Positions 1-64,000 of a stretch of DNA of 64,000 nucleotides are shown here, one piece after another. The position numbers were made by a program, and so were the translations under genes. The stretch is from Gammaproteobacteria bacterium (GTDB lineage: Bacteria; Pseudomonadota; Gammaproteobacteria; HK1), in the NCBI GenBank assembly GCA_021773645.1, contig JAJFJU010000012.1, forward strand, positions 558,001 to 622,000, given 5' to 3'. Under the pieces are notes generated by a model, which did no database searches, had not been told where the DNA came from, and saw nothing but the letters and a program-made list of their open reading frames with translations. Position 1 is the first letter of the stretch. Each line of letters starts with the position of its first letter.

Positions 1-2063
1 GCATCCTTGTCCAGCTCAATAGTGACGTGGCGGTCGGCAAGCTGGCTTTCCAGCTCCATGATGAATTTTTCCACCACGTGACCGATGCTTTCCTCCGACA
101 ACGATTGGAAGGGCACGATGGCATCCAGGCGGTTGCGAAATTCCGGCGTGAACAGGCGTTCGATGGCGGCCATGTTATCGCCCGAGTGATCCTGCTCGGT
201 GAATCCCATGGATGAGCGTCCCATTTCGTGGGCCCCGGCATTGGTGGTCATCACCAAAATCACATTGCGAAAATCTGCCTTGCGGCCATTGTTGTCGGTG
301 AGGGTGCCGTGGTCCATGACCTGTAGCAGCAGATTGAAGACATCCGGGTGAGCTTTCTCTACCTCGTCGAGTAGCAGTACCGCGTGCGGTTCTTTGTTGA
401 TTGCCTCGGTGAGCAGTCCGCCTTGGTCGTAACCCACATAGCCTGGCGGGGCCCCAATCAGGCGTGAGACGGTGTGGCGCTCCATATATTCCGACATGTC
501 GAAGCGGATCAGGGCAATGCCCATGATCTTTGCTAGCTGGCGGGTGACCTCGGTTTTTCCTACCCCGGTGGGGCCGGCGAATAAATAACTGCCGATGGGT
601 TTCTCCATCTCACGCAGCCCGGAGCGGGCCATCTGGATAGCACTTTCGAGCATCTCGATGGCCGGGTCCTGACCAAACACCACCAATCTAAGATCGCGGC
701 CAAGCCGGCGCAACACGTCTTTATCGTTAGAGGAAACAGTTTTCGGTGGAATGCGTGCCATGCGCGCTACCACTGCCTCAATATCCGAAACCCCAAGGAG
801 TTTCTTACGCCGGGAGGGAGGCAATAGCTGTTGCGAGGCACCGGCCTCATCAATGACATCGATGGCCTTGTCCGGCAGGTGACGGTCATTGATATAACGC
901 TCTGCCAATTCAGCGGCCACCCGCATGGCCTTGCGGGAGAAGCGCAGCTTATGGTGTTCCTCAAAACGTGATTTTAGGCCGAGCAGGATCTGGGTGGTCT
1001 CATCGACACTGGGCTCGGCAATGTCTATTTTCTGAAAGCGTCGCGCCAGGGCCCGGTCTTTTTCAAAGACTCCACGATATTCCTGATAAGTGGTGGCACC
1101 GATACAGCGCAGTTCCCCGGAGCCCAGCAGCGGCTTGAGCAGGTTAGAGGCATCCATCACCCCACCCGAGGCTGCGCCCGCACCGATGATGGTGTGGATC
1201 TCGTCGATGAAGAGCACCGCATTGGGCTCCTCACGCAGCTCCGCCAATATCGCCTTGAAGCGCTTTTCAAAATCGCCCCGGTATTTGGTGCCGGCGAGCA
1301 GTGCACCAAGGTCCAGACAGTAGATAGTGCTTTTGGCCAGCACTTCAGGAACGTCCTGATCCACAATCATCTTGGCCAGCCCTTCGGCAATGGCGGTCTT
1401 GCCTACACCGGCCTCACCCACATACAGGGGATTATTTTTGCGCCGTCGGCACAGCACCTGAATGGTGCGCTCAACCTCCATCTGGCGTCCGATAAGGGGA
1501 TCGATCTTGCCCTGTCGAGCTTGTTCGTTGAGATTACTTGCGTAGGCTTCCAGGGCTCTCTGGCTTTCCTCCCCAGCGGTTGTCTCGGTGTCGTTATCGG
1601 CGGAGAATCGGCCTACCACCTCGTCATCATGAATTTTTGAGATGCCGTGCGATATATGATTGACGATATCCAGCCGGGTGACGTCACGCTTATTGAGAAA
1701 ATAGACCGCAGCAGTCTCGCGTTCGCTGAAAATGGCCACCAGCACATTGGCCCCGGTGACCTCTTTTTTCCCCGCCGACTGAACGTGCAGCACCGAGCGT
1801 TGCAGTACCCGCTGAAAGCCCAGTGTGGGCTGGGTTTCACGTTCATCCTCCATCTCCAGCACCGGGGTGTTTTCATCCAGGTGAAGGCTGATCTCATCGC
1901 GCAGATCATCGAGCTGCAGCCCACAGGCGCGTAGTACCTCGTTGGCCTCTGGATTGTCCAGCAGTGCCAGCAGCAGGTGTTCCACGGTCATGTACTCGTG
2001 GCGCCGCTCACGCGCGCTGCGGAAGGCCGCGTTAAGGGTAATTTCCAGTTCGTTGCTAAGCAT
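1..2063 (-). CDS. clpA: ATP-dependent Clp protease ATP-binding subunit ClpA (3' end outside window)
   Basis: AAA+ unfoldase that feeds substrates to the ClpP peptidase in the cytoplasm. The minus-strand frame opens at ATG 2063 ([14 protein letters not shown]) and runs to base 1 without a stop, so the C-terminus is missing. The N-terminal Clp_N repeat is followed by two AAA+ modules: the first Walker A reads GEAGVGKT with a FIDEIHT Walker B, and the second reads GPTGVGKT with LLDEVEKAH. The segment [13 protein letters not shown] is the second-module pore loop typical of ClpA. The gene lies 20 bp downstream of clpS on the same strand, the usual clpS-clpA order, so co-transcription is likely. 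About 687 of the roughly 750 residues usual for the family are visible. The identification is secure; only the C-terminal ClpP-docking part cannot be judged. Confidence 0.97.
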
Positions 2064-2083
2064 TCCAGGCACAGGTCAGGCTC

Positions 2084-2404
2084 CTAGGCGTATTCCATGG
2101 TGCAGATCAGCGGGTGTTCATTCTCGCGGGCGCATTGATTGACCTGGGAAACCTTGGTTTCAGCGATCTCCCGGGTATAGGTGCCGCAGATGCCTTTTCC
2201 CTCGGTGTGGACTTGCAGCATGATACGTACCGCCTGTTCGCTGGGCACGGCAAAAAAATGCTCCAGAATATGCACCACGAATTCCATCGGGGTGTAGTCA
2301 TCGTTAAGCAGGATGACCTTATAAAGGGGCGGGCGTTTGAGCTTCGGCTTCGCCTCCTCTACGGCAAGGCTGTCCCCATGGATATGTTCGGGTAAGTTAG
2401 ACAT
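2084..2404 (-). CDS. clpS: ATP-dependent Clp protease adaptor ClpS
   Basis: N-end-rule adaptor that binds N-degron substrates and delivers them to ClpA. The 106-residue protein has the family length and keeps the N-degron pocket residues at the same numbers as the E. coli protein: Asn34, Asp35, Asp36 in [12 protein letters not shown] and His66 in LQVHTEGKG. The C-terminal stretch [15 protein letters not shown] is also typical. The N-terminal 20 or so residues are the expected flexible ClpA-engaging extension. It starts 263 bp from korA, which is transcribed divergently, so a bidirectional promoter region lies in 2405-2666. It is followed closely by clpA. Confidence 0.97.
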
Positions 2405-2666
2405 AGTGCAATTTTAGCGTAAATAGGCTTCCAATGACGGTGCTGAACAATTGCTGATGAAGATTACCCACAACGGATTGGACCATCGGCGTCGAACTTT
2501 GTTTTGTCCGTATCGATTGCCGTTGGGCCGCACGGGACTTCCATCCCGTAACGGTAGGGAGTATAAGGCGTGGTCAGGCGTATAGCGGGTGAGCGGTCAC
2601 AGTTCCGCAAAGCCGGTTATCATTGCCTCGCGAGTACATCAAAACTTACTGGGGAGCATGCCGACC

Positions 2667-4505
2667 ATGGCAGAAAAGCAGCTTGTAGAGCTTGAGGAAG
2701 TGACCATCCGTTTTACCGGAGATTCCGGCGACGGGATGCAGGTAACCGGGGGGAAATTCAGTGAGTCGACGATGCTCGCGGGTAACGACCTCTCCACCCT
2801 ACCGGATTATCCGGCGGAAATTCGCGCCCCTGCAGGCACCCTGGCCGGCGTCTCTGGTTTTCAGATCCATTTTGCCTCGCGCAATGTGCATACGCCGGCC
2901 GATCAACCCGATGTGTTGGTGGCCTTTAATCCTGCTGCGCTGAAAACCAATATCGACGATCTGCGTCCTGGTGGCACCGTCATCGTCAATCAGGATGCCT
3001 TCAAGAAAAGGGCGCTGGCGAAGGCCGAGTACGACGAAAACCCGTTGCCGGCGTTACGCGATCGTTTCAACGTGGTGGAACTGCCGCTTACCCAACTGAA
3101 TCGCAAGGCGCTGGAGGATATAGACCTGGGCAGTCGAGACATCGACCGCTGCAAAAACTTTTTCGTCCTCGGCATCATGTACTGGATGTATAGTCGGGAT
3201 CTGGAACCCACCCAACGCTGGCTGCGCGGACGTTTTCGCGGTGATGTGAGGGAGGCTAATCTGCGTGCCTTGGCAGCGGGACATGCCTATGGTGAAACCA
3301 CCGAGTTGTTGCCGACCTCTTATCAGGTTCCGCCGGCTAAAATTGCCCCGGGCACCTATCGAAACATTACCGGCAACACGGCCTTTGCTTGGGGCATTGT
3401 GGCCGCCGGAGTACAGATGGATCGCCAGATCTTTCTCGGCGCCTATCCCATTACCCCGGCCAGCGATATTCTCCATGAAGTGGCGCGTTATGGTCATTTT
3501 GGTATCAAAACTGTGCAGGCGGAGGATGAAATTGCCGCTTGTTGTGCCTCCATCGGTGCCGCCTTCGCGGGTAGTTTGGCGGTCACCTGTACCAGTGGGC
3601 CTGGCCTAGCCCTCAAACAGGAGGCCATCAATCTCGCGGTGATGGCCGAATTGCCACTGGTGATTATCGACATTCAGCGTGGTGGACCCTCTACGGGCAT
3701 GCCCACCAAGGTGGAGCAGGGCGATCTCCCAATGGCGCTTTTCGGGCGTAACTCCGACAGTCCCATGCCGGTGCTGGCGGCTTCATCCCCAGGTGACTGC
3801 TTTCACACGGTTTTTGAGGCCTTCCGCTGGGCGGTGAAATACATGACCCCGGTAATCGTGCTTTCCGACAGCTACTTGGCCAATGGTACCGAGCCATGGT
3901 TGATTCCGGACATCGAGTCCTTGCCGCGGGTAAGTATTCCGCCGCCACCCAAGCCAGAAGATTTCGAGCCCTATCGCCGCGACCTGGAAACCCTGGCAAG
4001 GCCATGGGCAACACCGGGTACGCCGGGTCTGGAACATCGTATTGGCGGCCTTTCTACCGAGGAAAATACCGGCAATGTGTCCTACGACCCGGACAATAAC
4101 GAACGCATGATGCAGCTGCGCGATCAGAAGGTGGCGGGTATCGTCGCCGATATCCCACCGCTGGAGGTGATTGGCAGCGAGCAGGGTGAATTACTCATCG
4201 TGGGTTGGGGCAGTACCCGCGGTGCCATTACCTCGGCAGTAGAGGCGGCCCGCGCAGAGGGGCTGGACGTTTCCCGCATCCATTTGCGCCACATCAATCC
4301 CTTTCCCGCAAACCTTGGGGAGATCCTCGGTAATTTCCGCCATATTCTGGTGCCAGAGATTAACCTGGGCCACTTGACCCGTTTGTTGCGGGCTGAATTC
4401 CTGGTGCCCGCCGAGGTCATGAGCAAGACTCAGGGGAAGCCCTTTAAGGTGGCCGAAATCCGTAAACGTATCGATGAAATTCTGTCCTCGGAGGATGATT
4501 CCTGA
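2667..4505 (+). CDS. korA: 2-oxoglutarate:ferredoxin oxidoreductase, alpha subunit (gamma-alpha fusion)
   Basis: Subunit of a CoA-dependent 2-oxoacid:ferredoxin oxidoreductase (2-oxoglutarate to succinyl-CoA plus reduced ferredoxin, or the reverse). The first about 190 residues are the gamma domain (FTGDSGDGMQVTGGKF, PDYPAEIRAPAGTLAGVSGF). Then comes the alpha pyrimidine-binding domain (FLGAYPITPASDILHEVA, CTSGPGLALKQEA, QRGGPSTGMPTK) and a C-terminal transketolase-like domain (LIVGWGSTRGAI). I use ATG 2667 because GGGGAG at 2651-2656 is 10 bp upstream. An in-frame GTG at 2589 and an ATG at 2658 are possible but poorer. The stop overlaps the korB start (TGATG). No separate ferredoxin-like delta subunit is adjacent, as in the two-subunit KorAB type. 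Substrate preference for 2-oxoglutarate is inferred from the family. Confidence 0.93.
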   Translation: MAEKQLVELEEVTIRFTGDSGDGMQVTGGKFSESTMLAGNDLSTLPDYPAEIRAPAGTLAGVSGFQIHFASRNVHTPADQPDVLVAFNPAALKTNIDDLRPGGTVIVNQDAFKKRALAKAEYDENPLPALRDRFNVVELPLTQLNRKALEDIDLGSRDIDRCKNFFVLGIMYWMYSRDLEPTQRWLRGRFRGDVREANLRALAAGHAYGETTELLPTSYQVPPAKIAPGTYRNITGNTAFAWGIVAAGVQMDRQIFLGAYPITPASDILHEVARYGHFGIKTVQAEDEIAACCASIGAAFAGSLAVTCTSGPGLALKQEAINLAVMAELPLVIIDIQRGGPSTGMPTKVEQGDLPMALFGRNSDSPMPVLAASSPGDCFHTVFEAFRWAVKYMTPVIVLSDSYLANGTEPWLIPDIESLPRVSIPPPPKPEDFEPYRRDLETLARPWATPGTPGLEHRIGGLSTEENTGNVSYDPDNNERMMQLRDQKVAGIVADIPPLEVIGSEQGELLIVGWGSTRGAITSAVEAARAEGLDVSRIHLRHINPFPANLGEILGNFRHILVPEINLGHLTRLLRAEFLVPAEVMSKTQGKPFKVAEIRKRIDEILSSEDDS

Positions 4506-5530
4506 TGGCTACTCCCGCCGCAAAGTTAACGCGTAAGGATTTCACTAGCGCTCAGACGGTACGTTGGTGCCCGGGCTGTGGTGATTACTCCATTCTGGCC
4601 AATATGCAGCGACTTCTGCCCGAACTGGGTTTGTCCCCCGAGAAGGTCGTTTTCGTGTCCGGAATCGGCTGCTCCAGCCGCTTTCCCTATTATCTGGACA
4701 CCTATGGTTTCCACACCATCCATGGCCGTGCCCCCGCCTTTGCCACCGGTATCAAGGCCAGCAATCCTGATTTATCGGTGTGGGTGGTGACTGGTGATGG
4801 CGATGGTCTCTCCATCGGTGGCAACCACTTGTTGCATATCATCCGGCGCAACGTGGATGTCAATATTCTGTTGTTTAACAATCGTGTCTACGGCCTGACC
4901 AAGGGTCAATATTCACCCACCTCACGTATGGGCATGAAGACCAAATCCACGCCACTGGGCTCCATCGATCATCCGATTGACCCGCTTTCCTTTGCCCTCG
5001 GTGCCGCTGCGACCTTCGTGGCCCGTACCGTGGATGTGGATGCCGAGCATATGCGCTACGTGTTTCGGCGCGCCGAAGAGCATCGCGGCACTTCCTTTAT
5101 AGAAATCCTGCAGAATTGCCCGGTATTCAATGATAATGAATGGGATGAGCTGGAGGATCGCAAGCAACGTGTGGATGCGGGGCTGATACTGCAACATGGT
5201 CAGCCGCTTGTGACTGGCAGTGAAGGTCGGCGGCGTGGGATACGCATTGACTCTGGTGTGCCTTCGGTGATCGATCTCGGTGATGGCGCCGATGTCTCTA
5301 GCGCTGATATTGCGGTGCATAATGAATGCCATGATTCACCGGCCTATGCCTTTGCTCTGGCTAGTATGGAGCGGCCTAACTTTCCTTTGCCGTTGGGGGT
5401 GTTCCGTGCGGTGGAGTCGCCGACCTACGACGGCATGTTAGAGCAGCAGATGGAACAGGCGAGGGAATTAAGGGGTGCCGGTAATCTGCGGGATCTGCTG
5501 CATTCCGGTGAAACCTGGACCGTTAAGTAG
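4505..5530 (+). CDS. korB: 2-oxoglutarate:ferredoxin oxidoreductase, beta subunit
   Basis: Thiamine-diphosphate and [4Fe-4S]-binding partner of KorA, 341 residues. The N-terminal CPGCGD and the GIGCSSR segment supply cluster-ligand cysteines. The ThDP motif is GDGDGLSIGGNH, followed by NRVYGLTKGQYSPTS, the usual active-site lid region. The ATG overlaps the korA stop by one base, so the two are translationally coupled. The gene ends 14 bp from the stop of a convergent unknown gene, with no obvious hairpin terminator between them. An enzyme of this type serves either a ferredoxin-linked TCA step or the reductive TCA cycle; the window holds no ATP-citrate lyase or other marker to decide. Confidence 0.93.
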   Translation: MATPAAKLTRKDFTSAQTVRWCPGCGDYSILANMQRLLPELGLSPEKVVFVSGIGCSSRFPYYLDTYGFHTIHGRAPAFATGIKASNPDLSVWVVTGDGDGLSIGGNHLLHIIRRNVDVNILLFNNRVYGLTKGQYSPTSRMGMKTKSTPLGSIDHPIDPLSFALGAAATFVARTVDVDAEHMRYVFRRAEEHRGTSFIEILQNCPVFNDNEWDELEDRKQRVDAGLILQHGQPLVTGSEGRRRGIRIDSGVPSVIDLGDGADVSSADIAVHNECHDSPAYAFALASMERPNFPLPLGVFRAVESPTYDGMLEQQMEQARELRGAGNLRDLLHSGETWTVK

Positions 5531-5544
5531 GGCTACAGATCCTC

Positions 5545-6471
5545 TTAGGCGGCACGTCCGGAACGCTTGCGTCCGGGCTTGCCGTACTGCTCCAAATAAT
5601 CCTCGCAGCGGGCGGCAAATTTGACGGCGCTTTTGGTCATGGGGACGCGGGCGCTGGCAAGGTAGCCTATGAGTGCCTTTGCTTCTTGAATGATTCGTTT
5701 TCCGGCGTCGTTGCGTGCTCGTGGCAGCTTGGCTGCGGTTGCCTCCGGTGCAAAGGCCAACACCGCTTCCCCTGCGGCCACGAAGTGTGGCCATAGCTCA
5801 AACATCACTGGGTCCTTGCGCAGGGTTTCACAAACCGTTTTGGCCTCTAGTGCCAGTTCGCGAAAAAGGGGTTTGAGAGTGGCGTATACCGGTTCCTTGC
5901 ACAGTGTTTGTTCCAGCTGTTTCGTGATCCGATCGATATCGCGCATGGCTTGGGCAATTTTCATATAGCGGCTATCGTAAAAATCCGATACCGGGAGTAA
6001 GAAGGCCTTCAGTGGCTCGCCCCAGAGTTCGTCGATACCCTCATGACCACTGTAATGGTGGACATGTTTACCCAGCTCCAAAGCCTCTTGAAAATAGTCT
6101 CCGCATTGTTTCATTAGCTCGTTCTGACGGCTGATGAGCACCCCTTTTTGTTCCAGCTCAACCACCATGGTAAAGATGTCGGTGGCGCGATTGAACAGTG
6201 CCCCGGCGAGCATCGCGCCATTCACGCGTTTGCGGGTCGGCTCTTCCTCCCTTTCATAGGCGGCGCGTGCCTCATCGAGTTTTTCTCCCGGGGTGTTGAT
6301 GCCTGCCTCGGTGTGGTGAAAGAGCCGCTTGGTGAGGACATCAATGAGGTGCTTCTTGGCTGCCAGGGTGTCCTGCGGAGGCTCGTAATAGCGAATCCAG
6401 TAACCATCGTAATGCACGCTATCGACACCCTTAATCTGCCGCCTTGTGCCGTTTTCTATCTCTGCCTTCAC
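5545..6471 (-). CDS. conserved hypothetical protein, helical, cytoplasmic
   Basis: I do not recognise this 308-residue protein. It begins MKAEIENGTRRQIKGV, then YDGYWIRYYEPP, and continues as a run of amphipathic helices rich in Glu, Lys, Ala and Leu. The C-terminus is very basic (GKPGRKRSGRAA). No signal peptide, membrane span, nucleotide-binding motif or metal-ligand cluster is visible. A His-rich patch (LGKHVHHYSGHEGIDELWGEPLK is the neighbourhood, residues about 135-157) could bind a ligand, but that is a guess. Codon use resembles the neighbours, so I see no sign of recent transfer. It converges with korB and has no partner gene. Upstream lies a gene-poor repeat region. Confidence 0.7.
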   Translation of the reverse strand: MKAEIENGTRRQIKGVDSVHYDGYWIRYYEPPQDTLAAKKHLIDVLTKRLFHHTEAGINTPGEKLDEARAAYEREEEPTRKRVNGAMLAGALFNRATDIFTMVVELEQKGVLISRQNELMKQCGDYFQEALELGKHVHHYSGHEGIDELWGEPLKAFLLPVSDFYDSRYMKIAQAMRDIDRITKQLEQTLCKEPVYATLKPLFRELALEAKTVCETLRKDPVMFELWPHFVAAGEAVLAFAPEATAAKLPRARNDAGKRIIQEAKALIGYLASARVPMTKSAVKFAARCEDYLEQYGKPGRKRSGRAA

Positions 6472-6882
6472 CCAAACGCCCCTCTGCGATTGTTTCTAGC
6501 TGTCACGCGCTCCCGTGATTGCGTTGCCAAACTCCCCTGTTGCACAGCCTCTAGGAGTCTGGCGGATTTAGGCGCTCGTCGCGAGGGAAAGCTATTTTGA
6601 GGCAGATTTTTCGCTCGTTTGAGGCCAATAGCCAGACTATTAAACGAAAAGGACCGAAAATATATGGCCAAAATAGCTTTTCCGCAGCAGAGCAGTCCTA
6701 AGTTCGACAGACTCCTTAATATTATGGGCCGAATCTCCCTGAACTCAATGGGGGAATTAGGGTTTCCTGGCGCTATCGCCAGCTGGGAAAAGAGGCTCCG
6801 GGGACATTAGTTAATCGCCTGTCAGCAGCTTGTGAAGGTGACTTCCTTCGCACCAATACCCGCTAAATAATGGGGTCTTTAT
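6472..6882. other. gene-poor interval with inverted repeats
   Basis: About 490 bp separate the unknown minus-strand gene from the truncated haemoglobin gene. I find no convincing gene here. It holds a long-spaced inverted repeat (6588-6680, listed separately) and a small hairpin at 6767-6782 (CTGGCG, loop CTAT, CGCCAG). The short plus-strand frame from ATG 6664 (48 codons) overlaps one repeat arm and has no recognisable protein. Confidence 0.5.
6588..6680. repeat. inverted repeat, 12-bp arms 69 bp apart
   Basis: The left arm AAAGCTATTTTG (6588-6599) is the exact reverse complement of the right arm CAAAATAGCTTT (6669-6680). The match continues imperfectly outward, and TTTTCGCTCGTTT / AAACGAAAAGG inside the loop is a second weak pairing. 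It could be the remains of a small non-autonomous element or a structured RNA. No flanking gene relates to it. Confidence 0.5.
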
Positions 6883-6896
6883 TAACATGCATGTTA
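6883..6896. promoter_or_regulatory. perfect 14-bp palindrome upstream of the haemoglobin gene (candidate operator)
   Basis: TAACATGCATGTTA is a perfect palindrome 69 bp upstream of the haemoglobin ATG. TATACAAT, a possible -10 element, begins a few bases later. The ATGCAT core resembles half-sites of the nitric-oxide-sensing repressor NsrR, but the two-half-site arrangement is not clear, so the regulator is unknown. Confidence 0.4.
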
Positions 6897-6964
6897 TCTA
6901 TACAATAAGCCCGCGTCGCAGCATCCAGGCGACGAACCCTATCAATCGTTTGGAGAATGTAATA

Positions 6965-7345
6965 ATGGCTGAAGACAACAAAGCGTCCCTGTATGAGCGT
7001 CTCGGTGGTCAGGCTGCGGTGGATGCAGCAGTAGAAAAATTCTATCCGAAGGTGCTGGCGGACGATCGTATCAATTATTTCTTTGATAATACTGATATGA
7101 CCAAACAGTCGGGCAAGCAGAAGGCCTTTTTGACCATGGCCTTTGGTGGTCCTAATGGTTACACCGGCATGGACATGCGCAAAGGTCACGCGCATCTGCT
7201 AGAGCGTGGCCTCAATGACAGCCATTTTGATGCCGTGGTGGAGAATCTGGGCAACACCCTGAAGGAAATGGGCGTGGCCGATGATCTTATCGGTGAGGTT
7301 TCCGCCATTGCGGAAACTACCCGTAAGGATGTGCTGGGTCGGTAA
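6965..7345 (+). CDS. group I truncated haemoglobin
   Basis: Small haem protein of the 2-on-2 globin family, which binds O2 and NO and is often used for NO detoxification or oxygen handling. The 126-residue product has the family opening SLYERLGGQAAVDAAVEKFY, the B-helix region INYFFDNTDM, and the proximal-His segment MRKGHAHLLE followed by FDAVVENLGNTL. I start at ATG 6965 because TTTGGAGAATG lies 6-12 bp upstream; the in-frame ATG at 6887 sits inside a palindrome and would add residues foreign to the family. The gene stands alone, with a strong terminator 22 bp after its stop and a palindrome in its promoter region. That arrangement suits a single stress-induced transcript. Confidence 0.93.
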   Translation: MAEDNKASLYERLGGQAAVDAAVEKFYPKVLADDRINYFFDNTDMTKQSGKQKAFLTMAFGGPNGYTGMDMRKGHAHLLERGLNDSHFDAVVENLGNTLKEMGVADDLIGEVSAIAETTRKDVLGR

Positions 7346-7366
7346 TCTCCTGCCTTAAAGCGCACT

Positions 7367-7399
7367 AAAGGGCTGGCGATGAGCGCCAGCCCTTTTTTT
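7367..7399 (+). terminator. Rho-independent terminator after the haemoglobin gene
   Basis: GGGCTGGCG (7370-7378), a five-base loop, then CGCCAGCCC (7384-7392), followed by seven T residues (7393-7399). Three A residues before the stem pair with the first Ts. The 9-bp GC-rich stem is perfect. Confidence 0.92.
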
Positions 7400-7560
7400 A
7401 TGGGCGGTCGTTAAAGGCAGAATCCTCTGTTTCATTCAAGAAATGTTCAACCTGGCCGAAACTAAACTAGCAGGTGATAATAATTGACTAAATTACTAGG
7501 GAATCTCTGGCTTATTCGGGACGAGGCCGGTATGAGGATAAACGAGGTGAAAGTTCTTCT

Positions 7561-10500
7561 GTGAATTGGGCTTTAGATAAGATTGGCAACAGAATGGTCA
7601 TGAATAGGTGGGAGGGCGTTATCGTCTTCCTGCTGTTGCTTATTCTGTTTGGTGCGACGTGGGGGGTCATTTCCCATATTGAAGAACAAGCAAAAGCGGG
7701 GGTTGGGAAATCTCTGCGTACAGCGCTACAAACCTCCTATACCGCCGTACTCAATCACTTGGATGGCCAGAAAAATGCGGCCCTGGTGTGGGCCCATAAT
7801 GCCGACCTACTCAATTATGTCAGTGGTTTGCAAGCCCAGGACCGGGATGTGGACACTCTTATCCATAGTGATGAGCAGCAGAAATTACGTGCACTGTTAA
7901 GGCCAATATTAGGTGTTGTGGGTTACCGTGGCTTTTTTATTGTGGCCAACGACAATCTGAATCTGGCCTCCTCCCGGGATGGCAATGTGGGTGCTGTCAA
8001 CCTGCTGACTAGGCAACATGGCTTTCTGGAGCGGGTACGTGCCGGAGAGACCCTGGTGAGCCTGCCCCAGCGCTCGGATGTTCCTCTCAAGGATAGCTCC
8101 GGCAGGCTGACGGATGGTTTGGCCACCATGTTCGTCGCCACACCGCTCATAGACAATGCCGGGGAGGTGATGGCTATACTTGCCTTTCGTCTTGAGCCCG
8201 AGGACACTTTTTTTCAGATATTCAAGCATGGCCGTTTTGGAGACAGTGGTGAGACCTATGCCTTCAATAATAGGGGGCTACTCATCAGCGATAGCCGCTT
8301 TACCGAAACCCTCGTACAGATTGGCCTGCTCTCCGCGGGTAGTCATGCAGAATTTGAGATTCAGATACGTGATCCCGGCGTCAACTTATTGGCTGGGTTA
8401 AAGCCCGCCTTACCGCATCTGGAGCAGCCACTGACACGCATGGCCCTAAGTGCTACGCGCGGGGAAAGTGCGGAAAGCCTTGAAGGCTATCGAGATTATC
8501 GCGGGGTCCCCGTGGTTGGTGCCTGGCTTTGGGATGAAAACTATCACTTCGGGATTGCCACAGAAGTTGATGTCGAAGAGGCCTTCGATACTTTTTACGA
8601 TATGCGTTTTGCCCTGTTTCTATATTTGCTGCTGTCCATGGCTGCCCTGATAGCCTTGGCTTTGTTGTCGTCTTCCAGCCGCAAAAAAATTGCTGAGAAA
8701 GAGGCGCAATATCATGAAAGTATCAGCATCAGCTCACAGGGCTACTGGTTGCTCGATAGCCAGGCCCGGATGCTGGAGGTCAATCAGGCATTTTGTACCA
8801 TGCTAGGGCGTAAATCGGCCGAGCTGCTGGGTAAAAGACCCTCGGAGTTTTCCAGTGATGCGGGTCAGAAGATCCTGTTGGGACAGCTGGGAAGTATGTC
8901 CACGAGCCCGCGGCGCCGATATGAACTTATCCTGCTCAACAAACAAAACGAGTCGGTCTATGTGGATGTACACGCTAATACCCTGAGGGATTCACAAGGC
9001 GAGATTACCGGTGCGGTGGCATTTATCACTGACATTAGCGAACGCAAAGAAGTGGAACAGACGCTGGCAGAAAAGGCCAGGGAGCTGGATTTTCAGAAAT
9101 ATGCCCTAGATCAACATGCCATTGTCAGCATTGCTGATATTAAAGGAAATATTAGCTATGCCAATGAAAAATTTTGTGAGATCAGCGGCTACTCGCTGGA
9201 GGAATTGCTAGGTAATAATCATCGTATTGTGGGCTCTGGACTGCACTCGCAGGATTTTTTCAGCCAGATGTGGCGGACTATCGCACAAGGAGATGTGTGG
9301 CGAGGAAATATCAGAAACCTCAAGAAGGGGGGTGGCTATTATTGGGTCAATGCCACCATTGTTCCCTCCCTGGATGAACGGGGTAAGCCTTTTCAGTATG
9401 TAGCCATACGTACCGACATTACTGAACGCATACGGGCCGAGGAACAGCTGATAGAAAGTAAGGAGCGGTTGTCGGCGGCCATTGAGAATGTGCCGGGTGG
9501 TTTCCTGATGGTCGACAAGACTGGCTGTATCACCTTATTCAATAGCAAGTTCATAGGCCTTTATCCGGTCATGCAGGACCATCTTTTCTATGGCGAGTGC
9601 TTCGATGAATTTATCCGTACGGGAGCCAAACGTGGCCTCTATCCAGCGGCCCATGGTCGCATTGATGAGTGGGTGGAAGAACGGCTGAAAAAACATCGAA
9701 GCAAGGAAATTTGCTTTGAGGAGCGGTTGGCAGATGGACGTTGGCTTAGCATCGCCATCAAAGAGATGCCTGACGGCTCCAGGGTGGGTATACATCTGGA
9801 TATTAGTGCCCTCAAGCAGGCGACCGAGGCCGCCAACCAAGCGAGTAAGGCCAAGTCGCAATTCCTGTCTTCCATGAGCCACGAATTGCGCACCCCCATG
9901 AACGCTATACTCGGCTTTGGTCAGATGCTGGAGTTTAATCCCGAGGAACCGCTAAGCGTTCATCAGAAAGAGTGCGTGGACCATATCACCAAGGGCGGTC
10001 AGCATCTGCTGCTACTCATTAACGATATTCTTGATCTCGCCCAGATCGAGACAGGGAAGGTGGAACTTTCCATTGAGGATGTTTTGCCATCGGAGGTGTT
10101 TGAGGAGTGCCTGCCGCTGGTAGCGGTGATGGCCAAGGCGCGTGCCATCGAAATCATCCCACCCCGTGCAGAAAATATACCGCGGGTGCGGGCCGACCAC
10201 GTACGCCTTAAGCAAGTGCTGATTAATTTGATGTCCAATGCCGTTAAGTACAATCACCAAGGCGGCACCCTCTCCGTTAATTTTGAAGAACGCCCGAACA
10301 GACAGTTACGCATCGCCGTGAACGATACCGGTCCAGGCATTCCTAAGGATAAACAAGCGCTGTTATTTAAGGCTTTCAATCGTCTGGGTGCTGAGGCGAC
10401 AGCGGTGGAAGGCACCGGTATCGGACTAGTCGTTTGCAAGGAGCTTGTGGAACTCATGAGGGGCTCCATGGGTATGGAGAGTGAGCTGGGTAGGGGCACA

Positions 10501-10974
10501 ACCTTCTGGATTGAACTACCGTTAGCAGAGCGTACTCAGGTTGAGCATATTGCCGTCAATACGGCCATAGCACAGGCGACCAAGGTGCTTCCCGGTATCC
10601 GTGGTACCGTGCTCTATGTGGAAGATAATCCAGACAATGTTGCGCTAATGAAGTTGATTGTGTCTCATGTTGACGGCTTGTCCATGCTCACGGCGAATAA
10701 TGCGGGACGGGGTGTTGAACTGGCCCTAAGCGAGCAGCCGGATCTGATTATCCTCGACATCAATCTTCCCGGGATGAACGGCATCGAGGCGCTAACGCAA
10801 CTTCATGGTGATGAACGCACTCAGCATATCCCGGTGCTGGCCATGAGCGCTGCGGCTACTAAAAGAGATATTGATAAAGGTTTGGCGGCGGGTTTTCTAC
10901 ACTACCTGACCAAGCCCATTGATATTTCTGAGGTGGTCAAAACAATTAAGGCAGTATTGGAGGATGATAAATAA
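7561..10974 (+). CDS. membrane hybrid sensor histidine kinase (sensor-PAS3-HisKA-HATPase-REC)
   Basis: Hybrid two-component kinase of 1,137 residues. A first membrane span (about 18-40) and a second (about 350-372) enclose a periplasmic sensory domain of about 300 residues. Three PAS-type domains follow (about 380-495, 511-625 and 638-750). The HisKA segment FLSSMSHELRTPMNAILGFG carries the phospho-accepting His774. ATPase boxes are NLMSNAVKY, DTGPGIP and GTGIGLVVCK. A C-terminal receiver has VLYVEDNPDN and phospho-acceptor Asp1066 in LIILDINLPG. GTG 7561 has GAGGTGA 11 bp upstream; the ATGs at 7594 and 7600 lack one. The stop overlaps the HD-GYP regulator start (TAATG), which suggests that protein is a partner. 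It is a close paralogue of the kinase at 13399-16515. The signal is unknown. Confidence 0.92.
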   Translation: MNWALDKIGNRMVMNRWEGVIVFLLLLILFGATWGVISHIEEQAKAGVGKSLRTALQTSYTAVLNHLDGQKNAALVWAHNADLLNYVSGLQAQDRDVDTLIHSDEQQKLRALLRPILGVVGYRGFFIVANDNLNLASSRDGNVGAVNLLTRQHGFLERVRAGETLVSLPQRSDVPLKDSSGRLTDGLATMFVATPLIDNAGEVMAILAFRLEPEDTFFQIFKHGRFGDSGETYAFNNRGLLISDSRFTETLVQIGLLSAGSHAEFEIQIRDPGVNLLAGLKPALPHLEQPLTRMALSATRGESAESLEGYRDYRGVPVVGAWLWDENYHFGIATEVDVEEAFDTFYDMRFALFLYLLLSMAALIALALLSSSSRKKIAEKEAQYHESISISSQGYWLLDSQARMLEVNQAFCTMLGRKSAELLGKRPSEFSSDAGQKILLGQLGSMSTSPRRRYELILLNKQNESVYVDVHANTLRDSQGEITGAVAFITDISERKEVEQTLAEKARELDFQKYALDQHAIVSIADIKGNISYANEKFCEISGYSLEELLGNNHRIVGSGLHSQDFFSQMWRTIAQGDVWRGNIRNLKKGGGYYWVNATIVPSLDERGKPFQYVAIRTDITERIRAEEQLIESKERLSAAIENVPGGFLMVDKTGCITLFNSKFIGLYPVMQDHLFYGECFDEFIRTGAKRGLYPAAHGRIDEWVEERLKKHRSKEICFEERLADGRWLSIAIKEMPDGSRVGIHLDISALKQATEAANQASKAKSQFLSSMSHELRTPMNAILGFGQMLEFNPEEPLSVHQKECVDHITKGGQHLLLLINDILDLAQIETGKVELSIEDVLPSEVFEECLPLVAVMAKARAIEIIPPRAENIPRVRADHVRLKQVLINLMSNAVKYNHQGGTLSVNFEERPNRQLRIAVNDTGPGIPKDKQALLFKAFNRLGAEATAVEGTGIGLVVCKELVELMRGSMGMESELGRGTTFWIELPLAERTQVEHIAVNTAIAQATKVLPGIRGTVLYVEDNPDNVALMKLIVSHVDGLSMLTANNAGRGVELALSEQPDLIILDINLPGMNGIEALTQLHGDERTQHIPVLAMSAAATKRDIDKGLAAGFLHYLTKPIDISEVVKTIKAVLEDDK

Positions 10975-12059
10975 TGGATGTTACGAATAGTTTGCTGGAT
11001 GCCAAGATACTAATCGTCGACGATCAGCCGCAAAATGTCAGGCTATTTGAGATGATGTTGTCCTATGCTGGTTACGCCAATGTACAAAGTACCAGCGATT
11101 CCCGCGAGGTAGAAGGGCTGTATCGGGAAAATGACTTTGATCTCATTATGCTCGATATCCGCATGCCGCATTTGGACGGCTTCCAGGTCATGGCGCAGCT
11201 ATCGGACCGGATAAAGGGTGATTATCTGCCCATTCTGGTGTTGACGGCGCAGGAAGATATGGAGACCCGGCTCAAGGCCCTGGAGGCAGGAGCAAAGGAC
11301 TTCGTTACCAAGCCCTTTGACCGTATGGAGGTGCTCAAGCGTATCCACAATATGCTGGAGGTGCGCTTTTTCCATAATGAACGGATGCGGCGTACCGAGA
11401 CGCTTGAGGCCAAGGTGCGTGAGCGCACCTCGGAGTTACAGGCGCGTAATGATGAGCTGGAAAGAACCCGCCTTGAAATTGTCCAGCGCTTGGGGCGTGC
11501 CGGCGAATACCGCGACAACGAAACCGGCATGCATGTTTTGCGCATGAGCAAATCCTGTCAGCGCCTCGCTTTGGCCCTTGGCCTTAGCGAGGCTGAGGCC
11601 GACATTATTTTGCATGCAAGTCCCATGCATGACGTGGGTAAAATCGGTATTCCCGACCATATCCTCCTTAAGCCGGGTAGCCTGGATGTGGACGAATGGG
11701 AGACCATGAAGACCCATTCAAGTATCGGTGCGGACATTATAGGCGAACATACTTCAGAGCCCATGCGGACGGCATATACCATTGCTTCTACCCATCATGA
11801 AAAGTGGGATGGCTCCGGATATCCCGAAGGTCTCAAGGGTGAAGAAATACCCATTGAGGGGCGTATTGCCGCTATCTGTGATGTCTTTGATGCCTTGACC
11901 TCTGAGCGGCCCTATAAGAAGGCGTGGCCCATTGAGAAGGCCACCACCTTGATCCATGACCAGTCGGGCAAACATTTTGATCCGCAACTGGTGCGTCTGT
12001 TTGATGAGGTGTTTTCCGACATTCTGAAAATTCAGCAAGATTACGCCGACGAGGATTGA
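10974..12059 (+). CDS. response regulator with HD-GYP domain (cyclic-di-GMP phosphodiesterase type)
   Basis: Cytoplasmic response regulator of 361 residues. The N-terminal receiver (about 10-130) has ILIVDDQPQN and phospho-acceptor Asp61 in LIMLDIRMPHLDG, with the conserved Lys in FVTKPFD. A coiled-coil linker (about 140-170, TLEAKVRERTSELQARNDEL) leads to an HD-GYP domain. His219-Asp220 sit in SPMHDVGKIGIPD and Gly282-Tyr283-Pro284 in DGSGYPEGLKG; HHEKW supplies further metal ligands. All signature residues are present, so hydrolysis of cyclic-di-GMP is likely. Its start overlaps the stop of the upstream hybrid kinase, which is the obvious phosphodonor. The operon would lower cyclic-di-GMP in response to the kinase's signal. 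Confidence 0.92.
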   Translation: MDVTNSLLDAKILIVDDQPQNVRLFEMMLSYAGYANVQSTSDSREVEGLYRENDFDLIMLDIRMPHLDGFQVMAQLSDRIKGDYLPILVLTAQEDMETRLKALEAGAKDFVTKPFDRMEVLKRIHNMLEVRFFHNERMRRTETLEAKVRERTSELQARNDELERTRLEIVQRLGRAGEYRDNETGMHVLRMSKSCQRLALALGLSEAEADIILHASPMHDVGKIGIPDHILLKPGSLDVDEWETMKTHSSIGADIIGEHTSEPMRTAYTIASTHHEKWDGSGYPEGLKGEEIPIEGRIAAICDVFDALTSERPYKKAWPIEKATTLIHDQSGKHFDPQLVRLFDEVFSDILKIQQDYADED

Positions 12060-12153
12060 GGGCCAAGTTTTCTCGCTTTAGCCATCAAACATCCACTGCG
12101 CTATATCTAGCCTATACAGCTATAGCTGCTGCCGGGAAATAGAGGAGCGATTT

Positions 12154-13380
12154 GTGGTTATAAAGGCTGTTATCGCCCTACTACTGTTTATTACCTTTTT
12201 TGTGTCCACCTGTAGTGAACAGGGGGTGCCTGTTCGTATCGGAATTCTCCATTCCCTGACCGGCACTATGGCTACCAGTGAAAGCCCACTAGTGGATGCG
12301 GCGCGCTTGGCCATTGAGGAAATCAACCTCGCTGGTGGTGTAAACGGTCGGAAAATTCAGCCCATCATTGTCGATACCCGCTCCAATCCCCAGCGGGCTA
12401 GGAAAGAGGTCGAGCGCCTGATCAAGGATGATAAGGTGAGTGTTGTTTTCGGGTGTTGGACTTCGGCCTGTCGAAAGACGGTTAAACCCATTTTTGAGCG
12501 CGAAGACCATCTGCTTTTCTATCCGTTGCAATATGAGGGGATGGAGCAATCTAAAAATATTGTCTATACCGGCGCGACCCCGAGCCAGCAAATTATTCCC
12601 GCAATTAAGTGGAGCCTCGACCATCTTGGCAAGCGCTTCTATCTGATTGGAACGGACTATGTTTTTCCACGTACCGCAAACGCAATAATTCGAAAACAGC
12701 TAACAATCCTCGGTGCGGAGACGGTGGGTGAACATTATGTTTCCTTTGGGCATCGAAAATTTACGGCGATTATACGGGAGATCCAGTCGTCGGGGGCCAC
12801 TGTCATCATCAATACGCTTAACGGCGATAGCAATACCGATTTTTTTGATGAGCTGAAGAAATCCGGGCTGGAGGCAAAGGGGCTGCCGGTGATGTCATTC
12901 AGTGTCGGGGAACAGAATTTCAGTCAGGCAATGGTTGGGCATTACGCGGCCTGGAGTTATTTTCAGAGTGTGGGAACAGAACACAATCATGCCTTTGTTA
13001 GGCGTTTCAAGGAGCGCTTTGGCAGGGAACGGGTGCTTAGTGCGCCTATGGAGGCCGCGTATTTTAGCGTACATCTGTGGGCTCTGGCTGCCGAAAAGGC
13101 GGCTTCCGTGGATCCGAAAGGTGTTAAACGAACTATAAGGACGGTGTCCTATCGCGCTCCGGGCGGGATCGTACATGTGGATTCTGAGACTAACCACACA
13201 TGGAAAATAGGACGCATTGGCCGTATACAGAATGATGGCCAGTTTGAAATCATCTGGGACTCCAATTACCTTCAGAGGCCAGTCCCGTTTCCGCACTTTT
13301 TTGATAAGGATAAATGGCCTGCCTTGCTGGAAAAACTGCGTCAGGGATGGAAGGGGCGCTGGTATGAAGTAAATGAATAG
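12154..13380 (+). CDS. type 1 periplasmic binding protein, UrtA/AmiC-like, without transporter genes
   Basis: Exported ligand-binding protein of 408 residues in the amide/urea/branched-chain amino acid family. A hydrophobic signal segment (about 3-19) ends in VSTC, so Cys20 may be lipidated, although Thr at -1 is unusual for a lipobox. The mature part opens VRIGILHSLTGTMATSE and has FGCWTSACRKTVKPIFE, PLQYEGMEQSKNIVYTGA and IGTDYVFPRTANAI, closest in my recognition to UrtA/FmdD. GTG 12154 is preceded by GAGGAG with good spacing. No permease or ATPase gene is nearby. Instead it sits 18 bp before a hybrid kinase with a periplasmic domain, so it may be a ligand receptor for the kinase rather than a transport component. 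That role is inferred. Confidence 0.85.
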   Translation: MVIKAVIALLLFITFFVSTCSEQGVPVRIGILHSLTGTMATSESPLVDAARLAIEEINLAGGVNGRKIQPIIVDTRSNPQRARKEVERLIKDDKVSVVFGCWTSACRKTVKPIFEREDHLLFYPLQYEGMEQSKNIVYTGATPSQQIIPAIKWSLDHLGKRFYLIGTDYVFPRTANAIIRKQLTILGAETVGEHYVSFGHRKFTAIIREIQSSGATVIINTLNGDSNTDFFDELKKSGLEAKGLPVMSFSVGEQNFSQAMVGHYAAWSYFQSVGTEHNHAFVRRFKERFGRERVLSAPMEAAYFSVHLWALAAEKAASVDPKGVKRTIRTVSYRAPGGIVHVDSETNHTWKIGRIGRIQNDGQFEIIWDSNYLQRPVPFPHFFDKDKWPALLEKLRQGWKGRWYEVNE

Positions 13381-13398
13381 GCAAAGGGATATATATCA

Positions 13399-16300
13399 AT
13401 GTTGTTGAGTGGAAGCATTGCAAAGAGGGCGTTGATAGCATTCCTTATTGCTGGGAGTCTGCCTCTTTTTGTTGCTCTTTTCTGGGCATTTTATTCCTTT
13501 GATAATTTGCTGACGGATGAAATCACATTACGTCTTGATAGCTTGGCTGATCAAAAGGAGCACGCCTTCGAAGGTCTGGCAACTACCAAGATTGGTGAGG
13601 TGAAGGGGCTGTCAAACATGCCTTTGATCACAGAAGCTGCAGAGGCGTATGCCAATGCATTTTCCAGTGATAATTTAGATTCTGAAGTTTACCGCGCAGT
13701 GGATAAACGTTACCGGCAGTTGCTGACGCACATCCTGATTTCTCTTGATTACTACGATCTGTTTCTCATTGCCCCTTCGGGAGAGGTGGTTTTTTCGGTA
13801 GCCCGAGAGGATGATTTTAGTACTAATTTGCAGCAGGGGCCCTATGCAGAAACGGGCTTGGGACAGAGTTACCGCAGCGCAGCGCACCACCTGAGGGTGA
13901 ATATCACACAGCTGGAGTTCTACGAACCCTCACAAAAAGCCGCGGTCTTTGTCGCGGCGCCAGTACTTAGCGAGGAGCGTTTAGTGGGTGTTGTTGCTTT
14001 TCAGTTACGCGAGCATGCCATTTACGATATTTCCCAGGATTACGCTGGGCTGGGGAATAGCGGTGAGATAGTGCTAGCTAAAGCGCTGGATAACGAGGCC
14101 CTGGTTGTGGCACCTCTCAGGGCCTTTCCTGATGCCGCTTTTAAGCGCCGTATTACCTACCAAGCACAGGAGCTAAAACCCATATGGTATGCGCTGGAGG
14201 GCATAGAAGGTTCAGCGGTCGTAAACGATGGGCGCGACATCGAGGTGGTGTCGGTGTGGCGTTATCTACCCTCTTTGCGCCTTGGCATGGTGATCAAGAT
14301 GGATGTTGATGAAGCCTTTTCCCCGATTCACGCTCTGCACATAACGGGATTGATTATTTTTGCATTCTTTCTGCTCTTGGTTGTTATTATTTCCGCCTTT
14401 TTTTCGAGAACAATTTCCGCTCCAATTAAAAGGCTGATACGGGGTACGGCTGAGGTTGGAAAGGGTCATTACGAGAAGATAATAGACATTTCTGGTGGGG
14501 GCGAAGTGGGGGTGTTGGCGAACACCTTCAATACCATGGTAGAGCGTGTGGGTTCCAGCGAGGTAAAACTTAGGAGCGCTAATGAAACACAGGCGCTTTT
14601 AGTGCAGGAATTGGATTTTCAAAAGCGGGCTCTGGATACGCATGCCATCGTTAGTATTACGGACACTAAAGGAGATATCACTTACGCTAATGACAACTTT
14701 TGTGAGATTTCTGGCTATACGCGTGGCGAGTTACTGGGTCGGAATCATCGTTTACTGAATTCAGGAGCGCATGCCCCGGAGTTTTTTGCCGAAATGTGGC
14801 GGACTATTTCCAGCGGCCAAGTGTGGGTCGGGGAGATTAGGAATAATAATAAATCTGGCACTTATTACTGGGTTAAGTCGACCATTATCCCCTTTCTGAA
14901 TAAAAAAGGAGAACCCTTCCAATACATAGCCATTCGGACGGATATAACTGCACTCAAGAATACCCAGGAAGAACTACAGAAAAGTGAATCGTTGTTTCGC
15001 GGTGCGGTTGAAAATATAGGCGAGGGTTTTGCTCTGTTTGATGCCCATGACCGCATGGTGTTGTGCAATAACTCGTACCGACGTTTACATCCGGGTGCCG
15101 AGGAGATCCTTGTTCCTGGTTTGAAGTTCGAGAAATTGGTTCGGGTGATGGCGCGTTCAGGAAATATTGTGAGTGGCCTTGATGATACCGAGGAGGCTAT
15201 TACTAATCGACTGATACAGTCTCCAACCCCAATGAATCGGGAGCTTCGTCAGCTACGTGATGGCACCTGGTTCACCGTCCACGAGGTGAGGACCCCTGAT
15301 GGTGGGCGGTTTTTGATCGAAACAGACATTACCCCCATCAAGCAATCGGAAAGTGAATTACGCATTGCTAAGCAGCAAGCGGAGGCCGCTAGTCGCGCCA
15401 AGTCGGAATTTCTTTCCTCTATGAGTCATGAATTGCGCACACCGATGAATGCGATCCTCGGCTTTGGTCAGATGCTGGAGTTTAATCCGGATGAGCCCTT
15501 AAGCGACAACCAGAAAGAATGCGTGGAGCACATTACCAACGGGGGGCAACATCTACTTGGCCTTATCAATGATGTACTCGACTTGTCACGGATTGAAGCA
15601 GGCAAGGCGGAGTTTTCTATGGAGGATATTTCTTGCCTAACAGTGATCAACGAATGCTTGCCGCTAATGGCGGTGATGGCCAAGTCACGCGGCATCGAGA
15701 TTATTCTTCCTGAAGAGGATGAAGGACTCCGGGTGCGTGCCGATCACACGCGCCTCAAGCAAGTACTGCTTAATCTGATCTCCAATGCGGTCAAGTACAA
15801 CCGGGAAAATGGCCGTGTGTCCATTGCCATCAAGGAAATTACTGATGCGCGTGTACGTATCACCGTGAGTGATACCGGCGCGGGGATTGCTGAGAGTCAA
15901 CAAAAGGAATTATTCAAGCCCTTTAGCCGTCTGGGTGCTGAGTACTCGGAGATCGAGGGTACGGGTATCGGTCTGGTGGTCTGCAAAGATCTTGCAGAAC
16001 TGATGAACGGTACTGTGGGGGTGGAAAGCGTAGAGGCTAAGGGCAGCTCGTTTTGGATAGAGTTGCCTCGTGTGGAGTCGGGCGATGATGAGGCAATTAG
16101 CAAAAATAACATTCCGAGGGTGAGGTCTCTCCCGGGTATAAGCGGCACCTTGCTTTATGTGGAGGACAACCCGGATAACCTTGCACTGATGGAGTTGATC
16201 GTATCCCGTATTGAGGGGCTATCCATGATCTCCAGCCGTAGCGGCGAGCTGGGTATTGAACAGGCCCAGAGCGAGCAACCGGATCTGATCATTCTCGATA

Positions 16301-16515
16301 TCAATCTTCCCAGCATGAACGGCATCGAGGTTTTGCAGCAACTTCGCAGTGACGAACGCACCCAAAATATTCCGGTGCTGGCCCTGAGCGCCGCGGCCAC
16401 CGGAAGGGATATTGAGAAAGGCATGGCTGCCGGCTTCCTGCAGTATCTGACCAAGCCTATTGAGGTCCCAAAGGTTGTGGATGCCATCAAGGCGGCATTA
16501 GAGCCGGCCGAATAG
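13399..16515 (+). CDS. membrane hybrid sensor histidine kinase (sensor-HAMP-PAS2-HisKA-HATPase-REC)
   Basis: Hybrid kinase of 1,038 residues. Membrane spans at about 13-33 and 314-338 bound a periplasmic sensory domain that resembles a Cache fold (FLIAPSGEVVFSVAREDDF). A HAMP linker (about 338-392) and two PAS-type domains (about 405-520 and 535-650) follow. HisKA carries His677 in SSMSHELRTPMNAI. ATPase boxes are NLISNAVKYN, DTGAGIA and GTGIGLVVCK. The receiver has LLYVEDNPDN and Asp967 in LIILDINLPS. From the last PAS to the end it is very like the kinase at 7561-10974, so one arose by duplication. The sensory halves differ, and only this copy has HAMP. It follows the periplasmic binding protein by 18 bp, its probable partner. 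Confidence 0.92.
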   Translation: MLLSGSIAKRALIAFLIAGSLPLFVALFWAFYSFDNLLTDEITLRLDSLADQKEHAFEGLATTKIGEVKGLSNMPLITEAAEAYANAFSSDNLDSEVYRAVDKRYRQLLTHILISLDYYDLFLIAPSGEVVFSVAREDDFSTNLQQGPYAETGLGQSYRSAAHHLRVNITQLEFYEPSQKAAVFVAAPVLSEERLVGVVAFQLREHAIYDISQDYAGLGNSGEIVLAKALDNEALVVAPLRAFPDAAFKRRITYQAQELKPIWYALEGIEGSAVVNDGRDIEVVSVWRYLPSLRLGMVIKMDVDEAFSPIHALHITGLIIFAFFLLLVVIISAFFSRTISAPIKRLIRGTAEVGKGHYEKIIDISGGGEVGVLANTFNTMVERVGSSEVKLRSANETQALLVQELDFQKRALDTHAIVSITDTKGDITYANDNFCEISGYTRGELLGRNHRLLNSGAHAPEFFAEMWRTISSGQVWVGEIRNNNKSGTYYWVKSTIIPFLNKKGEPFQYIAIRTDITALKNTQEELQKSESLFRGAVENIGEGFALFDAHDRMVLCNNSYRRLHPGAEEILVPGLKFEKLVRVMARSGNIVSGLDDTEEAITNRLIQSPTPMNRELRQLRDGTWFTVHEVRTPDGGRFLIETDITPIKQSESELRIAKQQAEAASRAKSEFLSSMSHELRTPMNAILGFGQMLEFNPDEPLSDNQKECVEHITNGGQHLLGLINDVLDLSRIEAGKAEFSMEDISCLTVINECLPLMAVMAKSRGIEIILPEEDEGLRVRADHTRLKQVLLNLISNAVKYNRENGRVSIAIKEITDARVRITVSDTGAGIAESQQKELFKPFSRLGAEYSEIEGTGIGLVVCKDLAELMNGTVGVESVEAKGSSFWIELPRVESGDDEAISKNNIPRVRSLPGISGTLLYVEDNPDNLALMELIVSRIEGLSMISSRSGELGIEQAQSEQPDLIILDINLPSMNGIEVLQQLRSDERTQNIPVLALSAAATGRDIEKGMAAGFLQYLTKPIEVPKVVDAIKAALEPAE

Positions 16516-16527
16516 GTCAAAGCTTCC

Positions 16528-17523
16528 TTAATCTCCCACCTTGACCACTACTCGTCCGCGTACACCGCCGGCCAGTATGGCTTCCCCGAGTTGCGGTAAT
16601 TCATCGAGTTCCACTTCCTGGGTGATGGCATCCAGTTGCGCTTTGGGCAGGTCCCGCGCCAGGCGTTTCCAGGCTTGCAGACGACGCGCTCGTGGACAGG
16701 TGGTGCTATCGATTCCCAGCAGACCTACACCACGGAGCAGGAAGGGAAGCAGGCTGCTGCTAAACTGATTGCCACCCGCCAGACCGACGGACGCCACGGC
16801 CCCGTGGAGCGCGGTTTCAGCGAGCACTCGAGCCAGGGTGTCGCCACCGACGGCATCCACGCAGCCCGCCCAACGCTCGCTTTCCAGCGGGCGCTCCAGG
16901 GGCTGGGATAGCTCCGAACGCGCTATTACCCGTGTCGCGCCCAGTTCCTTGAGATAGTCCACCGCTTCCGGTCGGCCGCTGGAGGCCACCACCGGATAGC
17001 CTAATGCTGTGAGATAGGCGATGGCTATGGAACCCACACCGCCGGCACCACCGGTTACCAACACCTCTCCGATATCGGGTCGTAGCCCATAGTCTTCCAG
17101 CGCAAGGATCGCCAGCATGGCGGCAAGGCCAGCGGTACCCAGGCTCATAGCCGTGCGACAATCCAGGCCGTCAGCTAAGGGCACTAGCCACTCAGCGCGT
17201 ACACGGGCGCGTTCCGCATAGCCGCCCCAATGGATTTCCCCCACGCGCCAGCCGGTGAGTAGCACCCGATCACCGATCTGGTAGTCAGGACTTTGGCTAT
17301 CGATAACCCGGCCCGCGAGATCAACGCCTGGCACGTGAGGATATTGGCGTACTAGTCGTCCGATCCCCTGAAGTACCATGCCATCTTTGTAGTTGAGGCC
17401 AGAATATTCCACCGCGATGGTGACATCCCCATCGGGAAGTTGCTGTTCGTCGATTTGCTGGATGGAGGCGCTGACGCCGTTAGCACCTTGTTCGAGTAAC
17501 AGTGCTTTGAAGCTGGTATTCAT
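16528..17523 (-). CDS. acuI: AcuI/YhdH-type acrylyl-CoA reductase (MDR superfamily)
   Basis: NADPH-dependent medium-chain reductase of 331 residues, of the group that reduces acryloyl-CoA to propionyl-CoA. Features of the YhdH/AcuI subfamily are SGLNYKDGMVLQG near residue 40, HVPGVDLAGRV, the nucleotide-binding VTGGAGGVGSIAIAYL near 155, and IDSTTCPRARRLQAW. No catalytic zinc ligands are visible, as expected. I start at ATG 17523 because GGGAGA lies 7-12 bp upstream; the frame stays open to 17562. It is the last gene of the ETF fusion, malonyl-CoA decarboxylase and reductase cluster, 42 bp after the decarboxylase. The set suggests handling of C3-CoA intermediates such as acryloyl- or malonyl-CoA. 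It converges with the hybrid kinase gene, whose stop is 12 bp away. Confidence 0.87.
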   Translation of the reverse strand: MNTSFKALLLEQGANGVSASIQQIDEQQLPDGDVTIAVEYSGLNYKDGMVLQGIGRLVRQYPHVPGVDLAGRVIDSQSPDYQIGDRVLLTGWRVGEIHWGGYAERARVRAEWLVPLADGLDCRTAMSLGTAGLAAMLAILALEDYGLRPDIGEVLVTGGAGGVGSIAIAYLTALGYPVVASSGRPEAVDYLKELGATRVIARSELSQPLERPLESERWAGCVDAVGGDTLARVLAETALHGAVASVGLAGGNQFSSSLLPFLLRGVGLLGIDSTTCPRARRLQAWKRLARDLPKAQLDAITQEVELDELPQLGEAILAGGVRGRVVVKVGD

Positions 17524-17565
17524 TGGCTTCTCCCGGATTGTTCGGCGGGAGCGTCCCGCCAACCG

Positions 17566-18993
17566 CTATCCCCGCAGTAACTTGCGCACGGCCGATGTTG
17601 CCGTAATTTTCCCGTTACTGCAGTAGGCCTCGTGGTTCTCCTCTACATATTTCAACACATAGCGATAATTGATCATCAGCCCGGCACCAGTTTTTAGCCC
17701 GCGCTCCGAGGTGTCGGCTAGCCAGTTGATGCATTCGATGCGAGCACCGTTGGAGAGATGGAAGTGGGCGACGCGATCCTTGGCACCAGCACGCCCGCGC
17801 TCATTGATCAGATAATGTGTCGCCAGCGGCATGATCGTGGCCTCCAGTGCCTTGGCTGTTGCCCCGTCTCTGGGCCAGTCACCCTTTGCTAACAGGGTCC
17901 GAAGTGCGTCCACCGTGTCCGTAGCCCCAGCTTGTTCACGCAGACGAATGCCGTCGCTGGTGCCGATTAACGGGTCCAACGTTTCATTGGTTTGCCCATC
18001 CAGCCATTTGCGAAAGCCGGGCAGGGGCGACAGGGTGGCAAAGTTTTTCAGCTGAGGCAGATCGCGGGCCAGATCGCGGGCAACACGTTTGATTAGGGTA
18101 TTGCCAAAACTGATGCCTGCCAGTCCCGGTTGGCAGTTGGAAATGGAGTAGAAAATAGCGGTATCAGCGGCCTCAGCCTCCAGCGTGGGTGCCTCGCCAT
18201 CTAGCAAATGCTGGACGTTATCAGCCAGTCCATTGACTAGTGCCACTTCGACAAAAATAAGCGGTTCATCGGGCATATTGGGATGAAAAAAGGCGTATAG
18301 GCGGCGATCTGAATCCAGGCGTTTTTTTAAATTCTCCCAGGAATCGATGGCGTGCACCGCCTCGTATTCAATCAACTTTTCCAGCAGTGTTGCCGGGCTG
18401 TCCCAGGTGATTTGCTGTAGCTCCAGAAAGCCGATATCGAACCACGAGGCCAGCTTGGCGCTGAGCTCATCATCAAGGGTTGTGAGCTCTGGATCACTGC
18501 GGGCAAAGTGCCGCAGCTCAGCACGTAAATCCACTAGAAACTTAATGCCGTCATCGAGTGCGTTAAAAAGGCTTAATAGGCGGATTCTGGGGGCCATCAG
18601 GCTGGCACGCAGGGCACTTTCCGCGGCTCGTTGGGCCTTTGCATCCGTGGCATTCTGATAGTGCGCTATGCTTGCTTCGAGCTTTTCCTGGTCTACTCCA
18701 TAGTCTTGCGCTAACACCTCCAGAAAGCGTTGTCGGCCCTGAAGATTGAGTTCTAGATAGGCCTCCCCCAGATGCGCGGCACGTGCCCGCGCCGAGACCT
18801 CTCCGCCTCGGGCCTCCAGACAGGCATCGATTTGTCGGCGCAGTTGCTTGATGTCACCGGCACTGAGTTCGAGGCTAAAGTGGGTCTGCGGTGAGCCGTA
18901 GTTGGTGCCGCGCCAGGCCCGGCGAAAACGCCGCAAGGTACGCTCAAGCAAGCCATCGCCATTTTTCCGTGAATCCATAAGCGCCTTATTCAT
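17566..18993 (-). CDS. malonyl-CoA decarboxylase
   Basis: Converts malonyl-CoA to acetyl-CoA and CO2. The 475-residue protein has the helical N-terminal domain (about 20-190) and the GNAT-like catalytic domain typical of the family. The latter shows AIFYSISNCQPGLAGISFGN (about 275-295), FATLSPLPGFRKWL, HFHLSNGARIECINWLAD with the catalytic His, and GLMINYRYVLKYVEENHEAY near the end. The length matches bacterial and mammalian mature enzymes. The ATG overlaps the stop of the upstream ETF fusion by 8 bp, so the two are coupled. ATG 18978 is an alternative start. No malonyl-CoA synthetase or malonate transporter lies nearby, so the source of malonyl-CoA is not shown. Confidence 0.92.
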   Translation of the reverse strand: MNKALMDSRKNGDGLLERTLRRFRRAWRGTNYGSPQTHFSLELSAGDIKQLRRQIDACLEARGGEVSARARAAHLGEAYLELNLQGRQRFLEVLAQDYGVDQEKLEASIAHYQNATDAKAQRAAESALRASLMAPRIRLLSLFNALDDGIKFLVDLRAELRHFARSDPELTTLDDELSAKLASWFDIGFLELQQITWDSPATLLEKLIEYEAVHAIDSWENLKKRLDSDRRLYAFFHPNMPDEPLIFVEVALVNGLADNVQHLLDGEAPTLEAEAADTAIFYSISNCQPGLAGISFGNTLIKRVARDLARDLPQLKNFATLSPLPGFRKWLDGQTNETLDPLIGTSDGIRLREQAGATDTVDALRTLLAKGDWPRDGATAKALEATIMPLATHYLINERGRAGAKDRVAHFHLSNGARIECINWLADTSERGLKTGAGLMINYRYVLKYVEENHEAYCSNGKITATSAVRKLLRG

Positions 18994-20791
18994 TATTCGG
19001 GGCAGTGGGAAGCAATTCTGCCAGTGCCTTGGTCAATGGTGCTATTACCTCGCGCCAATCTGCAATCATGCCGATATCAGCAAACTCGAACACGGGTGCT
19101 TTCTCATCCGTGTTAATAGCCAGCACGGTACCGGCATTGCGTATCCCCGCGCTGTGCGTGAACTTGCCACTCAATCCCACGGCTAGATAGAGCCGTGGGG
19201 CAATGGCACGCCCGGTAATGCCCAGTTGTCGGGAGCGTGGCATCCATCCCCGATCCGTGACCTTGCGGGTGGCTGCAAGTTCCGCATCCAGCACGTGTTT
19301 CAGTTCCTCAAGTTGATCGTATTCGTCGGGCGGAACCCCCAGGCCGACACCGATGACGGCCTCCGCATTGATCAACGCGTTGACCTCGTCATTGCGAGTG
19401 CGTTCATGAATAGAGACCCGGGAATTTGTCGCCATGACTTGTTCCTTGATTTTGGCGATGGACTTACGCGGGCTCAGCAGGGGCAGGGCGCCAGGCCGCA
19501 CGGTGGCCATCTGTACAGCAGAGGTGCATAGAATCTCCGCCGCCAGCATGCCAGAGAAGGCGGGCTTCCACGCCACCAGACGATCGTCCCTGACCTCAAG
19601 GGCAATGGCATCCCCGGTCAGTCCCGCTTGTAATCGCGCGGCGATGCGTGAGGCCACTTCCCGGCCCCATTGGGTGGATGGAAGGATGATAGCCCAGGGC
19701 TGATGACTGCCGGCCCAGTCGCTCACCGTGTGGGCGATATCCTCTTCCACATCGCTGCCGTGCAGGTGTATGGCATGGTCAACACCCCATCCGCCGAGCA
19801 CGTGAGGGTCCATTTTTTCCGCCATAAAGGCGGTAACCTGAGCGTCGATTTCTGTCGCTAACAAGGCCGCGGTACCACAGCATTCCTGACTTGTGCGTTG
19901 TTGTGCTGGTTCCAGGACCACCACGACTGATTGTTTCCCCGCTTGCCCGGTGGGCACCCGTTTTGTCGCATCCAGTAATGGTTTTGCAAATACATCGCGC
20001 TGCATCAGCAGCTGTGTCAGCTGCTCTATCTGCTCCTCAACAGGCCCCGTAAGTATCACCGGATTTCGTTCCACCGGGATGGTTCGTGAGCTTCCTACCT
20101 GGGTAGGACTACCGGTGGCACCCCATGGACCTGTACCTAGAGAGGCGGCATCGAGGGTGGAAATATAGTCATCCAGCGTACTGCTCCACTTGTCCCTAGG
20201 CGCCTTGCAGGGGGCGCACAGGCGCTCGGCCACCGACAGGACTGCTGGCAGGTTAACCGAGGCATCTACCCAGCCATCATCGTGCTCGCAGCGCACCCGG
20301 AGTTGCTTGTCGGCCAGCTCCAGCTTTCGTACCGGACCGAGGAAGGGGAGCTTCAACAATTCCGCCAGTTCTGGTCCTACCTGTCCGGTGTCGGCATCCA
20401 GCGAGTTACGCCCCAGCAGGATAAGGTCAAAAGGTCCCTGCAGCATGATTGCAGCTGCCAGTGCGCGCGCAGTAGCTAGGGTGTCGGCACCGGCAAAGGC
20501 CGGGTCGCTGAGTAGTATTCCTGCGTTGGCTCCCCAGGCCAGAGCCTCTTTCAAGACATCTTTGGCGGCAGCCGGACCCATGGTGATGATGGTGCAGAGG
20601 CCTTCGCTGGTGCGGGCAAGTTTCACCCCCTGAGCTACTGCTCGCCGGCAGTAGGGATTCATCTCTAGCGCCACCCCCTCACGAATCAAGTGTCCATCCT
20701 CACCCAGACTAATGCCCTCGAGGGCAGGGATTTGCTTCGCCAGTACGGCGATGCGAAGAGGGCTGATATTGTCGTCTGCTTTGGTGCACAT
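18986..20791 (-). CDS. electron transfer flavoprotein, beta and alpha subunits fused in one chain
   Basis: A 601-residue natural fusion. Residues about 12-230 are an ETF beta (FixA-like) domain with RIAVLAKQIP at the start, GRNSLDADTGQVGPELAELL for the AMP/FAD region and PAVLSVAERLCAP. Residues about 270-600 are an ETF alpha (FixB-like) domain ending in the FAD-binding unit with ATRKVTDRGWMPRSRQLGITG, RLYLAVGLSGKFTHSAGI and VLAINTDEKAPVF. The usual QH of the alpha flavin motif reads TH here, but the His is kept. ETFs carry electrons between acyl-CoA or other dehydrogenases and a quinone reductase, usually as two chains. It heads an operon with malonyl-CoA decarboxylase (8-bp overlap) and AcuI. 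No acyl-CoA dehydrogenase is adjacent, so the redox partner is unknown. Confidence 0.88.
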   Translation of the reverse strand: MCTKADDNISPLRIAVLAKQIPALEGISLGEDGHLIREGVALEMNPYCRRAVAQGVKLARTSEGLCTIITMGPAAAKDVLKEALAWGANAGILLSDPAFAGADTLATARALAAAIMLQGPFDLILLGRNSLDADTGQVGPELAELLKLPFLGPVRKLELADKQLRVRCEHDDGWVDASVNLPAVLSVAERLCAPCKAPRDKWSSTLDDYISTLDAASLGTGPWGATGSPTQVGSSRTIPVERNPVILTGPVEEQIEQLTQLLMQRDVFAKPLLDATKRVPTGQAGKQSVVVVLEPAQQRTSQECCGTAALLATEIDAQVTAFMAEKMDPHVLGGWGVDHAIHLHGSDVEEDIAHTVSDWAGSHQPWAIILPSTQWGREVASRIAARLQAGLTGDAIALEVRDDRLVAWKPAFSGMLAAEILCTSAVQMATVRPGALPLLSPRKSIAKIKEQVMATNSRVSIHERTRNDEVNALINAEAVIGVGLGVPPDEYDQLEELKHVLDAELAATRKVTDRGWMPRSRQLGITGRAIAPRLYLAVGLSGKFTHSAGIRNAGTVLAINTDEKAPVFEFADIGMIADWREVIAPLTKALAELLPTAPNNE

Positions 20792-20842
20792 GATTGATTT
20801 GTCAGCCGTTTGATGTTTCCGTGTCGTTGCTCATACCCTACC

Positions 20843-20887
20843 AAAAAACTTCCCCTCATTACCCGTGGCCACGGGTAATGAGGGGAA
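20843..20887 (-). terminator. strong Rho-independent terminator built on a 38-bp perfect palindrome
   Basis: Bases 20850-20887 form a perfect palindrome with 19-bp arms and no loop bases left over. Read on the minus strand the stem is followed by G and six Ts (complement of 20843-20848). It therefore closes the minus-strand toxin-antitoxin transcript before the ETF operon. A 6-bp hairpin (GCACAC, CAT, GTGTGC) lies beside it at 20896-20910. Confidence 0.85.
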
Positions 20888-20927
20888 TGAATAGGGCACA
20901 CCATGTGTGCCGAAATTCTTACACCCT

Positions 20928-21031
20928 GTAGCCCGGATGCAGCGTGAGCGGAATCCGGGGTGGTGGCTGCAATATGGGTTGATACGGTAGCGGACGCTGC
21001 CCCGGATTCCACTGCGTTTCATCCAGGCTAC
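20928..21031. repeat. REP/MITE-like inverted repeat element, about 104 bp
   Basis: The arm starting GTAGCCCGGATGCAGCG at 20928 pairs imperfectly with the arm ending CATCCAGGCTAC at 21031; the inner GGAATCCGGGG / CCCCGGATTCC block is an exact match. Elements of this GTAGCCCGGAT type are dispersed in many gammaproteobacterial chromosomes. Together with the terminator it accounts for the 306-bp gap between the ETF and toxin genes, where I see no gene. Confidence 0.75.
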
Positions 21032-21097
21032 GGTGGTTAAGGTTAATGCTGCCGTGACAGATTCCTGAATGCGAGTTTACGTCTAGAACAGGGGTTT

Positions 21098-21502
21098 CTA
21101 GGCCAGATTCAGCTTTAATGCAATGCGCTGGAGTTTTTCATCGCAGGTGTATAACCGCGCTCCTTTTTGCTGGGCTAATTCGAGAAACAGGGCATCATAT
21201 ACCGTGAGGCCATACTTCCCTGCCAGCAATAGCGAGCCGGCCATCAGTTCGCTGTGACCGCTCAGGCGGATAGGTAATGACTGAATAATCTCCAGTATTT
21301 CCTGGCTTTCCGCTGCTGTTAGCTCATCCCGTCGTTGCTTCTTAAGCAGTACGTTGGCAGCCTCAACAAGCATCAGTTCGGGTGCAAGGATGATGTGATT
21401 ACCACTTTCGGCACCACGCAGCAGGGTTTCCAGGCCGTCCGGCAAAGGGCCATCTGGAACAAACAGCCGGATAATCGCGGAGGTATCTACCACCGCAATC
21501 AT
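21098..21502 (-). CDS. vapC: PIN-domain ribonuclease toxin, VapC/FitB type
   Basis: Putative Mg-dependent RNase toxin of 134 residues. The PIN signature is clear: VVDTSAIIRLF with the first acidic residue near position 6, an ELMLVEAANVLLKK helix with the central Glu, and YDALFLELAQQKGARLYTCDEKL with the C-terminal Asp residues. The start is ATG 21502, which overlaps the antitoxin stop as ATGA, the normal antitoxin-toxin coupling; the frame continues further but those residues are antitoxin DNA. The transcript ends at the palindromic terminator 210 bp downstream. The RNA target cannot be predicted. Confidence 0.9.
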   Translation of the reverse strand: MIAVVDTSAIIRLFVPDGPLPDGLETLLRGAESGNHIILAPELMLVEAANVLLKKQRRDELTAAESQEILEIIQSLPIRLSGHSELMAGSLLLAGKYGLTVYDALFLELAQQKGARLYTCDEKLQRIALKLNLA

Positions 21503-21729
21503 CGTGTGCGATCCTCTTGGATATCTTTTAGCGTATCCCCCAGTGCACGCTGGGCCAGCCACTCACGCCATTTTTTGGCGGCAGCGAGCTTTGAGTGGCT
21601 TAGCAGTTTGGCATCCAAATCCAGTAAATACCGCACCTGTTCTTGCAGGCTGCGATGGTTAATGGCGGCCATTTGTTTTAGTGCTTCGTAGGTTTCATCG
21701 GATAGGTTACGGACGCTGAGTGATCTCAC
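21499..21729 (-). CDS. vapB: ribbon-helix-helix antitoxin, VapB/FitA type
   Basis: Antitoxin and presumed autorepressor of 76 residues. The N-terminal half LSVRNLSDETYEALKQMA is a classic ribbon-helix-helix DNA-binding motif, followed by SLQEQVRYLLD and a basic, Trp-containing tail that would wrap the toxin. The frame is open to 21774, but I choose GTG 21729 because a perfect AGGAGG lies 6 bp upstream and the protein then begins directly at the beta-strand (RSLSVRNLS). A palindromic site at 21773-21785 is the likely operator. The stop overlaps the toxin ATG. Confidence 0.88.
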   Translation of the reverse strand: MRSLSVRNLSDETYEALKQMAAINHRSLQEQVRYLLDLDAKLLSHSKLAAAKKWREWLAQRALGDTLKDIQEDRTR

Positions 21730-21772
21730 GGGAAACCTCCTGATGAACGCAGAATGATGCTGAAATAATAGC

Positions 21773-21785
21773 ATGCATAATGCAT
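21773..21785. promoter_or_regulatory. candidate operator of the VapBC pair (ATGCAT-A-ATGCAT)
   Basis: Two ATGCAT palindromes separated by one base lie about 45 bp upstream of the antitoxin start, where ribbon-helix-helix antitoxins normally bind. Identity of the binding protein is inferred from position. Confidence 0.45.
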
Positions 21786-21805
21786 TCAGATGGTGTTTGG
21801 TCTAT

Positions 21806-22570
21806 TTATATGGGGAGAAAGACTGCTCCAGCAAGACGTTGGATGATTTGGCGGATGGTACGGCTGCGGTGGCCGGCGATGATTTTTGCCAGTGCATCCT
21901 GGATGGCGATGAGTTTGCCGAACAGGCGTTCGTAGCTGAGGTTGCGGCGTTCGTTGCCGGTGGAGTCGCTGAGTAGGTAGAGGTGCCCATCGGGGTCGCG
22001 ATCGTTATGTAGTTTCCAGGCGGCAATTTCCAGATTGCGGGCGCTGTTATAGAGTTTTTGTGGATCCAGCTCGTCGGTGAGGAAGAATTCTCGCTTGCTG
22101 TTATAGGCCGCGAGCAGCATCTGTTGTAAGCCCACACCAAAGGCGAATACCCGATCGCCGTGGTAGTCCTCATCGAAGGCCAGCTGTATCACGGCAGCCC
22201 CGCTTTTGCCTTTCAGAGCAGACAGGCTGCCCACGGGTGCCGCTTTTTCGCATCCCTGCAATTGCGGCATAAGTGCGTCCCTGCACAAAGTAGCACCAAA
22301 GGCCATCTTCACGGCCGTTTCCAGATTGCCACCCACTCCTTTTTGCAGCTCCCGTGGGTTGCGTCGGTAGTGCTTGAGCATCAACGCCTCCAGATGGTAG
22401 AGCATCTCGCCCACATGCACCTCTGCCACATTATCAATATCAGACTTTCCGAGTTGGCGGATATTGAAGGGTTTGGTAGGTACATCGGCTGAGGGTGGCG
22501 TGGTGTTGCAGCCGCTAAGCAACAGGCAGATGAGGGTGGCTAGTGTGAGTAAGCGCTGCTGTGGCGTCAT
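21806..22570 (-). CDS. predicted lipoprotein of unknown function
   Basis: I do not recognise the family of this 254-residue protein. ATG 22570 begins a short lipoprotein signal (residues 1-20) ending in the lipobox LLSGC, so Cys21 should be lipidated and the protein anchored in the inner or outer membrane. The mature part is helical, contains three more cysteines (CRD, GCEK region) and two motifs of note, ADLGKSD-type N-terminus and FDEDYHGDRVFAFGVGLQQML. The ATG overlaps the hflD stop as ATGA, so it is the last gene of the yhdP-mnmA-hflD group. The frame runs upstream to 22663 but that part is hflD sequence. Confidence 0.75.
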   Translation of the reverse strand: MTPQQRLLTLATLICLLLSGCNTTPPSADVPTKPFNIRQLGKSDIDNVAEVHVGEMLYHLEALMLKHYRRNPRELQKGVGGNLETAVKMAFGATLCRDALMPQLQGCEKAAPVGSLSALKGKSGAAVIQLAFDEDYHGDRVFAFGVGLQQMLLAAYNSKREFFLTDELDPQKLYNSARNLEIAAWKLHNDRDPDGHLYLLSDSTGNERRNLSYERLFGKLIAIQDALAKIIAGHRSRTIRQIIQRLAGAVFLPI

Positions 22571-23199
22571 GGTCCGACCTGTGCTGCCAGATGGGCGGCC
22601 TGTTCGCTCAAGCGTCGTTGGGCAAACAACAGACCAATGCGGCGGCCCCCCATCTGGCGCCACAACACGGTGGCGCGGATTGCCGCCAGCAACAAGGCAC
22701 GCACTCGTTCGGCATTGCGGGGTAGTTCCAGATAATTGCGCTCACCGCGCACCAGCACGCGGGGAAACAGGCTGCCCACGGTATCTCGGTAAACTTCCGC
22801 GAGCCCGGCAATTACCGCGTCGTGGCCGGGGTGGAAGTGGCTGACTTGACGCTCGGTGGCAACGATGCCTTGATGGACCTTGTTGAGTAAGGACTCGTTA
22901 CGATTCAGTTTGCGCTCCAGGTGCATCACCGTGGCGGCGTAGCGCGATATTTCCAGATCCCGCGAGGCCCGCCCTTGCAGCTGTGATTGCAACACCTCAA
23001 GGCCATGCACCACACCACGGACACCACCAAAAACCTCTGCGGTGTTGGCGGCATCAAAACGGAACAGACTATCAATGCTGGCGGCCATGGGGGCCTCCAG
23101 ACATTGGCCCTTGTGGGCGATGGCGCGTACTAGCGAAACCGCTTGAAATAATCCAGCCAAGGCGAGCACCCGATCTTCCTCGGTGATTACTTGACTCAT
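22567..23199 (-). CDS. hflD: high frequency lysogenization protein HflD homologue
   Basis: Helical peripheral membrane protein of 210 residues, the size of E. coli HflD. It shows QAVSLVRAIAHKG near the start, YAATVMHLERKLNRNESLL in the middle and WRQMGGRRIGLLFAQRR near the end, all diagnostic. ATG 23199 overlaps the mnmA stop as ATGA. The mnmA-hflD pairing is the standard gammaproteobacterial order. In E. coli HflD affects phage lambda CII stability; its housekeeping role is not settled. Confidence 0.92.
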   Translation of the reverse strand: MSQVITEEDRVLALAGLFQAVSLVRAIAHKGQCLEAPMAASIDSLFRFDAANTAEVFGGVRGVVHGLEVLQSQLQGRASRDLEISRYAATVMHLERKLNRNESLLNKVHQGIVATERQVSHFHPGHDAVIAGLAEVYRDTVGSLFPRVLVRGERNYLELPRNAERVRALLLAAIRATVLWRQMGGRRIGLLFAQRRLSEQAAHLAAQVGP

Positions 23200-24314
23200 G
23201 CCCGGGCGCTTTCGATGGTGCCGCCACCGAGGCATGCATCGCCACTATAGAAAACCACCGACTGCCCTGGGGTGACCGCCCACTGGGCTTCGGCAAAGCA
23301 GACCTTTATCCGACCATCGGCCAAGGCGGTGACTCGGCAAGCCTGGTCGGGCTGCCGGTAGCGGGTTTTGGCATGACATTCCAGCGGCAGCGCAGGCGGC
23401 TTGCCGGCAATCCAGTGCAGCTCACCGGCTTCGAGTTCGTGGCTATAGAGCAGGGCATGTTCACGATCCTGCACCACGATGAGGGTATTGCGGCCTTCAT
23501 CCTTGGCAGCCACATACCAGGGTGCACCATTGCTACCGGCCCGCCCGCCAATGCCAAGTCCGCGACGCTGGCCGAGGGTGTAATACATCAAGCCGTCGTG
23601 ACGCCCCATGGTCTCTCCCTCCGGGGTTTCCATGGGGCCCGGATTGGGGGCCAGGTAGCGGCCGAGAAATTCACGGAAGGGGCGCTCACCGATAAAGCAG
23701 ATGCCGGTGCTGTCCTTCTTGGCGTGTACTGGGATCTGCACTGCCTTGGCCAGTCGTCGGACCTCGCCCTTCTTGAGGGTGCCGAGGGGAAAGAGGGTAT
23801 GGGCCAAAGCGCGTTGATCGATAGCGTGCAGGAAATAGCTCTGGTCCTTGTTTAAATCCTCGGCCTTTAACAGTCGCCACACGCCATCCTGTTGTTCTTT
23901 ACGTGCGTAGTGGCCGGTAGCGATGTACTCACCGCCCAAATCCAGAGCATGCCGGAGAAAGTGGTGAAATTTGATCTCGCGATTGCACAGCACATCCGGA
24001 TTCGGGGTGAGCCCGGCGCGGTAGGCGGCGAGAAAGCGTTCAAATACCAGGTCCCAGTATTCACTGCTGAAATTGACCGAGTGGAAATCGATACCCAGTA
24101 GCTTGCAGACAGCGCGGGCATCGTCCGCATCTTCCGTCGCTGCACAATGCCCCTGATCGTCATCCTCTTCCCAGTTTTTCATAAACAGCGCGCGTACTTG
24201 AAGGCCCTGGTCGCGGAGCAGCAGGGCGGCGACAGCAGAGTCCACACCACCGGAAAGACCGACGATGACGGGGGTATCGGCTACGGGCATAGCGCTATGG
24301 TTGAATGAGGTCAT
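23196..24314 (-). CDS. mnmA: tRNA-specific 2-thiouridylase MnmA
   Basis: Uses ATP and relayed sulfur to make 2-thiouridine at wobble position 34 of Lys, Glu and Gln tRNAs. The 372-residue chain has the PP-loop SGGVDSAVAALLL (residues 21-33), the catalytic cysteine in NPDVLCNREIKF, and the second sulfur-handling cysteine in STGICFIGERPF. RRGLGIGGRAG and the C-terminal beta-barrel are also typical. It starts 7 bp after yhdP, and the stop overlaps hflD. ATG 24290 is a possible shorter start; neither start has a clear ribosome site, which fits coupling to yhdP. Confidence 0.97.
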   Translation of the reverse strand: MTSFNHSAMPVADTPVIVGLSGGVDSAVAALLLRDQGLQVRALFMKNWEEDDDQGHCAATEDADDARAVCKLLGIDFHSVNFSSEYWDLVFERFLAAYRAGLTPNPDVLCNREIKFHHFLRHALDLGGEYIATGHYARKEQQDGVWRLLKAEDLNKDQSYFLHAIDQRALAHTLFPLGTLKKGEVRRLAKAVQIPVHAKKDSTGICFIGERPFREFLGRYLAPNPGPMETPEGETMGRHDGLMYYTLGQRRGLGIGGRAGSNGAPWYVAAKDEGRNTLIVVQDREHALLYSHELEAGELHWIAGKPPALPLECHAKTRYRQPDQACRVTALADGRIKVCFAEAQWAVTPGQSVVFYSGDACLGGGTIESARA

Positions 24315-24320
24315 GGTGTG

Positions 24321-27300
24321 TCAGGGGGTTGCGGTGTCTTGCGGCTTTGCTGGGGTAGAGTCACCTTGTTTGGCCTTGCTCCCGCGGATACGGGTGATCA
24401 CGGGTTCATACCAGCTACCCGTGATGGTGTACTGAGAGCGGGCGACGCGGTTGATAATGGGTTTTTTAAACATCTTTTCGGTAAGCCAGATAACCGCACC
24501 TACACCCACACCCACGGGACCCAGTACGGCACCAGCCAGTGGTAGGCTAGAGGAAATATGGGGGGTCACGGTGACGATTTGATCGTAGTCCTCGGTCCTC
24601 AGGCCGACCCGTCCGGCCACTTCGACGCGGGCCGACGGGCTCTCCATGACCAGATTATTGGTGTAGGCATTGCCGTCTTCGAGGGAAAAGTTACCTTTGA
24701 TGCGGTCGTAGGCAAAGCCCTTGCGGAACAGATCGCTGAAGTCGAGCTTGAGACGCCGTGGCAGGGATTGCAGGGTTAACAAGCCAAATAGCCGCCCAGT
24801 AGGGCCGGCTTTCACTTCTAACAGACGGCCACGCTTGGCCTTGAAATGCAGGTTGCCATCGAGTGTGGCGAGGGAAAATTCGGCGGGTGAGCCGATCCAG
24901 GAGACATTCATATTGATGAGTGTGCTGCCACCGCTGGCGGTGCCCTCAAACTTCAGGGCGTCGAGCATCAGTCCCAGGTCCTGGCTGGTGGCCTGGATAT
25001 GAAAGCGTGATTGATGCAGGCCATCCAGGTGACTCCAGGTGCCGCTGGATTGAACCTTAAAATGTTCAGCAAGAATTTCGAGATTGTTTACCTTCAGGCC
25101 TTCGGTGGCGGGTTCCGTCAGTAGCCGTACGGTACCTAGATAGTGCTCGCCATAGCTAAGTTCCGTGGCATAGAAGTCCATCGCAGGAAGGGTATGGGGA
25201 TCCAGCTCTGTGCTACTGCGGGTGCTGTCCTCCATTGGCGCGAGAGCCAGACGATCCAGGTGTATTTTCAGCGGGGTTTTGCTCTCAGTTGGTGGCAGTA
25301 ATATATCGCCAGCCAGGGTGGGGCCATCTACGCGCACACGCCAGCCACCGTCCCCGGTGGGTTGAAGCTCAATTTCCTGGTCGTAGAAACTGCGCCCACT
25401 AAACTCCAGGCTGTCCGCATGCAGACTGATCCCGTGGAGTTGATCCAAGAACGTCGGCGTGTCGGTGGTTTCCGTATTATTGGTGTTGGCAAAGAGATTG
25501 AGCCACTCGCTCAGGACCAGCCGTTTGAGTACGCCTCTGAGATTTAGCCCTTCAGTGCTGGGCAGGCTTGCTTCGCCTCCGTTGATGACGATGCTACCGC
25601 GTTCCAGCTGCGAGCCGTCGTCGCCAGGATGTAGCAATAGCAGCCCTTGAAGTTGCTCACCGTAGCGAAAGCCAAGCAGCGATTTTGCTTCAGATAGTTG
25701 CAAGTCCAGGGTGGAAGCGCTTGCCGAAGTTTTGTCCTTCCCCAATGGCTGCGGAAGATCTATCGCCAGACCTCGCAAATCGGAGGCCACCCGTAGCTGG
25801 GTATCCATGGCATTACCGTTGCCGCCGCCTATGGGCAGGGTCAGGCTGGCCTGCCAGTCAGTCTGCCCCTCAAGCCGATTGAGCACGGTGCTGGCATTCA
25901 GTTTGAGTTGTGTGAACAGCCGGCTCAAAAAAGCAGGATCGGCTAGCCCCTGCATATGCAGCACCGTGGCCTTTGACTCCCCATCCTGACTCGCTATGGT
26001 CGCCGTCACCGGGCTATCCAGATAGCGGGCGGTGAGGCCCTCGGCTTCCAGTCCGTTTTCGTCAAAGCGGAGCTGGCCATTCAGCGCATCCAGTCGCATG
26101 CCCAGCCGGCGGGTGTTAATGGCATGGTTCTTAAGACCGATGGTGCCAGCGACGCGGGGCTCCCCGCTTCCCGGTTGGAGTGGAATGTCGAGCTTGAGGC
26201 CGAGATGTATATCGCCAGTGCTCTCCAGCTCCGCCAATAGGCGTTGAAAGCGGGCTTCCAGCGGGCTTTCGCCCAAGAAACGCAGGCCGTCGCTGCCGGC
26301 ACCCCAAGCCTCACCCTTAATTTGCAGTTGCGGCTGTTTCGACCAGATGTCGGGAATACGTACATGCACCGCGGAGAGTTTGGAGTCGAAGACTTTGGCA
26401 CGGTTGCTGGTGATATCCAGACTGGTGTCCTCAAACAGCAGGGCTACCTCGCCTTCACGTATCTCTGGCCAATCCGGCAGATAGCGGAGTCTGCCCTCAC
26501 GGACTTGTGCACGGGTCTCGAAGTGCCCCTGATGTTGGCGGAAGGGGAAGTCTGCCGTGCGCCCACGGTAGAGCATATCCGCGCTCACCACTTGCCCTGC
26601 CTGGATGGCGCTACTTAGCCAGTGGTTGAGTTTGGGTGACAGCAGACGGGAGGGGATGAAGCGCTTCGCGGTCTGCTCATTTCCGCCCTGTAGACGTGCC
26701 TGCAGATCTAGCAGGGGGCTGTGGTCACCCTTTGCCTTGTACACACTGACGCGTAATTGGGCATCGACTTCTGTGGTTTTGAGGCGTAGATCCTCGGTGT
26801 TTATTCGCCACCCTTCGGCAGAGACTTCCCAGCTAATGTCGCCAGCCAGACTTTGGAAATCGAGCGGGGCGGGGTAGAGGGTGGGGAGATCGATATTCAG
26901 CATCTGGCTGTCCAGATGCACAGCTCCACCATTGTCATTGCCACTTAGGGTGCCGCTCAGATTGCGGATGCCCGGTATTTTGCCCGAGGCATTGGTTTGT
27001 AGCTGGTTGATTTCCCCAGCGAAGGCATAGCCGCCTTGCGCTCGCGTTTCCAGGCGTACATTGCGCAATTCCCCCTGTGCTTTGGTGCTGATCAGGGCCC
27101 CGGGCAGCTGAGTGCCGGTGGGCAATAGCGGGGGCAGGATATGGAGCAATACGGGCAGCGAGATCGCATCGGCCTGTGCCCGAAGGATGCCCGGTTGATC
27201 CCGATTGGAGTCGGTCCAGAGCAGCTCGATACGGCTGGCCGCTGGCGCCGTATCGGCTGTGACGAGGCGAAAGCCATCCAGCGCTAGTCCGCTGCCACCA

Positions 27301-28229
27301 TCCATGCCCCGGTAGCTGAGTTGTGCACTACTGTGGAGAATTTTTAGGCTCTGGCCCTGGTTGTCGAGATGGAGATTCTCCACCCCATATTCACCAGTGA
27401 GCTCTAATAAAGCACCCTCTTTCAGTTTGCCCCAGAGTTCGAAGTCCGCGATTCCACTGGTGGGCACAATATTGCCGATGCGTATTGCCGGCGGCCAACG
27501 GCCTAGATCCAGATGGGTTCCTTGGGCATAGAAGTTTCCTGCCCATTCACCGCTCTCGGGTGTGCCTTTGAGATCCAGCACCAAGCGGGCCTGGGAATCT
27601 TTACTCCCGGGCAGTCGAAAGGAGAGTTCGGCACGATGGCGGCTGCCCTGATTATGAACCCGAATTTGAACCTGGCGCAGGCGCAAGGGCGGTCGCTGAC
27701 GGAATTGGTCGTGCCAGATGATGTCGGCGGATTCGAGGCCGAGGAAGGGCTGATTGAGCAGGAATGCCACTAGGGCTTCACCGTTTTCTTGCCTTTTGCT
27801 GGCCCCTTGCGTGCCCAGACCCTTGATACGGATGCGCCGGTCAGGGCCACGCACTACGGTGATAGACGCGCCCCCTACGCTCAGGGTGTGTAATACCGGC
27901 TTACCTTGCTGCAGGGTGCGGAACAGATTGAGCTCTATATGTGCCCGGGTGAAGCGTGCCGTGCCAGCGGCCTCATCTCGCGCCAGCTTGACGTCCGCCA
28001 GTTCAATGACCGGTGTCCAGCCACGCCAATGGGCATTGAGGGTACCAATGGAAACTTCCTGTTCCAGTAGTTGGCTGATGGCAGATTCAATATCTGGCCG
28101 GAAAGTGGTGAGATCCGGCAGCAATAACCGGGCACCCACCAGACTGATGGCAATGAGGGCCACGCAGACCATCACTAGGTCCATGAGCCTTGCCAGCAGG
28201 ATGCGGCAGCGCCGGAATAGGTTGCTCAT
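24321..28229 (-). CDS. yhdP: YhdP family AsmA-like protein (intermembrane phospholipid transport)
   Basis: A 1,302-residue inner-membrane-anchored periplasmic protein, close to the 1,266 residues of E. coli YhdP. One N-terminal span (about 13-33) is followed by the DUF3971/AsmA-type beta-rich repeats. The C-terminus carries SSLPLAGAVLGPVGVGVGA, then ARSQYTITGSWYEPVITRI, typical of the family. YhdP, TamB and YdbH form bridges that carry phospholipids to the outer membrane. It is first in the yhdP-mnmA-hflD-lipoprotein run. It diverges from nhaD. Confidence 0.92.
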   Translation of the reverse strand: MSNLFRRCRILLARLMDLVMVCVALIAISLVGARLLLPDLTTFRPDIESAISQLLEQEVSIGTLNAHWRGWTPVIELADVKLARDEAAGTARFTRAHIELNLFRTLQQGKPVLHTLSVGGASITVVRGPDRRIRIKGLGTQGASKRQENGEALVAFLLNQPFLGLESADIIWHDQFRQRPPLRLRQVQIRVHNQGSRHRAELSFRLPGSKDSQARLVLDLKGTPESGEWAGNFYAQGTHLDLGRWPPAIRIGNIVPTSGIADFELWGKLKEGALLELTGEYGVENLHLDNQGQSLKILHSSAQLSYRGMDGGSGLALDGFRLVTADTAPAASRIELLWTDSNRDQPGILRAQADAISLPVLLHILPPLLPTGTQLPGALISTKAQGELRNVRLETRAQGGYAFAGEINQLQTNASGKIPGIRNLSGTLSGNDNGGAVHLDSQMLNIDLPTLYPAPLDFQSLAGDISWEVSAEGWRINTEDLRLKTTEVDAQLRVSVYKAKGDHSPLLDLQARLQGGNEQTAKRFIPSRLLSPKLNHWLSSAIQAGQVVSADMLYRGRTADFPFRQHQGHFETRAQVREGRLRYLPDWPEIREGEVALLFEDTSLDITSNRAKVFDSKLSAVHVRIPDIWSKQPQLQIKGEAWGAGSDGLRFLGESPLEARFQRLLAELESTGDIHLGLKLDIPLQPGSGEPRVAGTIGLKNHAINTRRLGMRLDALNGQLRFDENGLEAEGLTARYLDSPVTATIASQDGESKATVLHMQGLADPAFLSRLFTQLKLNASTVLNRLEGQTDWQASLTLPIGGGNGNAMDTQLRVASDLRGLAIDLPQPLGKDKTSASASTLDLQLSEAKSLLGFRYGEQLQGLLLLHPGDDGSQLERGSIVINGGEASLPSTEGLNLRGVLKRLVLSEWLNLFANTNNTETTDTPTFLDQLHGISLHADSLEFSGRSFYDQEIELQPTGDGGWRVRVDGPTLAGDILLPPTESKTPLKIHLDRLALAPMEDSTRSSTELDPHTLPAMDFYATELSYGEHYLGTVRLLTEPATEGLKVNNLEILAEHFKVQSSGTWSHLDGLHQSRFHIQATSQDLGLMLDALKFEGTASGGSTLINMNVSWIGSPAEFSLATLDGNLHFKAKRGRLLEVKAGPTGRLFGLLTLQSLPRRLKLDFSDLFRKGFAYDRIKGNFSLEDGNAYTNNLVMESPSARVEVAGRVGLRTEDYDQIVTVTPHISSSLPLAGAVLGPVGVGVGAVIWLTEKMFKKPIINRVARSQYTITGSWYEPVITRIRGSKAKQGDSTPAKPQDTATP

Positions 28230-28452
28230 CCGTCGTTCGATTGCCGGAAGGAAGTCGTCTTCCCGGGGGAGCGTTTTGAATTCAGCGGGTGGACTGGAAA
28301 ATTGGCGAGCATAAGTCGTTTTTTAGGGGGTAAGAAGGCCTGGAAGATGGGGCGTCAAAGTGTAGAGAGTCTGTCGCTTTTCGACAACGCGTTGCTACTG
28401 CCGGTAGCCTATCGAGGCCGAAATAGAAACACCTTCAATGGCAGCCTTCCAA
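28230..28452. other. divergent intergenic region between yhdP and nhaD
   Basis: No gene is visible between the yhdP start and the nhaD promoter. The sequence is ordinary in composition, and I see no convincing repeat or hairpin here. Confidence 0.5.
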
Positions 28453-28480
28453 TTGACTGAAGCGACTCGTCCGCTATGAT
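28453..28480 (+). promoter_or_regulatory. sigma-70-type promoter of nhaD
   Basis: TTGACT (28453-28458), 16-bp spacer, TATGAT (28475-28480). Both hexamers differ from consensus by one base. Transcription should start near 28487, which rules out the in-frame GTG at 28486 as the nhaD start. Confidence 0.65.
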
Positions 28481-28486
28481 ACGCGG

Positions 28487-28599
28487 TGGCCGTACGGACG
28501 CCAGCTAGCCTTTGCTCTTTTTGGCTTGAGTTGTTTCTCTCGGGAACGTTTGTCGGAAGCACATTTTTCAGTTATTTCCCCCTGATTTTGGACATAAAA
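28487..28599 (+). promoter_or_regulatory. long nhaD leader, possible structured RNA
   Basis: About 113 nt lie between the predicted transcription start and ATG 28600. The first half is rich in short complementary blocks (CCGTACGG; GCC near 28500 against GGC near 28523; CTTGAG / CTCTCGGG). Leaders of Na+/H+ antiporter genes include ion-sensing riboswitches, but I cannot match this one to a known class. Confidence 0.3.
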
Positions 28600-30027
28600 A
28601 TGAAAAAAACCTTGGCGATGTTGTTTGGATTTCTGGCGCCGTTGTTTCCCATGGTGGCGATGGCCTCCGCGGCGGCTCATGAGCGCATGGACCTTACCAG
28701 CCATATGGGCGGCTATCTGGCCCTGTTGATTTTCGTGGTGGCCTATACCCTGGTGATACGCGAGGAAGGTCTGCATTTGGCCAAGTCGAAGCCAGTACTG
28801 ATGGCCGCCGGTTTTATCTGGATTATCATCGCCATTATTTATCAGCAGCACGGTATCGACCATGCTGCTGAGGTGGCACTACGACACAATTTCCTCGAGT
28901 TTGCAGAGCTGTTTTTCTTCCTGCTGGTGGCCATGACCTACATCAACGCCATGATCGAGCGCGGGGTATTCAATGCCTTGCGGATTTGGCTGGTGGGCAA
29001 GGGTTTCAGTTACCGACAGATTTTCTTAATCACCGGTGTGCTGGCCTTCTTCCTGTCGCCAGTGGCGGACAATCTGACCACCGCCCTGATTATGGGTACC
29101 GTGGTATTAACAGTGGGCAAGGAGCAGCCGAAATTCATCGTGCTGTCGTGTATTTCCATTGTTGTCGGCGCCAATGCCGGGGGTGCATTCAGTCCCTTTG
29201 GCGACATCACTACGCTGATGGTATGGCAGAAAGGGATCATTGATTTCACTGACTTTTTCAAGTTGTTTGTTCCCTCGGTTGTCAACTACGCCCTACCCGC
29301 TGCGGTGATGTTTTTCTTTGTGCCAACGGGTAGCCCCGCCGCTGTTGAGCATCAGGGCCAGGTGATGGAGCGTGGCAGTTTTATCGTCGTTGCCCTATTC
29401 CTGTTGACCATCGTGACCGCCGTTTGTTTCCATAATTTCCTCCATTTGCCGCCGGCTGTCGGCATGATGATGGGGCTCGCTTACCTGAAGATTTTTGCTC
29501 ACTATCTGAAAGAAACTCACAAGTCACGAGCGGAGACTCTTGCCATTCAGTTTGAGCATGGGGAGTCGGATGTGCGTTCCATTCAGCGCAAGCGCGGCTT
29601 TGATATCTTCGACAAGATCGCCGGTGCGGAGTGGGACACGCTGTTTTTCTTTTACGGGGTAATCATGGCCGTGGGTGGCCTCGGTTTCATGGGTTATCTG
29701 GGGTTGGTGTCTGGTTTTATGTACGGCGAACTCGGTGCCACCAATGCCAACATCCTGGTGGGGGTGCTGTCGGCCATCGTGGATAACATTCCGGTGATGT
29801 TCGCAGTGTTGACCATGAACCCGGAAATGTCCGAGTTGCAATGGTTGCTGGTGACCCTGACCGCGGGTGTCGGCGGCAGTCTACTTTCCGTTGGCTCTGC
29901 CGCTGGCGTGGCGCTGATGGGACAGGCCCGTGGGTACTACACTTTTGGTGCGCATCTGAAATGGGCCCCGGTGATCGCCATCGGCTATCTCGCCAGCATC
30001 TACGTTCATTTCCTGGTTAACGGCTAA
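28600..30027 (+). CDS. nhaD: Na+/H+ antiporter NhaD
   Basis: Inner-membrane exchanger that expels Na+ for H+, frequent in halophilic and alkaliphilic gammaproteobacteria. The 475-residue chain starts with a cleavable-looking signal (MKKTLAMLF to AMASA), then about 12 spans. Family motifs are SPVADNLTTALIMGTVV, GGAFSPFGDITTLMVW and VDNIPVMFAVL, with the paired half-helix Asp residues expected of the ion-transporter superfamily. ATG 28600 fits the promoter at 28453-28480; the frame extends to a GTG at 28486 that coincides with the predicted transcription start. It is followed, across a MITE-like element, by a complete mrp-type operon, so two sodium exporters lie side by side. Confidence 0.93.
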   Translation: MKKTLAMLFGFLAPLFPMVAMASAAAHERMDLTSHMGGYLALLIFVVAYTLVIREEGLHLAKSKPVLMAAGFIWIIIAIIYQQHGIDHAAEVALRHNFLEFAELFFFLLVAMTYINAMIERGVFNALRIWLVGKGFSYRQIFLITGVLAFFLSPVADNLTTALIMGTVVLTVGKEQPKFIVLSCISIVVGANAGGAFSPFGDITTLMVWQKGIIDFTDFFKLFVPSVVNYALPAAVMFFFVPTGSPAAVEHQGQVMERGSFIVVALFLLTIVTAVCFHNFLHLPPAVGMMMGLAYLKIFAHYLKETHKSRAETLAIQFEHGESDVRSIQRKRGFDIFDKIAGAEWDTLFFFYGVIMAVGGLGFMGYLGLVSGFMYGELGATNANILVGVLSAIVDNIPVMFAVLTMNPEMSELQWLLVTLTAGVGGSLLSVGSAAGVALMGQARGYYTFGAHLKWAPVIAIGYLASIYVHFLVNG

Positions 30028-30040
30028 GAAGTTCGACCAT

Positions 30041-30191
30041 GCCCGGCGGGTTGCTGAAAGAGCTTCAGGGGAGTGCAAGACAAGGCAAAAATTGGCGAAA
30101 AAGCGGAGCTTACAGAAAGTAAGTGAGTATTTTGAGCCAGTTTTTAACGCAGTATTGTGCCCCATGAGGGTTTTTCAGCGGCTTGCCAGGG
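30041..30191. mobile_element. MITE-like hairpin element between nhaD and mrpE
   Basis: About 150 bp with imperfect terminal inverted repeats: CCCGGCGGGTTGCTGAAAG at the left faces TTTTTCAGCGGCTTGCCAGG at the right. The core is an inner hairpin (AAAAATTGGC...CTTAC, loop AGAAA, GTAAG...GCCAGTTTTT). The AAATTG/GAAAAAGCGGAGCTTA/TTTTCAGCAACC style is familiar to me from dispersed short repeats in many gammaproteobacteria. The right end supplies the start codon and first residues of mrpE. Confidence 0.65.
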
Positions 30192-30676
30192 GTAGAAGAC
30201 GTGCCTGGAGACACGGCTTCTATCTCGGCCTGGTGTTGTTTGGTCTGTGGTTGTTGTTATCGGGCTCGTTTAAGCCCTTGCTGCTGGGGCTAGGCTTCCT
30301 CTCTACCCTGTTGGTGGTGTACATCGCCCTGCGCATGGATGTCGCGGATCACGAGGGGCGAAGCATTCATATCAATGTCTTTCGGCCCGTTGGATTCTGG
30401 GTGTGGCTGGTGGGGCAGATCGTCAGGGCGAATCTGCACGTGACCTACCGCGTGCTGCATCCCCGTTTGCCTATCAGTCCCGAGGTCTTCCACGTTCGTG
30501 CCAGCCAGGATAGCGAGCTTGGCCGGGTTACCTATGCCAATTCTGTCACCCTTACCCCAGGTACCATCGCCATCGATCTGCAGGGCAATGAGCTGGAGAT
30601 CCATGCCCTTGATCGGGAAGCGGTAGAGGCCATGGTGGGGCACAAGGACAGTCGCGCTGCCGCGCTGGATTTATAG
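30164..30676 (+). CDS. mrpE: Na+/H+ antiporter (Mrp) subunit E
   Basis: Small membrane subunit of the multi-gene Mrp cation/proton antiporter, 170 residues from ATG 30164. Two or three spans (about 17-55) are followed by PVGFWVWLVGQIVRANLHVTYRVL and a soluble tail with SVTLTPGTIAIDLQGNELEIHALD, the MrpE/MnhE signature. The start is uncertain: ATG 30164 lies in the right inverted repeat of the MITE-like element and has no good ribosome site; a TTG at 30092 is also in frame. Either way, the first residues derive from the element. mrpF follows 5 bp after the stop. Confidence 0.87.
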   Translation: MRVFQRLARGRRRAWRHGFYLGLVLFGLWLLLSGSFKPLLLGLGFLSTLLVVYIALRMDVADHEGRSIHINVFRPVGFWVWLVGQIVRANLHVTYRVLHPRLPISPEVFHVRASQDSELGRVTYANSVTLTPGTIAIDLQGNELEIHALDREAVEAMVGHKDSRAAALDL

Positions 30677-30681
30677 CCCAT

Positions 30682-30972
30682 ATGTTTAGCGCTGCCATCA
30701 TTGCGATTTTTATCACCATGGCGCTGACCCTGGCACGGGCGCTGCTGGGTCCCACGGTGTATGACCGTCTCCTCGCCGTTAACAGCTTCGGCACCCTCAC
30801 GGTGTTGCTTATCGCGGTCCATGGCTTTCTCATGGGGCGCCCGGCATTTCTTGATATTGCGCTGGTCTATGCGCTGATTAGCTTCATTGGCACTATTGCG
30901 GTGCTTAAGTTCTTTGAGTACGGGGACCTGGGGCCGGGAGAGCGGGTGTCCTTCGATGAGGAGCAGGAATGA
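30682..30972 (+). CDS. mrpF: Na+/H+ antiporter (Mrp) subunit F
   Basis: A 96-residue protein with three predicted spans. RALLGPTVYDRLLAVNSFG after the first span is the MrpF/PhaF hallmark, and LDIALVYALISFIGTIAVLKF forms the last span. The acidic tail is cytoplasmic. The stop overlaps the mrpG start as ATGA. It is a structural part of the Mrp complex. Confidence 0.93.
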   Translation: MFSAAIIAIFITMALTLARALLGPTVYDRLLAVNSFGTLTVLLIAVHGFLMGRPAFLDIALVYALISFIGTIAVLKFFEYGDLGPGERVSFDEEQE

Positions 30973-31298
30973 TGCTGGAGACGGTGCGTGAGGGGCTATC
31001 CTGGGCTTGCCTGCTGAGCGGCGGGTTCTTTCTCGTTGCCGGCGGCATTGGCATGCTGCGGCTGCCGGACTTTTATACTCGCATGCATCCCGCCGGGGTC
31101 ATCGACACTATGGGTGCCGGGCTAATATTGCTGGGGCTGATGATTCAGGCGGGGTTTAGCCTGGTTACCGTCAAGCTGTTGCTCATCGCATTATTTCTGC
31201 TGTTTACCTCCCCCACCGCGGTACACGCCCTTGCCAAGGCAGCGCGCCATGGTGGGCTTGAACCACTGTTGGTGAATACGGAGGAGAATGATGAGTGA
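30969..31298 (+). CDS. mrpG: Na+/H+ antiporter (Mrp) subunit G
   Basis: A 109-residue three-span subunit. GGFFLVAGGIGMLRLPDFYTR and MHPAGVIDTMGAGLILLG are the MrpG/MnhG signature, followed by LIALFLLFTSPTAVHAL. It overlaps mrpF upstream and the DUF4040 gene downstream, so the genes are tightly coupled. Confidence 0.93.
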   Translation: MMLETVREGLSWACLLSGGFFLVAGGIGMLRLPDFYTRMHPAGVIDTMGAGLILLGLMIQAGFSLVTVKLLLIALFLLFTSPTAVHALAKAARHGGLEPLLVNTEENDE

Positions 31299-31839
31299 GG
31301 TGCTGATTAACCAGATTCTGCTCGCCTTCATGTTGGTGATTGCCATTGGCGTGTTGTATCAGCGCAATCTCTTTGCCGCGGCCATGCTTATGAGTATTTA
31401 CAGCCTGTTGGCAGCGGCGCTATTCGTAGTGCTGGATGCAGTGGATGTGGCCTTTACCGAGGCGGCGGTGGGGGCGGGTATTTCCATCATCCTCGCCCTC
31501 GGCACCCTGGCGCTCACCTGTGGCGAACAAAAACCCCGGCCAGTACTCGCCACTGGCCCCTTGCTGGTGGTTTTGCTGACTGGCGGCATGCTGATCTATG
31601 GCACCTTGGACATGCCCTACTATGGTGATCCCGAGGCCGCGGCACATACTGGGGTGGCAAGCCGTTATTTGCAGGATTCCGCTAATGAGGTTGGCCCGCC
31701 TAATGTGGTCACCTCGGTGCTCGCCAGCTACCGCGGCTACGATACCCTTGGAGAGACCGTGGTGATCTTCGCTGCCGGCATCGGGGTGTTCGCACTGATG
31801 GGTCGCGGGCGTCGTAAAGCGACAAGGAAGGTGAAATAA
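31291..31839 (+). CDS. DUF4040 (MbhD/MbhE-like) subunit, detached MrpA C-terminal domain
   Basis: A 182-residue membrane protein equivalent to the C-terminal part of MrpA, here encoded alone. The first half is the DUF4040/MbhD unit (GVLYQRNLFAAAMLMSIYSL, DVAFTEAAVGAGISIILAL). The second half is MbhE-like (NVVTSVLASYRGYDTLGETV, then FAAGIGVFALMG). In the Mrp complex this portion bridges to MrpB. ATG 31291 is preferred over the adjacent ATG 31288 because GGAGGAG is better spaced. It overlaps mrpG by 8 bp and is followed after 2 bp by mrpB. Confidence 0.9.
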   Translation: MSEVLINQILLAFMLVIAIGVLYQRNLFAAAMLMSIYSLLAAALFVVLDAVDVAFTEAAVGAGISIILALGTLALTCGEQKPRPVLATGPLLVVLLTGGMLIYGTLDMPYYGDPEAAAHTGVASRYLQDSANEVGPPNVVTSVLASYRGYDTLGETVVIFAAGIGVFALMGRGRRKATRKVK

Positions 31840-31841
31840 CA

Positions 31842-32249
31842 ATGCAGCACCATATCGTATTGCAGGTGGTCGCCAAGGTGCTGTTGCCACTGATTCTACT
31901 GTACGCCCTGTATGTCCAATTCCATGGCGATTTTGGTCCTGGCGGTGGCTTTCAGGCGGGGGTGCTGTTTGCCGTGGGGCTGATTCTTTACGGGCTGATC
32001 TATGGCGTCGATACCTTGCAAAGGGTGATTTCCCCTGATGTCCTGCGTACGCTCATGGCTTCCGGGGTATTGCTGTATGCCGGGGTGGGGGTGCTGGGAA
32101 TTTTCATGGGCGGTCAGTATCTGGATTACGGAGTACTCGCGCAGGATCCCTTACAGGGTCAGCATTGGGGGATTTTCTTCGTCGAATTGGGGGTGGGGAT
32201 TACTGTTGCGTCGGTGATGACCAGCCTGTTCTACGCCTTCGCCGGCTGA
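31842..32249 (+). CDS. mrpB: Na+/H+ antiporter (Mrp) subunit B
   Basis: A 135-residue four-span subunit. LLYALYVQFHGDFGPGGGFQAGV is the MrpB/MnhB signature, and HWGIFFVELGVGITVASVM forms the last span. It sits between the detached MrpA C-terminal domain and mrpC, as in other split Mrp operons. Confidence 0.94.
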   Translation: MQHHIVLQVVAKVLLPLILLYALYVQFHGDFGPGGGFQAGVLFAVGLILYGLIYGVDTLQRVISPDVLRTLMASGVLLYAGVGVLGIFMGGQYLDYGVLAQDPLQGQHWGIFFVELGVGITVASVMTSLFYAFAG

Positions 32250-32252
32250 GTC

Positions 32253-32615
32253 ATGGAAGCGCTCGGTCTCTACAATTACTGGTTGGTCATCGCACTGATG
32301 ATGACCGGCTTTTATATCGTAATTACCAGTCCCAATCTGGTGAAGAAGATCATTGGCCTGAACATCTTTCAGGCATCGGTTTTTATCCTCTATATCAGCA
32401 TGGGAAAGGTGGCTGGGGGTAGTGCGCCGATCCTTGCCGATCAGGTGACGCTTTATTCCAACCCGCTTCCTCATGTGCTGATTCTTACTGCGATTGTGGT
32501 GGGGGTTGCCACCACGGCCATGGGTTTGTCGCTGGTGGTGCGTATCTATGCCGCCTACGGCAGCATGGAGGAGGATGACATCGAGGTCATGGACAGATCG
32601 GAGACCGACGGGTGA
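32253..32615 (+). CDS. mrpC: Na+/H+ antiporter (Mrp) subunit C, NuoK-like
   Basis: A 120-residue three-span protein homologous to NuoK of complex I. VITSPNLVKKIIGLNIFQASVF, DPLPHVLILTAIVVGVA-like text (here NPLPHVLILTAIVVGVATTAMG) and the acidic tail are typical of MrpC. The stop overlaps the next start as ATGA. Confidence 0.94.
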   Translation: MEALGLYNYWLVIALMMTGFYIVITSPNLVKKIIGLNIFQASVFILYISMGKVAGGSAPILADQVTLYSNPLPHVLILTAIVVGVATTAMGLSLVVRIYAAYGSMEEDDIEVMDRSETDG

Positions 32616-34099
32616 TGATGCTGTTGACCGCGCACCTGCCCATCTTGCAGGTGATATTGCCCCTGATTGCGGCACCGCTATGCGTGTTGTTGCGCGGCCC
32701 TCGCCTCGCTTGGGGCTTGAGTGTGTTGGCGAGCTGGGGCTGTTTTGCCATCGCTATAGCACTGCTGAGGCAGGTGTTGGCCGAGGGCAGTGTCTCGTAT
32801 GCGCTGGGTGGCTGGGCCGCGCCCTGGGGCATCGAGTATCGGGTGGATGTGGTCAATGCCTTTGTGTTGCTTATCGTCTCGGGGATTAGCTCTGTGGTGT
32901 TGTCGGGTGCCCGTGCGGGTATCGAGGCGGAGGTGGCTAAAGACCGCATTGAGCTCTTATACACCTGCTGGCTATTGTGCCTTGCCGGTTTTCTCGGCAT
33001 TGCAGTCACCGGGGATACTTTTAACGTCTTCGTGTTTCTCGAGATTTCCGCTATTTCCAGCTATGCGTTGATCGCTCTGAGTGGTCGCCGGCGTGCCCTC
33101 ATCGCATCCTTTCGTTATCTGATTATGGGCACCGTTGGGGCCACCTTTATCGTCATTGGCGTCGGCCTGCTCTACATGGTGACCGGTACATTGAATATGG
33201 CGGATATTGGTGCCCGCCTGCCGGCGGTGGCGGAGAGCCGTACGGTTGCCGCTGCCTTTGCCTTTCTGACCGTGGGCATCGGCCTCAAGATGGCGCTTTT
33301 TCCACTCCACCTGTGGTTGCCCAACGCCTATACCTACGCCCCTGCACCGGTGACCGCGTTTTTTGCCGGTACCGCCACCAAGGTCGCGGTGTATCTGTTG
33401 CTGCGCTTCACCTTCACCATATTCGGGGCCGACTATGCCTTTGCTACGGTGGCGATGGAGTGGATCCTTTTGCCGCTAGCGGTGCTGGGGATCTTCAGTG
33501 CCTCGCTGGTGGCCATTTTTCAGCTCGATGTGAAACGTTTGCTGGCCTGGTCCAGCATCGCCCAAATTGGATATATGGTGTTGGGCATCAGTCTGGTTTC
33601 CGTGACTGGCTTGACCGCCAGTACCCTGCATCTGTTTAACCACGCCCTCATTAAATCGGCCCTGTTCATGACCATGGCCTGTGTGTTTTATCGTATTGGC
33701 TCCACTCAACTGGCCGATTTCGCGGGCCTGGGGCGGCGTATGCCCTGGACCATGGCTGCCTTCGTGGTCGGTGGGCTGAGTCTGATTGGCATACCGCTGA
33801 CGGTAGGTTTCGTCAGCAAGTGGTACCTGATACTCGCGCTGCTGGAGCGCGGCTGGTGGCCATTGTCCGTATTCGTAGTGTTGAGCTCGTTGCTGGCAGT
33901 GATGTATGTGTGGCGGGTGGTAGAGATGGCCTATCTGCAGCCCGCAACTTCGAATGCCAAGCCTTGCGAGGCACCCGCTTCAATACTCATCCCCACCTGG
34001 GCCCTGGTGCTGGCTAATCTCTATTTCGGTATCGATAGCTCGTTGACGGTGGGGATCGCGCAGCGGGCCGCGGAGTCCTTATTGGGTGTGAGTTCTTGA
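32612..34099 (+). CDS. mrpD: Mrp antiporter subunit D family protein, first of three
   Basis: A 495-residue, about 14-span protein of the NuoL/M/N family that moves protons or exchanges cations. The conserved Glu of span 5 is in FNVFVFLEISAISSYALIAL, and the Lys of span 7 in APAPVTAFFAGTATKVAVYL. LDVKRLLAWSSIAQIGYMVLG and the span-12 GIPLTVGFVSKWYL are present. It follows mrpC with an ATGA overlap, which makes it the positional equivalent of MrpD. Two further members of the same family follow. Confidence 0.9.
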   Translation: MMMLLTAHLPILQVILPLIAAPLCVLLRGPRLAWGLSVLASWGCFAIAIALLRQVLAEGSVSYALGGWAAPWGIEYRVDVVNAFVLLIVSGISSVVLSGARAGIEAEVAKDRIELLYTCWLLCLAGFLGIAVTGDTFNVFVFLEISAISSYALIALSGRRRALIASFRYLIMGTVGATFIVIGVGLLYMVTGTLNMADIGARLPAVAESRTVAAAFAFLTVGIGLKMALFPLHLWLPNAYTYAPAPVTAFFAGTATKVAVYLLLRFTFTIFGADYAFATVAMEWILLPLAVLGIFSASLVAIFQLDVKRLLAWSSIAQIGYMVLGISLVSVTGLTASTLHLFNHALIKSALFMTMACVFYRIGSTQLADFAGLGRRMPWTMAAFVVGGLSLIGIPLTVGFVSKWYLILALLERGWWPLSVFVVLSSLLAVMYVWRVVEMAYLQPATSNAKPCEAPASILIPTWALVLANLYFGIDSSLTVGIAQRAAESLLGVSS

Positions 34100-35559
34100 A
34101 CACCGATACGGCATTGATGGCGGCTTTGCTGATCCCGCTGGCAGGCGCTGTATTGTTGCCGTTGGTGGGACGTTGGCCCAATGTGCGTGAGGCGCTGACC
34201 CTGCTGTGTGCCAGCCTGTTGTTTTTCTGTGTGGCCACGCTGACGCCAGCCGTATTGGCTGGGGCACGACCGGAATGGGTGCTGTGGGAGTTCTTTCCGG
34301 GCTTGCAGCTGGCCTTTCGGCTGGAACCGCTGGGGATGATTTTCGCGCTGGTGGCGTCATTTTTATGGATCATTACCTCGATCTACGCCATCGGTTATAT
34401 GCGTGGCAATCAGGAACTTAAGCAGACCCGCTTTTATGTTTGTTTTGCACTGGCCCTGGCAGCCACCATCGGCATTGCCTTTGCGGGCAACCTGCTGACT
34501 TTATTCATATTTTATGAGGCGTTGACCCTCTCCACCTATCCGCTGGTGGCACATAAGGAGAATGCTGAGGCACGGGCGGGGGGGCATACCTATCTGGGGG
34601 TTTTGCTCTCCACCTCTATCGCCTTTTTGCTGCTCGCTATCCTCTGGACCTGGTCCGCTACCAGGACGCTGGATTTTCGTGTGGGCGGGATACTAGCGGG
34701 TTCTGTGCATGGCCCCATGATCGGCCTGTTGTTGGCACTCTACGTGTTTGGTGTCGGTAAGGCGGCGTTGATGCCCTTTCATCGCTGGCTACCCGCAGCC
34801 ATGGTGGCGCCGACACCGGTGAGTGCATTGCTACATGCGGTGGCGGTGGTCAAGGCCGGAGTTTTCACCGTGGTGAAGGTGGTGGTTTATATCTTTGGTG
34901 TGGACTTGCTGAAAGGGGAGCCCAGTGCTGACTGGCTGCTTTACGTGGCCGCTGCCACTATCCTCATTGCCTCCATGGTGGCCCTGCGTCAGGATAATCT
35001 GAAACGTCGGCTCGCCTATTCCACCGTGAGCCAGCTGGCCTATATCACCCTGGCGACGGCTATTCTCGCGCCGCTCTCCCTGGTGGGTGCAGCGCTACAT
35101 ATCGCCGCCCACGCCTTTGGCAAGATCACACTGTTTTTTGCCGCCGGTTCCATTTATACCGCGGCGCACAAAACTAAAGTCAGTGAACTCGACGGTATTG
35201 GCCAGCGCATGCCTTGGACTATGGGGGCCTTCGCTATCGGCAGTCTGTCGATGATCGGGGTGCCGCCCACGGTGGGCTTCGTGAGTAAGTGGTACATCCT
35301 CCAAGGGGCCTTAAGTGCCGGCCAGCTATTTGCCGTCTTGGTGATCTTTGCCAGCACCTTGCTGAGTGCGGCCTATTATCTGCCGGTGATTTACGTGGCT
35401 TTCTTTCGCAAGCCGGCGACGCGCGGGGATCAGTCGGGGCACGGTGAGGCACCCTGGCCCATGGTGCTGGCACTTGTACTCACCGCGGCAGGTACCATGC
35501 TGTTGTTCTCTCTACTAGGTCTGCCTCTAGACCTTGCCAAAGGACTGGTGGGTGCATGA
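34096..35559 (+). CDS. Mrp antiporter subunit D family protein, second of three
   Basis: A 487-residue NuoL/M/N-family subunit. The span-5 Glu is in LLTLFIFYEALTLSTYPLVAHK and the Lys region reads PTPVSALLHAVAVVKAGVFTV. The DNLKRRLAYSTVSQLAYITL broken-helix motif and GVPPTVGFVSKWYI are intact. I take TTG 34096, which overlaps the previous stop as TTGA; ATG 34117 is the alternative. It resembles MrpD more than MrpA. It probably provides a second ion path in an enlarged complex. Confidence 0.88.
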   Translation: MNTDTALMAALLIPLAGAVLLPLVGRWPNVREALTLLCASLLFFCVATLTPAVLAGARPEWVLWEFFPGLQLAFRLEPLGMIFALVASFLWIITSIYAIGYMRGNQELKQTRFYVCFALALAATIGIAFAGNLLTLFIFYEALTLSTYPLVAHKENAEARAGGHTYLGVLLSTSIAFLLLAILWTWSATRTLDFRVGGILAGSVHGPMIGLLLALYVFGVGKAALMPFHRWLPAAMVAPTPVSALLHAVAVVKAGVFTVVKVVVYIFGVDLLKGEPSADWLLYVAAATILIASMVALRQDNLKRRLAYSTVSQLAYITLATAILAPLSLVGAALHIAAHAFGKITLFFAAGSIYTAAHKTKVSELDGIGQRMPWTMGAFAIGSLSMIGVPPTVGFVSKWYILQGALSAGQLFAVLVIFASTLLSAAYYLPVIYVAFFRKPATRGDQSGHGEAPWPMVLALVLTAAGTMLLFSLLGLPLDLAKGLVGA

Positions 35560-35798
35560 GCAATACGCATTGGCTTTATAGAAAGGAGAACCATCGCAAG
35601 CTATGGTTTGGCGGCGGCATCTTGCTGTTACTGACGGTGCTGGCGCAGTGGGTATTCGAGATTCATGGGCAATACGAATTTGAGGCTTGGCTGGGGTTTT
35701 TTGGCGTGTTTGGTTTCGTGAGCTGTGTGTTGATGGTGCTCTTTGCGAAGTTGCTTGGCCTGCTGATCAAACGCAAGGACAATTATTATCATGATTGA
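35556..35798 (+). CDS. small membrane protein of the mrp operon, unknown function
   Basis: An 80-residue protein with two predicted spans (about 17-33 and 44-69) and a charged C-terminus ending RKDNYYHD. I know no named family. It overlaps the preceding subunit gene by 4 bp (ATGA) and the following one by 8 bp, so it is translated as part of the operon and may be an accessory subunit of the complex. Confidence 0.82.
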   Translation: MSNTHWLYRKENHRKLWFGGGILLLLTVLAQWVFEIHGQYEFEAWLGFFGVFGFVSCVLMVLFAKLLGLLIKRKDNYYHD

Positions 35799-37479
35799 GG
35801 CCTTTCCTCCGGGCTTGATCATGGTCTTTGGCGCTTTCCTGCTGCCCGTGCTACGGGGCGGAGTGCGTACCGTATGGCTACTTGGCTTACCACTGCTCGC
35901 CCTCTATTTGGTGTGGCAGGTGCCCGATGGTGTGGTGGCTACGGTGTCGTTTCTGGATTACCGGCTGGAACCCCTGCGTGGCGATCGCCTGAGTCGCTTA
36001 TTCGCCACTATTTTCGGGCTGATGGCCTTTGTGGGCGGAATCTATGCCTACCGGCAGGCGCGTTTATTAGAGCTCTGTGCCGCCATGATTTATGCGGGTG
36101 CCGCCATCGGGGCCACCATGGCGGGGGATCTCATTAGCCTGTTTGTATGCTGGGAACTGATGGCCTTGGGTTCGACTTTGGTGATTTGGTCCGTGGGTAA
36201 GGACAAGGCCTACGGCGCCGGCATGCGTTACCTGCTGATTCACCTCTTGGGTGGCGTGGTGCTGATGGCGGGTATCGCAGCCTATGTGAATGCGACGGGC
36301 TCAGTGGCCTTCAACGCCATAGACACCTCGGCTCCGGGAGCATGGCTGATGCTGGTGGGTTTTCTCATCAATGCCGGCGCCCCACCGCTGTCGGCCTGGA
36401 TTGCGGATGCTTATCCCGAGGCATCACCCAGTGGCACGGTGTTCCTGTCTGCATTTACCACCAAGACTGCCGTGTATGTACTGATGCGGGGTTTTCCCGG
36501 TACCGAGATATTAATTTTTATCGGTCTGGCGATGATTTTCTACGGCATCATCTACGCCCTGCTGGAAAATGATGTGCGGCGCATTCTCGCCTATAGCATC
36601 GTCAATCAGGTGGGATTCATGGTGACCGGGATCGGCATTGGTACCGAGTTGGCCATCAACGGTGCTGCGGCCCACGCCTTTGCCGGCGTTATCTATACCT
36701 CTTTGCTGATGATGTCTGCGGGCGCGGTGCTTTATCGCACAGGCCGGCGTAAATGTAGTGAGTTGGGTGGGTTACTCCAGGGCATGCCTTTTACCACCGC
36801 CTGTGGTGTCATCGGTGCGTTGGCGATCTCCGCCTTTCCGCTTAGTTCGGGTTTTATCAGTAAGTTGATGACCAAGCAGGCCGCCGCCGATGAGCACTTG
36901 CTACTGATTTGGTTGCTGTTGCAGGCCGCTTCAGCGGGGGTGTTCCTCAGTGTTGGCATCAAGTTCCCCTGGTTTGTATTTTTCGAGAAAAATTCCGGCC
37001 TGCGACCACCGGAGGCACCGCTTAATATGCGGGTGGCTATGGGGCTGTTTGCCAGCCTGTGTATTTTCCTTGGGGTCGCTCCGGGCTTCTTGTACGCCTT
37101 TCTGCCCTTCGCGGTGGATTATGTGCCCTATACGGGTGGCCACGTGGTTATGCAGCTACAGCTTCTGTTGTTTTCCGGGCTCGCCTTCTTTGTCCTGCTG
37201 CCGCTGATGAAACGCACCCTGACTATCAGTCTGGATCTCGACTGGTTTTACCGGCGTTTCGCTCCGGCCCTAGTGAGGCTCTGCTTTCGTCTGAGCACAC
37301 CCATCGACAGGGCACTGAGGCGTGGGGTGGTGGAAAGGCTGTCGAGGTTGATCCAAAGTCTGCACACGTGGTGTGGCCCGCAAGGGGTGGTGGGGCGTGC
37401 GTGGGCAACCGGCCCTATGGTGGTGGTCGTGTTGCTGTTGTTGAGCGGGACCTTGGCCTTCTATTTTGGAGGCACCTGA
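35791..37479 (+). CDS. Mrp antiporter subunit D/NuoL-like protein, third of three
   Basis: A 562-residue NuoL/M/N-family protein with about 14 spans and an extra C-terminal amphipathic stretch and span. The conserved Glu is in LISLFVCWELMALGSTLVIW and the Lys in SGTVFLSAFTTKTAVYVLMRGF. ENDVRRILAYSIVNQVGFMVTG and LSSGFISKLMTKQ are present. The long tail (about 440-560) includes a lateral-helix-like segment rich in Arg and Leu. It closes the mrp operon; 168 bp to the next start carry no clear terminator. Confidence 0.88.
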   Translation: MIEAFPPGLIMVFGAFLLPVLRGGVRTVWLLGLPLLALYLVWQVPDGVVATVSFLDYRLEPLRGDRLSRLFATIFGLMAFVGGIYAYRQARLLELCAAMIYAGAAIGATMAGDLISLFVCWELMALGSTLVIWSVGKDKAYGAGMRYLLIHLLGGVVLMAGIAAYVNATGSVAFNAIDTSAPGAWLMLVGFLINAGAPPLSAWIADAYPEASPSGTVFLSAFTTKTAVYVLMRGFPGTEILIFIGLAMIFYGIIYALLENDVRRILAYSIVNQVGFMVTGIGIGTELAINGAAAHAFAGVIYTSLLMMSAGAVLYRTGRRKCSELGGLLQGMPFTTACGVIGALAISAFPLSSGFISKLMTKQAAADEHLLLIWLLLQAASAGVFLSVGIKFPWFVFFEKNSGLRPPEAPLNMRVAMGLFASLCIFLGVAPGFLYAFLPFAVDYVPYTGGHVVMQLQLLLFSGLAFFVLLPLMKRTLTISLDLDWFYRRFAPALVRLCFRLSTPIDRALRRGVVERLSRLIQSLHTWCGPQGVVGRAWATGPMVVVVLLLLSGTLAFYFGGT

Positions 37480-37647
37480 GTTTTTGCTTCTCCATCCGAC
37501 TATGGGTTCCGTCGATAATCTACTAAAGTTCCGCACCCCGAAGGCCAGATTTCCACAATCCTAGAAATGCTAGTTGGCCGCTAAGTGTGTGGCAATTTCG
37601 AATGCATCCGCCGGGTCAGGACGCGACGATATCCAGGTAAATATTTG

Positions 37648-38865
37648 ATGGAAACCCATGAGTTCTTTCTGTACCTGCTGGTCATTCTCCTGACCGCGCG
37701 GGTATTCGCGGAGCTGGCAACGCGTTTGCAGGCACCCTCAGTGATTGGCGAGCTGTTCGCAGGCATCGTCCTGGGGCCAAGTCTGCTGGGCTGGATTCAG
37801 CCGGTCGAGGCCATCAAGTTGATGGCAGAGATCGGTATTATCCTGCTGTTGTTCAAGGTTGGCCTGGAGACCGATATCAAGCGTCTGGCGAGCGCTGGCG
37901 CCAAGTCTTTGGTGGTTGCCATGACCGGCTTCTTTCTGCCGCTGGTATTTGGTTTCGCGCTTGGCTACTGGATGTTTGGCTTGTCGCTGCTGGTGTCACT
38001 GTTCATCGGCGGCACGCTGACTGCCACCAGCATCGGCATCACAGTGCGCGTGTTATCTGATCTCAAACGCCAGCAGGCACTTGAGGGGCAGATTGTGTTG
38101 GGGGCGGCAGTATTGGATGACGTGTTGGGCGTGTTGCTGCTGGCGCTGCTCTATGAGTTTTCTATCGGTGGGGGGGTGAGTCTTATCAACGCCGGCAAGG
38201 TGGTGATGTTTATCGGTGCATTTTTTGTCCTCGCACCCGTAGCCGCCAAGTTGATTTCATTAATCATCAAGCACTTCGATGCAGTTAGCGAGATTCCCGG
38301 GCTGCTCCCCACCACCATCGTGTCGCTGGTACTATTTTTCGCTTGGCTAGCCCATGTCCTGGGCGCGCCGGAGTTGCTGGGTGGCTTTGCCGCAGGACTC
38401 GCGCTCTCGAGACGCTTCTTTCTGCCTTTGGGTATCGCTTTGCACGCCGATGAGCATTTTGCGCACCGCATCGAGGCTCAGATGGAGCCTATAGTCCATT
38501 TGTTCACGCCGATATTTTTTGTATTTGTGGGGCTTTCCCTCAGCCTGCACGAGATCGACTGGAGTTCATCCTTTATCTGGGTCTTCTCGCTGTCGATGTT
38601 GCTGGTGGCAACCATTGGCAAGCTGGTAGGGGCATTTTTTATCAAGGAAGCCTGGCCAGTGCGGTGGGCTATCGGTATGGCCATGATTCCCCGTGGCGAA
38701 GTCGGCCTCATCTTCGCCGAGTTAGGGCGGGTAAGCGGCATATTCAGCAATGAGGTCTATGCGGGCATGGTCATAGTCATCGCGCTTACCACACTGTTGC
38801 CACCCCTTGTTATGAAGTGGTTCTATAAACATTACGGGGATCGTCTTCCGGTTGTGGTTGGATGA
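37648..38865 (+). CDS. CPA2-family cation:proton antiporter
   Basis: A 405-residue, about 12-span Na+ or K+/H+ exchanger. LQAPSVIGELFAGIVLGPSL is the family opening, GGTLTATSIGITVRVL lies in span 5, and the ion-binding Asp pair is in GAAVLDDVLGVLLLALL. MIPRGEVGLIFAELGR marks span 11. No TrkA-N domain follows, unlike KefB/C. I start at ATG 37648 because AGGTAA lies about 8 bp upstream; the frame extends to 37585. It is the third antiporter system in the segment and may be transcribed with the mrp operon or alone. Confidence 0.88.
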   Translation: METHEFFLYLLVILLTARVFAELATRLQAPSVIGELFAGIVLGPSLLGWIQPVEAIKLMAEIGIILLLFKVGLETDIKRLASAGAKSLVVAMTGFFLPLVFGFALGYWMFGLSLLVSLFIGGTLTATSIGITVRVLSDLKRQQALEGQIVLGAAVLDDVLGVLLLALLYEFSIGGGVSLINAGKVVMFIGAFFVLAPVAAKLISLIIKHFDAVSEIPGLLPTTIVSLVLFFAWLAHVLGAPELLGGFAAGLALSRRFFLPLGIALHADEHFAHRIEAQMEPIVHLFTPIFFVFVGLSLSLHEIDWSSSFIWVFSLSMLLVATIGKLVGAFFIKEAWPVRWAIGMAMIPRGEVGLIFAELGRVSGIFSNEVYAGMVIVIALTTLLPPLVMKWFYKHYGDRLPVVVG

Positions 38866-39143
38866 GGATAATCGACCGGGTGGTTTTATTGCCGCTGAGT
38901 GGTCCAGCTGAATGAGATAAATGTCAGGAAATTTTACACTGGGGTGTTGTTGTAATCGTGGCAGTAACTAATTGAAATTAAAGATTAAATCCTCTTTCTT
39001 ATGGGGCAGGGTGAAGTAAAGTGTGACATGGTCGGCAGCCTGGGCCTTCATGGCTGTTGGTTTTTTTTACACTTTTCCACACTGCTCCAATATCAACATC
39101 CAAGATTGTTTATAACGTGTTGAATGTAAAGCGTAAATAAATG
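38866..39143. other. upstream region of the PEP-CTERM gene, candidate enhancer zone
   Basis: No gene is visible. The region holds several ACACT/AGTGT pentamers (ACAC-TGGG-GTGT palindrome at 38936-38947, AGTGT near 39021, ACACT near 39069 and 39079). Such dyads at 80-210 bp upstream of a sigma-54 promoter are where an enhancer-binding activator would sit. Assignment to an activator such as PrsR is inferred. Confidence 0.35.
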
Positions 39144-39160
39144 TTGGCACTGAAATTGCT
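39144..39160 (+). promoter_or_regulatory. sigma-54 (-24/-12) promoter of the PEP-CTERM protein gene
   Basis: TTGGCACTGAAATTGCT contains GG at 39146-39147 and GC at 39158-39159, exactly 10 bases apart, matching TTGGCAC-N5-TTGC. Transcription would begin about 12 bp further on, giving a leader of roughly 70 nt. RpoN control together with PrsK/PrsR is established for PEP-CTERM genes in some bacteria. Confidence 0.75.
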
Positions 39161-39241
39161 TGTTACTGAGCAGCAGACTCTTTTAGGTAAGCGAGAAGCG
39201 CAGTGTATCTAGCTCTCTCAGGTGTCATAACGGGTTTAATT

Positions 39242-40324
39242 ATGAAAAAAACCAAATTTAACAAAAGCTTAGCAGTTGTCGGATTCGTCCTTGCGGGTTT
39301 CTCGATGCCTTCATCGGCCTTCATTGCTGACGGCAAGTTTGACGCTTCGGAAGGCTATTCCCTCGCCTTTGATGTCAGTTTCTTGGTGGAGGGTGGTGGT
39401 GGCGCAACCGTTGATGGTGGGCGACTCTACTTTGGTACCGACGACGGCTCCGGCGACCACTTTATGTACTTCGCCATGCCCAAGGACTTTGTTGATAATA
39501 CTTATGGTGATAATGCGGTCGGATGGGGAAGCCATGGACACACGTTCAAGGATCTGCTGAATAGCGATTCCCTGGGTGGAGATGGCACTAATGCCGCGAT
39601 GAGCTTTGATACAGCGGGGGGGAACACCCTCGACATTGTTATCGACTATCTCGCCAAGGGTCAGTCTGATCCCATCGTCTACAAGTCCGCCGGAGCGGGC
39701 GATGCTGGTTTTTCCCAGGACGATGGTGAGGTGATATCTGGAGATGCTACGGTGATCAAGGAGATTGCCACCTCGATGGAATATAACATTGCGCAATTTG
39801 TCTCTCAGGCAGATATAGATGCCACAGCCGACAATCACGCGAACCCTGGTGTGGGGTTGCTCAAGGATTCCCCCGTGGTTGCCAGCATAGATGATGCGGG
39901 TAATTATGTGGTGGATATTGCAGCAAGCCCGGGCTTGGCCAATTGGATCTTTGAGGTTGGTTACGAGATTCAGTTTGAAGCTGGAACCTTTGGTGATGGC
40001 TGGACCAGTGCAACCGAGGCGCTCAGTTTTGTGTCGCTGGGAGACTCTCATGTCTCGCCGTCCAAGGTAGGGTTTGGCGGGAATATCATAGGCGACTGCG
40101 TTGGTGATTCGGATACTAGCTCGGATACTGGTTGGGACTCTGGCTATGATTCTGATTCCAGCGCGGATTCAGGTGCGGACTCCAGTACGAGTTCAGGCAC
40201 GGACTCCGGTGGTGCGTGTGACTCGGGAGGAACGGGAGTGCCGGAGCCGGGCACCCTGCTGCTACTGGGCTCTGGTCTCATGGGAATGGTGTGGAGCCGT
40301 CGGCGCCGGTGGTTGGTGGCCTAG
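39242..40324 (+). CDS. PEP-CTERM sorting-domain surface protein with Ser/Asp-rich linker
   Basis: Exported protein of 360 residues. A signal peptide (about 1-26, ending PSSAF) precedes a beta-rich, Gly/Asp-rich domain of about 250 residues that I cannot assign to a family. Residues 287-325 are a Ser/Asp/Thr-rich linker bracketed by Cys286 and Cys326, the only cysteines in the chain. The C-terminus is a textbook PEP-CTERM signal: VPEPGT (333-338), a hydrophobic stretch and RRRR (353-356). Exosortase should cleave here. No exosortase gene lies in the window. ATG 39242 is chosen because a signal peptide begins there; a GTG at 39203 is in frame. The gene has a sigma-54 promoter and a strong terminator, and it faces the prsT-glycosyltransferase operon. 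Confidence 0.9.
   Translation: MKKTKFNKSLAVVGFVLAGFSMPSSAFIADGKFDASEGYSLAFDVSFLVEGGGGATVDGGRLYFGTDDGSGDHFMYFAMPKDFVDNTYGDNAVGWGSHGHTFKDLLNSDSLGGDGTNAAMSFDTAGGNTLDIVIDYLAKGQSDPIVYKSAGAGDAGFSQDDGEVISGDATVIKEIATSMEYNIAQFVSQADIDATADNHANPGVGLLKDSPVVASIDDAGNYVVDIAASPGLANWIFEVGYEIQFEAGTFGDGWTSATEALSFVSLGDSHVSPSKVGFGGNIIGDCVGDSDTSSDTGWDSGYDSDSSADSGADSSTSSGTDSGGACDSGGTGVPEPGTLLLLGSGLMGMVWSRRRRWLVA
40100..40216 (+). repeat. degenerate GAY-TCN coding repeat (Ser/Asp-rich linker)
   Basis: The linker between the two cysteine codons is built from loose six-base units encoding Asp-Ser, varied by Thr, Gly and Ala. Synonymous changes between units show that it is not a recent expansion. Length variation between strains would be expected. 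Confidence 0.6.
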
Positions 40325-40365
40325 GTCGATATCTATGTAAGAAAAGCTCTTCCAATTAGAGTTTG

Positions 40366-40404
40366 AAAAAAGCCCGCAACCTAAAAGTTGCGGGCTTTTT
40401 TTTT
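40366..40404. terminator. bidirectional Rho-independent terminator
   Basis: AGCCCGCAAC (40371-40380), loop CTAAAA, GTTGCGGGCT (40387-40396), then a run of nine Ts. Six As precede the stem, so the minus-strand copy also ends in Ts. It separates the PEP-CTERM gene (plus) from the glycosyltransferase operon (minus). Confidence 0.92.
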
Positions 40405-40561
40405 GCTTCTCGAGGAAGACAATAGTGCCAACGCTTGTTGGTGCTTTTCCTGTCTCTGGCGACGGTGAGTGATCGTTATTTCAGGTCAAGTTTATGGTTG
40501 TAGTCGCACGGGCATCAACGCCGTTATTTAACGATACCCGGCTCCATGCAGGAGGTGTTTG

Positions 40562-43500
40562 CTACAGCTTCTGCCAGGTCGTAAACCAGTGCAGGCTTTC
40601 ATGCCACGTTTCGGATGTGGGTAGTCCCGAGGTGGCGGGATAGAAGAGTACAAACAGGCCTATTACCGTTGCTCCATACCCGGCCAGGAGGATTCGGTTT
40701 TTCCAGGCGCGAGGATCCAGCCGGGAGAGCAGGTAGCCGAGGCCCAGGATAAGGATCGGGATGTGCGGATAGTAGGCGTACAGGAAGGTGGGGCGTTCTA
40801 CCAGGATCCACGGTAGAAAAGGCAGGAAATAGGCGCTGGAGAGTAGCAGGCTAATACGGCTTCCACCCTTCAGTGCCTGCCATCCGAGTCCCAGCATTAG
40901 CAGCGCTCCAGGCCACCAGATTGCAGGATTGCCCAGTACGCTAATCGTCGAACGTATTCCCTGCGGGGAGTTGCCGCCAATAAATATCTCTGCCAGGGGT
41001 TTTGCCAGCGTGGGCCACAGATAAAAGGGGATACTGAGTGAGTGAGTCGATAGCGCCTTGTGATCACCGTGGTAGCCGAGGATAAAGTTTTGTTGATGCC
41101 AGAATGCCTTTAGTCCCGGTATGGAGAACAGGGCGGGTTGTTCGGGGAGCGTGGATAAAAATTCCCAGTGACTGAGGTAATAAATCAGTGCGGGCAACAG
41201 GATAAAGCCAAGTGTCCATGCGCCGGCGTGGGGCAGGGTCTCGCTGTAAAGTTGTCGCTTAAAAGGTTGCCACCTTGATGCAGAATTTCTGCTGAGCTGG
41301 GCTAGATGCCAGAGCTGCTGTCCTGCTACCAGGATGAAGATGGCAAAACCGGTGAACAAGGCGCTCCATTTTATTGAGGCGGCGAGCCCGAAGCAGCAGG
41401 CAGCGAGGACAAACCAGCCTATACTGCGCCGGCGGAAATAGCCTTGATCCAGGCTGAACCAGCGGTAGAGGGCTAGCAGCATGGCGGTCAGAAAAAACAC
41501 CATAAAGGTATCGATATTCGCCATACGCCCAATGCTGAAAGGCATGCATTCAAAGACGAGAAGGAAAGCTGCGGAGTAAGCACCCAATCGTCGACCAGTG
41601 AATTCCCGGCCTGCAAAAAAGAGCAATAAAGGCATCAGAGCTGTGACCAGCGTAGTGCTGAAACGCCAGCCAAAAGGGCTCATGTCAAAGAGCCGGATTC
41701 CCAGGCCGATGAGGCTTTTTCCAAGCGGTGGGTGGGTTTTTTCGTAGGGTGTGACGCCGTTGACGAGGTTGTACGCGGAACGGGCGTAGTACACCTCGTC
41801 CCAGTAACTGTTGTCGCGGTAATCATCGATTTCCCCGATGCTTTGTTGTTCATCAAAGAAGGGGTGCTGACGGACCGGCCCGGAAAATATGGTGTCCCCC
41901 TGAATGACTACGATCTCGTCCGGAAGCAATCGCTGGCCGTCCACGCCCTGCAATTCCAGTTCATTGAGTACCGCTCCGTGGCCACTGATGTGAAGTTGCA
42001 AACGGCTAAGCTGGACGGCCTCAAAGTGGCGGGTATGATTCTTGAAACTGGCCCGGTATTTTCTTTTAGTGGGATATCTTAGCTTGCCCTGATTGGCTGG
42101 CCACAGTGGTTGCCAGCGTCCATCCTGCCAATGTTTGAAGCCCAGCACCGGGCCCGTTTCCCCGCTGTAGAAGGCAATTCCTGTCAGTTTCTGGGGGCGG
42201 TCAAAACGCAATTCAAGGGTTGCGGATTCAGCCAGGACTTTGAGGCCATTTGTGGGGTATTTGAGCGCTCCAAGATTGCTAAACAGCACTCCTAAGGCGA
42301 ATAAGAAAAGTGCAAGGAGGGCGGCATAATCAAGGCGGTTTAGGGAGAAAGCCCGGGTTGCCGCCGCGCGTGTTGGCAATGTGCATAGGGTATTTAACGA
42401 ATGCCAAGTGGTCTTTGTACGGGCTAACGCGTAGTGAGTCAGGCCGCGCAGTCCGGTGTTATGTCGGTGCCACTCAATGCTAATTTCAAACAGTAATAGC
42501 AACCCAAGTCCGATGTTGGCGGCACGACTAATTGGACTCGCCAGCAGGGTTTCCATGCGCAGATGCTCGACCGCGTGGTATTCCAGCCCGAGCTTAAAAA
42601 ATACCAATAGCGTCAGAGCCAAATAAACCCACAGATGATGGATGCCACGCAGCAACAAGGGGGTCATGAATATGAGGACAGGCAGCCATTCGCGTTGATG
42701 GCTTTGAGGTAGCAACAGGGCGCTGGCGAAGCCGAGGAGGAAGAAGTTTGGTAGCAGTTCAGGTTGAGCGGGTGCGGTGGACCGTACCCACATAATCAGC
42801 AGGGCGAGCAGCCCCAGTGCTGAGCCTACACGCCAGTCGGAATGCTCGGCTGTGGCTACCAGGCCCTGCCACAGATCGGCGGGGGCATAGCCCGGTGCAA
42901 TGGTGAGCAGGATAAACACCACACTAGCAGCAAGGGCACCACCGCCGCGTTGCCGTGCATTGCCAAAGCGCCAGCCATAGGCGACAAAGTACAACGATAA
43001 AATGATCCACGAAGGGCTGAGAGAGAAAGAGGCAGCCCACAGCGCCCATGCGCTGATTTGCTGTCCGCGGGTATGCAAGATGGCGACTGAGACCCACAAG
43101 ACGGTGGTGATGGCACTGCCGAGACCAGAGTAGGCCGAGGCCATGATGAGTGCTGGATTGAGGATCAGCAGTAGGCCGATGATCCAGACACTTCGCCCAC
43201 GCATACGTTCACGCAAGTATTCCAGCAGCAGGGCGGCACTCAGTAGATCCAGGACGATGAAGGGGAGCTTGAGTACCACCGTGGAAGCCGCACTGTGTTG
43301 CCATTGCAGGGCCTGTAGCAAAGCACCTGAAGATTTTAGGACGAAGGCGTAGAGCAATGGATAGTGGGCCGCCAGTTCAAGTGGGTTGGTGGGGGTACGG
43401 CCAAGGGCGAAGTCCCTCAGGGTTGTGATTTCGCTTTCCAGTCCGGTATAGGGGCTGGCAATCAGGCGGATAGCGAAGCCCGCAAGAATGAGCAGCCAAA

Positions 43501-44224
43501 ACCCTGGATATTTCCACAAGGAACGCAGAGCCGGGCTGTTTTCGCTCGCACTTTCAAGTCGTCCGCCGCGCCGCAGGAAAACCAGGAAGGCCAACAGGTA
43601 GCTAATCAGGCCAAAGAAAATGTAGATGCGCAGGGGCATAGATGATTTTTTTCCCTTCGCTTGTTGGAGCTGGATGCTTTGATATGACCCGTTCCAGCTA
43701 TCCAGTTCCTCGATCCGTGCTTCATCGAACCAGGCGGTGCCCGTAGCCGTGGCATCCCAATAGCCCAATCGCAGGGCAAAAGGGAGTTTGCCGGTCTCTT
43801 TGCTTAAAAATACCTGTTCTACCCGGGTCCACGGCGTGTCGCCCGTCAGCGTTTTGGCACTGCGGTTATAGCTGCCATATATCGAGAGGTTGGCGCCCAC
43901 CGTACCTTTAACCTGATGAGTCTTTATCCAGGCGGAGAAGCGATAATAACGCCCGGCATAGACGGGTACGGTGACTTGTCGGCGGAGATCGTTGGGTCTG
44001 GAGGCGTGCAGGCGGAAGCTGCTTGCCGAATCATGTGAAAGCCGTTTATCCACCTTGAATTGGCCGTGTTTTTTCCACATGCGCGATTCCGCGGGACCGT
44101 ACAGTTCGTATAGATTTTCAGCACGCAGTGGCGGGGCGGCACCAGACGCGCTGCTATAGAACAGGGCGCCAAACAGGGTCCAGAAAAGGATTTTCAGGGA
44201 TTGCAGCCGATGGGTGAATTTCAA
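40562..44224 (-). CDS. multi-module membrane glycosyltransferase ending in a PMT (GT39) domain
   Basis: A 1,220-residue protein with four recognisable parts. After a signal segment (about 5-30) comes a carbohydrate-binding-like beta domain (about 35-180, YYRFSAWIKTHQVKG, GTAWFDEARIEE). Next is a first polytopic GT-C-like region (about 240-650), then a discoidin-like beta domain (about 660-770, KLTGIAFYSGETGPV). Last is a protein O-mannosyltransferase region whose first loop carries the acidic pair in NSYWDEVYYARSAY (about 806-819) and KTHPPLGKSLIGLGI. PMT enzymes move a sugar from a polyprenyl phosphate to Ser/Thr of exported proteins. I start at TTG 44224, overlapping the upstream stop as TTGA; a GTG at 44281 would overlap by 61 bp. 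It is the last gene of the prsT operon. Confidence 0.82.
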   Translation of the reverse strand: MKFTHRLQSLKILFWTLFGALFYSSASGAAPPLRAENLYELYGPAESRMWKKHGQFKVDKRLSHDSASSFRLHASRPNDLRRQVTVPVYAGRYYRFSAWIKTHQVKGTVGANLSIYGSYNRSAKTLTGDTPWTRVEQVFLSKETGKLPFALRLGYWDATATGTAWFDEARIEELDSWNGSYQSIQLQQAKGKKSSMPLRIYIFFGLISYLLAFLVFLRRGGRLESASENSPALRSLWKYPGFWLLILAGFAIRLIASPYTGLESEITTLRDFALGRTPTNPLELAAHYPLLYAFVLKSSGALLQALQWQHSAASTVVLKLPFIVLDLLSAALLLEYLRERMRGRSVWIIGLLLILNPALIMASAYSGLGSAITTVLWVSVAILHTRGQQISAWALWAASFSLSPSWIILSLYFVAYGWRFGNARQRGGGALAASVVFILLTIAPGYAPADLWQGLVATAEHSDWRVGSALGLLALLIMWVRSTAPAQPELLPNFFLLGFASALLLPQSHQREWLPVLIFMTPLLLRGIHHLWVYLALTLLVFFKLGLEYHAVEHLRMETLLASPISRAANIGLGLLLLFEISIEWHRHNTGLRGLTHYALARTKTTWHSLNTLCTLPTRAAATRAFSLNRLDYAALLALFLFALGVLFSNLGALKYPTNGLKVLAESATLELRFDRPQKLTGIAFYSGETGPVLGFKHWQDGRWQPLWPANQGKLRYPTKRKYRASFKNHTRHFEAVQLSRLQLHISGHGAVLNELELQGVDGQRLLPDEIVVIQGDTIFSGPVRQHPFFDEQQSIGEIDDYRDNSYWDEVYYARSAYNLVNGVTPYEKTHPPLGKSLIGLGIRLFDMSPFGWRFSTTLVTALMPLLLFFAGREFTGRRLGAYSAAFLLVFECMPFSIGRMANIDTFMVFFLTAMLLALYRWFSLDQGYFRRRSIGWFVLAACCFGLAASIKWSALFTGFAIFILVAGQQLWHLAQLSRNSASRWQPFKRQLYSETLPHAGAWTLGFILLPALIYYLSHWEFLSTLPEQPALFSIPGLKAFWHQQNFILGYHGDHKALSTHSLSIPFYLWPTLAKPLAEIFIGGNSPQGIRSTISVLGNPAIWWPGALLMLGLGWQALKGGSRISLLLSSAYFLPFLPWILVERPTFLYAYYPHIPILILGLGYLLSRLDPRAWKNRILLAGYGATVIGLFVLFYPATSGLPTSETWHESLHWFTTWQKL

Positions 44225-45078
44225 AGCTTGATTCCAGCTTGAGCCAGATCTCGATAATTGATGAGTTCGATATTTAGACACTTCACGGTATCCAGGATGG
44301 CAGGATCGGTAAGTGCCTTAAGCTCCGCTTCGTGCTGATAGCCCCAATGGGCCTGCGGTGAGTTGGGATCCGGGTGTCCGGGGTGGCACATGAGCTCGCT
44401 ACTGCCGTGGACAGGTAGATCCGACAACAGGGCATGAAGTCTCTCGCTATTCAATTTGCCTCCGAGATAGAAGCCGATGAAATGATTCACATGCGTGAAC
44501 TTGGGTTCTTGGCCTAGGTGCCAGAGGGTGTTCAGCACGAGCAATTGAGCCAGTCGGGCTGGATGGCGCAGCATGTAGGGGCGGGGACGCTCGCAGGGAA
44601 AGCGTATGGCGGGAATGCCAAAGTGCTGGGCCAGTTCTCCGGTGATGCGCCGTAGTGCCGGAAGGGCATGTAAGTGCTGATGGCTATCAAGATGGCTGGG
44701 GGTGATGTTGGCGTCGAGGACGCGGGTAATTTGTGCCCCCCATTCCTCACGTACCTGGTCGAGTTGGATGGCCCCTCGAAAATAGGTCTTGATGAAATCA
44801 CTGGCATGCCGGTGAAAGTGGCCTTGGACATCCACCAGGCTGGGTATTTGTCCTGCTGGGAGGATTGGCCGTGCCTCGCCTACCAGAGTGAGGTGAACGC
44901 CCATATCGAGATTGGCCACGGAATGTTGAAGTTGCAGTGCGTGCTGGAAGGCGGCACCACCAGCCATTATCGAGGTGGCGGTGAGGATGCCGTGGCGATG
45001 TGCCTGCAAGATGCCTTCGTTGATAGCCTCAGAGAGGCCAAGATCGTCGCCATGGACGATGAGAACGGGGTGCGGCAC
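44221..45078 (-). CDS. ChbG/HpnK (YdjC-like) carbohydrate deacetylase
   Basis: Zinc-dependent deacetylase family protein of 285 residues. The metal-binding Asp pair is in LIVHGDDLGLSEAIN near the start, and the histidines in SHLDSHQHLHALPAL. MGVHLTLVGEARPILP and SSELMCHPGHPD are further family motifs. Members remove acetyl groups from N-acetylated sugars. GTG 45078 lies 6 bp after the GT2 stop. In this operon it may deacetylate a lipid-linked sugar; the substrate is not shown. Confidence 0.87.
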   Translation of the reverse strand: MPHPVLIVHGDDLGLSEAINEGILQAHRHGILTATSIMAGGAAFQHALQLQHSVANLDMGVHLTLVGEARPILPAGQIPSLVDVQGHFHRHASDFIKTYFRGAIQLDQVREEWGAQITRVLDANITPSHLDSHQHLHALPALRRITGELAQHFGIPAIRFPCERPRPYMLRHPARLAQLLVLNTLWHLGQEPKFTHVNHFIGFYLGGKLNSERLHALLSDLPVHGSSELMCHPGHPDPNSPQAHWGYQHEAELKALTDPAILDTVKCLNIELINYRDLAQAGIKL

Positions 45079-45084
45079 AGCTAT

Positions 45085-46095
45085 CTAGTCGTCCAAGTGA
45101 TCCGTGGAAGATGTTGATGGCGAAGTGGTATTGCTCAATCCGAGGTCTTCACTGACCAGGAAACGCGGCCGGCCGCGTACTTCGATGAGGATCCGCCCGA
45201 TATATTCCCCCAGCACGCCGAGCAGCATAAACAGCACCCCGAACAGGAAGGAGATAATGGCAATGGAAGAGGCCCAGCCAGGGACCGCCTGGCCAATGAT
45301 GAGTTTGCTGTAGATGGCATAGAGGATGCTCAAAAAGGATAGCCCACTGGTAACAAAGCCGATCAAGACACCAACGCGCAGTGGGACCAGGGAGAAGGAG
45401 CTGAGCCCATGCCAGGCAAATTGGAGCATCTTGCGCGGGGTGTACTTGGTGACTCCACGCCAGCGACGCTCGGACTGAAAGCTGATCTTACTACTTTTGT
45501 AGCCCACCCATTGGACGATCCCGCGCAAAAACAATCCTTCTTCACGCATTTTCAGTATATCTCCGACCACCTGCCGATCCAGCAGGCGAAAATCGGCCAT
45601 GCCCGGCTCCAGCGGTACACCACTCAGATATGAAAATAGTCGATAAAAGAGTCGGGAGGTGTAGCGTTTGAAGGGGCTGAAATCATCGGGATCCAGGCGC
45701 GCGGTGTTCACCACCTTATGCCCTGATTGCCACTGTTCGAACAGCTTTGGCAATAGTGCTGGTGGATGCTGCAGATCGGCATCCATGGAGATGACGGCAT
45801 CCCCGGTAGCGCGTTGCAAGCCGGCGAAAAGGGCGTATTGATGGCCAAAATTACGTGATAGCCGGATTCCCTTGATGCGGGAATCGGTCTGGTTCAGGGC
45901 TTCTATTTTCCCCCAGGTCTCATCACTGCTGCCATCGTCGATATAGATGATTTCCCAGCGTGCCGGCAATTCCTCCAGTACAAACTCCAGCTTTTGCTGC
46001 AGCGGTTCCAGGTTCTCGGCCTCGTTATAGGCTGGGATAATGACCGAGATTGAAGGGGTGGGCGCTTGGGCTTTAGGCAAGGTGCATGACTCCAT
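45085..46095 (-). CDS. GT2 glycosyltransferase, polyprenyl-phosphate sugar synthase (GtrB/DPM-like)
   Basis: A 336-residue enzyme predicted to load a nucleotide-sugar onto undecaprenyl phosphate at the cytoplasmic face. The N-terminal GT-A domain has SVIIPAYNEAENLEPL, IIYIDDGSSDET, LSRNFGHQYALFAGL and the DxD-type MDADLQHPP. A QxxRW-like element appears as SFQSERRWRG. Two C-terminal spans (about 235-260 and 275-300) anchor it, as in GtrB and ArnC. The gtrA gene lies immediately upstream, the classic flippase partner. Confidence 0.9.
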   Translation of the reverse strand: MESCTLPKAQAPTPSISVIIPAYNEAENLEPLQQKLEFVLEELPARWEIIYIDDGSSDETWGKIEALNQTDSRIKGIRLSRNFGHQYALFAGLQRATGDAVISMDADLQHPPALLPKLFEQWQSGHKVVNTARLDPDDFSPFKRYTSRLFYRLFSYLSGVPLEPGMADFRLLDRQVVGDILKMREEGLFLRGIVQWVGYKSSKISFQSERRWRGVTKYTPRKMLQFAWHGLSSFSLVPLRVGVLIGFVTSGLSFLSILYAIYSKLIIGQAVPGWASSIAIISFLFGVLFMLLGVLGEYIGRILIEVRGRPRFLVSEDLGLSNTTSPSTSSTDHLDD

Positions 46096-46098
46096 CTG

Positions 46099-46491
46099 CT
46101 ATCGTGCGGTTCCGGTCGCTTGTTCCCGGAATGACCAGAGGTGGTTTCCCGCGAAATTCCACAGCAATACTATACCGGTGGCTCCTAGCTGGGCCCACAG
46201 ATAATGCACCTCCAGATAGTGCATTGCCGCTGCCAGTACCGCTCCATTAAGGGTAAGCCCGGCTAGGGCCACGAGGATAAATTTACTGTAAGTCGCCCGG
46301 TGTTGCTGGGTACTTTGAAAGGTGTAGCGGTAGTTGAGGGCATAGTTGAAGCCTGAGGAAACGGCAAAGCCGATGGACGATGCCAACACTTCGGCTAGCG
46401 CGAAGCCCTCGACCAAAACCAGCAAAATGGCATAGTGCAGGACGGTGGCAAAACTACCTACTAGGGCGAAGCGTAGAAACTTTCCAACCAT
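46099..46491 (-). CDS. GtrA-family membrane protein (candidate lipid-linked sugar flippase)
   Basis: A 130-residue protein with four predicted spans. FLRFALVGSFATVLHYAILL at the N-terminus and FNYALNYRYTFQST after span 2 are the GtrA signature; LWNFAGNHLWSFRE closes the domain. GtrA proteins are thought to flip polyprenyl-phosphate sugars made by GtrB. It is 3 bp before the GT2 gene and 27 bp after prsT. Confidence 0.9.
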   Translation of the reverse strand: MVGKFLRFALVGSFATVLHYAILLVLVEGFALAEVLASSIGFAVSSGFNYALNYRYTFQSTQQHRATYSKFILVALAGLTLNGAVLAAAMHYLEVHYLWAQLGATGIVLLWNFAGNHLWSFREQATGTAR

Positions 46492-46518
46492 GTTAGGCTT
46501 CTCGTTATGACTGGTGGA

Positions 46519-49326
46519 TTATTTCTTTTCCAGTTTCCGGGCGAGGGCCTCGGCCTTGCTTCGCTCCGCGAAGCTTTCCTTGTACTTTAATAATGCAGTC
46601 AGCTCGCGCTTGGATTCCTTATCCCGGCCAAGACGATTTAGCGCAACCGCCAGATGGTAGAGGATCCCCGGTCTGCGAGCGGCGCGAGAGCGAGCCTCAC
46701 GCAGAAAGCGAAGCGCCTTTCCTGGTTCACCCATTTGTACCAACACCCAGCCATAGGTGTCCAATGCTGCCGCCTGTTTAGGGGCGAGCTGATAGGCCCT
46801 TTCAGCGTGGTAAAGGGCGCGTGCATCGTTATTTTGCAGATAGAGATTGGCGAGGTTGTTGAGTATGGCAGCATCATTGGGCAACGCCTTGATTAGTCGT
46901 TCATGCTCGCGGATAGCTTCGGTCGAACGCTTGCTTTCCCCATATCCGGAGGCCAATGCTCGACGTACTTCATGGTCAGTGGGGTGAGCAGCCAGCCACC
47001 GCTCCACCAGTTTCAGACCTTGTGTCAGCTGTCCACTGGATTTGTGGGCTTTATACAGGCGTACTACGAGAATGGGGCTGGCTTTTTTGACTTGTCCGGC
47101 TTGATAGGTATTTAGTGCCTCTTTGTAGCGCTTCATTGCCATCAACGTGTCGCCAGCCAGGAGCTCACCCACGGAATTTTTTGGATGGCTCTGTTGCAGC
47201 CCGTGCGCACGCTTGAGCGCCTCTTTGTATTTACCTAGGCGTAGCTCTACACGCACCATCGCAGTTAGTACTGGAAGATATCCAGGTTTCCCCTCCAACG
47301 CCTTCAAAAGTGACCAATGGGCACCGTCAAAATCATTTACAGCGATCTGATAGCGGCTGATACGCAGTAAGTTGTCTGCTGCAAAACCGGCAAATTTGGT
47401 CATGCGCCGGAAGGTGACCTTGGCCTTGTCCTTGGCTCCTGAGGCAAGCTCTGCACGCCCCAGTGCCGTCAATATGGGCAGACTACGGGGATGTTTTTGC
47501 TCTAGCTGCCGTGCCAGAATCAGGGCCTTTTTCGGCTTGCCTGCCTGCAGGTAGAGTTCTCCCAAATCAAGTTGGGCAGATAATTGATTACTATCCATGG
47601 CTTGTAATTTTTCTAGCCAACGGATGGCTCCGGGAAGCTGCCCGGTGTCCTTGGACATACGCGCCAGTTCCTCCATGGCACGGGTTTCTGCCGGTGCTAG
47701 TCGGAGGATTTCCAGATAGCGGGCCTTTGCTTCTTTCAGGCGCCCGGCGGCAATGTCTATCTTGGCTAGGTTGTACCGTGCCGGCAGATATCTAGCATCC
47801 ACCGCAATGGCTTGGTTAAAGGCCTGGCTGGCAGCCTTTGTTTTGCCGCGGGCGAGGAGAATGGTAGCCAACAGGTTGTGAGCAGTTGGATTCGTTGGCT
47901 GATGTTTGAGGGTTCGGAGAGTGCTTTTCAGCGCCTCCGGGAAGTTGCCTTGCTTGAGCAAAATAGTGCCAAGTAGCACCCCCGAACGCCCACTGGAATC
48001 GAGGCCAAATGCGGTTTCTAGATCGGCCACTGCGGAAGCCCGCTGACCGGTGGCCAGTCGGCTCAAGGCTAGCTGAGTACGTAGTGAAGCGAGATCAGGG
48101 GCAAGTCTTGCGGCATCTTCAAAGTAGCGAGTGGCTTTGGAAAAATCACGCGTACCCATGTATGCATTTCCGAGCAGGCCATGGAGCTGCGCGTTTTTGG
48201 GTGCAAAGCGTAGTGCTTGTTCCAAGGTTTTTATGGCTCGAGCGTGCTTTCCCCGGCGAATTAACAAGTTACCCAATAATATGCGTCCACCCACATGGTG
48301 AGGCACCAGCTTCATAAAGCGCTGAATCTCCTCATAGGCGGAGTCGTATTTCCCCTCGGCGTGATGAATTACCGCGGATAACAGCAGGCTGGGTGGGTGG
48401 CTGAAGAGAAAATCACGCCCTTTGCTGAGCAAGGTGATACCTGCTGTACGCAATACCGCCTGGGCCTCGGCAAGTTGATCGGCCTGGGCTAGCACCATGG
48501 CATGGAGATAGCTTGCCTGTGGATCATAGGGATGCCGATCGCGGACCAACTCCAATTCCGTGATTGCTTCTTCTTTCCTTCCAAGATCGAGCAGTGCAGC
48601 GGTTTTTCCGATGCGTGCCCGAAAATGCTTTTCGTAGAGCGCGAGGGCCTTGTCGTAATATTGAATGGCGCCTTCAAGGTCTTGTCGGATGCGGCGGATC
48701 TCTCCTTTGACATACCATGCACCGGCACTCTCCGGGGCGATGGAAGTGGCTTCATCGGCAAGATCTTCGGCACCTTCATGGTCGCCTCGCTGCAGTAGTA
48801 CCGTGGCTTTTCCAATGATGGGGTCCGCACTATCAGGGGTCAGGCGGGCTGCCAAGGTAAAGTCTATATCCGCTTCCTTCAGCTGGCGCAGTTGTACCCG
48901 GGTTTCGCCACGAATAACGGCCAGTGCGGACTCGGTTTCCGGGTGACGTCGGCCGGCGGGGAATTTATCGAAGATCTGCTTATGCTTGCCTTGGAGTAAA
49001 TAGGCCTTGGCCAAAGGGACCAGTACCAGATTTTCATCCGCCCCGGAGGCTAGTGCGACCCGCAGCTCCTTTTCCGCATTGGCGCCGTCTTCCTTGCTCA
49101 GATAAACGCGGCCAAGCAGCAGGCGTGCCGGGAGGTGTTCGGAATCCAGCTTAAGCGCATTTTTTAGCTGAATAATGGCTGCGTTGTGTTCGCCCTCCGT
49201 ATAACGACTTTGGGCATCTTCGTAGAATTCCGAGGGGGTGCTCGGTGCGGCAGACACCGACAGGTTCATGAGCAGGATAAGGAATCCTGAAATCCAAGGA
49301 GACTGTTTCCGAGTGTGGAATTTCAT
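46519..49326 (-). CDS. prsT: PEP-CTERM system TPR-repeat protein PrsT
   Basis: A 935-residue exported TPR protein found with exosortase/EPS gene clusters. A signal peptide (about 1-26, ending SVSA) is followed by FYEDAQSRYTEGEHNAAIIQLKNALKL-type TPR units that continue to the C-terminus; more than 20 can be counted. The opening and the GRVYLSKEDGANAEKEL region match what I know of PrsT. Its role is likely assembly or export of surface polysaccharide. The leader holds a 7-bp inverted repeat, and no strong ribosome site is seen. It heads the operon with gtrA, GT2, deacetylase and PMT genes. The clear family assignment is what ties that operon to PEP-CTERM biology. Confidence 0.87.
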   Translation of the reverse strand: MKFHTRKQSPWISGFLILLMNLSVSAAPSTPSEFYEDAQSRYTEGEHNAAIIQLKNALKLDSEHLPARLLLGRVYLSKEDGANAEKELRVALASGADENLVLVPLAKAYLLQGKHKQIFDKFPAGRRHPETESALAVIRGETRVQLRQLKEADIDFTLAARLTPDSADPIIGKATVLLQRGDHEGAEDLADEATSIAPESAGAWYVKGEIRRIRQDLEGAIQYYDKALALYEKHFRARIGKTAALLDLGRKEEAITELELVRDRHPYDPQASYLHAMVLAQADQLAEAQAVLRTAGITLLSKGRDFLFSHPPSLLLSAVIHHAEGKYDSAYEEIQRFMKLVPHHVGGRILLGNLLIRRGKHARAIKTLEQALRFAPKNAQLHGLLGNAYMGTRDFSKATRYFEDAARLAPDLASLRTQLALSRLATGQRASAVADLETAFGLDSSGRSGVLLGTILLKQGNFPEALKSTLRTLKHQPTNPTAHNLLATILLARGKTKAASQAFNQAIAVDARYLPARYNLAKIDIAAGRLKEAKARYLEILRLAPAETRAMEELARMSKDTGQLPGAIRWLEKLQAMDSNQLSAQLDLGELYLQAGKPKKALILARQLEQKHPRSLPILTALGRAELASGAKDKAKVTFRRMTKFAGFAADNLLRISRYQIAVNDFDGAHWSLLKALEGKPGYLPVLTAMVRVELRLGKYKEALKRAHGLQQSHPKNSVGELLAGDTLMAMKRYKEALNTYQAGQVKKASPILVVRLYKAHKSSGQLTQGLKLVERWLAAHPTDHEVRRALASGYGESKRSTEAIREHERLIKALPNDAAILNNLANLYLQNNDARALYHAERAYQLAPKQAAALDTYGWVLVQMGEPGKALRFLREARSRAARRPGILYHLAVALNRLGRDKESKRELTALLKYKESFAERSKAEALARKLEKK

Positions 49327-49337
49327 GTATTGCGCTC

Positions 49338-49367
49338 GCTGAGGAAGATCGAAGCTGTTACCTCAGC
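49338..49367 (-). promoter_or_regulatory. 7-bp inverted repeat in the prsT leader
   Basis: GCTGAGG (49338-49344) and CCTCAGC (49361-49367) are exact reverse complements with 16 bases between, ending 11 bp upstream of the prsT ATG. It could be a leader hairpin or a protein site. Its function is unknown. Confidence 0.35.
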
Positions 49368-49433
49368 TTGCGGCTTGTCGGCCCTAAACTTTAGGTTTTT
49401 CCGCCGGGTGGCCCGGTGTCGTGAACTGAGGTA

Positions 49434-50876
49434 TTAATAGTAACGAGGCCGTTCTACTCCCGAGATAACCCGTGCCACGCGGGTGGCCTGGGTGGAATAA
49501 CCGTATTCATTGTCATACCAGACGTAGACGACTACATGCTGCGCGTGCACCTTGGTGGCAAGGGAGTCGACGATTGCCGGGTGGTTGTTGCCAATCATGT
49601 CACTGCTAACGACATCTTCATCGCGGGTGTGGTCGATCTGTGAGGCGAGTGGGCCGCTGAGGGAGGCTTGGCGCAAAACGTCGTTAATTTCATCGCGGGA
49701 GACTTCCCGTTCCAGCTCCATGCTGAGGATGGCCAGTGAGACATTGGGCGTGGGTACGCGTACGGCGTTGCTGGTCATTTTCCCTGCCAGCTCCGGCATG
49801 GCCTTGGCTGCGGCGATGGCGGCACCGGTTTCTGTCAGCACCATGTTCAGCGGCGCCGAGCGTCCACGCCGTTGTTTCTTGTGGTAGTTGTCGAGCAGGT
49901 TCTGGTCGTTGGTGTAGGCATGCACGGTTTCGATGTGACCAGAGCGGATGCCGAAGCGATCGTTAAGCACCTTCAAGGGGGGCGCGATGGCGTTGGTGGT
50001 GCAGGAGGCGGCGGAGAAGATGTGTTCGTCCGCATTCCAGCCAAGGGTGTTGACCCCATAGACAATGTTGGGGATGTCTTCCTTGCCTGGTGCCGTCAAC
50101 AGAACTCGCTCCACCCCACGGGCCTCCAGGTGTTTGCCAAGATCTGCTCGGGTGCGCCAGATGCCGGTGTTATCGATGACCAGGGCGTTATGGATGTCGT
50201 ATTGTTCGTAGTCGACGCTTTCTGGTGTGTTGGCGGAGATGAACTGAATGTAATGGCCGTTGACCACGATGGCCTCTTCCTGCTCGAGAATCTCGATATG
50301 ACCGTGAATCAGACCGTGTACGGAATCCCGCTTTAACAGATTGGCGCGCTTGTACATGTCGAGCTTGCCGCGACAGACGACCGCGCGTAGGCGCAGGGCA
50401 TCACCGGCCCCCCCGCGGGCGAGCAGGATGCGAGCCAGCAGGCGACCAATGCGCCCGAAGCCATAGAGCACTACATCACGTGAGCCAGTGCTGCAGGTCC
50501 CATTATTGAGATGGGCATCCAGCTTTGTGTGTAGGAAGCTGGCGAGATCACTTTGTCCGTTGCCGGCATGTTCCTTCCGCCATTCCAATGCCAGCCGACC
50601 CACATCGATAGTGGAGGGACACAGGCTCAAGGTCGCTATACCTTCGATAATGGGTAGGGTGTCCCGGATGCGTAGCTTGCTTTGGGAAATCTGACTGGCG
50701 TAGTGGTGGTGGGCGAGAATTTCCACTATGCCTTCATCCACCAGGACACGACGAAACAGCACTAGCTCGACGGAATGCTCGGTCCAGAGCCTATGAATGA
50801 TGCTGATGGCATGCGCTGCCAGTTGCTCTCCCTTGATCCAGCAGTTGAGCTCCTGGGTGTATTTTTTGTTGGCCAT
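49434..50876 (-). CDS. gap: glyceraldehyde-3-phosphate dehydrogenase, long form
   Basis: Oxidises glyceraldehyde-3-phosphate to 1,3-bisphosphoglycerate. At 480 residues it belongs to the long GAPDH class of proteobacteria, with an extra N-terminal helical region of about 130 residues before the Rossmann fold (VVLYGFGRIGRLLARILL). Catalytic Cys292 is in SAASCTTNAIAP, and HAYTNDQNLLDNYHKKQRRGRSA and WYDNEYGYS follow. AGGAGAATCATC precedes ATG 50876. It stands apart from other glycolytic genes. Long-form enzymes are often assigned to gluconeogenesis, but direction cannot be read from the sequence. Confidence 0.93.
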   Translation of the reverse strand: MANKKYTQELNCWIKGEQLAAHAISIIHRLWTEHSVELVLFRRVLVDEGIVEILAHHHYASQISQSKLRIRDTLPIIEGIATLSLCPSTIDVGRLALEWRKEHAGNGQSDLASFLHTKLDAHLNNGTCSTGSRDVVLYGFGRIGRLLARILLARGGAGDALRLRAVVCRGKLDMYKRANLLKRDSVHGLIHGHIEILEQEEAIVVNGHYIQFISANTPESVDYEQYDIHNALVIDNTGIWRTRADLGKHLEARGVERVLLTAPGKEDIPNIVYGVNTLGWNADEHIFSAASCTTNAIAPPLKVLNDRFGIRSGHIETVHAYTNDQNLLDNYHKKQRRGRSAPLNMVLTETGAAIAAAKAMPELAGKMTSNAVRVPTPNVSLAILSMELEREVSRDEINDVLRQASLSGPLASQIDHTRDEDVVSSDMIGNNHPAIVDSLATKVHAQHVVVYVWYDNEYGYSTQATRVARVISGVERPRYY

Positions 50877-50969
50877 GATGATTCTCCTGTCCGTGGTGCG
50901 GGCGTGTCTCGGGGCGGCGGTTTTCTGAGTATAGGCTAGACCAGAGAGGTTTCTGGATATCTGCTAAGA

Positions 50970-51509
50970 CTATCGCTTTAGCAGCACATAGACCGCGCCG
51001 GTGCCGCCATCGTTGCGGCGGGCAGAACAAAAGGCCACGACCTCCAGACGCTGGCGCAGCCAGTGGTCGAGTTGCATCTTCAGCACCGGTTTGCCATCGC
51101 GGGAGCTGAGGCCCTTGCCATGGATGATGCGTAAACAGCGGATGCCGCGGCTACGGCAGTTAATTAGAAAGGGCGTGAGCGCATTCCTTGCTTCGCGCAC
51201 GATCATGCCGTGCATATCGAGTTCTGCACCGATACTGAACTGGCCTCGACGCAGTTTGCGGATTATCCGTTGTTGCAGGCCTGGGCGGGCGAAGAACAAG
51301 GTGTCGCCCGCTGCCATTTCACTCCACTCTGGCTCTTGATCTTGAAGCTCTCCATCAATAGGGATTTCGTTAGCCTCGTGCCGTTTTGGATGAGGCCCAG
51401 GGCGTTTGGATTCGGGTATTACCCGATCATCACGGATGCGGCGCACCGATCCGATGCTTTGCCTAAACAGCTCGCCGTCGTCGCTGGATGAAGGGGGATG
51501 TTTGGCCAA
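50970..51509 (-). CDS. smrA: Smr-domain protein (SmrA/YdaL-like)
   Basis: A 179-residue protein with a disordered, charged N-terminal half and a C-terminal Smr (small MutS-related) domain, about 95-178. LDMHGMIVREARNAL contains the LDxH motif, and LRIIHGKGLSSRDGKPVL the HGKG motif. Smr domains nick DNA or RNA. It starts at TTG 51509, with GGAG 8-11 bp upstream. It is 30 bp after msrQ. Confidence 0.88.
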   Translation of the reverse strand: MAKHPPSSSDDGELFRQSIGSVRRIRDDRVIPESKRPGPHPKRHEANEIPIDGELQDQEPEWSEMAAGDTLFFARPGLQQRIIRKLRRGQFSIGAELDMHGMIVREARNALTPFLINCRSRGIRCLRIIHGKGLSSRDGKPVLKMQLDHWLRQRLEVVAFCSARRNDGGTGAVYVLLKR

Positions 51510-51539
51510 GGAGGGTCTCCGGAGGGGATGCTGGTCAGT

Positions 51540-52175
51540 CTAACCGCGTGTAGACGGCGGCTTCAACTGGCCCAGATAGGTGCGTATCTGGGTGGTCAGG
51601 GGCTCTAGTGCCGGCAGACGCAGGATGTAGAGGGCGGTAAGGATGTAAATATAAATGAGCGGGTCACGGTAATCAGCCTTGGTGAGCCAGAGGAAATGCA
51701 GCAGAGCGGTGCCAGCAGCGACATAAATTAGCTGATGGAGCTGCTTCCAGCGTTGCCCGCCCAGGCGTTTTTGCATGCTGTGGGTGGAGGTCAGGGCCAG
51801 TGGCAGGAGTAATAGGAATGTGCCGAAGCCAACGAAGATATAGCGGCGTTTGCTGATGTCCTCGAGGATGTCCGGCCAGGAAAAATACTGATCTAGCCAG
51901 AGGTAGGTGGTGAAATGCAGGCAGGCATAGAAGAAGGCATACAGCCCCAGCATGCGGCGCAGACGGACCACCCCATTCCAGCCAGTACATTTACGCAACG
52001 GGGTAACCGCCAGGGTGATGAGCAAAAAACGCAGCGCCCAGCGTCCCGATCGGAAGGTGATTTCTTCTACGGGATTGGCGCCAAGTGCATCGTGGAAGCC
52101 GTCCCATATTCCCAGGCCAAGGGGGAGGAGTGCGGCAAGGAAAATGATTGCTTTCAGTGGGGTCTGCTGGCTCAT
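51540..52175 (-). CDS. msrQ: MsrQ, haem-binding membrane subunit of the MsrPQ methionine sulfoxide reductase
   Basis: A 211-residue six-span protein (YedZ) that passes electrons from the quinone pool to MsrP. RSGRWALRFLLITLAVTPLR, RRMLGLYAFFYACLHFTTYLW and KRLGGQRWKQLHQLIYVAA supply the conserved arginines and haem-ligand histidines. It follows msrP after 322 bp, an unusually long gap filled by an inverted-repeat element, so it may have its own promoter. Confidence 0.93.
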   Translation of the reverse strand: MSQQTPLKAIIFLAALLPLGLGIWDGFHDALGANPVEEITFRSGRWALRFLLITLAVTPLRKCTGWNGVVRLRRMLGLYAFFYACLHFTTYLWLDQYFSWPDILEDISKRRYIFVGFGTFLLLLPLALTSTHSMQKRLGGQRWKQLHQLIYVAAGTALLHFLWLTKADYRDPLIYIYILTALYILRLPALEPLTTQIRTYLGQLKPPSTRG

Positions 52176-52197
52176 TTAGCTACAGTCATTGCAGCGA

Positions 52198-52275
52198 GGC
52201 GGACACGGTCCGCCCTACGCTCGATCATGCGGATCGTTGTTTTTGATGGGTTTTGTAGGGCGGGCCATGTCCGCC
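52198..52275. repeat. inverted repeat between msrP and msrQ
   Basis: GGCGGACACGGTCCGCCCTAC (52198-52218; each arm also folds on itself) faces GTAGGGCGGGCCATGTCCGCC (52255-52275), with two mismatches. The GTAGGGCGGAC type is a common dispersed gammaproteobacterial repeat. The rest of the 322-bp gap, 52276-52497, shows no gene or clear signal. Confidence 0.75.
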
Positions 52276-52497
52276 ATATGCCTGGCTAAACCTCTGCTTC
52301 ACTTCAGCTGGAATGACGCTGTAATCAGGACATCCTTACGTTATGACCGCGTATTGCATTTTCAGCCAATGTGTCGAGCTTGTCCGCAGACAGTATCGGC
52401 TGCTATTTCCTTGTCCCAAGTAAATTTGGGGCTTATATCGGCATCCTAGCATCGGTTTTATTGAGGTGGCTACGGATCAGTAATAAATCACTTGATT

Positions 52498-53409
52498 TCA
52501 ATAGTGTTTCCGCAGGTCCATGCCTGCATACAGCGAGGCGACTTCCTCCGCATAACCGTTAAACGGCAGGGTGGGGCGTTTGAAAATATCGCCTATGCGC
52601 CGTTCTTTTTTCTGGCTCCAGCGCGGGTGGTCCACTGCCGGATTGACGTTGGCGTAAAAGCCGTATTCATCGGCGCCTTTTTGATTCCAGGTGGTGGGTG
52701 GTTCATTTTCTGTGAATTCGATGGAGACGATGGATTTGATGCTTTTGAAGCCATATTTCCACGGCACCACTAGGCGGATGGGTGCGCCGTTTTGATTGGG
52801 CAAGTCTTTGCCGTAGAGACCGGTGGCGAGCAGGGTCAGCGGATGCATGGCTTCGTCCATGCGCAGGCCTTCGCGGTAGGGCCAGTCCAGGATATTGCGT
52901 CGTTGCCCCGGCATTTCAGCGGGGCGTACTAGGGTGCGGAAGGCAACGTAGCGAGCCTTTGAGGTGGGGCCAAAGCGTTTGAGGATTTTCCCCAGTGGCA
53001 CGCCTTGCCACGGAATCACCATGGACCAGGCCTCGACACAGCGCAGGCGGTAGATCCGCTCCTCCACCTCGGCTGCCTTAATCAGATCATCCAGGTCATA
53101 GTTGCCCGGATGCTCGCAAGCCCCGGAGACGGTGATACTCCAGGGATGGGTGGTCAATGCACCGGCATGTATCCCCGGAGCACCCTTGCTGGTACCAAAT
53201 TCGTAGAAATTATTGTAGCGGGTGATGTCCTTGATAGAGGTGAGTTCTTCCGTGGTGCTGTAGCTGTTTGCTGCTGCCATCAAATTGTTCTGCAAAACGG
53301 TAGCCAGAGCAGCACCCATGCCGCCCTGAATAAAGCGTCGGCGCTTTAGATAAATGGCCTTGGGGGTAATCTCCGAGGCCTTAATGGCTACAGGTTTTTT
53401 GATCAGCAT
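52498..53409 (-). CDS. msrP: MsrP, periplasmic molybdopterin-dependent methionine sulfoxide reductase catalytic subunit
   Basis: Repairs oxidised methionine in periplasmic proteins. The 303-residue precursor (YedY) has a Tat signal, KRRRFIQGG at residues 22-30, and then the Mo-cofactor fold. Cys124 in [14 protein letters not shown] is the molybdenum ligand; [19 protein letters not shown] is a further family block. It starts 50 bp after purL on the same strand. The electron donor MsrQ is encoded downstream. Confidence 0.94.
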
Positions 53410-53458
53410 GGGCGGTTCCTCTGTTCACTTGGGACATCGTGAGCCCGCCTGAAGTCTC

Positions 53459-56400
53459 TTAGCTGAGTGAATGGCGCGCATTTCGGAACATCCGTAGCCA
53501 CGGACCATCTACGCCCCACTCATCCGGGTGCCAGGAATGCTGGACGGTACGGAATAGGCGTTCCGGGTGGGGCATCATGATGGTGGCACGGCCATCCGTG
53601 CTGGTCATGCCGGTAATGCCCTCGGGGGAGCCGTTGGGGTTGGCGGGATAGCGGTTTGCCGTGGAGCCATGATTGTCTATATAGCGCAGGCAGGCGAGTT
53701 GATCTGCAAGGGCTTTTCCGGGGCCACCTGGCGAAGAAAAATCGGCCTGTCCCTCGGCATGGGCCACCGCCACCGGCAGCCGTGATCCCGCCATTCCAGA
53801 TAGCATCACCGATGGGCTGGGCAGGATTTCTACCAGGCTCAATCGAGCCTCGAATTGCTCCGAGCGATTGCGCACGAAACGCGGCCAGTCTTCGGCACCG
53901 GGAATGAGTGAGCCGAGGCGGGCCAGCATCTGGCAGCCGTTGCAGACACCGAGGCTGAAGGTGTCGGGGTGTTGGAAAAAGGCCTCAAATTGTTCCCGTG
54001 CCAGTGGGTTATGGAGGATGGAATTAGCCCAGCCACGGCCGGCACCGAGGACATCCCCATAGGAGAAGCCACCGCAGGCCACCAGACCCTGGAATTCACT
54101 CAGGTAGGTACGTGCCTCGAGGATGTCGCTCATATGTACATCGATAGCATCAAATCCGGCGTGGTCGAAGGCTGCCGCCATTTCTACATGGCCGTTGACC
54201 CCCTGCTCGCGCAGTACCGCAATGCGTGGGCGGGCCTTGTTGATATAGGGCGCAGTCACATCTTCCGCCGGGTCGAAGCTGAGCTTTGCCGATAGTCCCG
54301 GATCTTCGCAGTCGAGGATGCGGTCATATTCCTCTTGGGCACAGTCGCTCTGATCTCGCAGGGCCTGCATGTGGAAGGTGGTTTCGGACCAGCGGCGCTG
54401 CCAGTTGATGCGCTCTTCAGCGAGTACGATTTCGTTATCAAGGCGGAACTCAATACGGTCATCGTCGCTTGGTGCGCCGATAACGTAGGCGCTGCCGGCC
54501 AGCCCTGCATAACTATTGAGCGTGGCGAGGACCGCGTCACGGTGCCCTGTTGCGACCTGCAACACCGCACCTAATTCTTCGGAAAACAGGCTGCCCAACG
54601 GTTCATCACCGAGTCCATCCAGAGCGATGCGGATACCGGTGTGGCCGGCAAAGGCCATCTCGCACAGGGTGGTGAAAAGGCCGCCATCGGAACGGTCATG
54701 GTAGGCCAGTAGCCGGCCGTCGGTATTGAGGGTCTGGATGGCGTGGAAGAAATCAACCAGGATTTGAGGGTCGTCTAGATCCGGCGGGCTATCACCCAGC
54801 TGGTTATAGATCTGTCCTAGGGCGGAGCCACCAAGACGGTTTTGGCCAGCGCCCAGATCCACCAGGATGAGCTCGGTTTCGCCCGCGTCCCGGCGCAATT
54901 CCGGGGTCAGGGTGGTGCGGATGTCTGCTACCGGGGCAAAGGCGGTGACCAGGAGCGACAGTGGCGAGGTGACTTCCCGTGGCGTATCGGCCTCACCCCA
55001 GACCGTTTTCATGAACAATGAATCCTTGCCCACGGGAATGGCGATACCGAGCGCCGGGCACAGCTCCATGCCCACCGCACGCACTGCATCGAACAGAGCG
55101 GCATCTTCACCGGGATGATTGCAGGCGGCCATCCAGTTAGCGGAGAGCACTACTTGTCCCAGTTCGGGTACCCGTGCTGCAGCCAGATTGGTGATGGACT
55201 CAGCTACCGCCATACGTGCGGATGCTGGGGCGTCTAACAGGGCAACGGGGGCGCGTTCTCCCATGGCCATGGCGTCTCCCTGAAAGCTTTGGAAGCCACT
55301 GGCGGTCACCGCGCAATCGGCAACCGGGATTTGCCACGGACCCACCATTTGGTCCCGCGCCACCAAGCCGGTAATGGTGCGATCGCCAATGGTAATCAGG
55401 AAGGTTTTGTCGGCCACCGTGGGTAGGGCGAGCAAACGCGTTGCGGCCTCTGTAAGTTTAGCTGTATCACCGGGAGCAAAGGCTTCACCCAATGGTGTCC
55501 GGCGTGCGGTGACTCGGCGCATGGCAGGCGGATGGGAAAGCATGAGATCGAGGGGTATATCGATGGGCCGGTTGTCGAAAACCGGGTCTTCCATGATTAG
55601 TTGTGGCTCTTTGGTAGCGATGCCGATCTCGGCGTAGGGGCAGCGTTCGCGTTCGCAAATGCTGGTAAATAGTTCCATGGCATCCGGTGCCACCGCCAGG
55701 GTGTAGCGTTCCTGCGCCTCGTTACACCAGATTTCCATCGGTGCCATGCCAGGATCATCATTGTTGATCTTGCGCAGGTTTAATCGTGCGCCCTTGCCAT
55801 CATCGTGCACCAGCTCCGGTATGCCGTTGGATAGGCCGCCAGCGCCAATATCGTGAATGGAGAGGATGGGATTGTGCTCGCCCAGCTGCCAGCAGGCGTC
55901 GATCACCTCCTGACAGCGGCGCTCCATTTCCGGATTGGCACGTTGTACCGAGGCGAAATCCAGTTGCTCCGCGCCCTCACCGGAGCTCACCGAGGAGGCG
56001 GCACCGCCGCCGAGACCGATAAGCATGGCGGGACCACCGAGGACCACGATATGGGAGGCAGGCGGAATGGAGAGTTTCTCTACCTGACCGGGGTCCATGG
56101 TACCGATACCACCGGCGGCCATGATGGGTTTGTGATAGCCGCGGATCTCGTTGCCCGTCCGGGTCTTGATGGTTTCCTCGTAGGTACGGAAATAACCACA
56201 CAGTGCCGGGCGACCGAATTCATTGTTAAAGGCGGCGCCGCCGATGGGCCCCTCCAGCATGATGTCCAACGCCGAGGATTGGCGTCCGGGCTTGCCGTTG
56301 TCTTGTTCCCAAGGCTGGGTAAAGGCGGGAATACGCAGATTGGAAACCGAGAATCCCGTGAGCCCTGCCTTGGTACGCGAGCCACGGCCAGTGGCGGCTT

Positions 56401-57358
56401 CATCGCGGATCTCGCCGCCAGAGCCGGTGGCGGCACCGGGAAAGGGTGAGATAGCGGTGGGGTGGTTGTGGGTCTCTACTTTCATCAGGATGGCGGCCTC
56501 GCCGTCCTTATAGTTATATTTCCGGGTCTTGAGATCGCGGTGAAATTGCGAACTCTGCCAGCCTGAAATAACCGCCGAGTTGTCCTTGTAGGCGGAGAGC
56601 ACATCCCCTGGGTTCTGGCGGTGGGTATTACGAATCATGTCGAACAGCGAGCTTTCCTGCGCCTCGCCATCGATGATCCAGCTGGAGTTAAAGACTTTGT
56701 GGCGGCAATGCTCGGAGTTGGCCTGAGCGAACATCATCAGCTCGATATCGTTGGGGTTACGACCCAGTTGAGTGAAGCTCTCGGTAAGATAGGTGATCTC
56801 ATCGGCGCTAAGTGCCAGACCGAGCTTCTGGTTAGCCTGCCACAGTGCTTCGTCACCTTCCCCTAGTACATCGACGGTGGTCAGCGGCGTGGGCGCAGCA
56901 TGAATGAACAGGGATTCCCCAGCCGCCAGGTTTTCCAACACGGCTTCGACCATGCGGTCGTGCAGCAGGGGCGCGATGCGGGTGCAGATTTTTTCTCCGG
57001 GGAGCTGGCCATCGGAGAGCTCCAGATACCACGCAATACCCCGTTCCACGCGCAGAACGTTCGTTAGCCCACAGTTATGGAGAATATCCGTTGCCTTGGT
57101 GGACCAGGGCGAGATGGTGCCAGGCCTCGGGGTAACCAGCAGGGTCGGCGCCTCGGCGAGTGGCGCGGTAGAAACCGGGCCGTCCAGCAGGATGTCTGTG
57201 AGTTGTGTGCTTTCGTCTTCAGCGAGTGTCGATTCGCTGTCAACAAAATAAACGAACTCGGCCTTGAGATCGGTGATTTCGGGATTGTCCCGCTGCAGCT
57301 CCTGTAATTTCCTGGCGAGGCGAAAGGGGGTGAGGGCAGCATTACCACGGAGATGCAT
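53459..57358 (-). CDS. purL: phosphoribosylformylglycinamidine synthase PurL (FGAM synthetase)
   Basis: Fourth step of purine synthesis: FGAR plus glutamine and ATP to FGAM. The single 1,299-residue chain has the large gammaproteobacterial form: an N-terminal domain, two FGAM synthetase repeats ([48 protein letters not shown]) and a C-terminal glutaminase. The glutaminase nucleophile is Cys1139 in [14 protein letters not shown], with the His/Glu pair in MPHPERLFR. It is monocistronic or leads into msrP. The length is normal. Confidence 0.98.
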
Positions 57359-57485
57359 GGGCGAGTTTCCAGGAAAATTGTAGGTGGTGAGAAGGGGCAG
57401 AATGATACCGGGTTACGGCATCGGAATCAGGTATCGGGGCGGAGATTTGCCAAAAGTTGCGCTGCTTAGTCATACGGTCTTACCG

Positions 57486-57497
57486 TGTTGCGCAACA
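57486..57497. promoter_or_regulatory. 12-bp palindrome upstream of higBA (candidate operator)
   Basis: TGTTGCGCAACA is a perfect palindrome 17 bp before the higB ATG. CTACGAT, a possible -10, overlaps the space between. HigA-type antitoxins repress at such sites; binding is inferred. Confidence 0.45.
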
Positions 57498-57513
57498 TGC
57501 TACGATCAGACAA

Positions 57514-57793
57514 ATGATTAAGTCTTTCAAGCATAAAGGCCTGGAAAAATTCTATTTCTCTGGTAGTACGAAAGGTATAGCAGGCAAAACATGCAAAAAA
57601 ATTGCGTATGCAGCTAGCTACTTTAGATACTGCTCAACACGTTGAAGATCTTGAAATCCCGGGCTATCGGTTGCATCAGCTGAAAGGCCGTCAAAGAGAT
57701 TTATGGTCAATTACCGTAAATGCTAACTGGCGTGTCACTTTCGAATTCACCGATGGCAATGTTTATATTGTCAATTATGAGGATTACCACTAA
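57514..57793 (+). pseudogene. higB: HigB/RelE-type toxin gene with a one-base frameshift
   Basis: The ATG at 57514 opens a HigB N-terminus (MIKSFKHKGLEKFYFSGSTK). The frame then continues as KTCKKIAYAAS and stops at 57645. The rest of the toxin is intact one base over: LRMQLATLDTAQHVEDLEIP, PGYRLHQLKGRQRDLWSI and NWRVTFEFTDGNVYIVNYEDYH, ending TAA 57791-57793. One extra base explains this: either in AAAA at 57586-57589 (one fewer A gives the usual GKHAKKLR) or in the A7 run at 57595-57601. The full-length family size is about 92 residues. It could be a decayed toxin, a slippage-dependent gene, or a homopolymer sequencing error. The stop overlaps higA. Confidence 0.8.
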
Positions 57794-58092
57794 TGGCCAT
57801 GCACAATCCGCCGCATCCGGGCGAGTTCATTTATGCCACCTATATGGAGCCATTCAATATAAGTGGCCGTTATTTGGCAGAGCAGTTGAATGTGGCCGCT
57901 TCAACCTTCAACAGGGTGTTGAAAAAACGGAGCGGTGTCAGCCCTGAAATGGCATTGCGCCTTTCAAAAACGCTAGGTCGCAGTGCTGAAAGTTGGCTGG
58001 CTATGCAGGATGCATATGATTTGTGGCAGGCAAAAAAGCACATCCAGCTTGGCGATGTCCATAAGCTTGATATCAGCACCGCACACCTTTGA
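57793..58092 (+). CDS. higA: HigA-family antitoxin
   Basis: An intact 99-residue antitoxin with an HTH_3/XRE-type domain. HPGEFIYATYMEPFNISG is the family opening, YLAEQLNVAASTFNRVLKKR the helix-turn-helix, and SPEMALRLSKTLGRSAESWLAMQDAYDLWQAKK the closing helices. The ATG overlaps the higB stop as TAATG. It should neutralise HigB and repress the operon. The order toxin-antitoxin is normal for HigBA. Confidence 0.93.
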   Translation: MAMHNPPHPGEFIYATYMEPFNISGRYLAEQLNVAASTFNRVLKKRSGVSPEMALRLSKTLGRSAESWLAMQDAYDLWQAKKHIQLGDVHKLDISTAHL

Positions 58093-58138
58093 AATCTTTT
58101 CAGTCAACTGCCCTCATGGCTTTGGAGCATCGACTCTA

Positions 58139-58654
58139 ATGGCAGCAGGTCGCCGAAATTTTCTCATCTGGTCATTGGTACTGACCCTCGGAGCACGGGC
58201 CCGGGATCTGTATGCGGCGGTGATTGGAACGCCACAGCTGCCAATGATCGATCCCTTTCATGCCTTTGCCCCTTATCTCGATACCCTGATCCCGGCGGAT
58301 GACAGCCCGGGGGCCACAGATTTGGGCGTCGATCAGGAAATCCTTAGTCGTGTCCGCAACAACGCCTACCGAAGTGGAATTATCCGGCGGGGTTGTCGCT
58401 GGCTCGATGAGACGGCGCGCAAACGGGGTGCGACGGATTTTAATGCCCTTGATGACATTGGGCGGGAAGCGGTGGTCGCCAAGGTGGCCAAAGCGAAGCG
58501 GGGAACCCCGCTACACGCATTCTTTAGCTATACCCAGCTAGAGGCCTTTCGCATTTATTACGCCAACCCCGAGAGCTGGATTTCTCTTGCTTATCGGGGA
58601 CCCCCTCAGCCCTTGGGGTTCAGCGATTACACCCAACCGCCTGCGCCCCGCTGA
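58139..58654 (+). CDS. gluconate 2-dehydrogenase subunit 3-like small subunit of a GMC dehydrogenase
   Basis: A 171-residue small subunit. The N-terminus GRRNFLIWSLVLTLGA has a twin-arginine-like motif and a hydrophobic stretch, so the complex is probably exported folded. FAPYLDTLIPADD near residue 40 is the hallmark of this subunit family, and PLHAFFSYTQLEAFRIYYAN lies near the C-terminus. ATG 58139 is chosen for the signal; the frame begins further up inside higA. The stop overlaps the start of the large subunit (TGATG). Confidence 0.82.
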   Translation: MAAGRRNFLIWSLVLTLGARARDLYAAVIGTPQLPMIDPFHAFAPYLDTLIPADDSPGATDLGVDQEILSRVRNNAYRSGIIRRGCRWLDETARKRGATDFNALDDIGREAVVAKVAKAKRGTPLHAFFSYTQLEAFRIYYANPESWISLAYRGPPQPLGFSDYTQPPAPR

Positions 58655-60324
58655 TGGCTGAAGTTGATGTCATTATTATCGGCTCCGGCCCCGGTGGTGG
58701 GGCCAGCGCCTGGGCGCTGGCAAAGCAGGGTGTGCGGGTGCTGCTGCTGGAGGTGGGGCCGGCCTATCGGCCACAACATGATTACCGTCTGAGCCGCTAT
58801 CAGTGGGAGCAGTCGGGCTTTCCCCACAAACTCAGTCCGTGGGGACGGCAGACTTATGCTCCGATGCAAAAACTCGACAAAAAGTGGCGTGACTTACGTT
58901 CTTGGAGCCGTGTTAACGGGCGCATGAACACCGGTAACCATCGTCAGGCCTGGGCTTATCACCATGTCCAAGGTCTGGGGGGCAGCACCCTGCATTTCAG
59001 TGGTGAGGCTCATCGCCTGCACCCGGAATCCATGCGCATGAAGAGTCGCTTTGGTGTCGCTGCGGATTGGCCGCTGGACTATGCAGAACTGGAGCCTTAC
59101 TACCAGCAGGCGGAGCGGGTGGTGGGGGTGGCCGGTCCGATCAAGCAGGGCGCGCGCTGGCGCAGTGAAAACTTTCCCTTGCCGGCCCATGGCCTCGGTT
59201 ATGCGAGTCAAAAACTTCAGGCTGGTTGCGAAAAACTGGGGCTCCATTGGCAGGCCAATTCCCTCGCCATCCTGTCCGCGCCCTACGATGACCGGCCTCC
59301 TTGCAATTATTGCAGCAACTGCAGCCGTGGTTGTCCGCGCCGTGATAAGGGCAGCGTGGATGTCACCTTTATTGCCCAAGCGCTACGCACCGGTAAGCTG
59401 ACAATCCGTACCGGATGCCGGGTTATGTCACTGGAGGCGGGGCCCAATGATCGGGTGCGTGGGGTGCACTGCCGAGAGGCCAATGGCAGCGAGCACTTTG
59501 AAACGGCTCCGGTGATTATAGTGGCCTGTGGTGCGGTTGAAACTCCACGTTTGCTGCTCCGCTCAGAAAGCTCCCATTCCCCGCGGGGACTCGCCAACGA
59601 ATCGGGGCAGGTGGGGAGGAATTTCATGGAGACTCTGTTTTGGACTTCGAGTGGTCTGCACCCGGAAGCACTAGCCAGTTATCGTGGTCTGCCTGCGGAC
59701 GGTATCAGCTGGGATTTCAATGCGCCGGATGCCATACCCAGTGTGGTGGGGGGCTGTCGTTTTTCCCACGCTACTGCCGACGCCGATCTGCTCGGCCCCA
59801 TCCACTATGCCCAGCGCGTGGTCGGAGGCTGGGGACGAAACCACAAGGCGGCTATGCGGGACAGTTTCGGGCGAGTGATTGCGGTGGGCGCTATCGGCGA
59901 GTCGTTGCCCAATGTGGGTTCCTATATCGATCTCGATCCAAAGGCTAAAGATGAACTGGGATTACCTAAGGCCCGTATCCATAGTCATCTGGATGAAGGT
60001 GAATTGAAACGCCTGAGCTTCATGGCAAAAACCTCGCGGCGCATTCTGAAGGCCTCTGGCGTGGAGGAACTTGTGGAGGAGTACGGCAGCTACGATAGCT
60101 TCAGCGCCACCCACGTTTTCGGCACCTGTCGCATGGGGAATGACGCCGCAGCTTCAGTGGTAGATCGCCATGGACGCAGCCATCGCTGGAAGAATTTGTT
60201 CGTGATAGATGCCAGTATATTCCCCAGCTCTGGCGGCGGTGAGTCACCCTCGCTGACCATTGAGGCGCTAGCTATCCGTAGCGCGGATACGATCGCAGGG
60301 CTACTCAAGCGGCGTGAGCTATGA
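58654..60324 (+). CDS. GMC-family FAD oxidoreductase (gluconate/sugar dehydrogenase-like large subunit)
   Basis: FAD-dependent alcohol or sugar dehydrogenase of 556 residues. The dinucleotide-binding GSGPGGGASAWALAKQG is at the N-terminus. GLGGSTLHFSGEAHRL is the second GMC signature. Cys217, 220, 223 and 227 form a CxxCxxCxxxC cluster, as in the membrane-bound gluconate and fructose dehydrogenases, where an iron-sulfur cluster sits. The C-terminal active-site region is THVFGTCRMG and IDASIFPSSGGGESPSLTIE. It has no signal of its own, so export with the small subunit is likely. No cytochrome c subunit gene is adjacent. The substrate is not predictable. Confidence 0.88.
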   Translation: MAEVDVIIIGSGPGGGASAWALAKQGVRVLLLEVGPAYRPQHDYRLSRYQWEQSGFPHKLSPWGRQTYAPMQKLDKKWRDLRSWSRVNGRMNTGNHRQAWAYHHVQGLGGSTLHFSGEAHRLHPESMRMKSRFGVAADWPLDYAELEPYYQQAERVVGVAGPIKQGARWRSENFPLPAHGLGYASQKLQAGCEKLGLHWQANSLAILSAPYDDRPPCNYCSNCSRGCPRRDKGSVDVTFIAQALRTGKLTIRTGCRVMSLEAGPNDRVRGVHCREANGSEHFETAPVIIVACGAVETPRLLLRSESSHSPRGLANESGQVGRNFMETLFWTSSGLHPEALASYRGLPADGISWDFNAPDAIPSVVGGCRFSHATADADLLGPIHYAQRVVGGWGRNHKAAMRDSFGRVIAVGAIGESLPNVGSYIDLDPKAKDELGLPKARIHSHLDEGELKRLSFMAKTSRRILKASGVEELVEEYGSYDSFSATHVFGTCRMGNDAAASVVDRHGRSHRWKNLFVIDASIFPSSGGGESPSLTIEALAIRSADTIAGLLKRREL

Positions 60325-60399
60325 GCCATCTTTCAGGGCCGCGCAGATTGTTTCCTTAGCGTGCTACCATCGTAAAAACAGTTTTTTGGAGGGGTATTC

Positions 60400-61221
60400 A
60401 TGGTGGACGAAGACGCCGGGGTGGTAAAAAAACCTAAGGTAAAGGTGCGGAAAAAACGTACCACCCGTGCCACGAAAAAGAAGGTTGCCGCAAAAAAAAG
60501 GCCAGCCAGAAAGGCCGTGGCGCCACCAAAGTCTCAGAATGTCGAGGCTGCAACCGAGTCTCCGGATGAGCAACTCTCGCGCCTGAAAGAATATGAATTA
60601 CTTCGCGAAGGCACGGAAGCAGTAGTTCCGAAACCGGAGCTAGAGCCAGCTCTATCCCCGAATGGGCGCATTGGTCCCATGGTCTGGGGACCACTGCTGG
60701 TCATCGGACTTTTAGTCTTTCTGATCGTTGGCGAGGATTCCGAACCGGAAAAGGCTACGGGTGCTTATTCCGGTACGTCGTCTCGCTCTACCAGGCCGGT
60801 TCAGCCTTCTGCACCCCCCCGCGGTACTGCCAAGCGGAATGAGCAACCTGCTGCTGTCGGATTGCCAGGTGCCCAATACTGGTCGCCGGATGCCCCTGGA
60901 GTGGCAGATAGCAAGCCGCCGACAAAGCCGCTTGAGCCAACGCCACCAGCACCGATTTATCCACCACCCACCGGTTCGGTCACGTGGGGTGCGGCACAAC
61001 CGGGCACAGGTCAGTGGCCAGGGCCGGCGCCAGGCTGGGGTCGTGAAGGGGGAAACCGCTATCAGAGCGAAGGCCTGCCACCGCCTCCGGGAGCGTCACT
61101 GGGGATGGGGGGTGGTTCGCCCTGGCAAGCTATGCCAGTACCACAATCAGCTTATCCGTCTGTATCTGCACCGGGAACACCCGCGGGATACCCACCTGTT
61201 CCTGCCTCGGGCGGACAATAA
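60400..61221 (+). CDS. membrane protein with Lys-rich N-terminus and Pro-rich periplasmic domain
   Basis: I recognise no family for this 273-residue protein. Residues 1-45 are highly basic (KKPKVKVRKKRTTRATKKK), then an acidic coiled segment (about 50-85) and one span (about 91-108, VWGPLLVIGLLVFLIVG). The rest is Pro/Gly/Ser-rich and probably disordered in the periplasm (PPTKPLEPTPPAPIYPPPTG, then GWGREGGNRY). GGAGGGG sits 6-12 bp before ATG 60400, a strong ribosome site. The basic tail might bind nucleic acid or phospholipid, and the Pro-rich region might span peptidoglycan. Those are guesses. Confidence 0.78.
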   Translation: MVDEDAGVVKKPKVKVRKKRTTRATKKKVAAKKRPARKAVAPPKSQNVEAATESPDEQLSRLKEYELLREGTEAVVPKPELEPALSPNGRIGPMVWGPLLVIGLLVFLIVGEDSEPEKATGAYSGTSSRSTRPVQPSAPPRGTAKRNEQPAAVGLPGAQYWSPDAPGVADSKPPTKPLEPTPPAPIYPPPTGSVTWGAAQPGTGQWPGPAPGWGREGGNRYQSEGLPPPPGASLGMGGGSPWQAMPVPQSAYPSVSAPGTPAGYPPVPASGGQ

Positions 61222-61263
61222 TTTCCGCCAGAAGTGGGTTGGAGCACTGTTAAATCAGGGTGC

Positions 61264-61368
61264 TTAGAGCAGGATGTGGTGGTAAACGTCCCTGGTCGAG
61301 TCCTGCTGCTCCGGTTCAAATAGGGTCCAGTACTCTTCCAGAAATTCGAGATATTCTTCAAAGCTCAT
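61264..61368 (-). CDS. 34-residue ORF overlapping the nucleotidyltransferase gene
   Basis: ATG 61368 has AAGGAAG 5 bp upstream. The product, MSFEEYLEFLEEYWTLFEPE followed by QQDSTRDVYHHILL, is acidic and helical, with aromatic residues on a regular spacing. It overlaps the end of the nucleotidyltransferase gene by 11 bp on the same strand. Similar short acidic partners next to nucleotidyltransferases are known to me only vaguely, so the pairing is an inference. Confidence 0.5.
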   Translation of the reverse strand: MSFEEYLEFLEEYWTLFEPEQQDSTRDVYHHILL

Positions 61369-61879
61369 ATTGCTTCCTTAGCCGTTGCAGTGTCGGCCAT
61401 TGGGAAAATAGTTCGGCATAGTCTTTGATTTTGACCCAGTCCAAATGCGGGTGTTTTTCAATGAGAGCGGCAATATCCGCTTTGTCCTGTAGTGCCCGTT
61501 TTGGATTGTTAATGTAGGCCTGAATTTTAAGTCCGATGATATCTTCCGCCCTCAGGCAGTTGATGTTTAGCGTCGGCAGGGGGATGGCATTTGCGAGCAT
61601 TTCTCGGCTACGTACTCGATTGGAAAGCAAAATATCGAGCCGACCGTAGCCGGAAAAGTGCAATACCTCGGGAGTTTCCGTTTCAAGTACAAAGCCACAC
61701 TTCAATAAGGTTTGTATGGCGCGCTCTCGGTGGCTACCGGACATCAATAAATCGACGTCAATGGTGGCTCGATGAACGCCTAATCCACTAAGCGCCAAGC
61801 CACCGATGAGTGCGTGGTCGATATCAGCATCCTTCAGTGCCTGATGCGCTTTCGAGAGAGTCGCTTTAATGCCATGCAT
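61358..61879 (-). CDS. Pol-beta-type nucleotidyltransferase (AbiEii/MenT-like)
   Basis: A 173-residue protein with a nucleotidyltransferase active-site signature: GGLALSGLGVHRATIDVDLLM, containing Gly26-Gly27 and metal-binding Asp41 and Asp43. A third acidic residue is probably in LDILLSN. NCLRAEDIIGLKIQAYIN and ALQDKADIAALIEKH are typical of the AbiEii/AbiGii and related families. It may be a toxin or a housekeeping transferase. The 34-codon ORF overlaps its 3' end, and no AbiEi-like gene lies upstream. Confidence 0.82.
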   Translation of the reverse strand: MHGIKATLSKAHQALKDADIDHALIGGLALSGLGVHRATIDVDLLMSGSHRERAIQTLLKCGFVLETETPEVLHFSGYGRLDILLSNRVRSREMLANAIPLPTLNINCLRAEDIIGLKIQAYINNPKRALQDKADIAALIEKHPHLDWVKIKDYAELFSQWPTLQRLRKQYEL

Positions 61880-61978
61880 TGCTGAATGATGCCATAACTG
61901 AGCGCGTGGAATTTAATCATCTGTGGGCCGTTTATAGCGGCCTTTGCAGTGAGTGCTATTAGGTCCAGCTCAGGGACA

Positions 61979-64000
61979 CTAGTCTGGCGACGCCCGCAAT
62001 GGGGTTTCTGGTTGCCACCAAAAACCGCCGAGTCGCTGTTCACGAAGTGCGAATTCGACGATGTTCTCGTAATCCACCCGGGCGCCGCGCACCAGCTGCT
62101 GCAGGGTTTGTCGTTCCTTTTCTCCCAAGTGCCACTGCTGGCTGGCATTGGCCTGCTCCGGGATTCTCGGCTGCTCGCACTGGCTGTCCGGATTGATGGC
62201 GGTTAACAGTGTTTTGGCTCCTTCTACTTTCGTCAGGTCCGTCAAATCCACCTCATGGAAATGAATATTGGGCTGACCGACCAGACAGCGCCGGTAGTAT
62301 TCTGCACGCGCCTGCATTTCATGCACGTACCACAGGGCATAACCCAGCATGCCGTGTTTGCCAAAGTCCTCGGAGGGCACCAGGTTTTTTGGGTAACGCG
62401 GGTCTAGATAGAACAGCCAGGTGAAGCCGAGATTATAGAAATCAAAACGGTTAGCTAGGCTCCAGGCGGTATCAAAAATATCCCGGGTGAGATGGACCAG
62501 GTGAATCTCCGCATCCGTTCCCAGCAGATCGAGGTTCTCGATTAATCCCCCCTTGGCGAGGAAATGAGAGGTTTCTACATAGGTTTCGCTAGAACCGTAG
62601 ACCGTGCAGGCAAGTTTTCGGCGCCAAAAGTCGCGCACATCTGGCAGGTTGCCGATGCTGTTAAAACGCATGAAATGGGAGGCGTCCGGGGTATGCCAGC
62701 CGTGGGAATGAAAGGCCTCACCCCGTTCATGATGGATTTCAGCATTGTTCAGATTTAGCCGGAGGTGGTCGGTCAGAAAGGTGGTGCCGCTGCGTCCGGT
62801 AGTAATAGTGAACACGAAGCGCTTGCGACGCACCTGTTTTATCGCGTTACCCGAGCGTAGCTCACCCATGGGCCGCCCCGCCCCCATCACGTGATTTTCG
62901 CCCACGTGCCAGCTTCCGGCCCTATCCGTTCCTGCCGGGAACGGTTTTGCATTGAAGACCCGAAAGACCCGGTCGTGGATAGTTACCTGTTCTCGAATCA
63001 GTGGCCATACGATTTCGCGCAGGAATTTCTGGTCGCAATTGGTGCCCCGGTGCGCATTTTCCACATACGGTCTCCACAGTGTTTCGAGCGGTGGCAGCAG
63101 GTTGGCAACCCCGCCCCACATGCCGGCGAGGATCGGGTCCGTATGGGCATGATCGTCACGCATGACGTGGAAGGCACGATCGCTGTGCACCCATTCCATG
63201 ACCGCGGCGCGTTCGCGGAGATTAATCAGGCTATCTGCGTCGCGACACAAAAAGCGGTCTATTAACGTATCGTTGGCCACTAAAAAGCGCCAGAACAGGC
63301 CGGAGTACAGCGTTGAGACGTCCATCATGACCACATCGGCGCCGCTGGCGAGTAACTGGCCACGGATAAAATCGGGTACTGTTTCATCGACGTAGAAGCG
63401 GCAGCGCCATTCCGGGTAGAGCGCACCAGCGAGCTCCGCATTACGCACTGCAGTATCTAGATAGCGAAAATTTCCACCCCAAAGCGAGAACGCAATGATG
63501 TTGCGTTCTGGAGCGTCCGATCGGAAGGGAGGTAGCTCCTGAGACTTGAGTGCCATTCCCTCTGGGGGTGCATGAGCCGCATCCTTTAGCAGCAGCGAGC
63601 ACTCACCGTGGTGGCGTGCCTTTTCCATTTTCCCCAGCTCGCCGTAGGCGTGGGCAAGGCCATCGTGCAGATTGGGATTATCCGGGTCCCGCACCAGGAT
63701 TTCTTCAAACCCCGGCACGGCCTCGGAAAAACGCCCGCTACGTACCAGGCTTGCGGCCAGGCTCTCTTTGAAATGCCAATTATCGGGCCAGATTTTCAGG
63801 CCCTGTTGTAGTAGGTGAATAACGCGGGTGAAATCCCCAAGCGTGGAGAGATAGAGGACCTGCGTGAGGTAGTCTTTTGCGGTGGGATGGGAGCGGGTCT
63901 GGTTAATGACCGCTGTCTGATTTTCCACCGCCGCTGCAAGGTCGCCCCGTTGATAACGTGACCGGGCCTCCCTGCGCAGTGCTTCAACGGTTTGAGTCAT
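61979..64000 (-). CDS. TPR / glycosyltransferase-like / sulfotransferase fusion protein
   Basis: A 673-residue protein with three parts. Residues 1-145 are TPR units. Residues about 165-375 look like a GT-A glycosyltransferase-type domain: NIIAFSLWGGNFRYLDTAVRN, YPEWRCRFYVDE, and the DxD-like RDADS at 253-257, with GGVANLLPP and NCDQKFL downstream. Residues about 395-640 are a sulfotransferase fold. Its PAPS P-loop is TTGRSGTTFL (400-409), with VHLTRDIFDTAWS as the 3'-phosphate motif. It may modify a polysaccharide by adding a sugar and a sulfate. The frame begins with ATG exactly at the window edge; the true start may be upstream. It is not adjacent to the prsT operon. Confidence 0.75.
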   Translation of the reverse strand: MTQTVEALRREARSRYQRGDLAAAVENQTAVINQTRSHPTAKDYLTQVLYLSTLGDFTRVIHLLQQGLKIWPDNWHFKESLAASLVRSGRFSEAVPGFEEILVRDPDNPNLHDGLAHAYGELGKMEKARHHGECSLLLKDAAHAPPEGMALKSQELPPFRSDAPERNIIAFSLWGGNFRYLDTAVRNAELAGALYPEWRCRFYVDETVPDFIRGQLLASGADVVMMDVSTLYSGLFWRFLVANDTLIDRFLCRDADSLINLRERAAVMEWVHSDRAFHVMRDDHAHTDPILAGMWGGVANLLPPLETLWRPYVENAHRGTNCDQKFLREIVWPLIREQVTIHDRVFRVFNAKPFPAGTDRAGSWHVGENHVMGAGRPMGELRSGNAIKQVRRKRFVFTITTGRSGTTFLTDHLRLNLNNAEIHHERGEAFHSHGWHTPDASHFMRFNSIGNLPDVRDFWRRKLACTVYGSSETYVETSHFLAKGGLIENLDLLGTDAEIHLVHLTRDIFDTAWSLANRFDFYNLGFTWLFYLDPRYPKNLVPSEDFGKHGMLGYALWYVHEMQARAEYYRRCLVGQPNIHFHEVDLTDLTKVEGAKTLLTAINPDSQCEQPRIPEQANASQQWHLGEKERQTLQQLVRGARVDYENIVEFALREQRLGGFWWQPETPLRASPD

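Follow-up and report, generated by a model that had tools for sequence, protein, structure and literature searches.

A candidate deacetylating glycosylation cassette beside a PEP-CTERM gene in a gammaproteobacterial genus

Background

The closest described counterparts of the locus reported here are the three-component systems, in which a GT2 polyprenyl-phosphate sugar synthase, a GtrA-type flippase and a polytopic GT-C transferase are encoded in one operon (PMC8035078, PMC11127046); the synthase GtrB makes undecaprenyl-phosphate glucose (PMC4728340). A second counterpart is the Pgf operon of Streptococcus mutans, cnm-pgfS-pgfM1-pgfE-pgfM2, where the gene for the surface-protein substrate, cnm, adjoins the glycosylation genes (PMC5856776). 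According to reviews, NaxD, an enzyme of the YdjC family, deacetylates N-acetylgalactosamine while this is carried on undecaprenyl phosphate (PMC11279074, PMC10927774). Within the PEP-CTERM system, a sigma-54 site lies upstream of PEP-CTERM genes in proteobacteria, and glycosylation of the proteins has been suggested since 2006, from amino-acid composition only (Haft 2006; PMC1569441); prsT genes adjoin PEP-CTERM genes, and prsT is required for floc formation (PMC9850573).

The window analysed here, a stretch of 64,000 nucleotides, comes from contig C4 of a gammaproteobacterial genome of 2.49 Mb (G000). A sequence-only reading of it had proposed that an operon facing a PEP-CTERM gene builds a deacetylated lipid-linked sugar and places it on PEP-CTERM proteins, and had added that no such pathway was known. 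The latter statement was too strong, since the GT2-GtrA-GT-C systems, NaxD and the Pgf operon are all precedents.

Results

Organisation and setting of the locus

The PEP-CTERM gene (39242..40324, plus strand) converges with a minus-strand operon in the order PrsT-GtrA-GT2-YdjC-PMT, and all six genes were confirmed by their open reading frames and family profiles. PrsT and GtrA are separated by 27 bp, GtrA and GT2 by 3 bp, and GT2 and YdjC by 6 bp, and the reading frames of YdjC and PMT overlap by 61 bp, provided that the latter starts at the GTG at 44281; the arrangement originally described, with these three gaps and one overlap, is therefore correct. Between the convergent units lies a terminator-like hairpin with a 16-pair stem (40365..40402), which has runs of A and T on both sides and could terminate both the PEP-CTERM gene and the operon. 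The GC content of the cassette resembles that of its surroundings and so gives no sign of recent import, and the recurrence of the same arrangement in a second species (G002, locus L015) indicates that the locus is not an assembly accident.

The neighbourhood has features of its own. Directly upstream of the operon, at 49434-50876, is a gene for a 480-aa glyceraldehyde-3-phosphate dehydrogenase of the PRK08289 type, whose N-terminus carries a long extension and which is kept in all three species of the genus. Cation/proton antiporters are packed into 28486-38865 (NhaD-type at 28486-30027, Mrp-type subunits at about 31288-37479 and a Na/H exchanger at 37585-38865), which suggests a salt- or pH-stressed habitat. 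Two further reading frames at 58654-61221, of 556 and 273 aa, have no NCBIfam match at 1e-20.

The enzymes of the cassette

The putative flippase is of the GtrA type (46099..46491, minus strand; PF04138, 2e-26). The gene that follows (45085..46095, minus strand; PF00535) encodes a GT2 polyprenyl-phosphate sugar synthase resembling GtrB, PgfS and ArnC; its best NCBIfam model is PgfS, at 250 bits and so below the equivalog cut-off of 500, and its nearest solved relatives are GtrB (sll0501, 5ekp) and ArnC. The YdjC-family deacetylase (44221..45078, minus strand; PF04794, 5e-67, 227 bits) is HpnK/NaxD-like, although its 180 bits against the HpnK model fall below the equivalog cut-off of 232.6; it retains the metal and active-site motifs GDDLG, GVHLTL and SHLDSHQHLH, and the genome has no further match of this kind.

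The last gene (40562..44281, minus strand) encodes a PMT-domain protein of 1239 aa (PF02366, 6e-18; PF16192, 2e-12), which is again the sole PF02366 match in the genome. It is composed of a CBM_4_9-like N-terminal domain (a weak match of 1.7e-4, below the gathering score), a polytopic N-terminal half without known family, a periplasmic insert that precedes the catalytic loop, and a C-terminal GT39 PMT domain. Catalytic motifs are conserved in this protein, as they are in GT2 and YdjC: DE at 828-829, HPPLGK at 850-855, R919 and D924 are present, together with the PMT_4TMC region (PF16192). With 50 bits against the bacterial Pmt equivalog NF058602 (cut-off 800), it is a PMT-domain protein and not an orthologue of the characterised Pmt. 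Internal duplication was considered as its origin and rejected, since the two halves share no detectable sequence similarity, and structure prediction of both halves yielded no usable model (pLDDT 36.5 and 39.6). GT2 (PF00535), GtrA (PF04138) and GT-C (PF02366/PF16192) components are encoded in one operon, which is the gene set of a three-component system, and this set is kept in G002.

The PEP-CTERM protein and its linker

The PEP-CTERM protein, a surface protein 360 aa long, has a signal peptide and, at its C-terminus, a sorting signal (PF07589/TIGR02595, above cut-off), and is likely to start at the ATG at 39242 rather than at the GTG at 39203. Its residues 284-332 (40091..40237, plus strand) form a linker rich in serine, aspartate, threonine and glycine, identified by composition and a shuffle test as the predicted acceptor region: these 49 residues include 14 S, 11 D, 11 G and 5 T, a density of S, T and D reached by none of 5000 shuffles. 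We examined all PEP-CTERM matches in three genomes of the genus (10, 11 and 16 matches, 37 in total). Over the 60 residues that precede the sorting motif, the S+T+D fraction is 0.52 in the window protein and 0.58 in its G002 orthologue, against at most 0.32 in every other match, so that a linker of this kind occurs in 2 of the 37, both of which adjoin the cassette. It bears a resemblance, and a resemblance only, to the glycosylated serine-aspartate repeats of staphylococci (PMC3794999).

The gene is a member of the usual PEP-CTERM regulon. A sigma-54 (-24/-12) promoter site, TTGGCACTGAAATTGC, matches exactly at 39144..39159 on the plus strand, 82 bp before the ATG, and is the sole exact match in the window. 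It agrees with the site reported for such genes by Haft 2006 (PMC1569441); its first base is also the left edge of the region that the sequence-only reading had singled out. A shuffled window yields about two matches at one mismatch, and the call therefore rests on position plus sequence. The 107 bp of sequence upstream of PrsT contain no such site, with up to two mismatches allowed; the operon does not share the sigma-54 site of the PEP-CTERM gene, and co-regulation of the two gains no support here.

A sister species without cassette and without linker

The full locus is present in G002, a member of the same genus, with identities of 86% for the PEP-CTERM protein, 78% for PMT, 76% for YdjC, 92% for GT2, 83% for GtrA and 92% for PrsT. 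A third member of the genus, G001, has the same flanks, with MsrQ, Smr and GAPDH on one side and the Na/H antiporter on the other. At this syntenic site the PrsT-PEP pair is kept and a second such pair lies alongside, but GtrA-GT2-YdjC-PMT are absent, and nowhere in the G001 genome does PF02366 or the window YdjC have a match. The PEP-CTERM orthologue of G001 is 73% identical overall and is without exactly the Ser/Asp/Thr-rich linker; VGDSDTSSDTGWDSGYDSDSSADSGADSSTSSGTDSGGACDSGG is missing from it and a short loop is found instead, between what are apparently the same two cysteines. The length of the linker differs between G000 and G002.

By their PrsT proteins, G000 and G002 are closer to each other (92% identical) than to G001 (79%), and G001 is the outgroup of the pair. 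Since the two linker-positive proteins are orthologues, the pattern reduces to one joint gain or loss. The covariation of linker and cassette is thus suggestive, as a single event in a sequence comparison and not a replicated correlation or a proof, and coincidence may account for their joint loss or gain.

Two observations concern the G001 site itself (contig C9). At the position of its sisters' cassette, between PrsT and the PEP-CTERM gene, is a non-coding, repeat-like stretch of about 500 bp (L046:9740-10160), which may be the mark of an insertion or deletion event. The two tandem PrsT-PEP pairs span L046:6922-15514, and the second PEP-CTERM protein matches the XDP1 family with 185 bits against a cut-off of 125.

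PrsT and the exosortase locus

The first gene of the operon (46519..49326, minus strand) encodes a PrsT-family TPR protein with a signal peptide (TIGR02917, 670 bits; cut-off 312). It had been taken to link the operon to the exopolysaccharide (EPS) system and to share in the function of the sugar genes, and neither claim holds well. The genome encodes three PrsT proteins above the 312-bit cut-off, scoring 817 (contig C8), 699 (contig C3) and 670 (window). The 699-bit protein belongs to an exosortase/EPS locus that lies apart from the window contig and contains exosortase, PrsR, PrsK and this PrsT of its own, with 1213 aa and a lipobox-like LLGGC. When the window PrsT is aligned to it, its signal region has no cysteine and hence no lipobox, although the model (named PEP_TPR_lipo) would lead one to expect a lipoprotein signal. 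As one of three paralogues, and without the lipobox cysteine, the window PrsT is not in itself a link between the operon and exopolysaccharide export; and as the PrsT-PEP pair exists in G001 without the cassette, PrsT belongs with the PEP-CTERM gene and not with the sugar genes. A PEP-CTERM signal and an exosortase are both encoded in G000.

PrsT paralogues seem to accompany individual PEP-CTERM genes, which suggests that they are protein-specific partners. The PrsT with the top score in the genus (817 bits) lies in each case beside a sugar-epimerase-like gene with a GalE-like N-terminus, away from exosortase (L047:4398-8185, L052:6190-9977, L053:6840-10821).

Distribution beyond the genus

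Among the genomes searched, the operon and the full-length PMT protein were found in this genus only, and orthologues of the PEP-CTERM protein were found in none of 140 genomes outside it (143 with the genus included). A pattern scan of named genomes for the PMT pair returned a sole record, G002 itself (the MAG Gammaproteobacteria bacterium isolate OFTM50); its patterns were taken from the N-terminal half of PMT, so that it may have passed over remote relatives in other phyla. The cassette genomes have an exosortase, and the spread of the operon through genomes without one, which would have spoken against a PEP-CTERM connection, was not seen.

Parts of the cassette travel further. Among 276 genomes of the class, the nearest YdjC outside the genus is that of G200, at 49% identity, and the adjoining GT2 is 62% identical to that of the window; GtrA lies between the two, and upstream is a polytopic protein without a match to any PMT family. 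GtrA, GT2 and YdjC recur together in G119, so that a YdjC gene is grouped with a polyprenyl-phosphate GT2 in G000, G002, G200 and G119. This repeated grouping points to a joint substrate, and GT2 and YdjC are, on the evidence of gene neighbourhood, likely to share one. Exosortase is also present in G200 and G119, which, in two genomes, says little.

PMT proteins in the other families of the phylum are simple, of about 420-580 aa, and often near another GT2, and their neighbourhoods never contain YdjC, PrsT or a convincing PEP-CTERM gene. The tested PMT-bearing genomes of one family (f197) are without exosortase, and those of another (f194) all have it; the former indicates that a PMT can occur independently of exosortase, which has no bearing on the cassette.

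Discussion

A proposed pathway

In proposing how these genes might work together, we infer the identity of the sugar, the order of the reactions, the acceptor and any effect on sorting. First, GT2 would transfer an N-acetylhexosamine from UDP to undecaprenyl phosphate, and YdjC would strip the acetyl group to leave a positively charged hexosamine. The lipid-linked sugar would then be moved across the membrane by GtrA. PMT (GT39) enzymes typically act on serine and threonine of exported proteins, and the PMT domain would here transfer the sugar to such residues; the most likely acceptor would be the Ser/Asp/Thr linker that immediately precedes the exosortase sorting signal of the adjacent PEP-CTERM protein. 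This would produce a stalk of amino sugars and aspartate, on which the protein would be displayed at the surface or within the matrix.

Our principal reading is that the cassette is a deacetylating periplasmic three-component system that would put hexosamine on one dedicated PEP-CTERM protein, and we give this a probability of about one half. Several points count against it: linker and cassette vary together in one evolutionary event only, the operon is without the sigma-54 site of the PEP-CTERM gene, the best solved relative of the GT2 makes undecaprenyl-phosphate glucose and not an N-acetylhexosamine, and the closest GT2-YdjC relatives use another polytopic protein, with no PMT family match. 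A bolder version, in which the cassette serves a single exosortase-sorted protein and a deacetylated hexosamine on the coevolved Ser-Asp linker forms a zwitterionic stalk before the cleavage site, is tentative. The idea of PEP-CTERM-coupled glycosylation with which the sequence-only reading began has gained real but limited support: the gene set fits and linker and cassette vary together, and its deacetylated sugar and its acceptor stay conjectural.

The chief competitor, which we consider unlikely, is that the cassette decorates a glycan or lipid (lipid A, O-antigen or exopolysaccharide) and merely adjoins the PEP-CTERM gene. It has models in FlmF2-NaxD-FlmK, which serves lipid A galactosamine, and in the Gtr systems, which serve O-antigen. 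NaxD, a characterised YdjC enzyme acting on an undecaprenyl-phosphate sugar, works for lipid A (PMC11279074, PMC10927774), and most three-component systems decorate glycans (PMC8035078, PMC11127046). Moreover, the GtrA-GT2-YdjC genes of G119 are in an apparent surface-polysaccharide locus, and the G200 group is beside nucleotide-sugar-type genes (as judged from N-terminal sequences). However, the transferase of the window carries, with its PMT domain, the PF16192 region that is typical of protein O-mannosyltransferases, and has no ArnT-type match; decoration of a glycan or lipid would also leave the covariation of linker and cassette unexplained.

That covariation, on the other hand, would be fortuitous if the linker were a neutral spacer of low complexity that can expand, and the cassette had come to lie between PrsT and the PEP-CTERM gene by chance, with no functional relation between linker and cassette. 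The PrsT-PEP pair of G001 does without the cassette, the second tandem pair there implies that the site is fluid, the linker is not constant in length, and only one independent event is involved. We nevertheless judge this account improbable, because the linker is unique to the G000 and G002 orthologues among the 37 PEP-CTERM matches, and because linker and cassette have been retained together since the ancestor of the two species, with cassette enzymes that are still 76-92% identical. Least probable is a general protein O-glycosylation system with many exported substrates, the PEP-CTERM neighbour being one of them: this is the only PMT in the genome and the Pgf system does modify both Cnm and WapA (PMC5856776), but no other PEP-CTERM protein in the three genomes has a Ser/Thr-rich linker, in a survey that covered the PEP-CTERM proteins among the exported proteins.

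What the locus has to offer is a single protein with a single predicted site and a compact set of genes, and a natural control in the sister species that lacks both cassette and linker. If the principal reading is right, two known chemistries would be joined, the removal of an acetyl group from a sugar on undecaprenyl phosphate and the transfer of sugar to a protein by a PMT enzyme, a combination whose description we did not find in the literature.

Comparison with known systems

The genome has the hallmarks of the PEP-CTERM/exosortase A system, namely PEP-CTERM protein, sigma-54 promoter, PrsK, PrsR, PrsT and exosortase (PMC9850573, PMC1569441), but no dedicated glycosylation cassette has been described for that system. 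The likeness to the Pgf operon lies in a GT2 whose best model is PgfS, a PMT-2-type membrane protein and an adjacent surface-protein gene. The Pgf operon differs in modifying a Gram-positive cell-wall protein, in having an epimerase instead of a deacetylase and in lacking GtrA; with a PgfS score below the equivalog cut-off, the comparison is one of working principle only.

The FlmF2-NaxD-FlmK system of Francisella and the Arn pathway combine a GT2, an enzyme that deacetylates or deformylates a sugar on undecaprenyl phosphate, and an integral-membrane transferase. The cassette matches the former in having a YdjC-family enzyme (the family of NaxD; PMC11279074), a GT2 and a membrane transferase, but in both of those pathways an ArnT-like transferase acts on lipid A, whereas here a PMT-domain protein is encoded beside a PEP-CTERM gene. 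With the GtrB-GtrA-GT-C systems the cassette shares its GT2, GtrA and polytopic GT-C encoded together. Unlike them, it adds a YdjC deacetylase and has as its transferase a PMT-domain protein with extra domains, and where their acceptor is a glycan of the cell wall or LPS, the likely acceptor here would be a protein.
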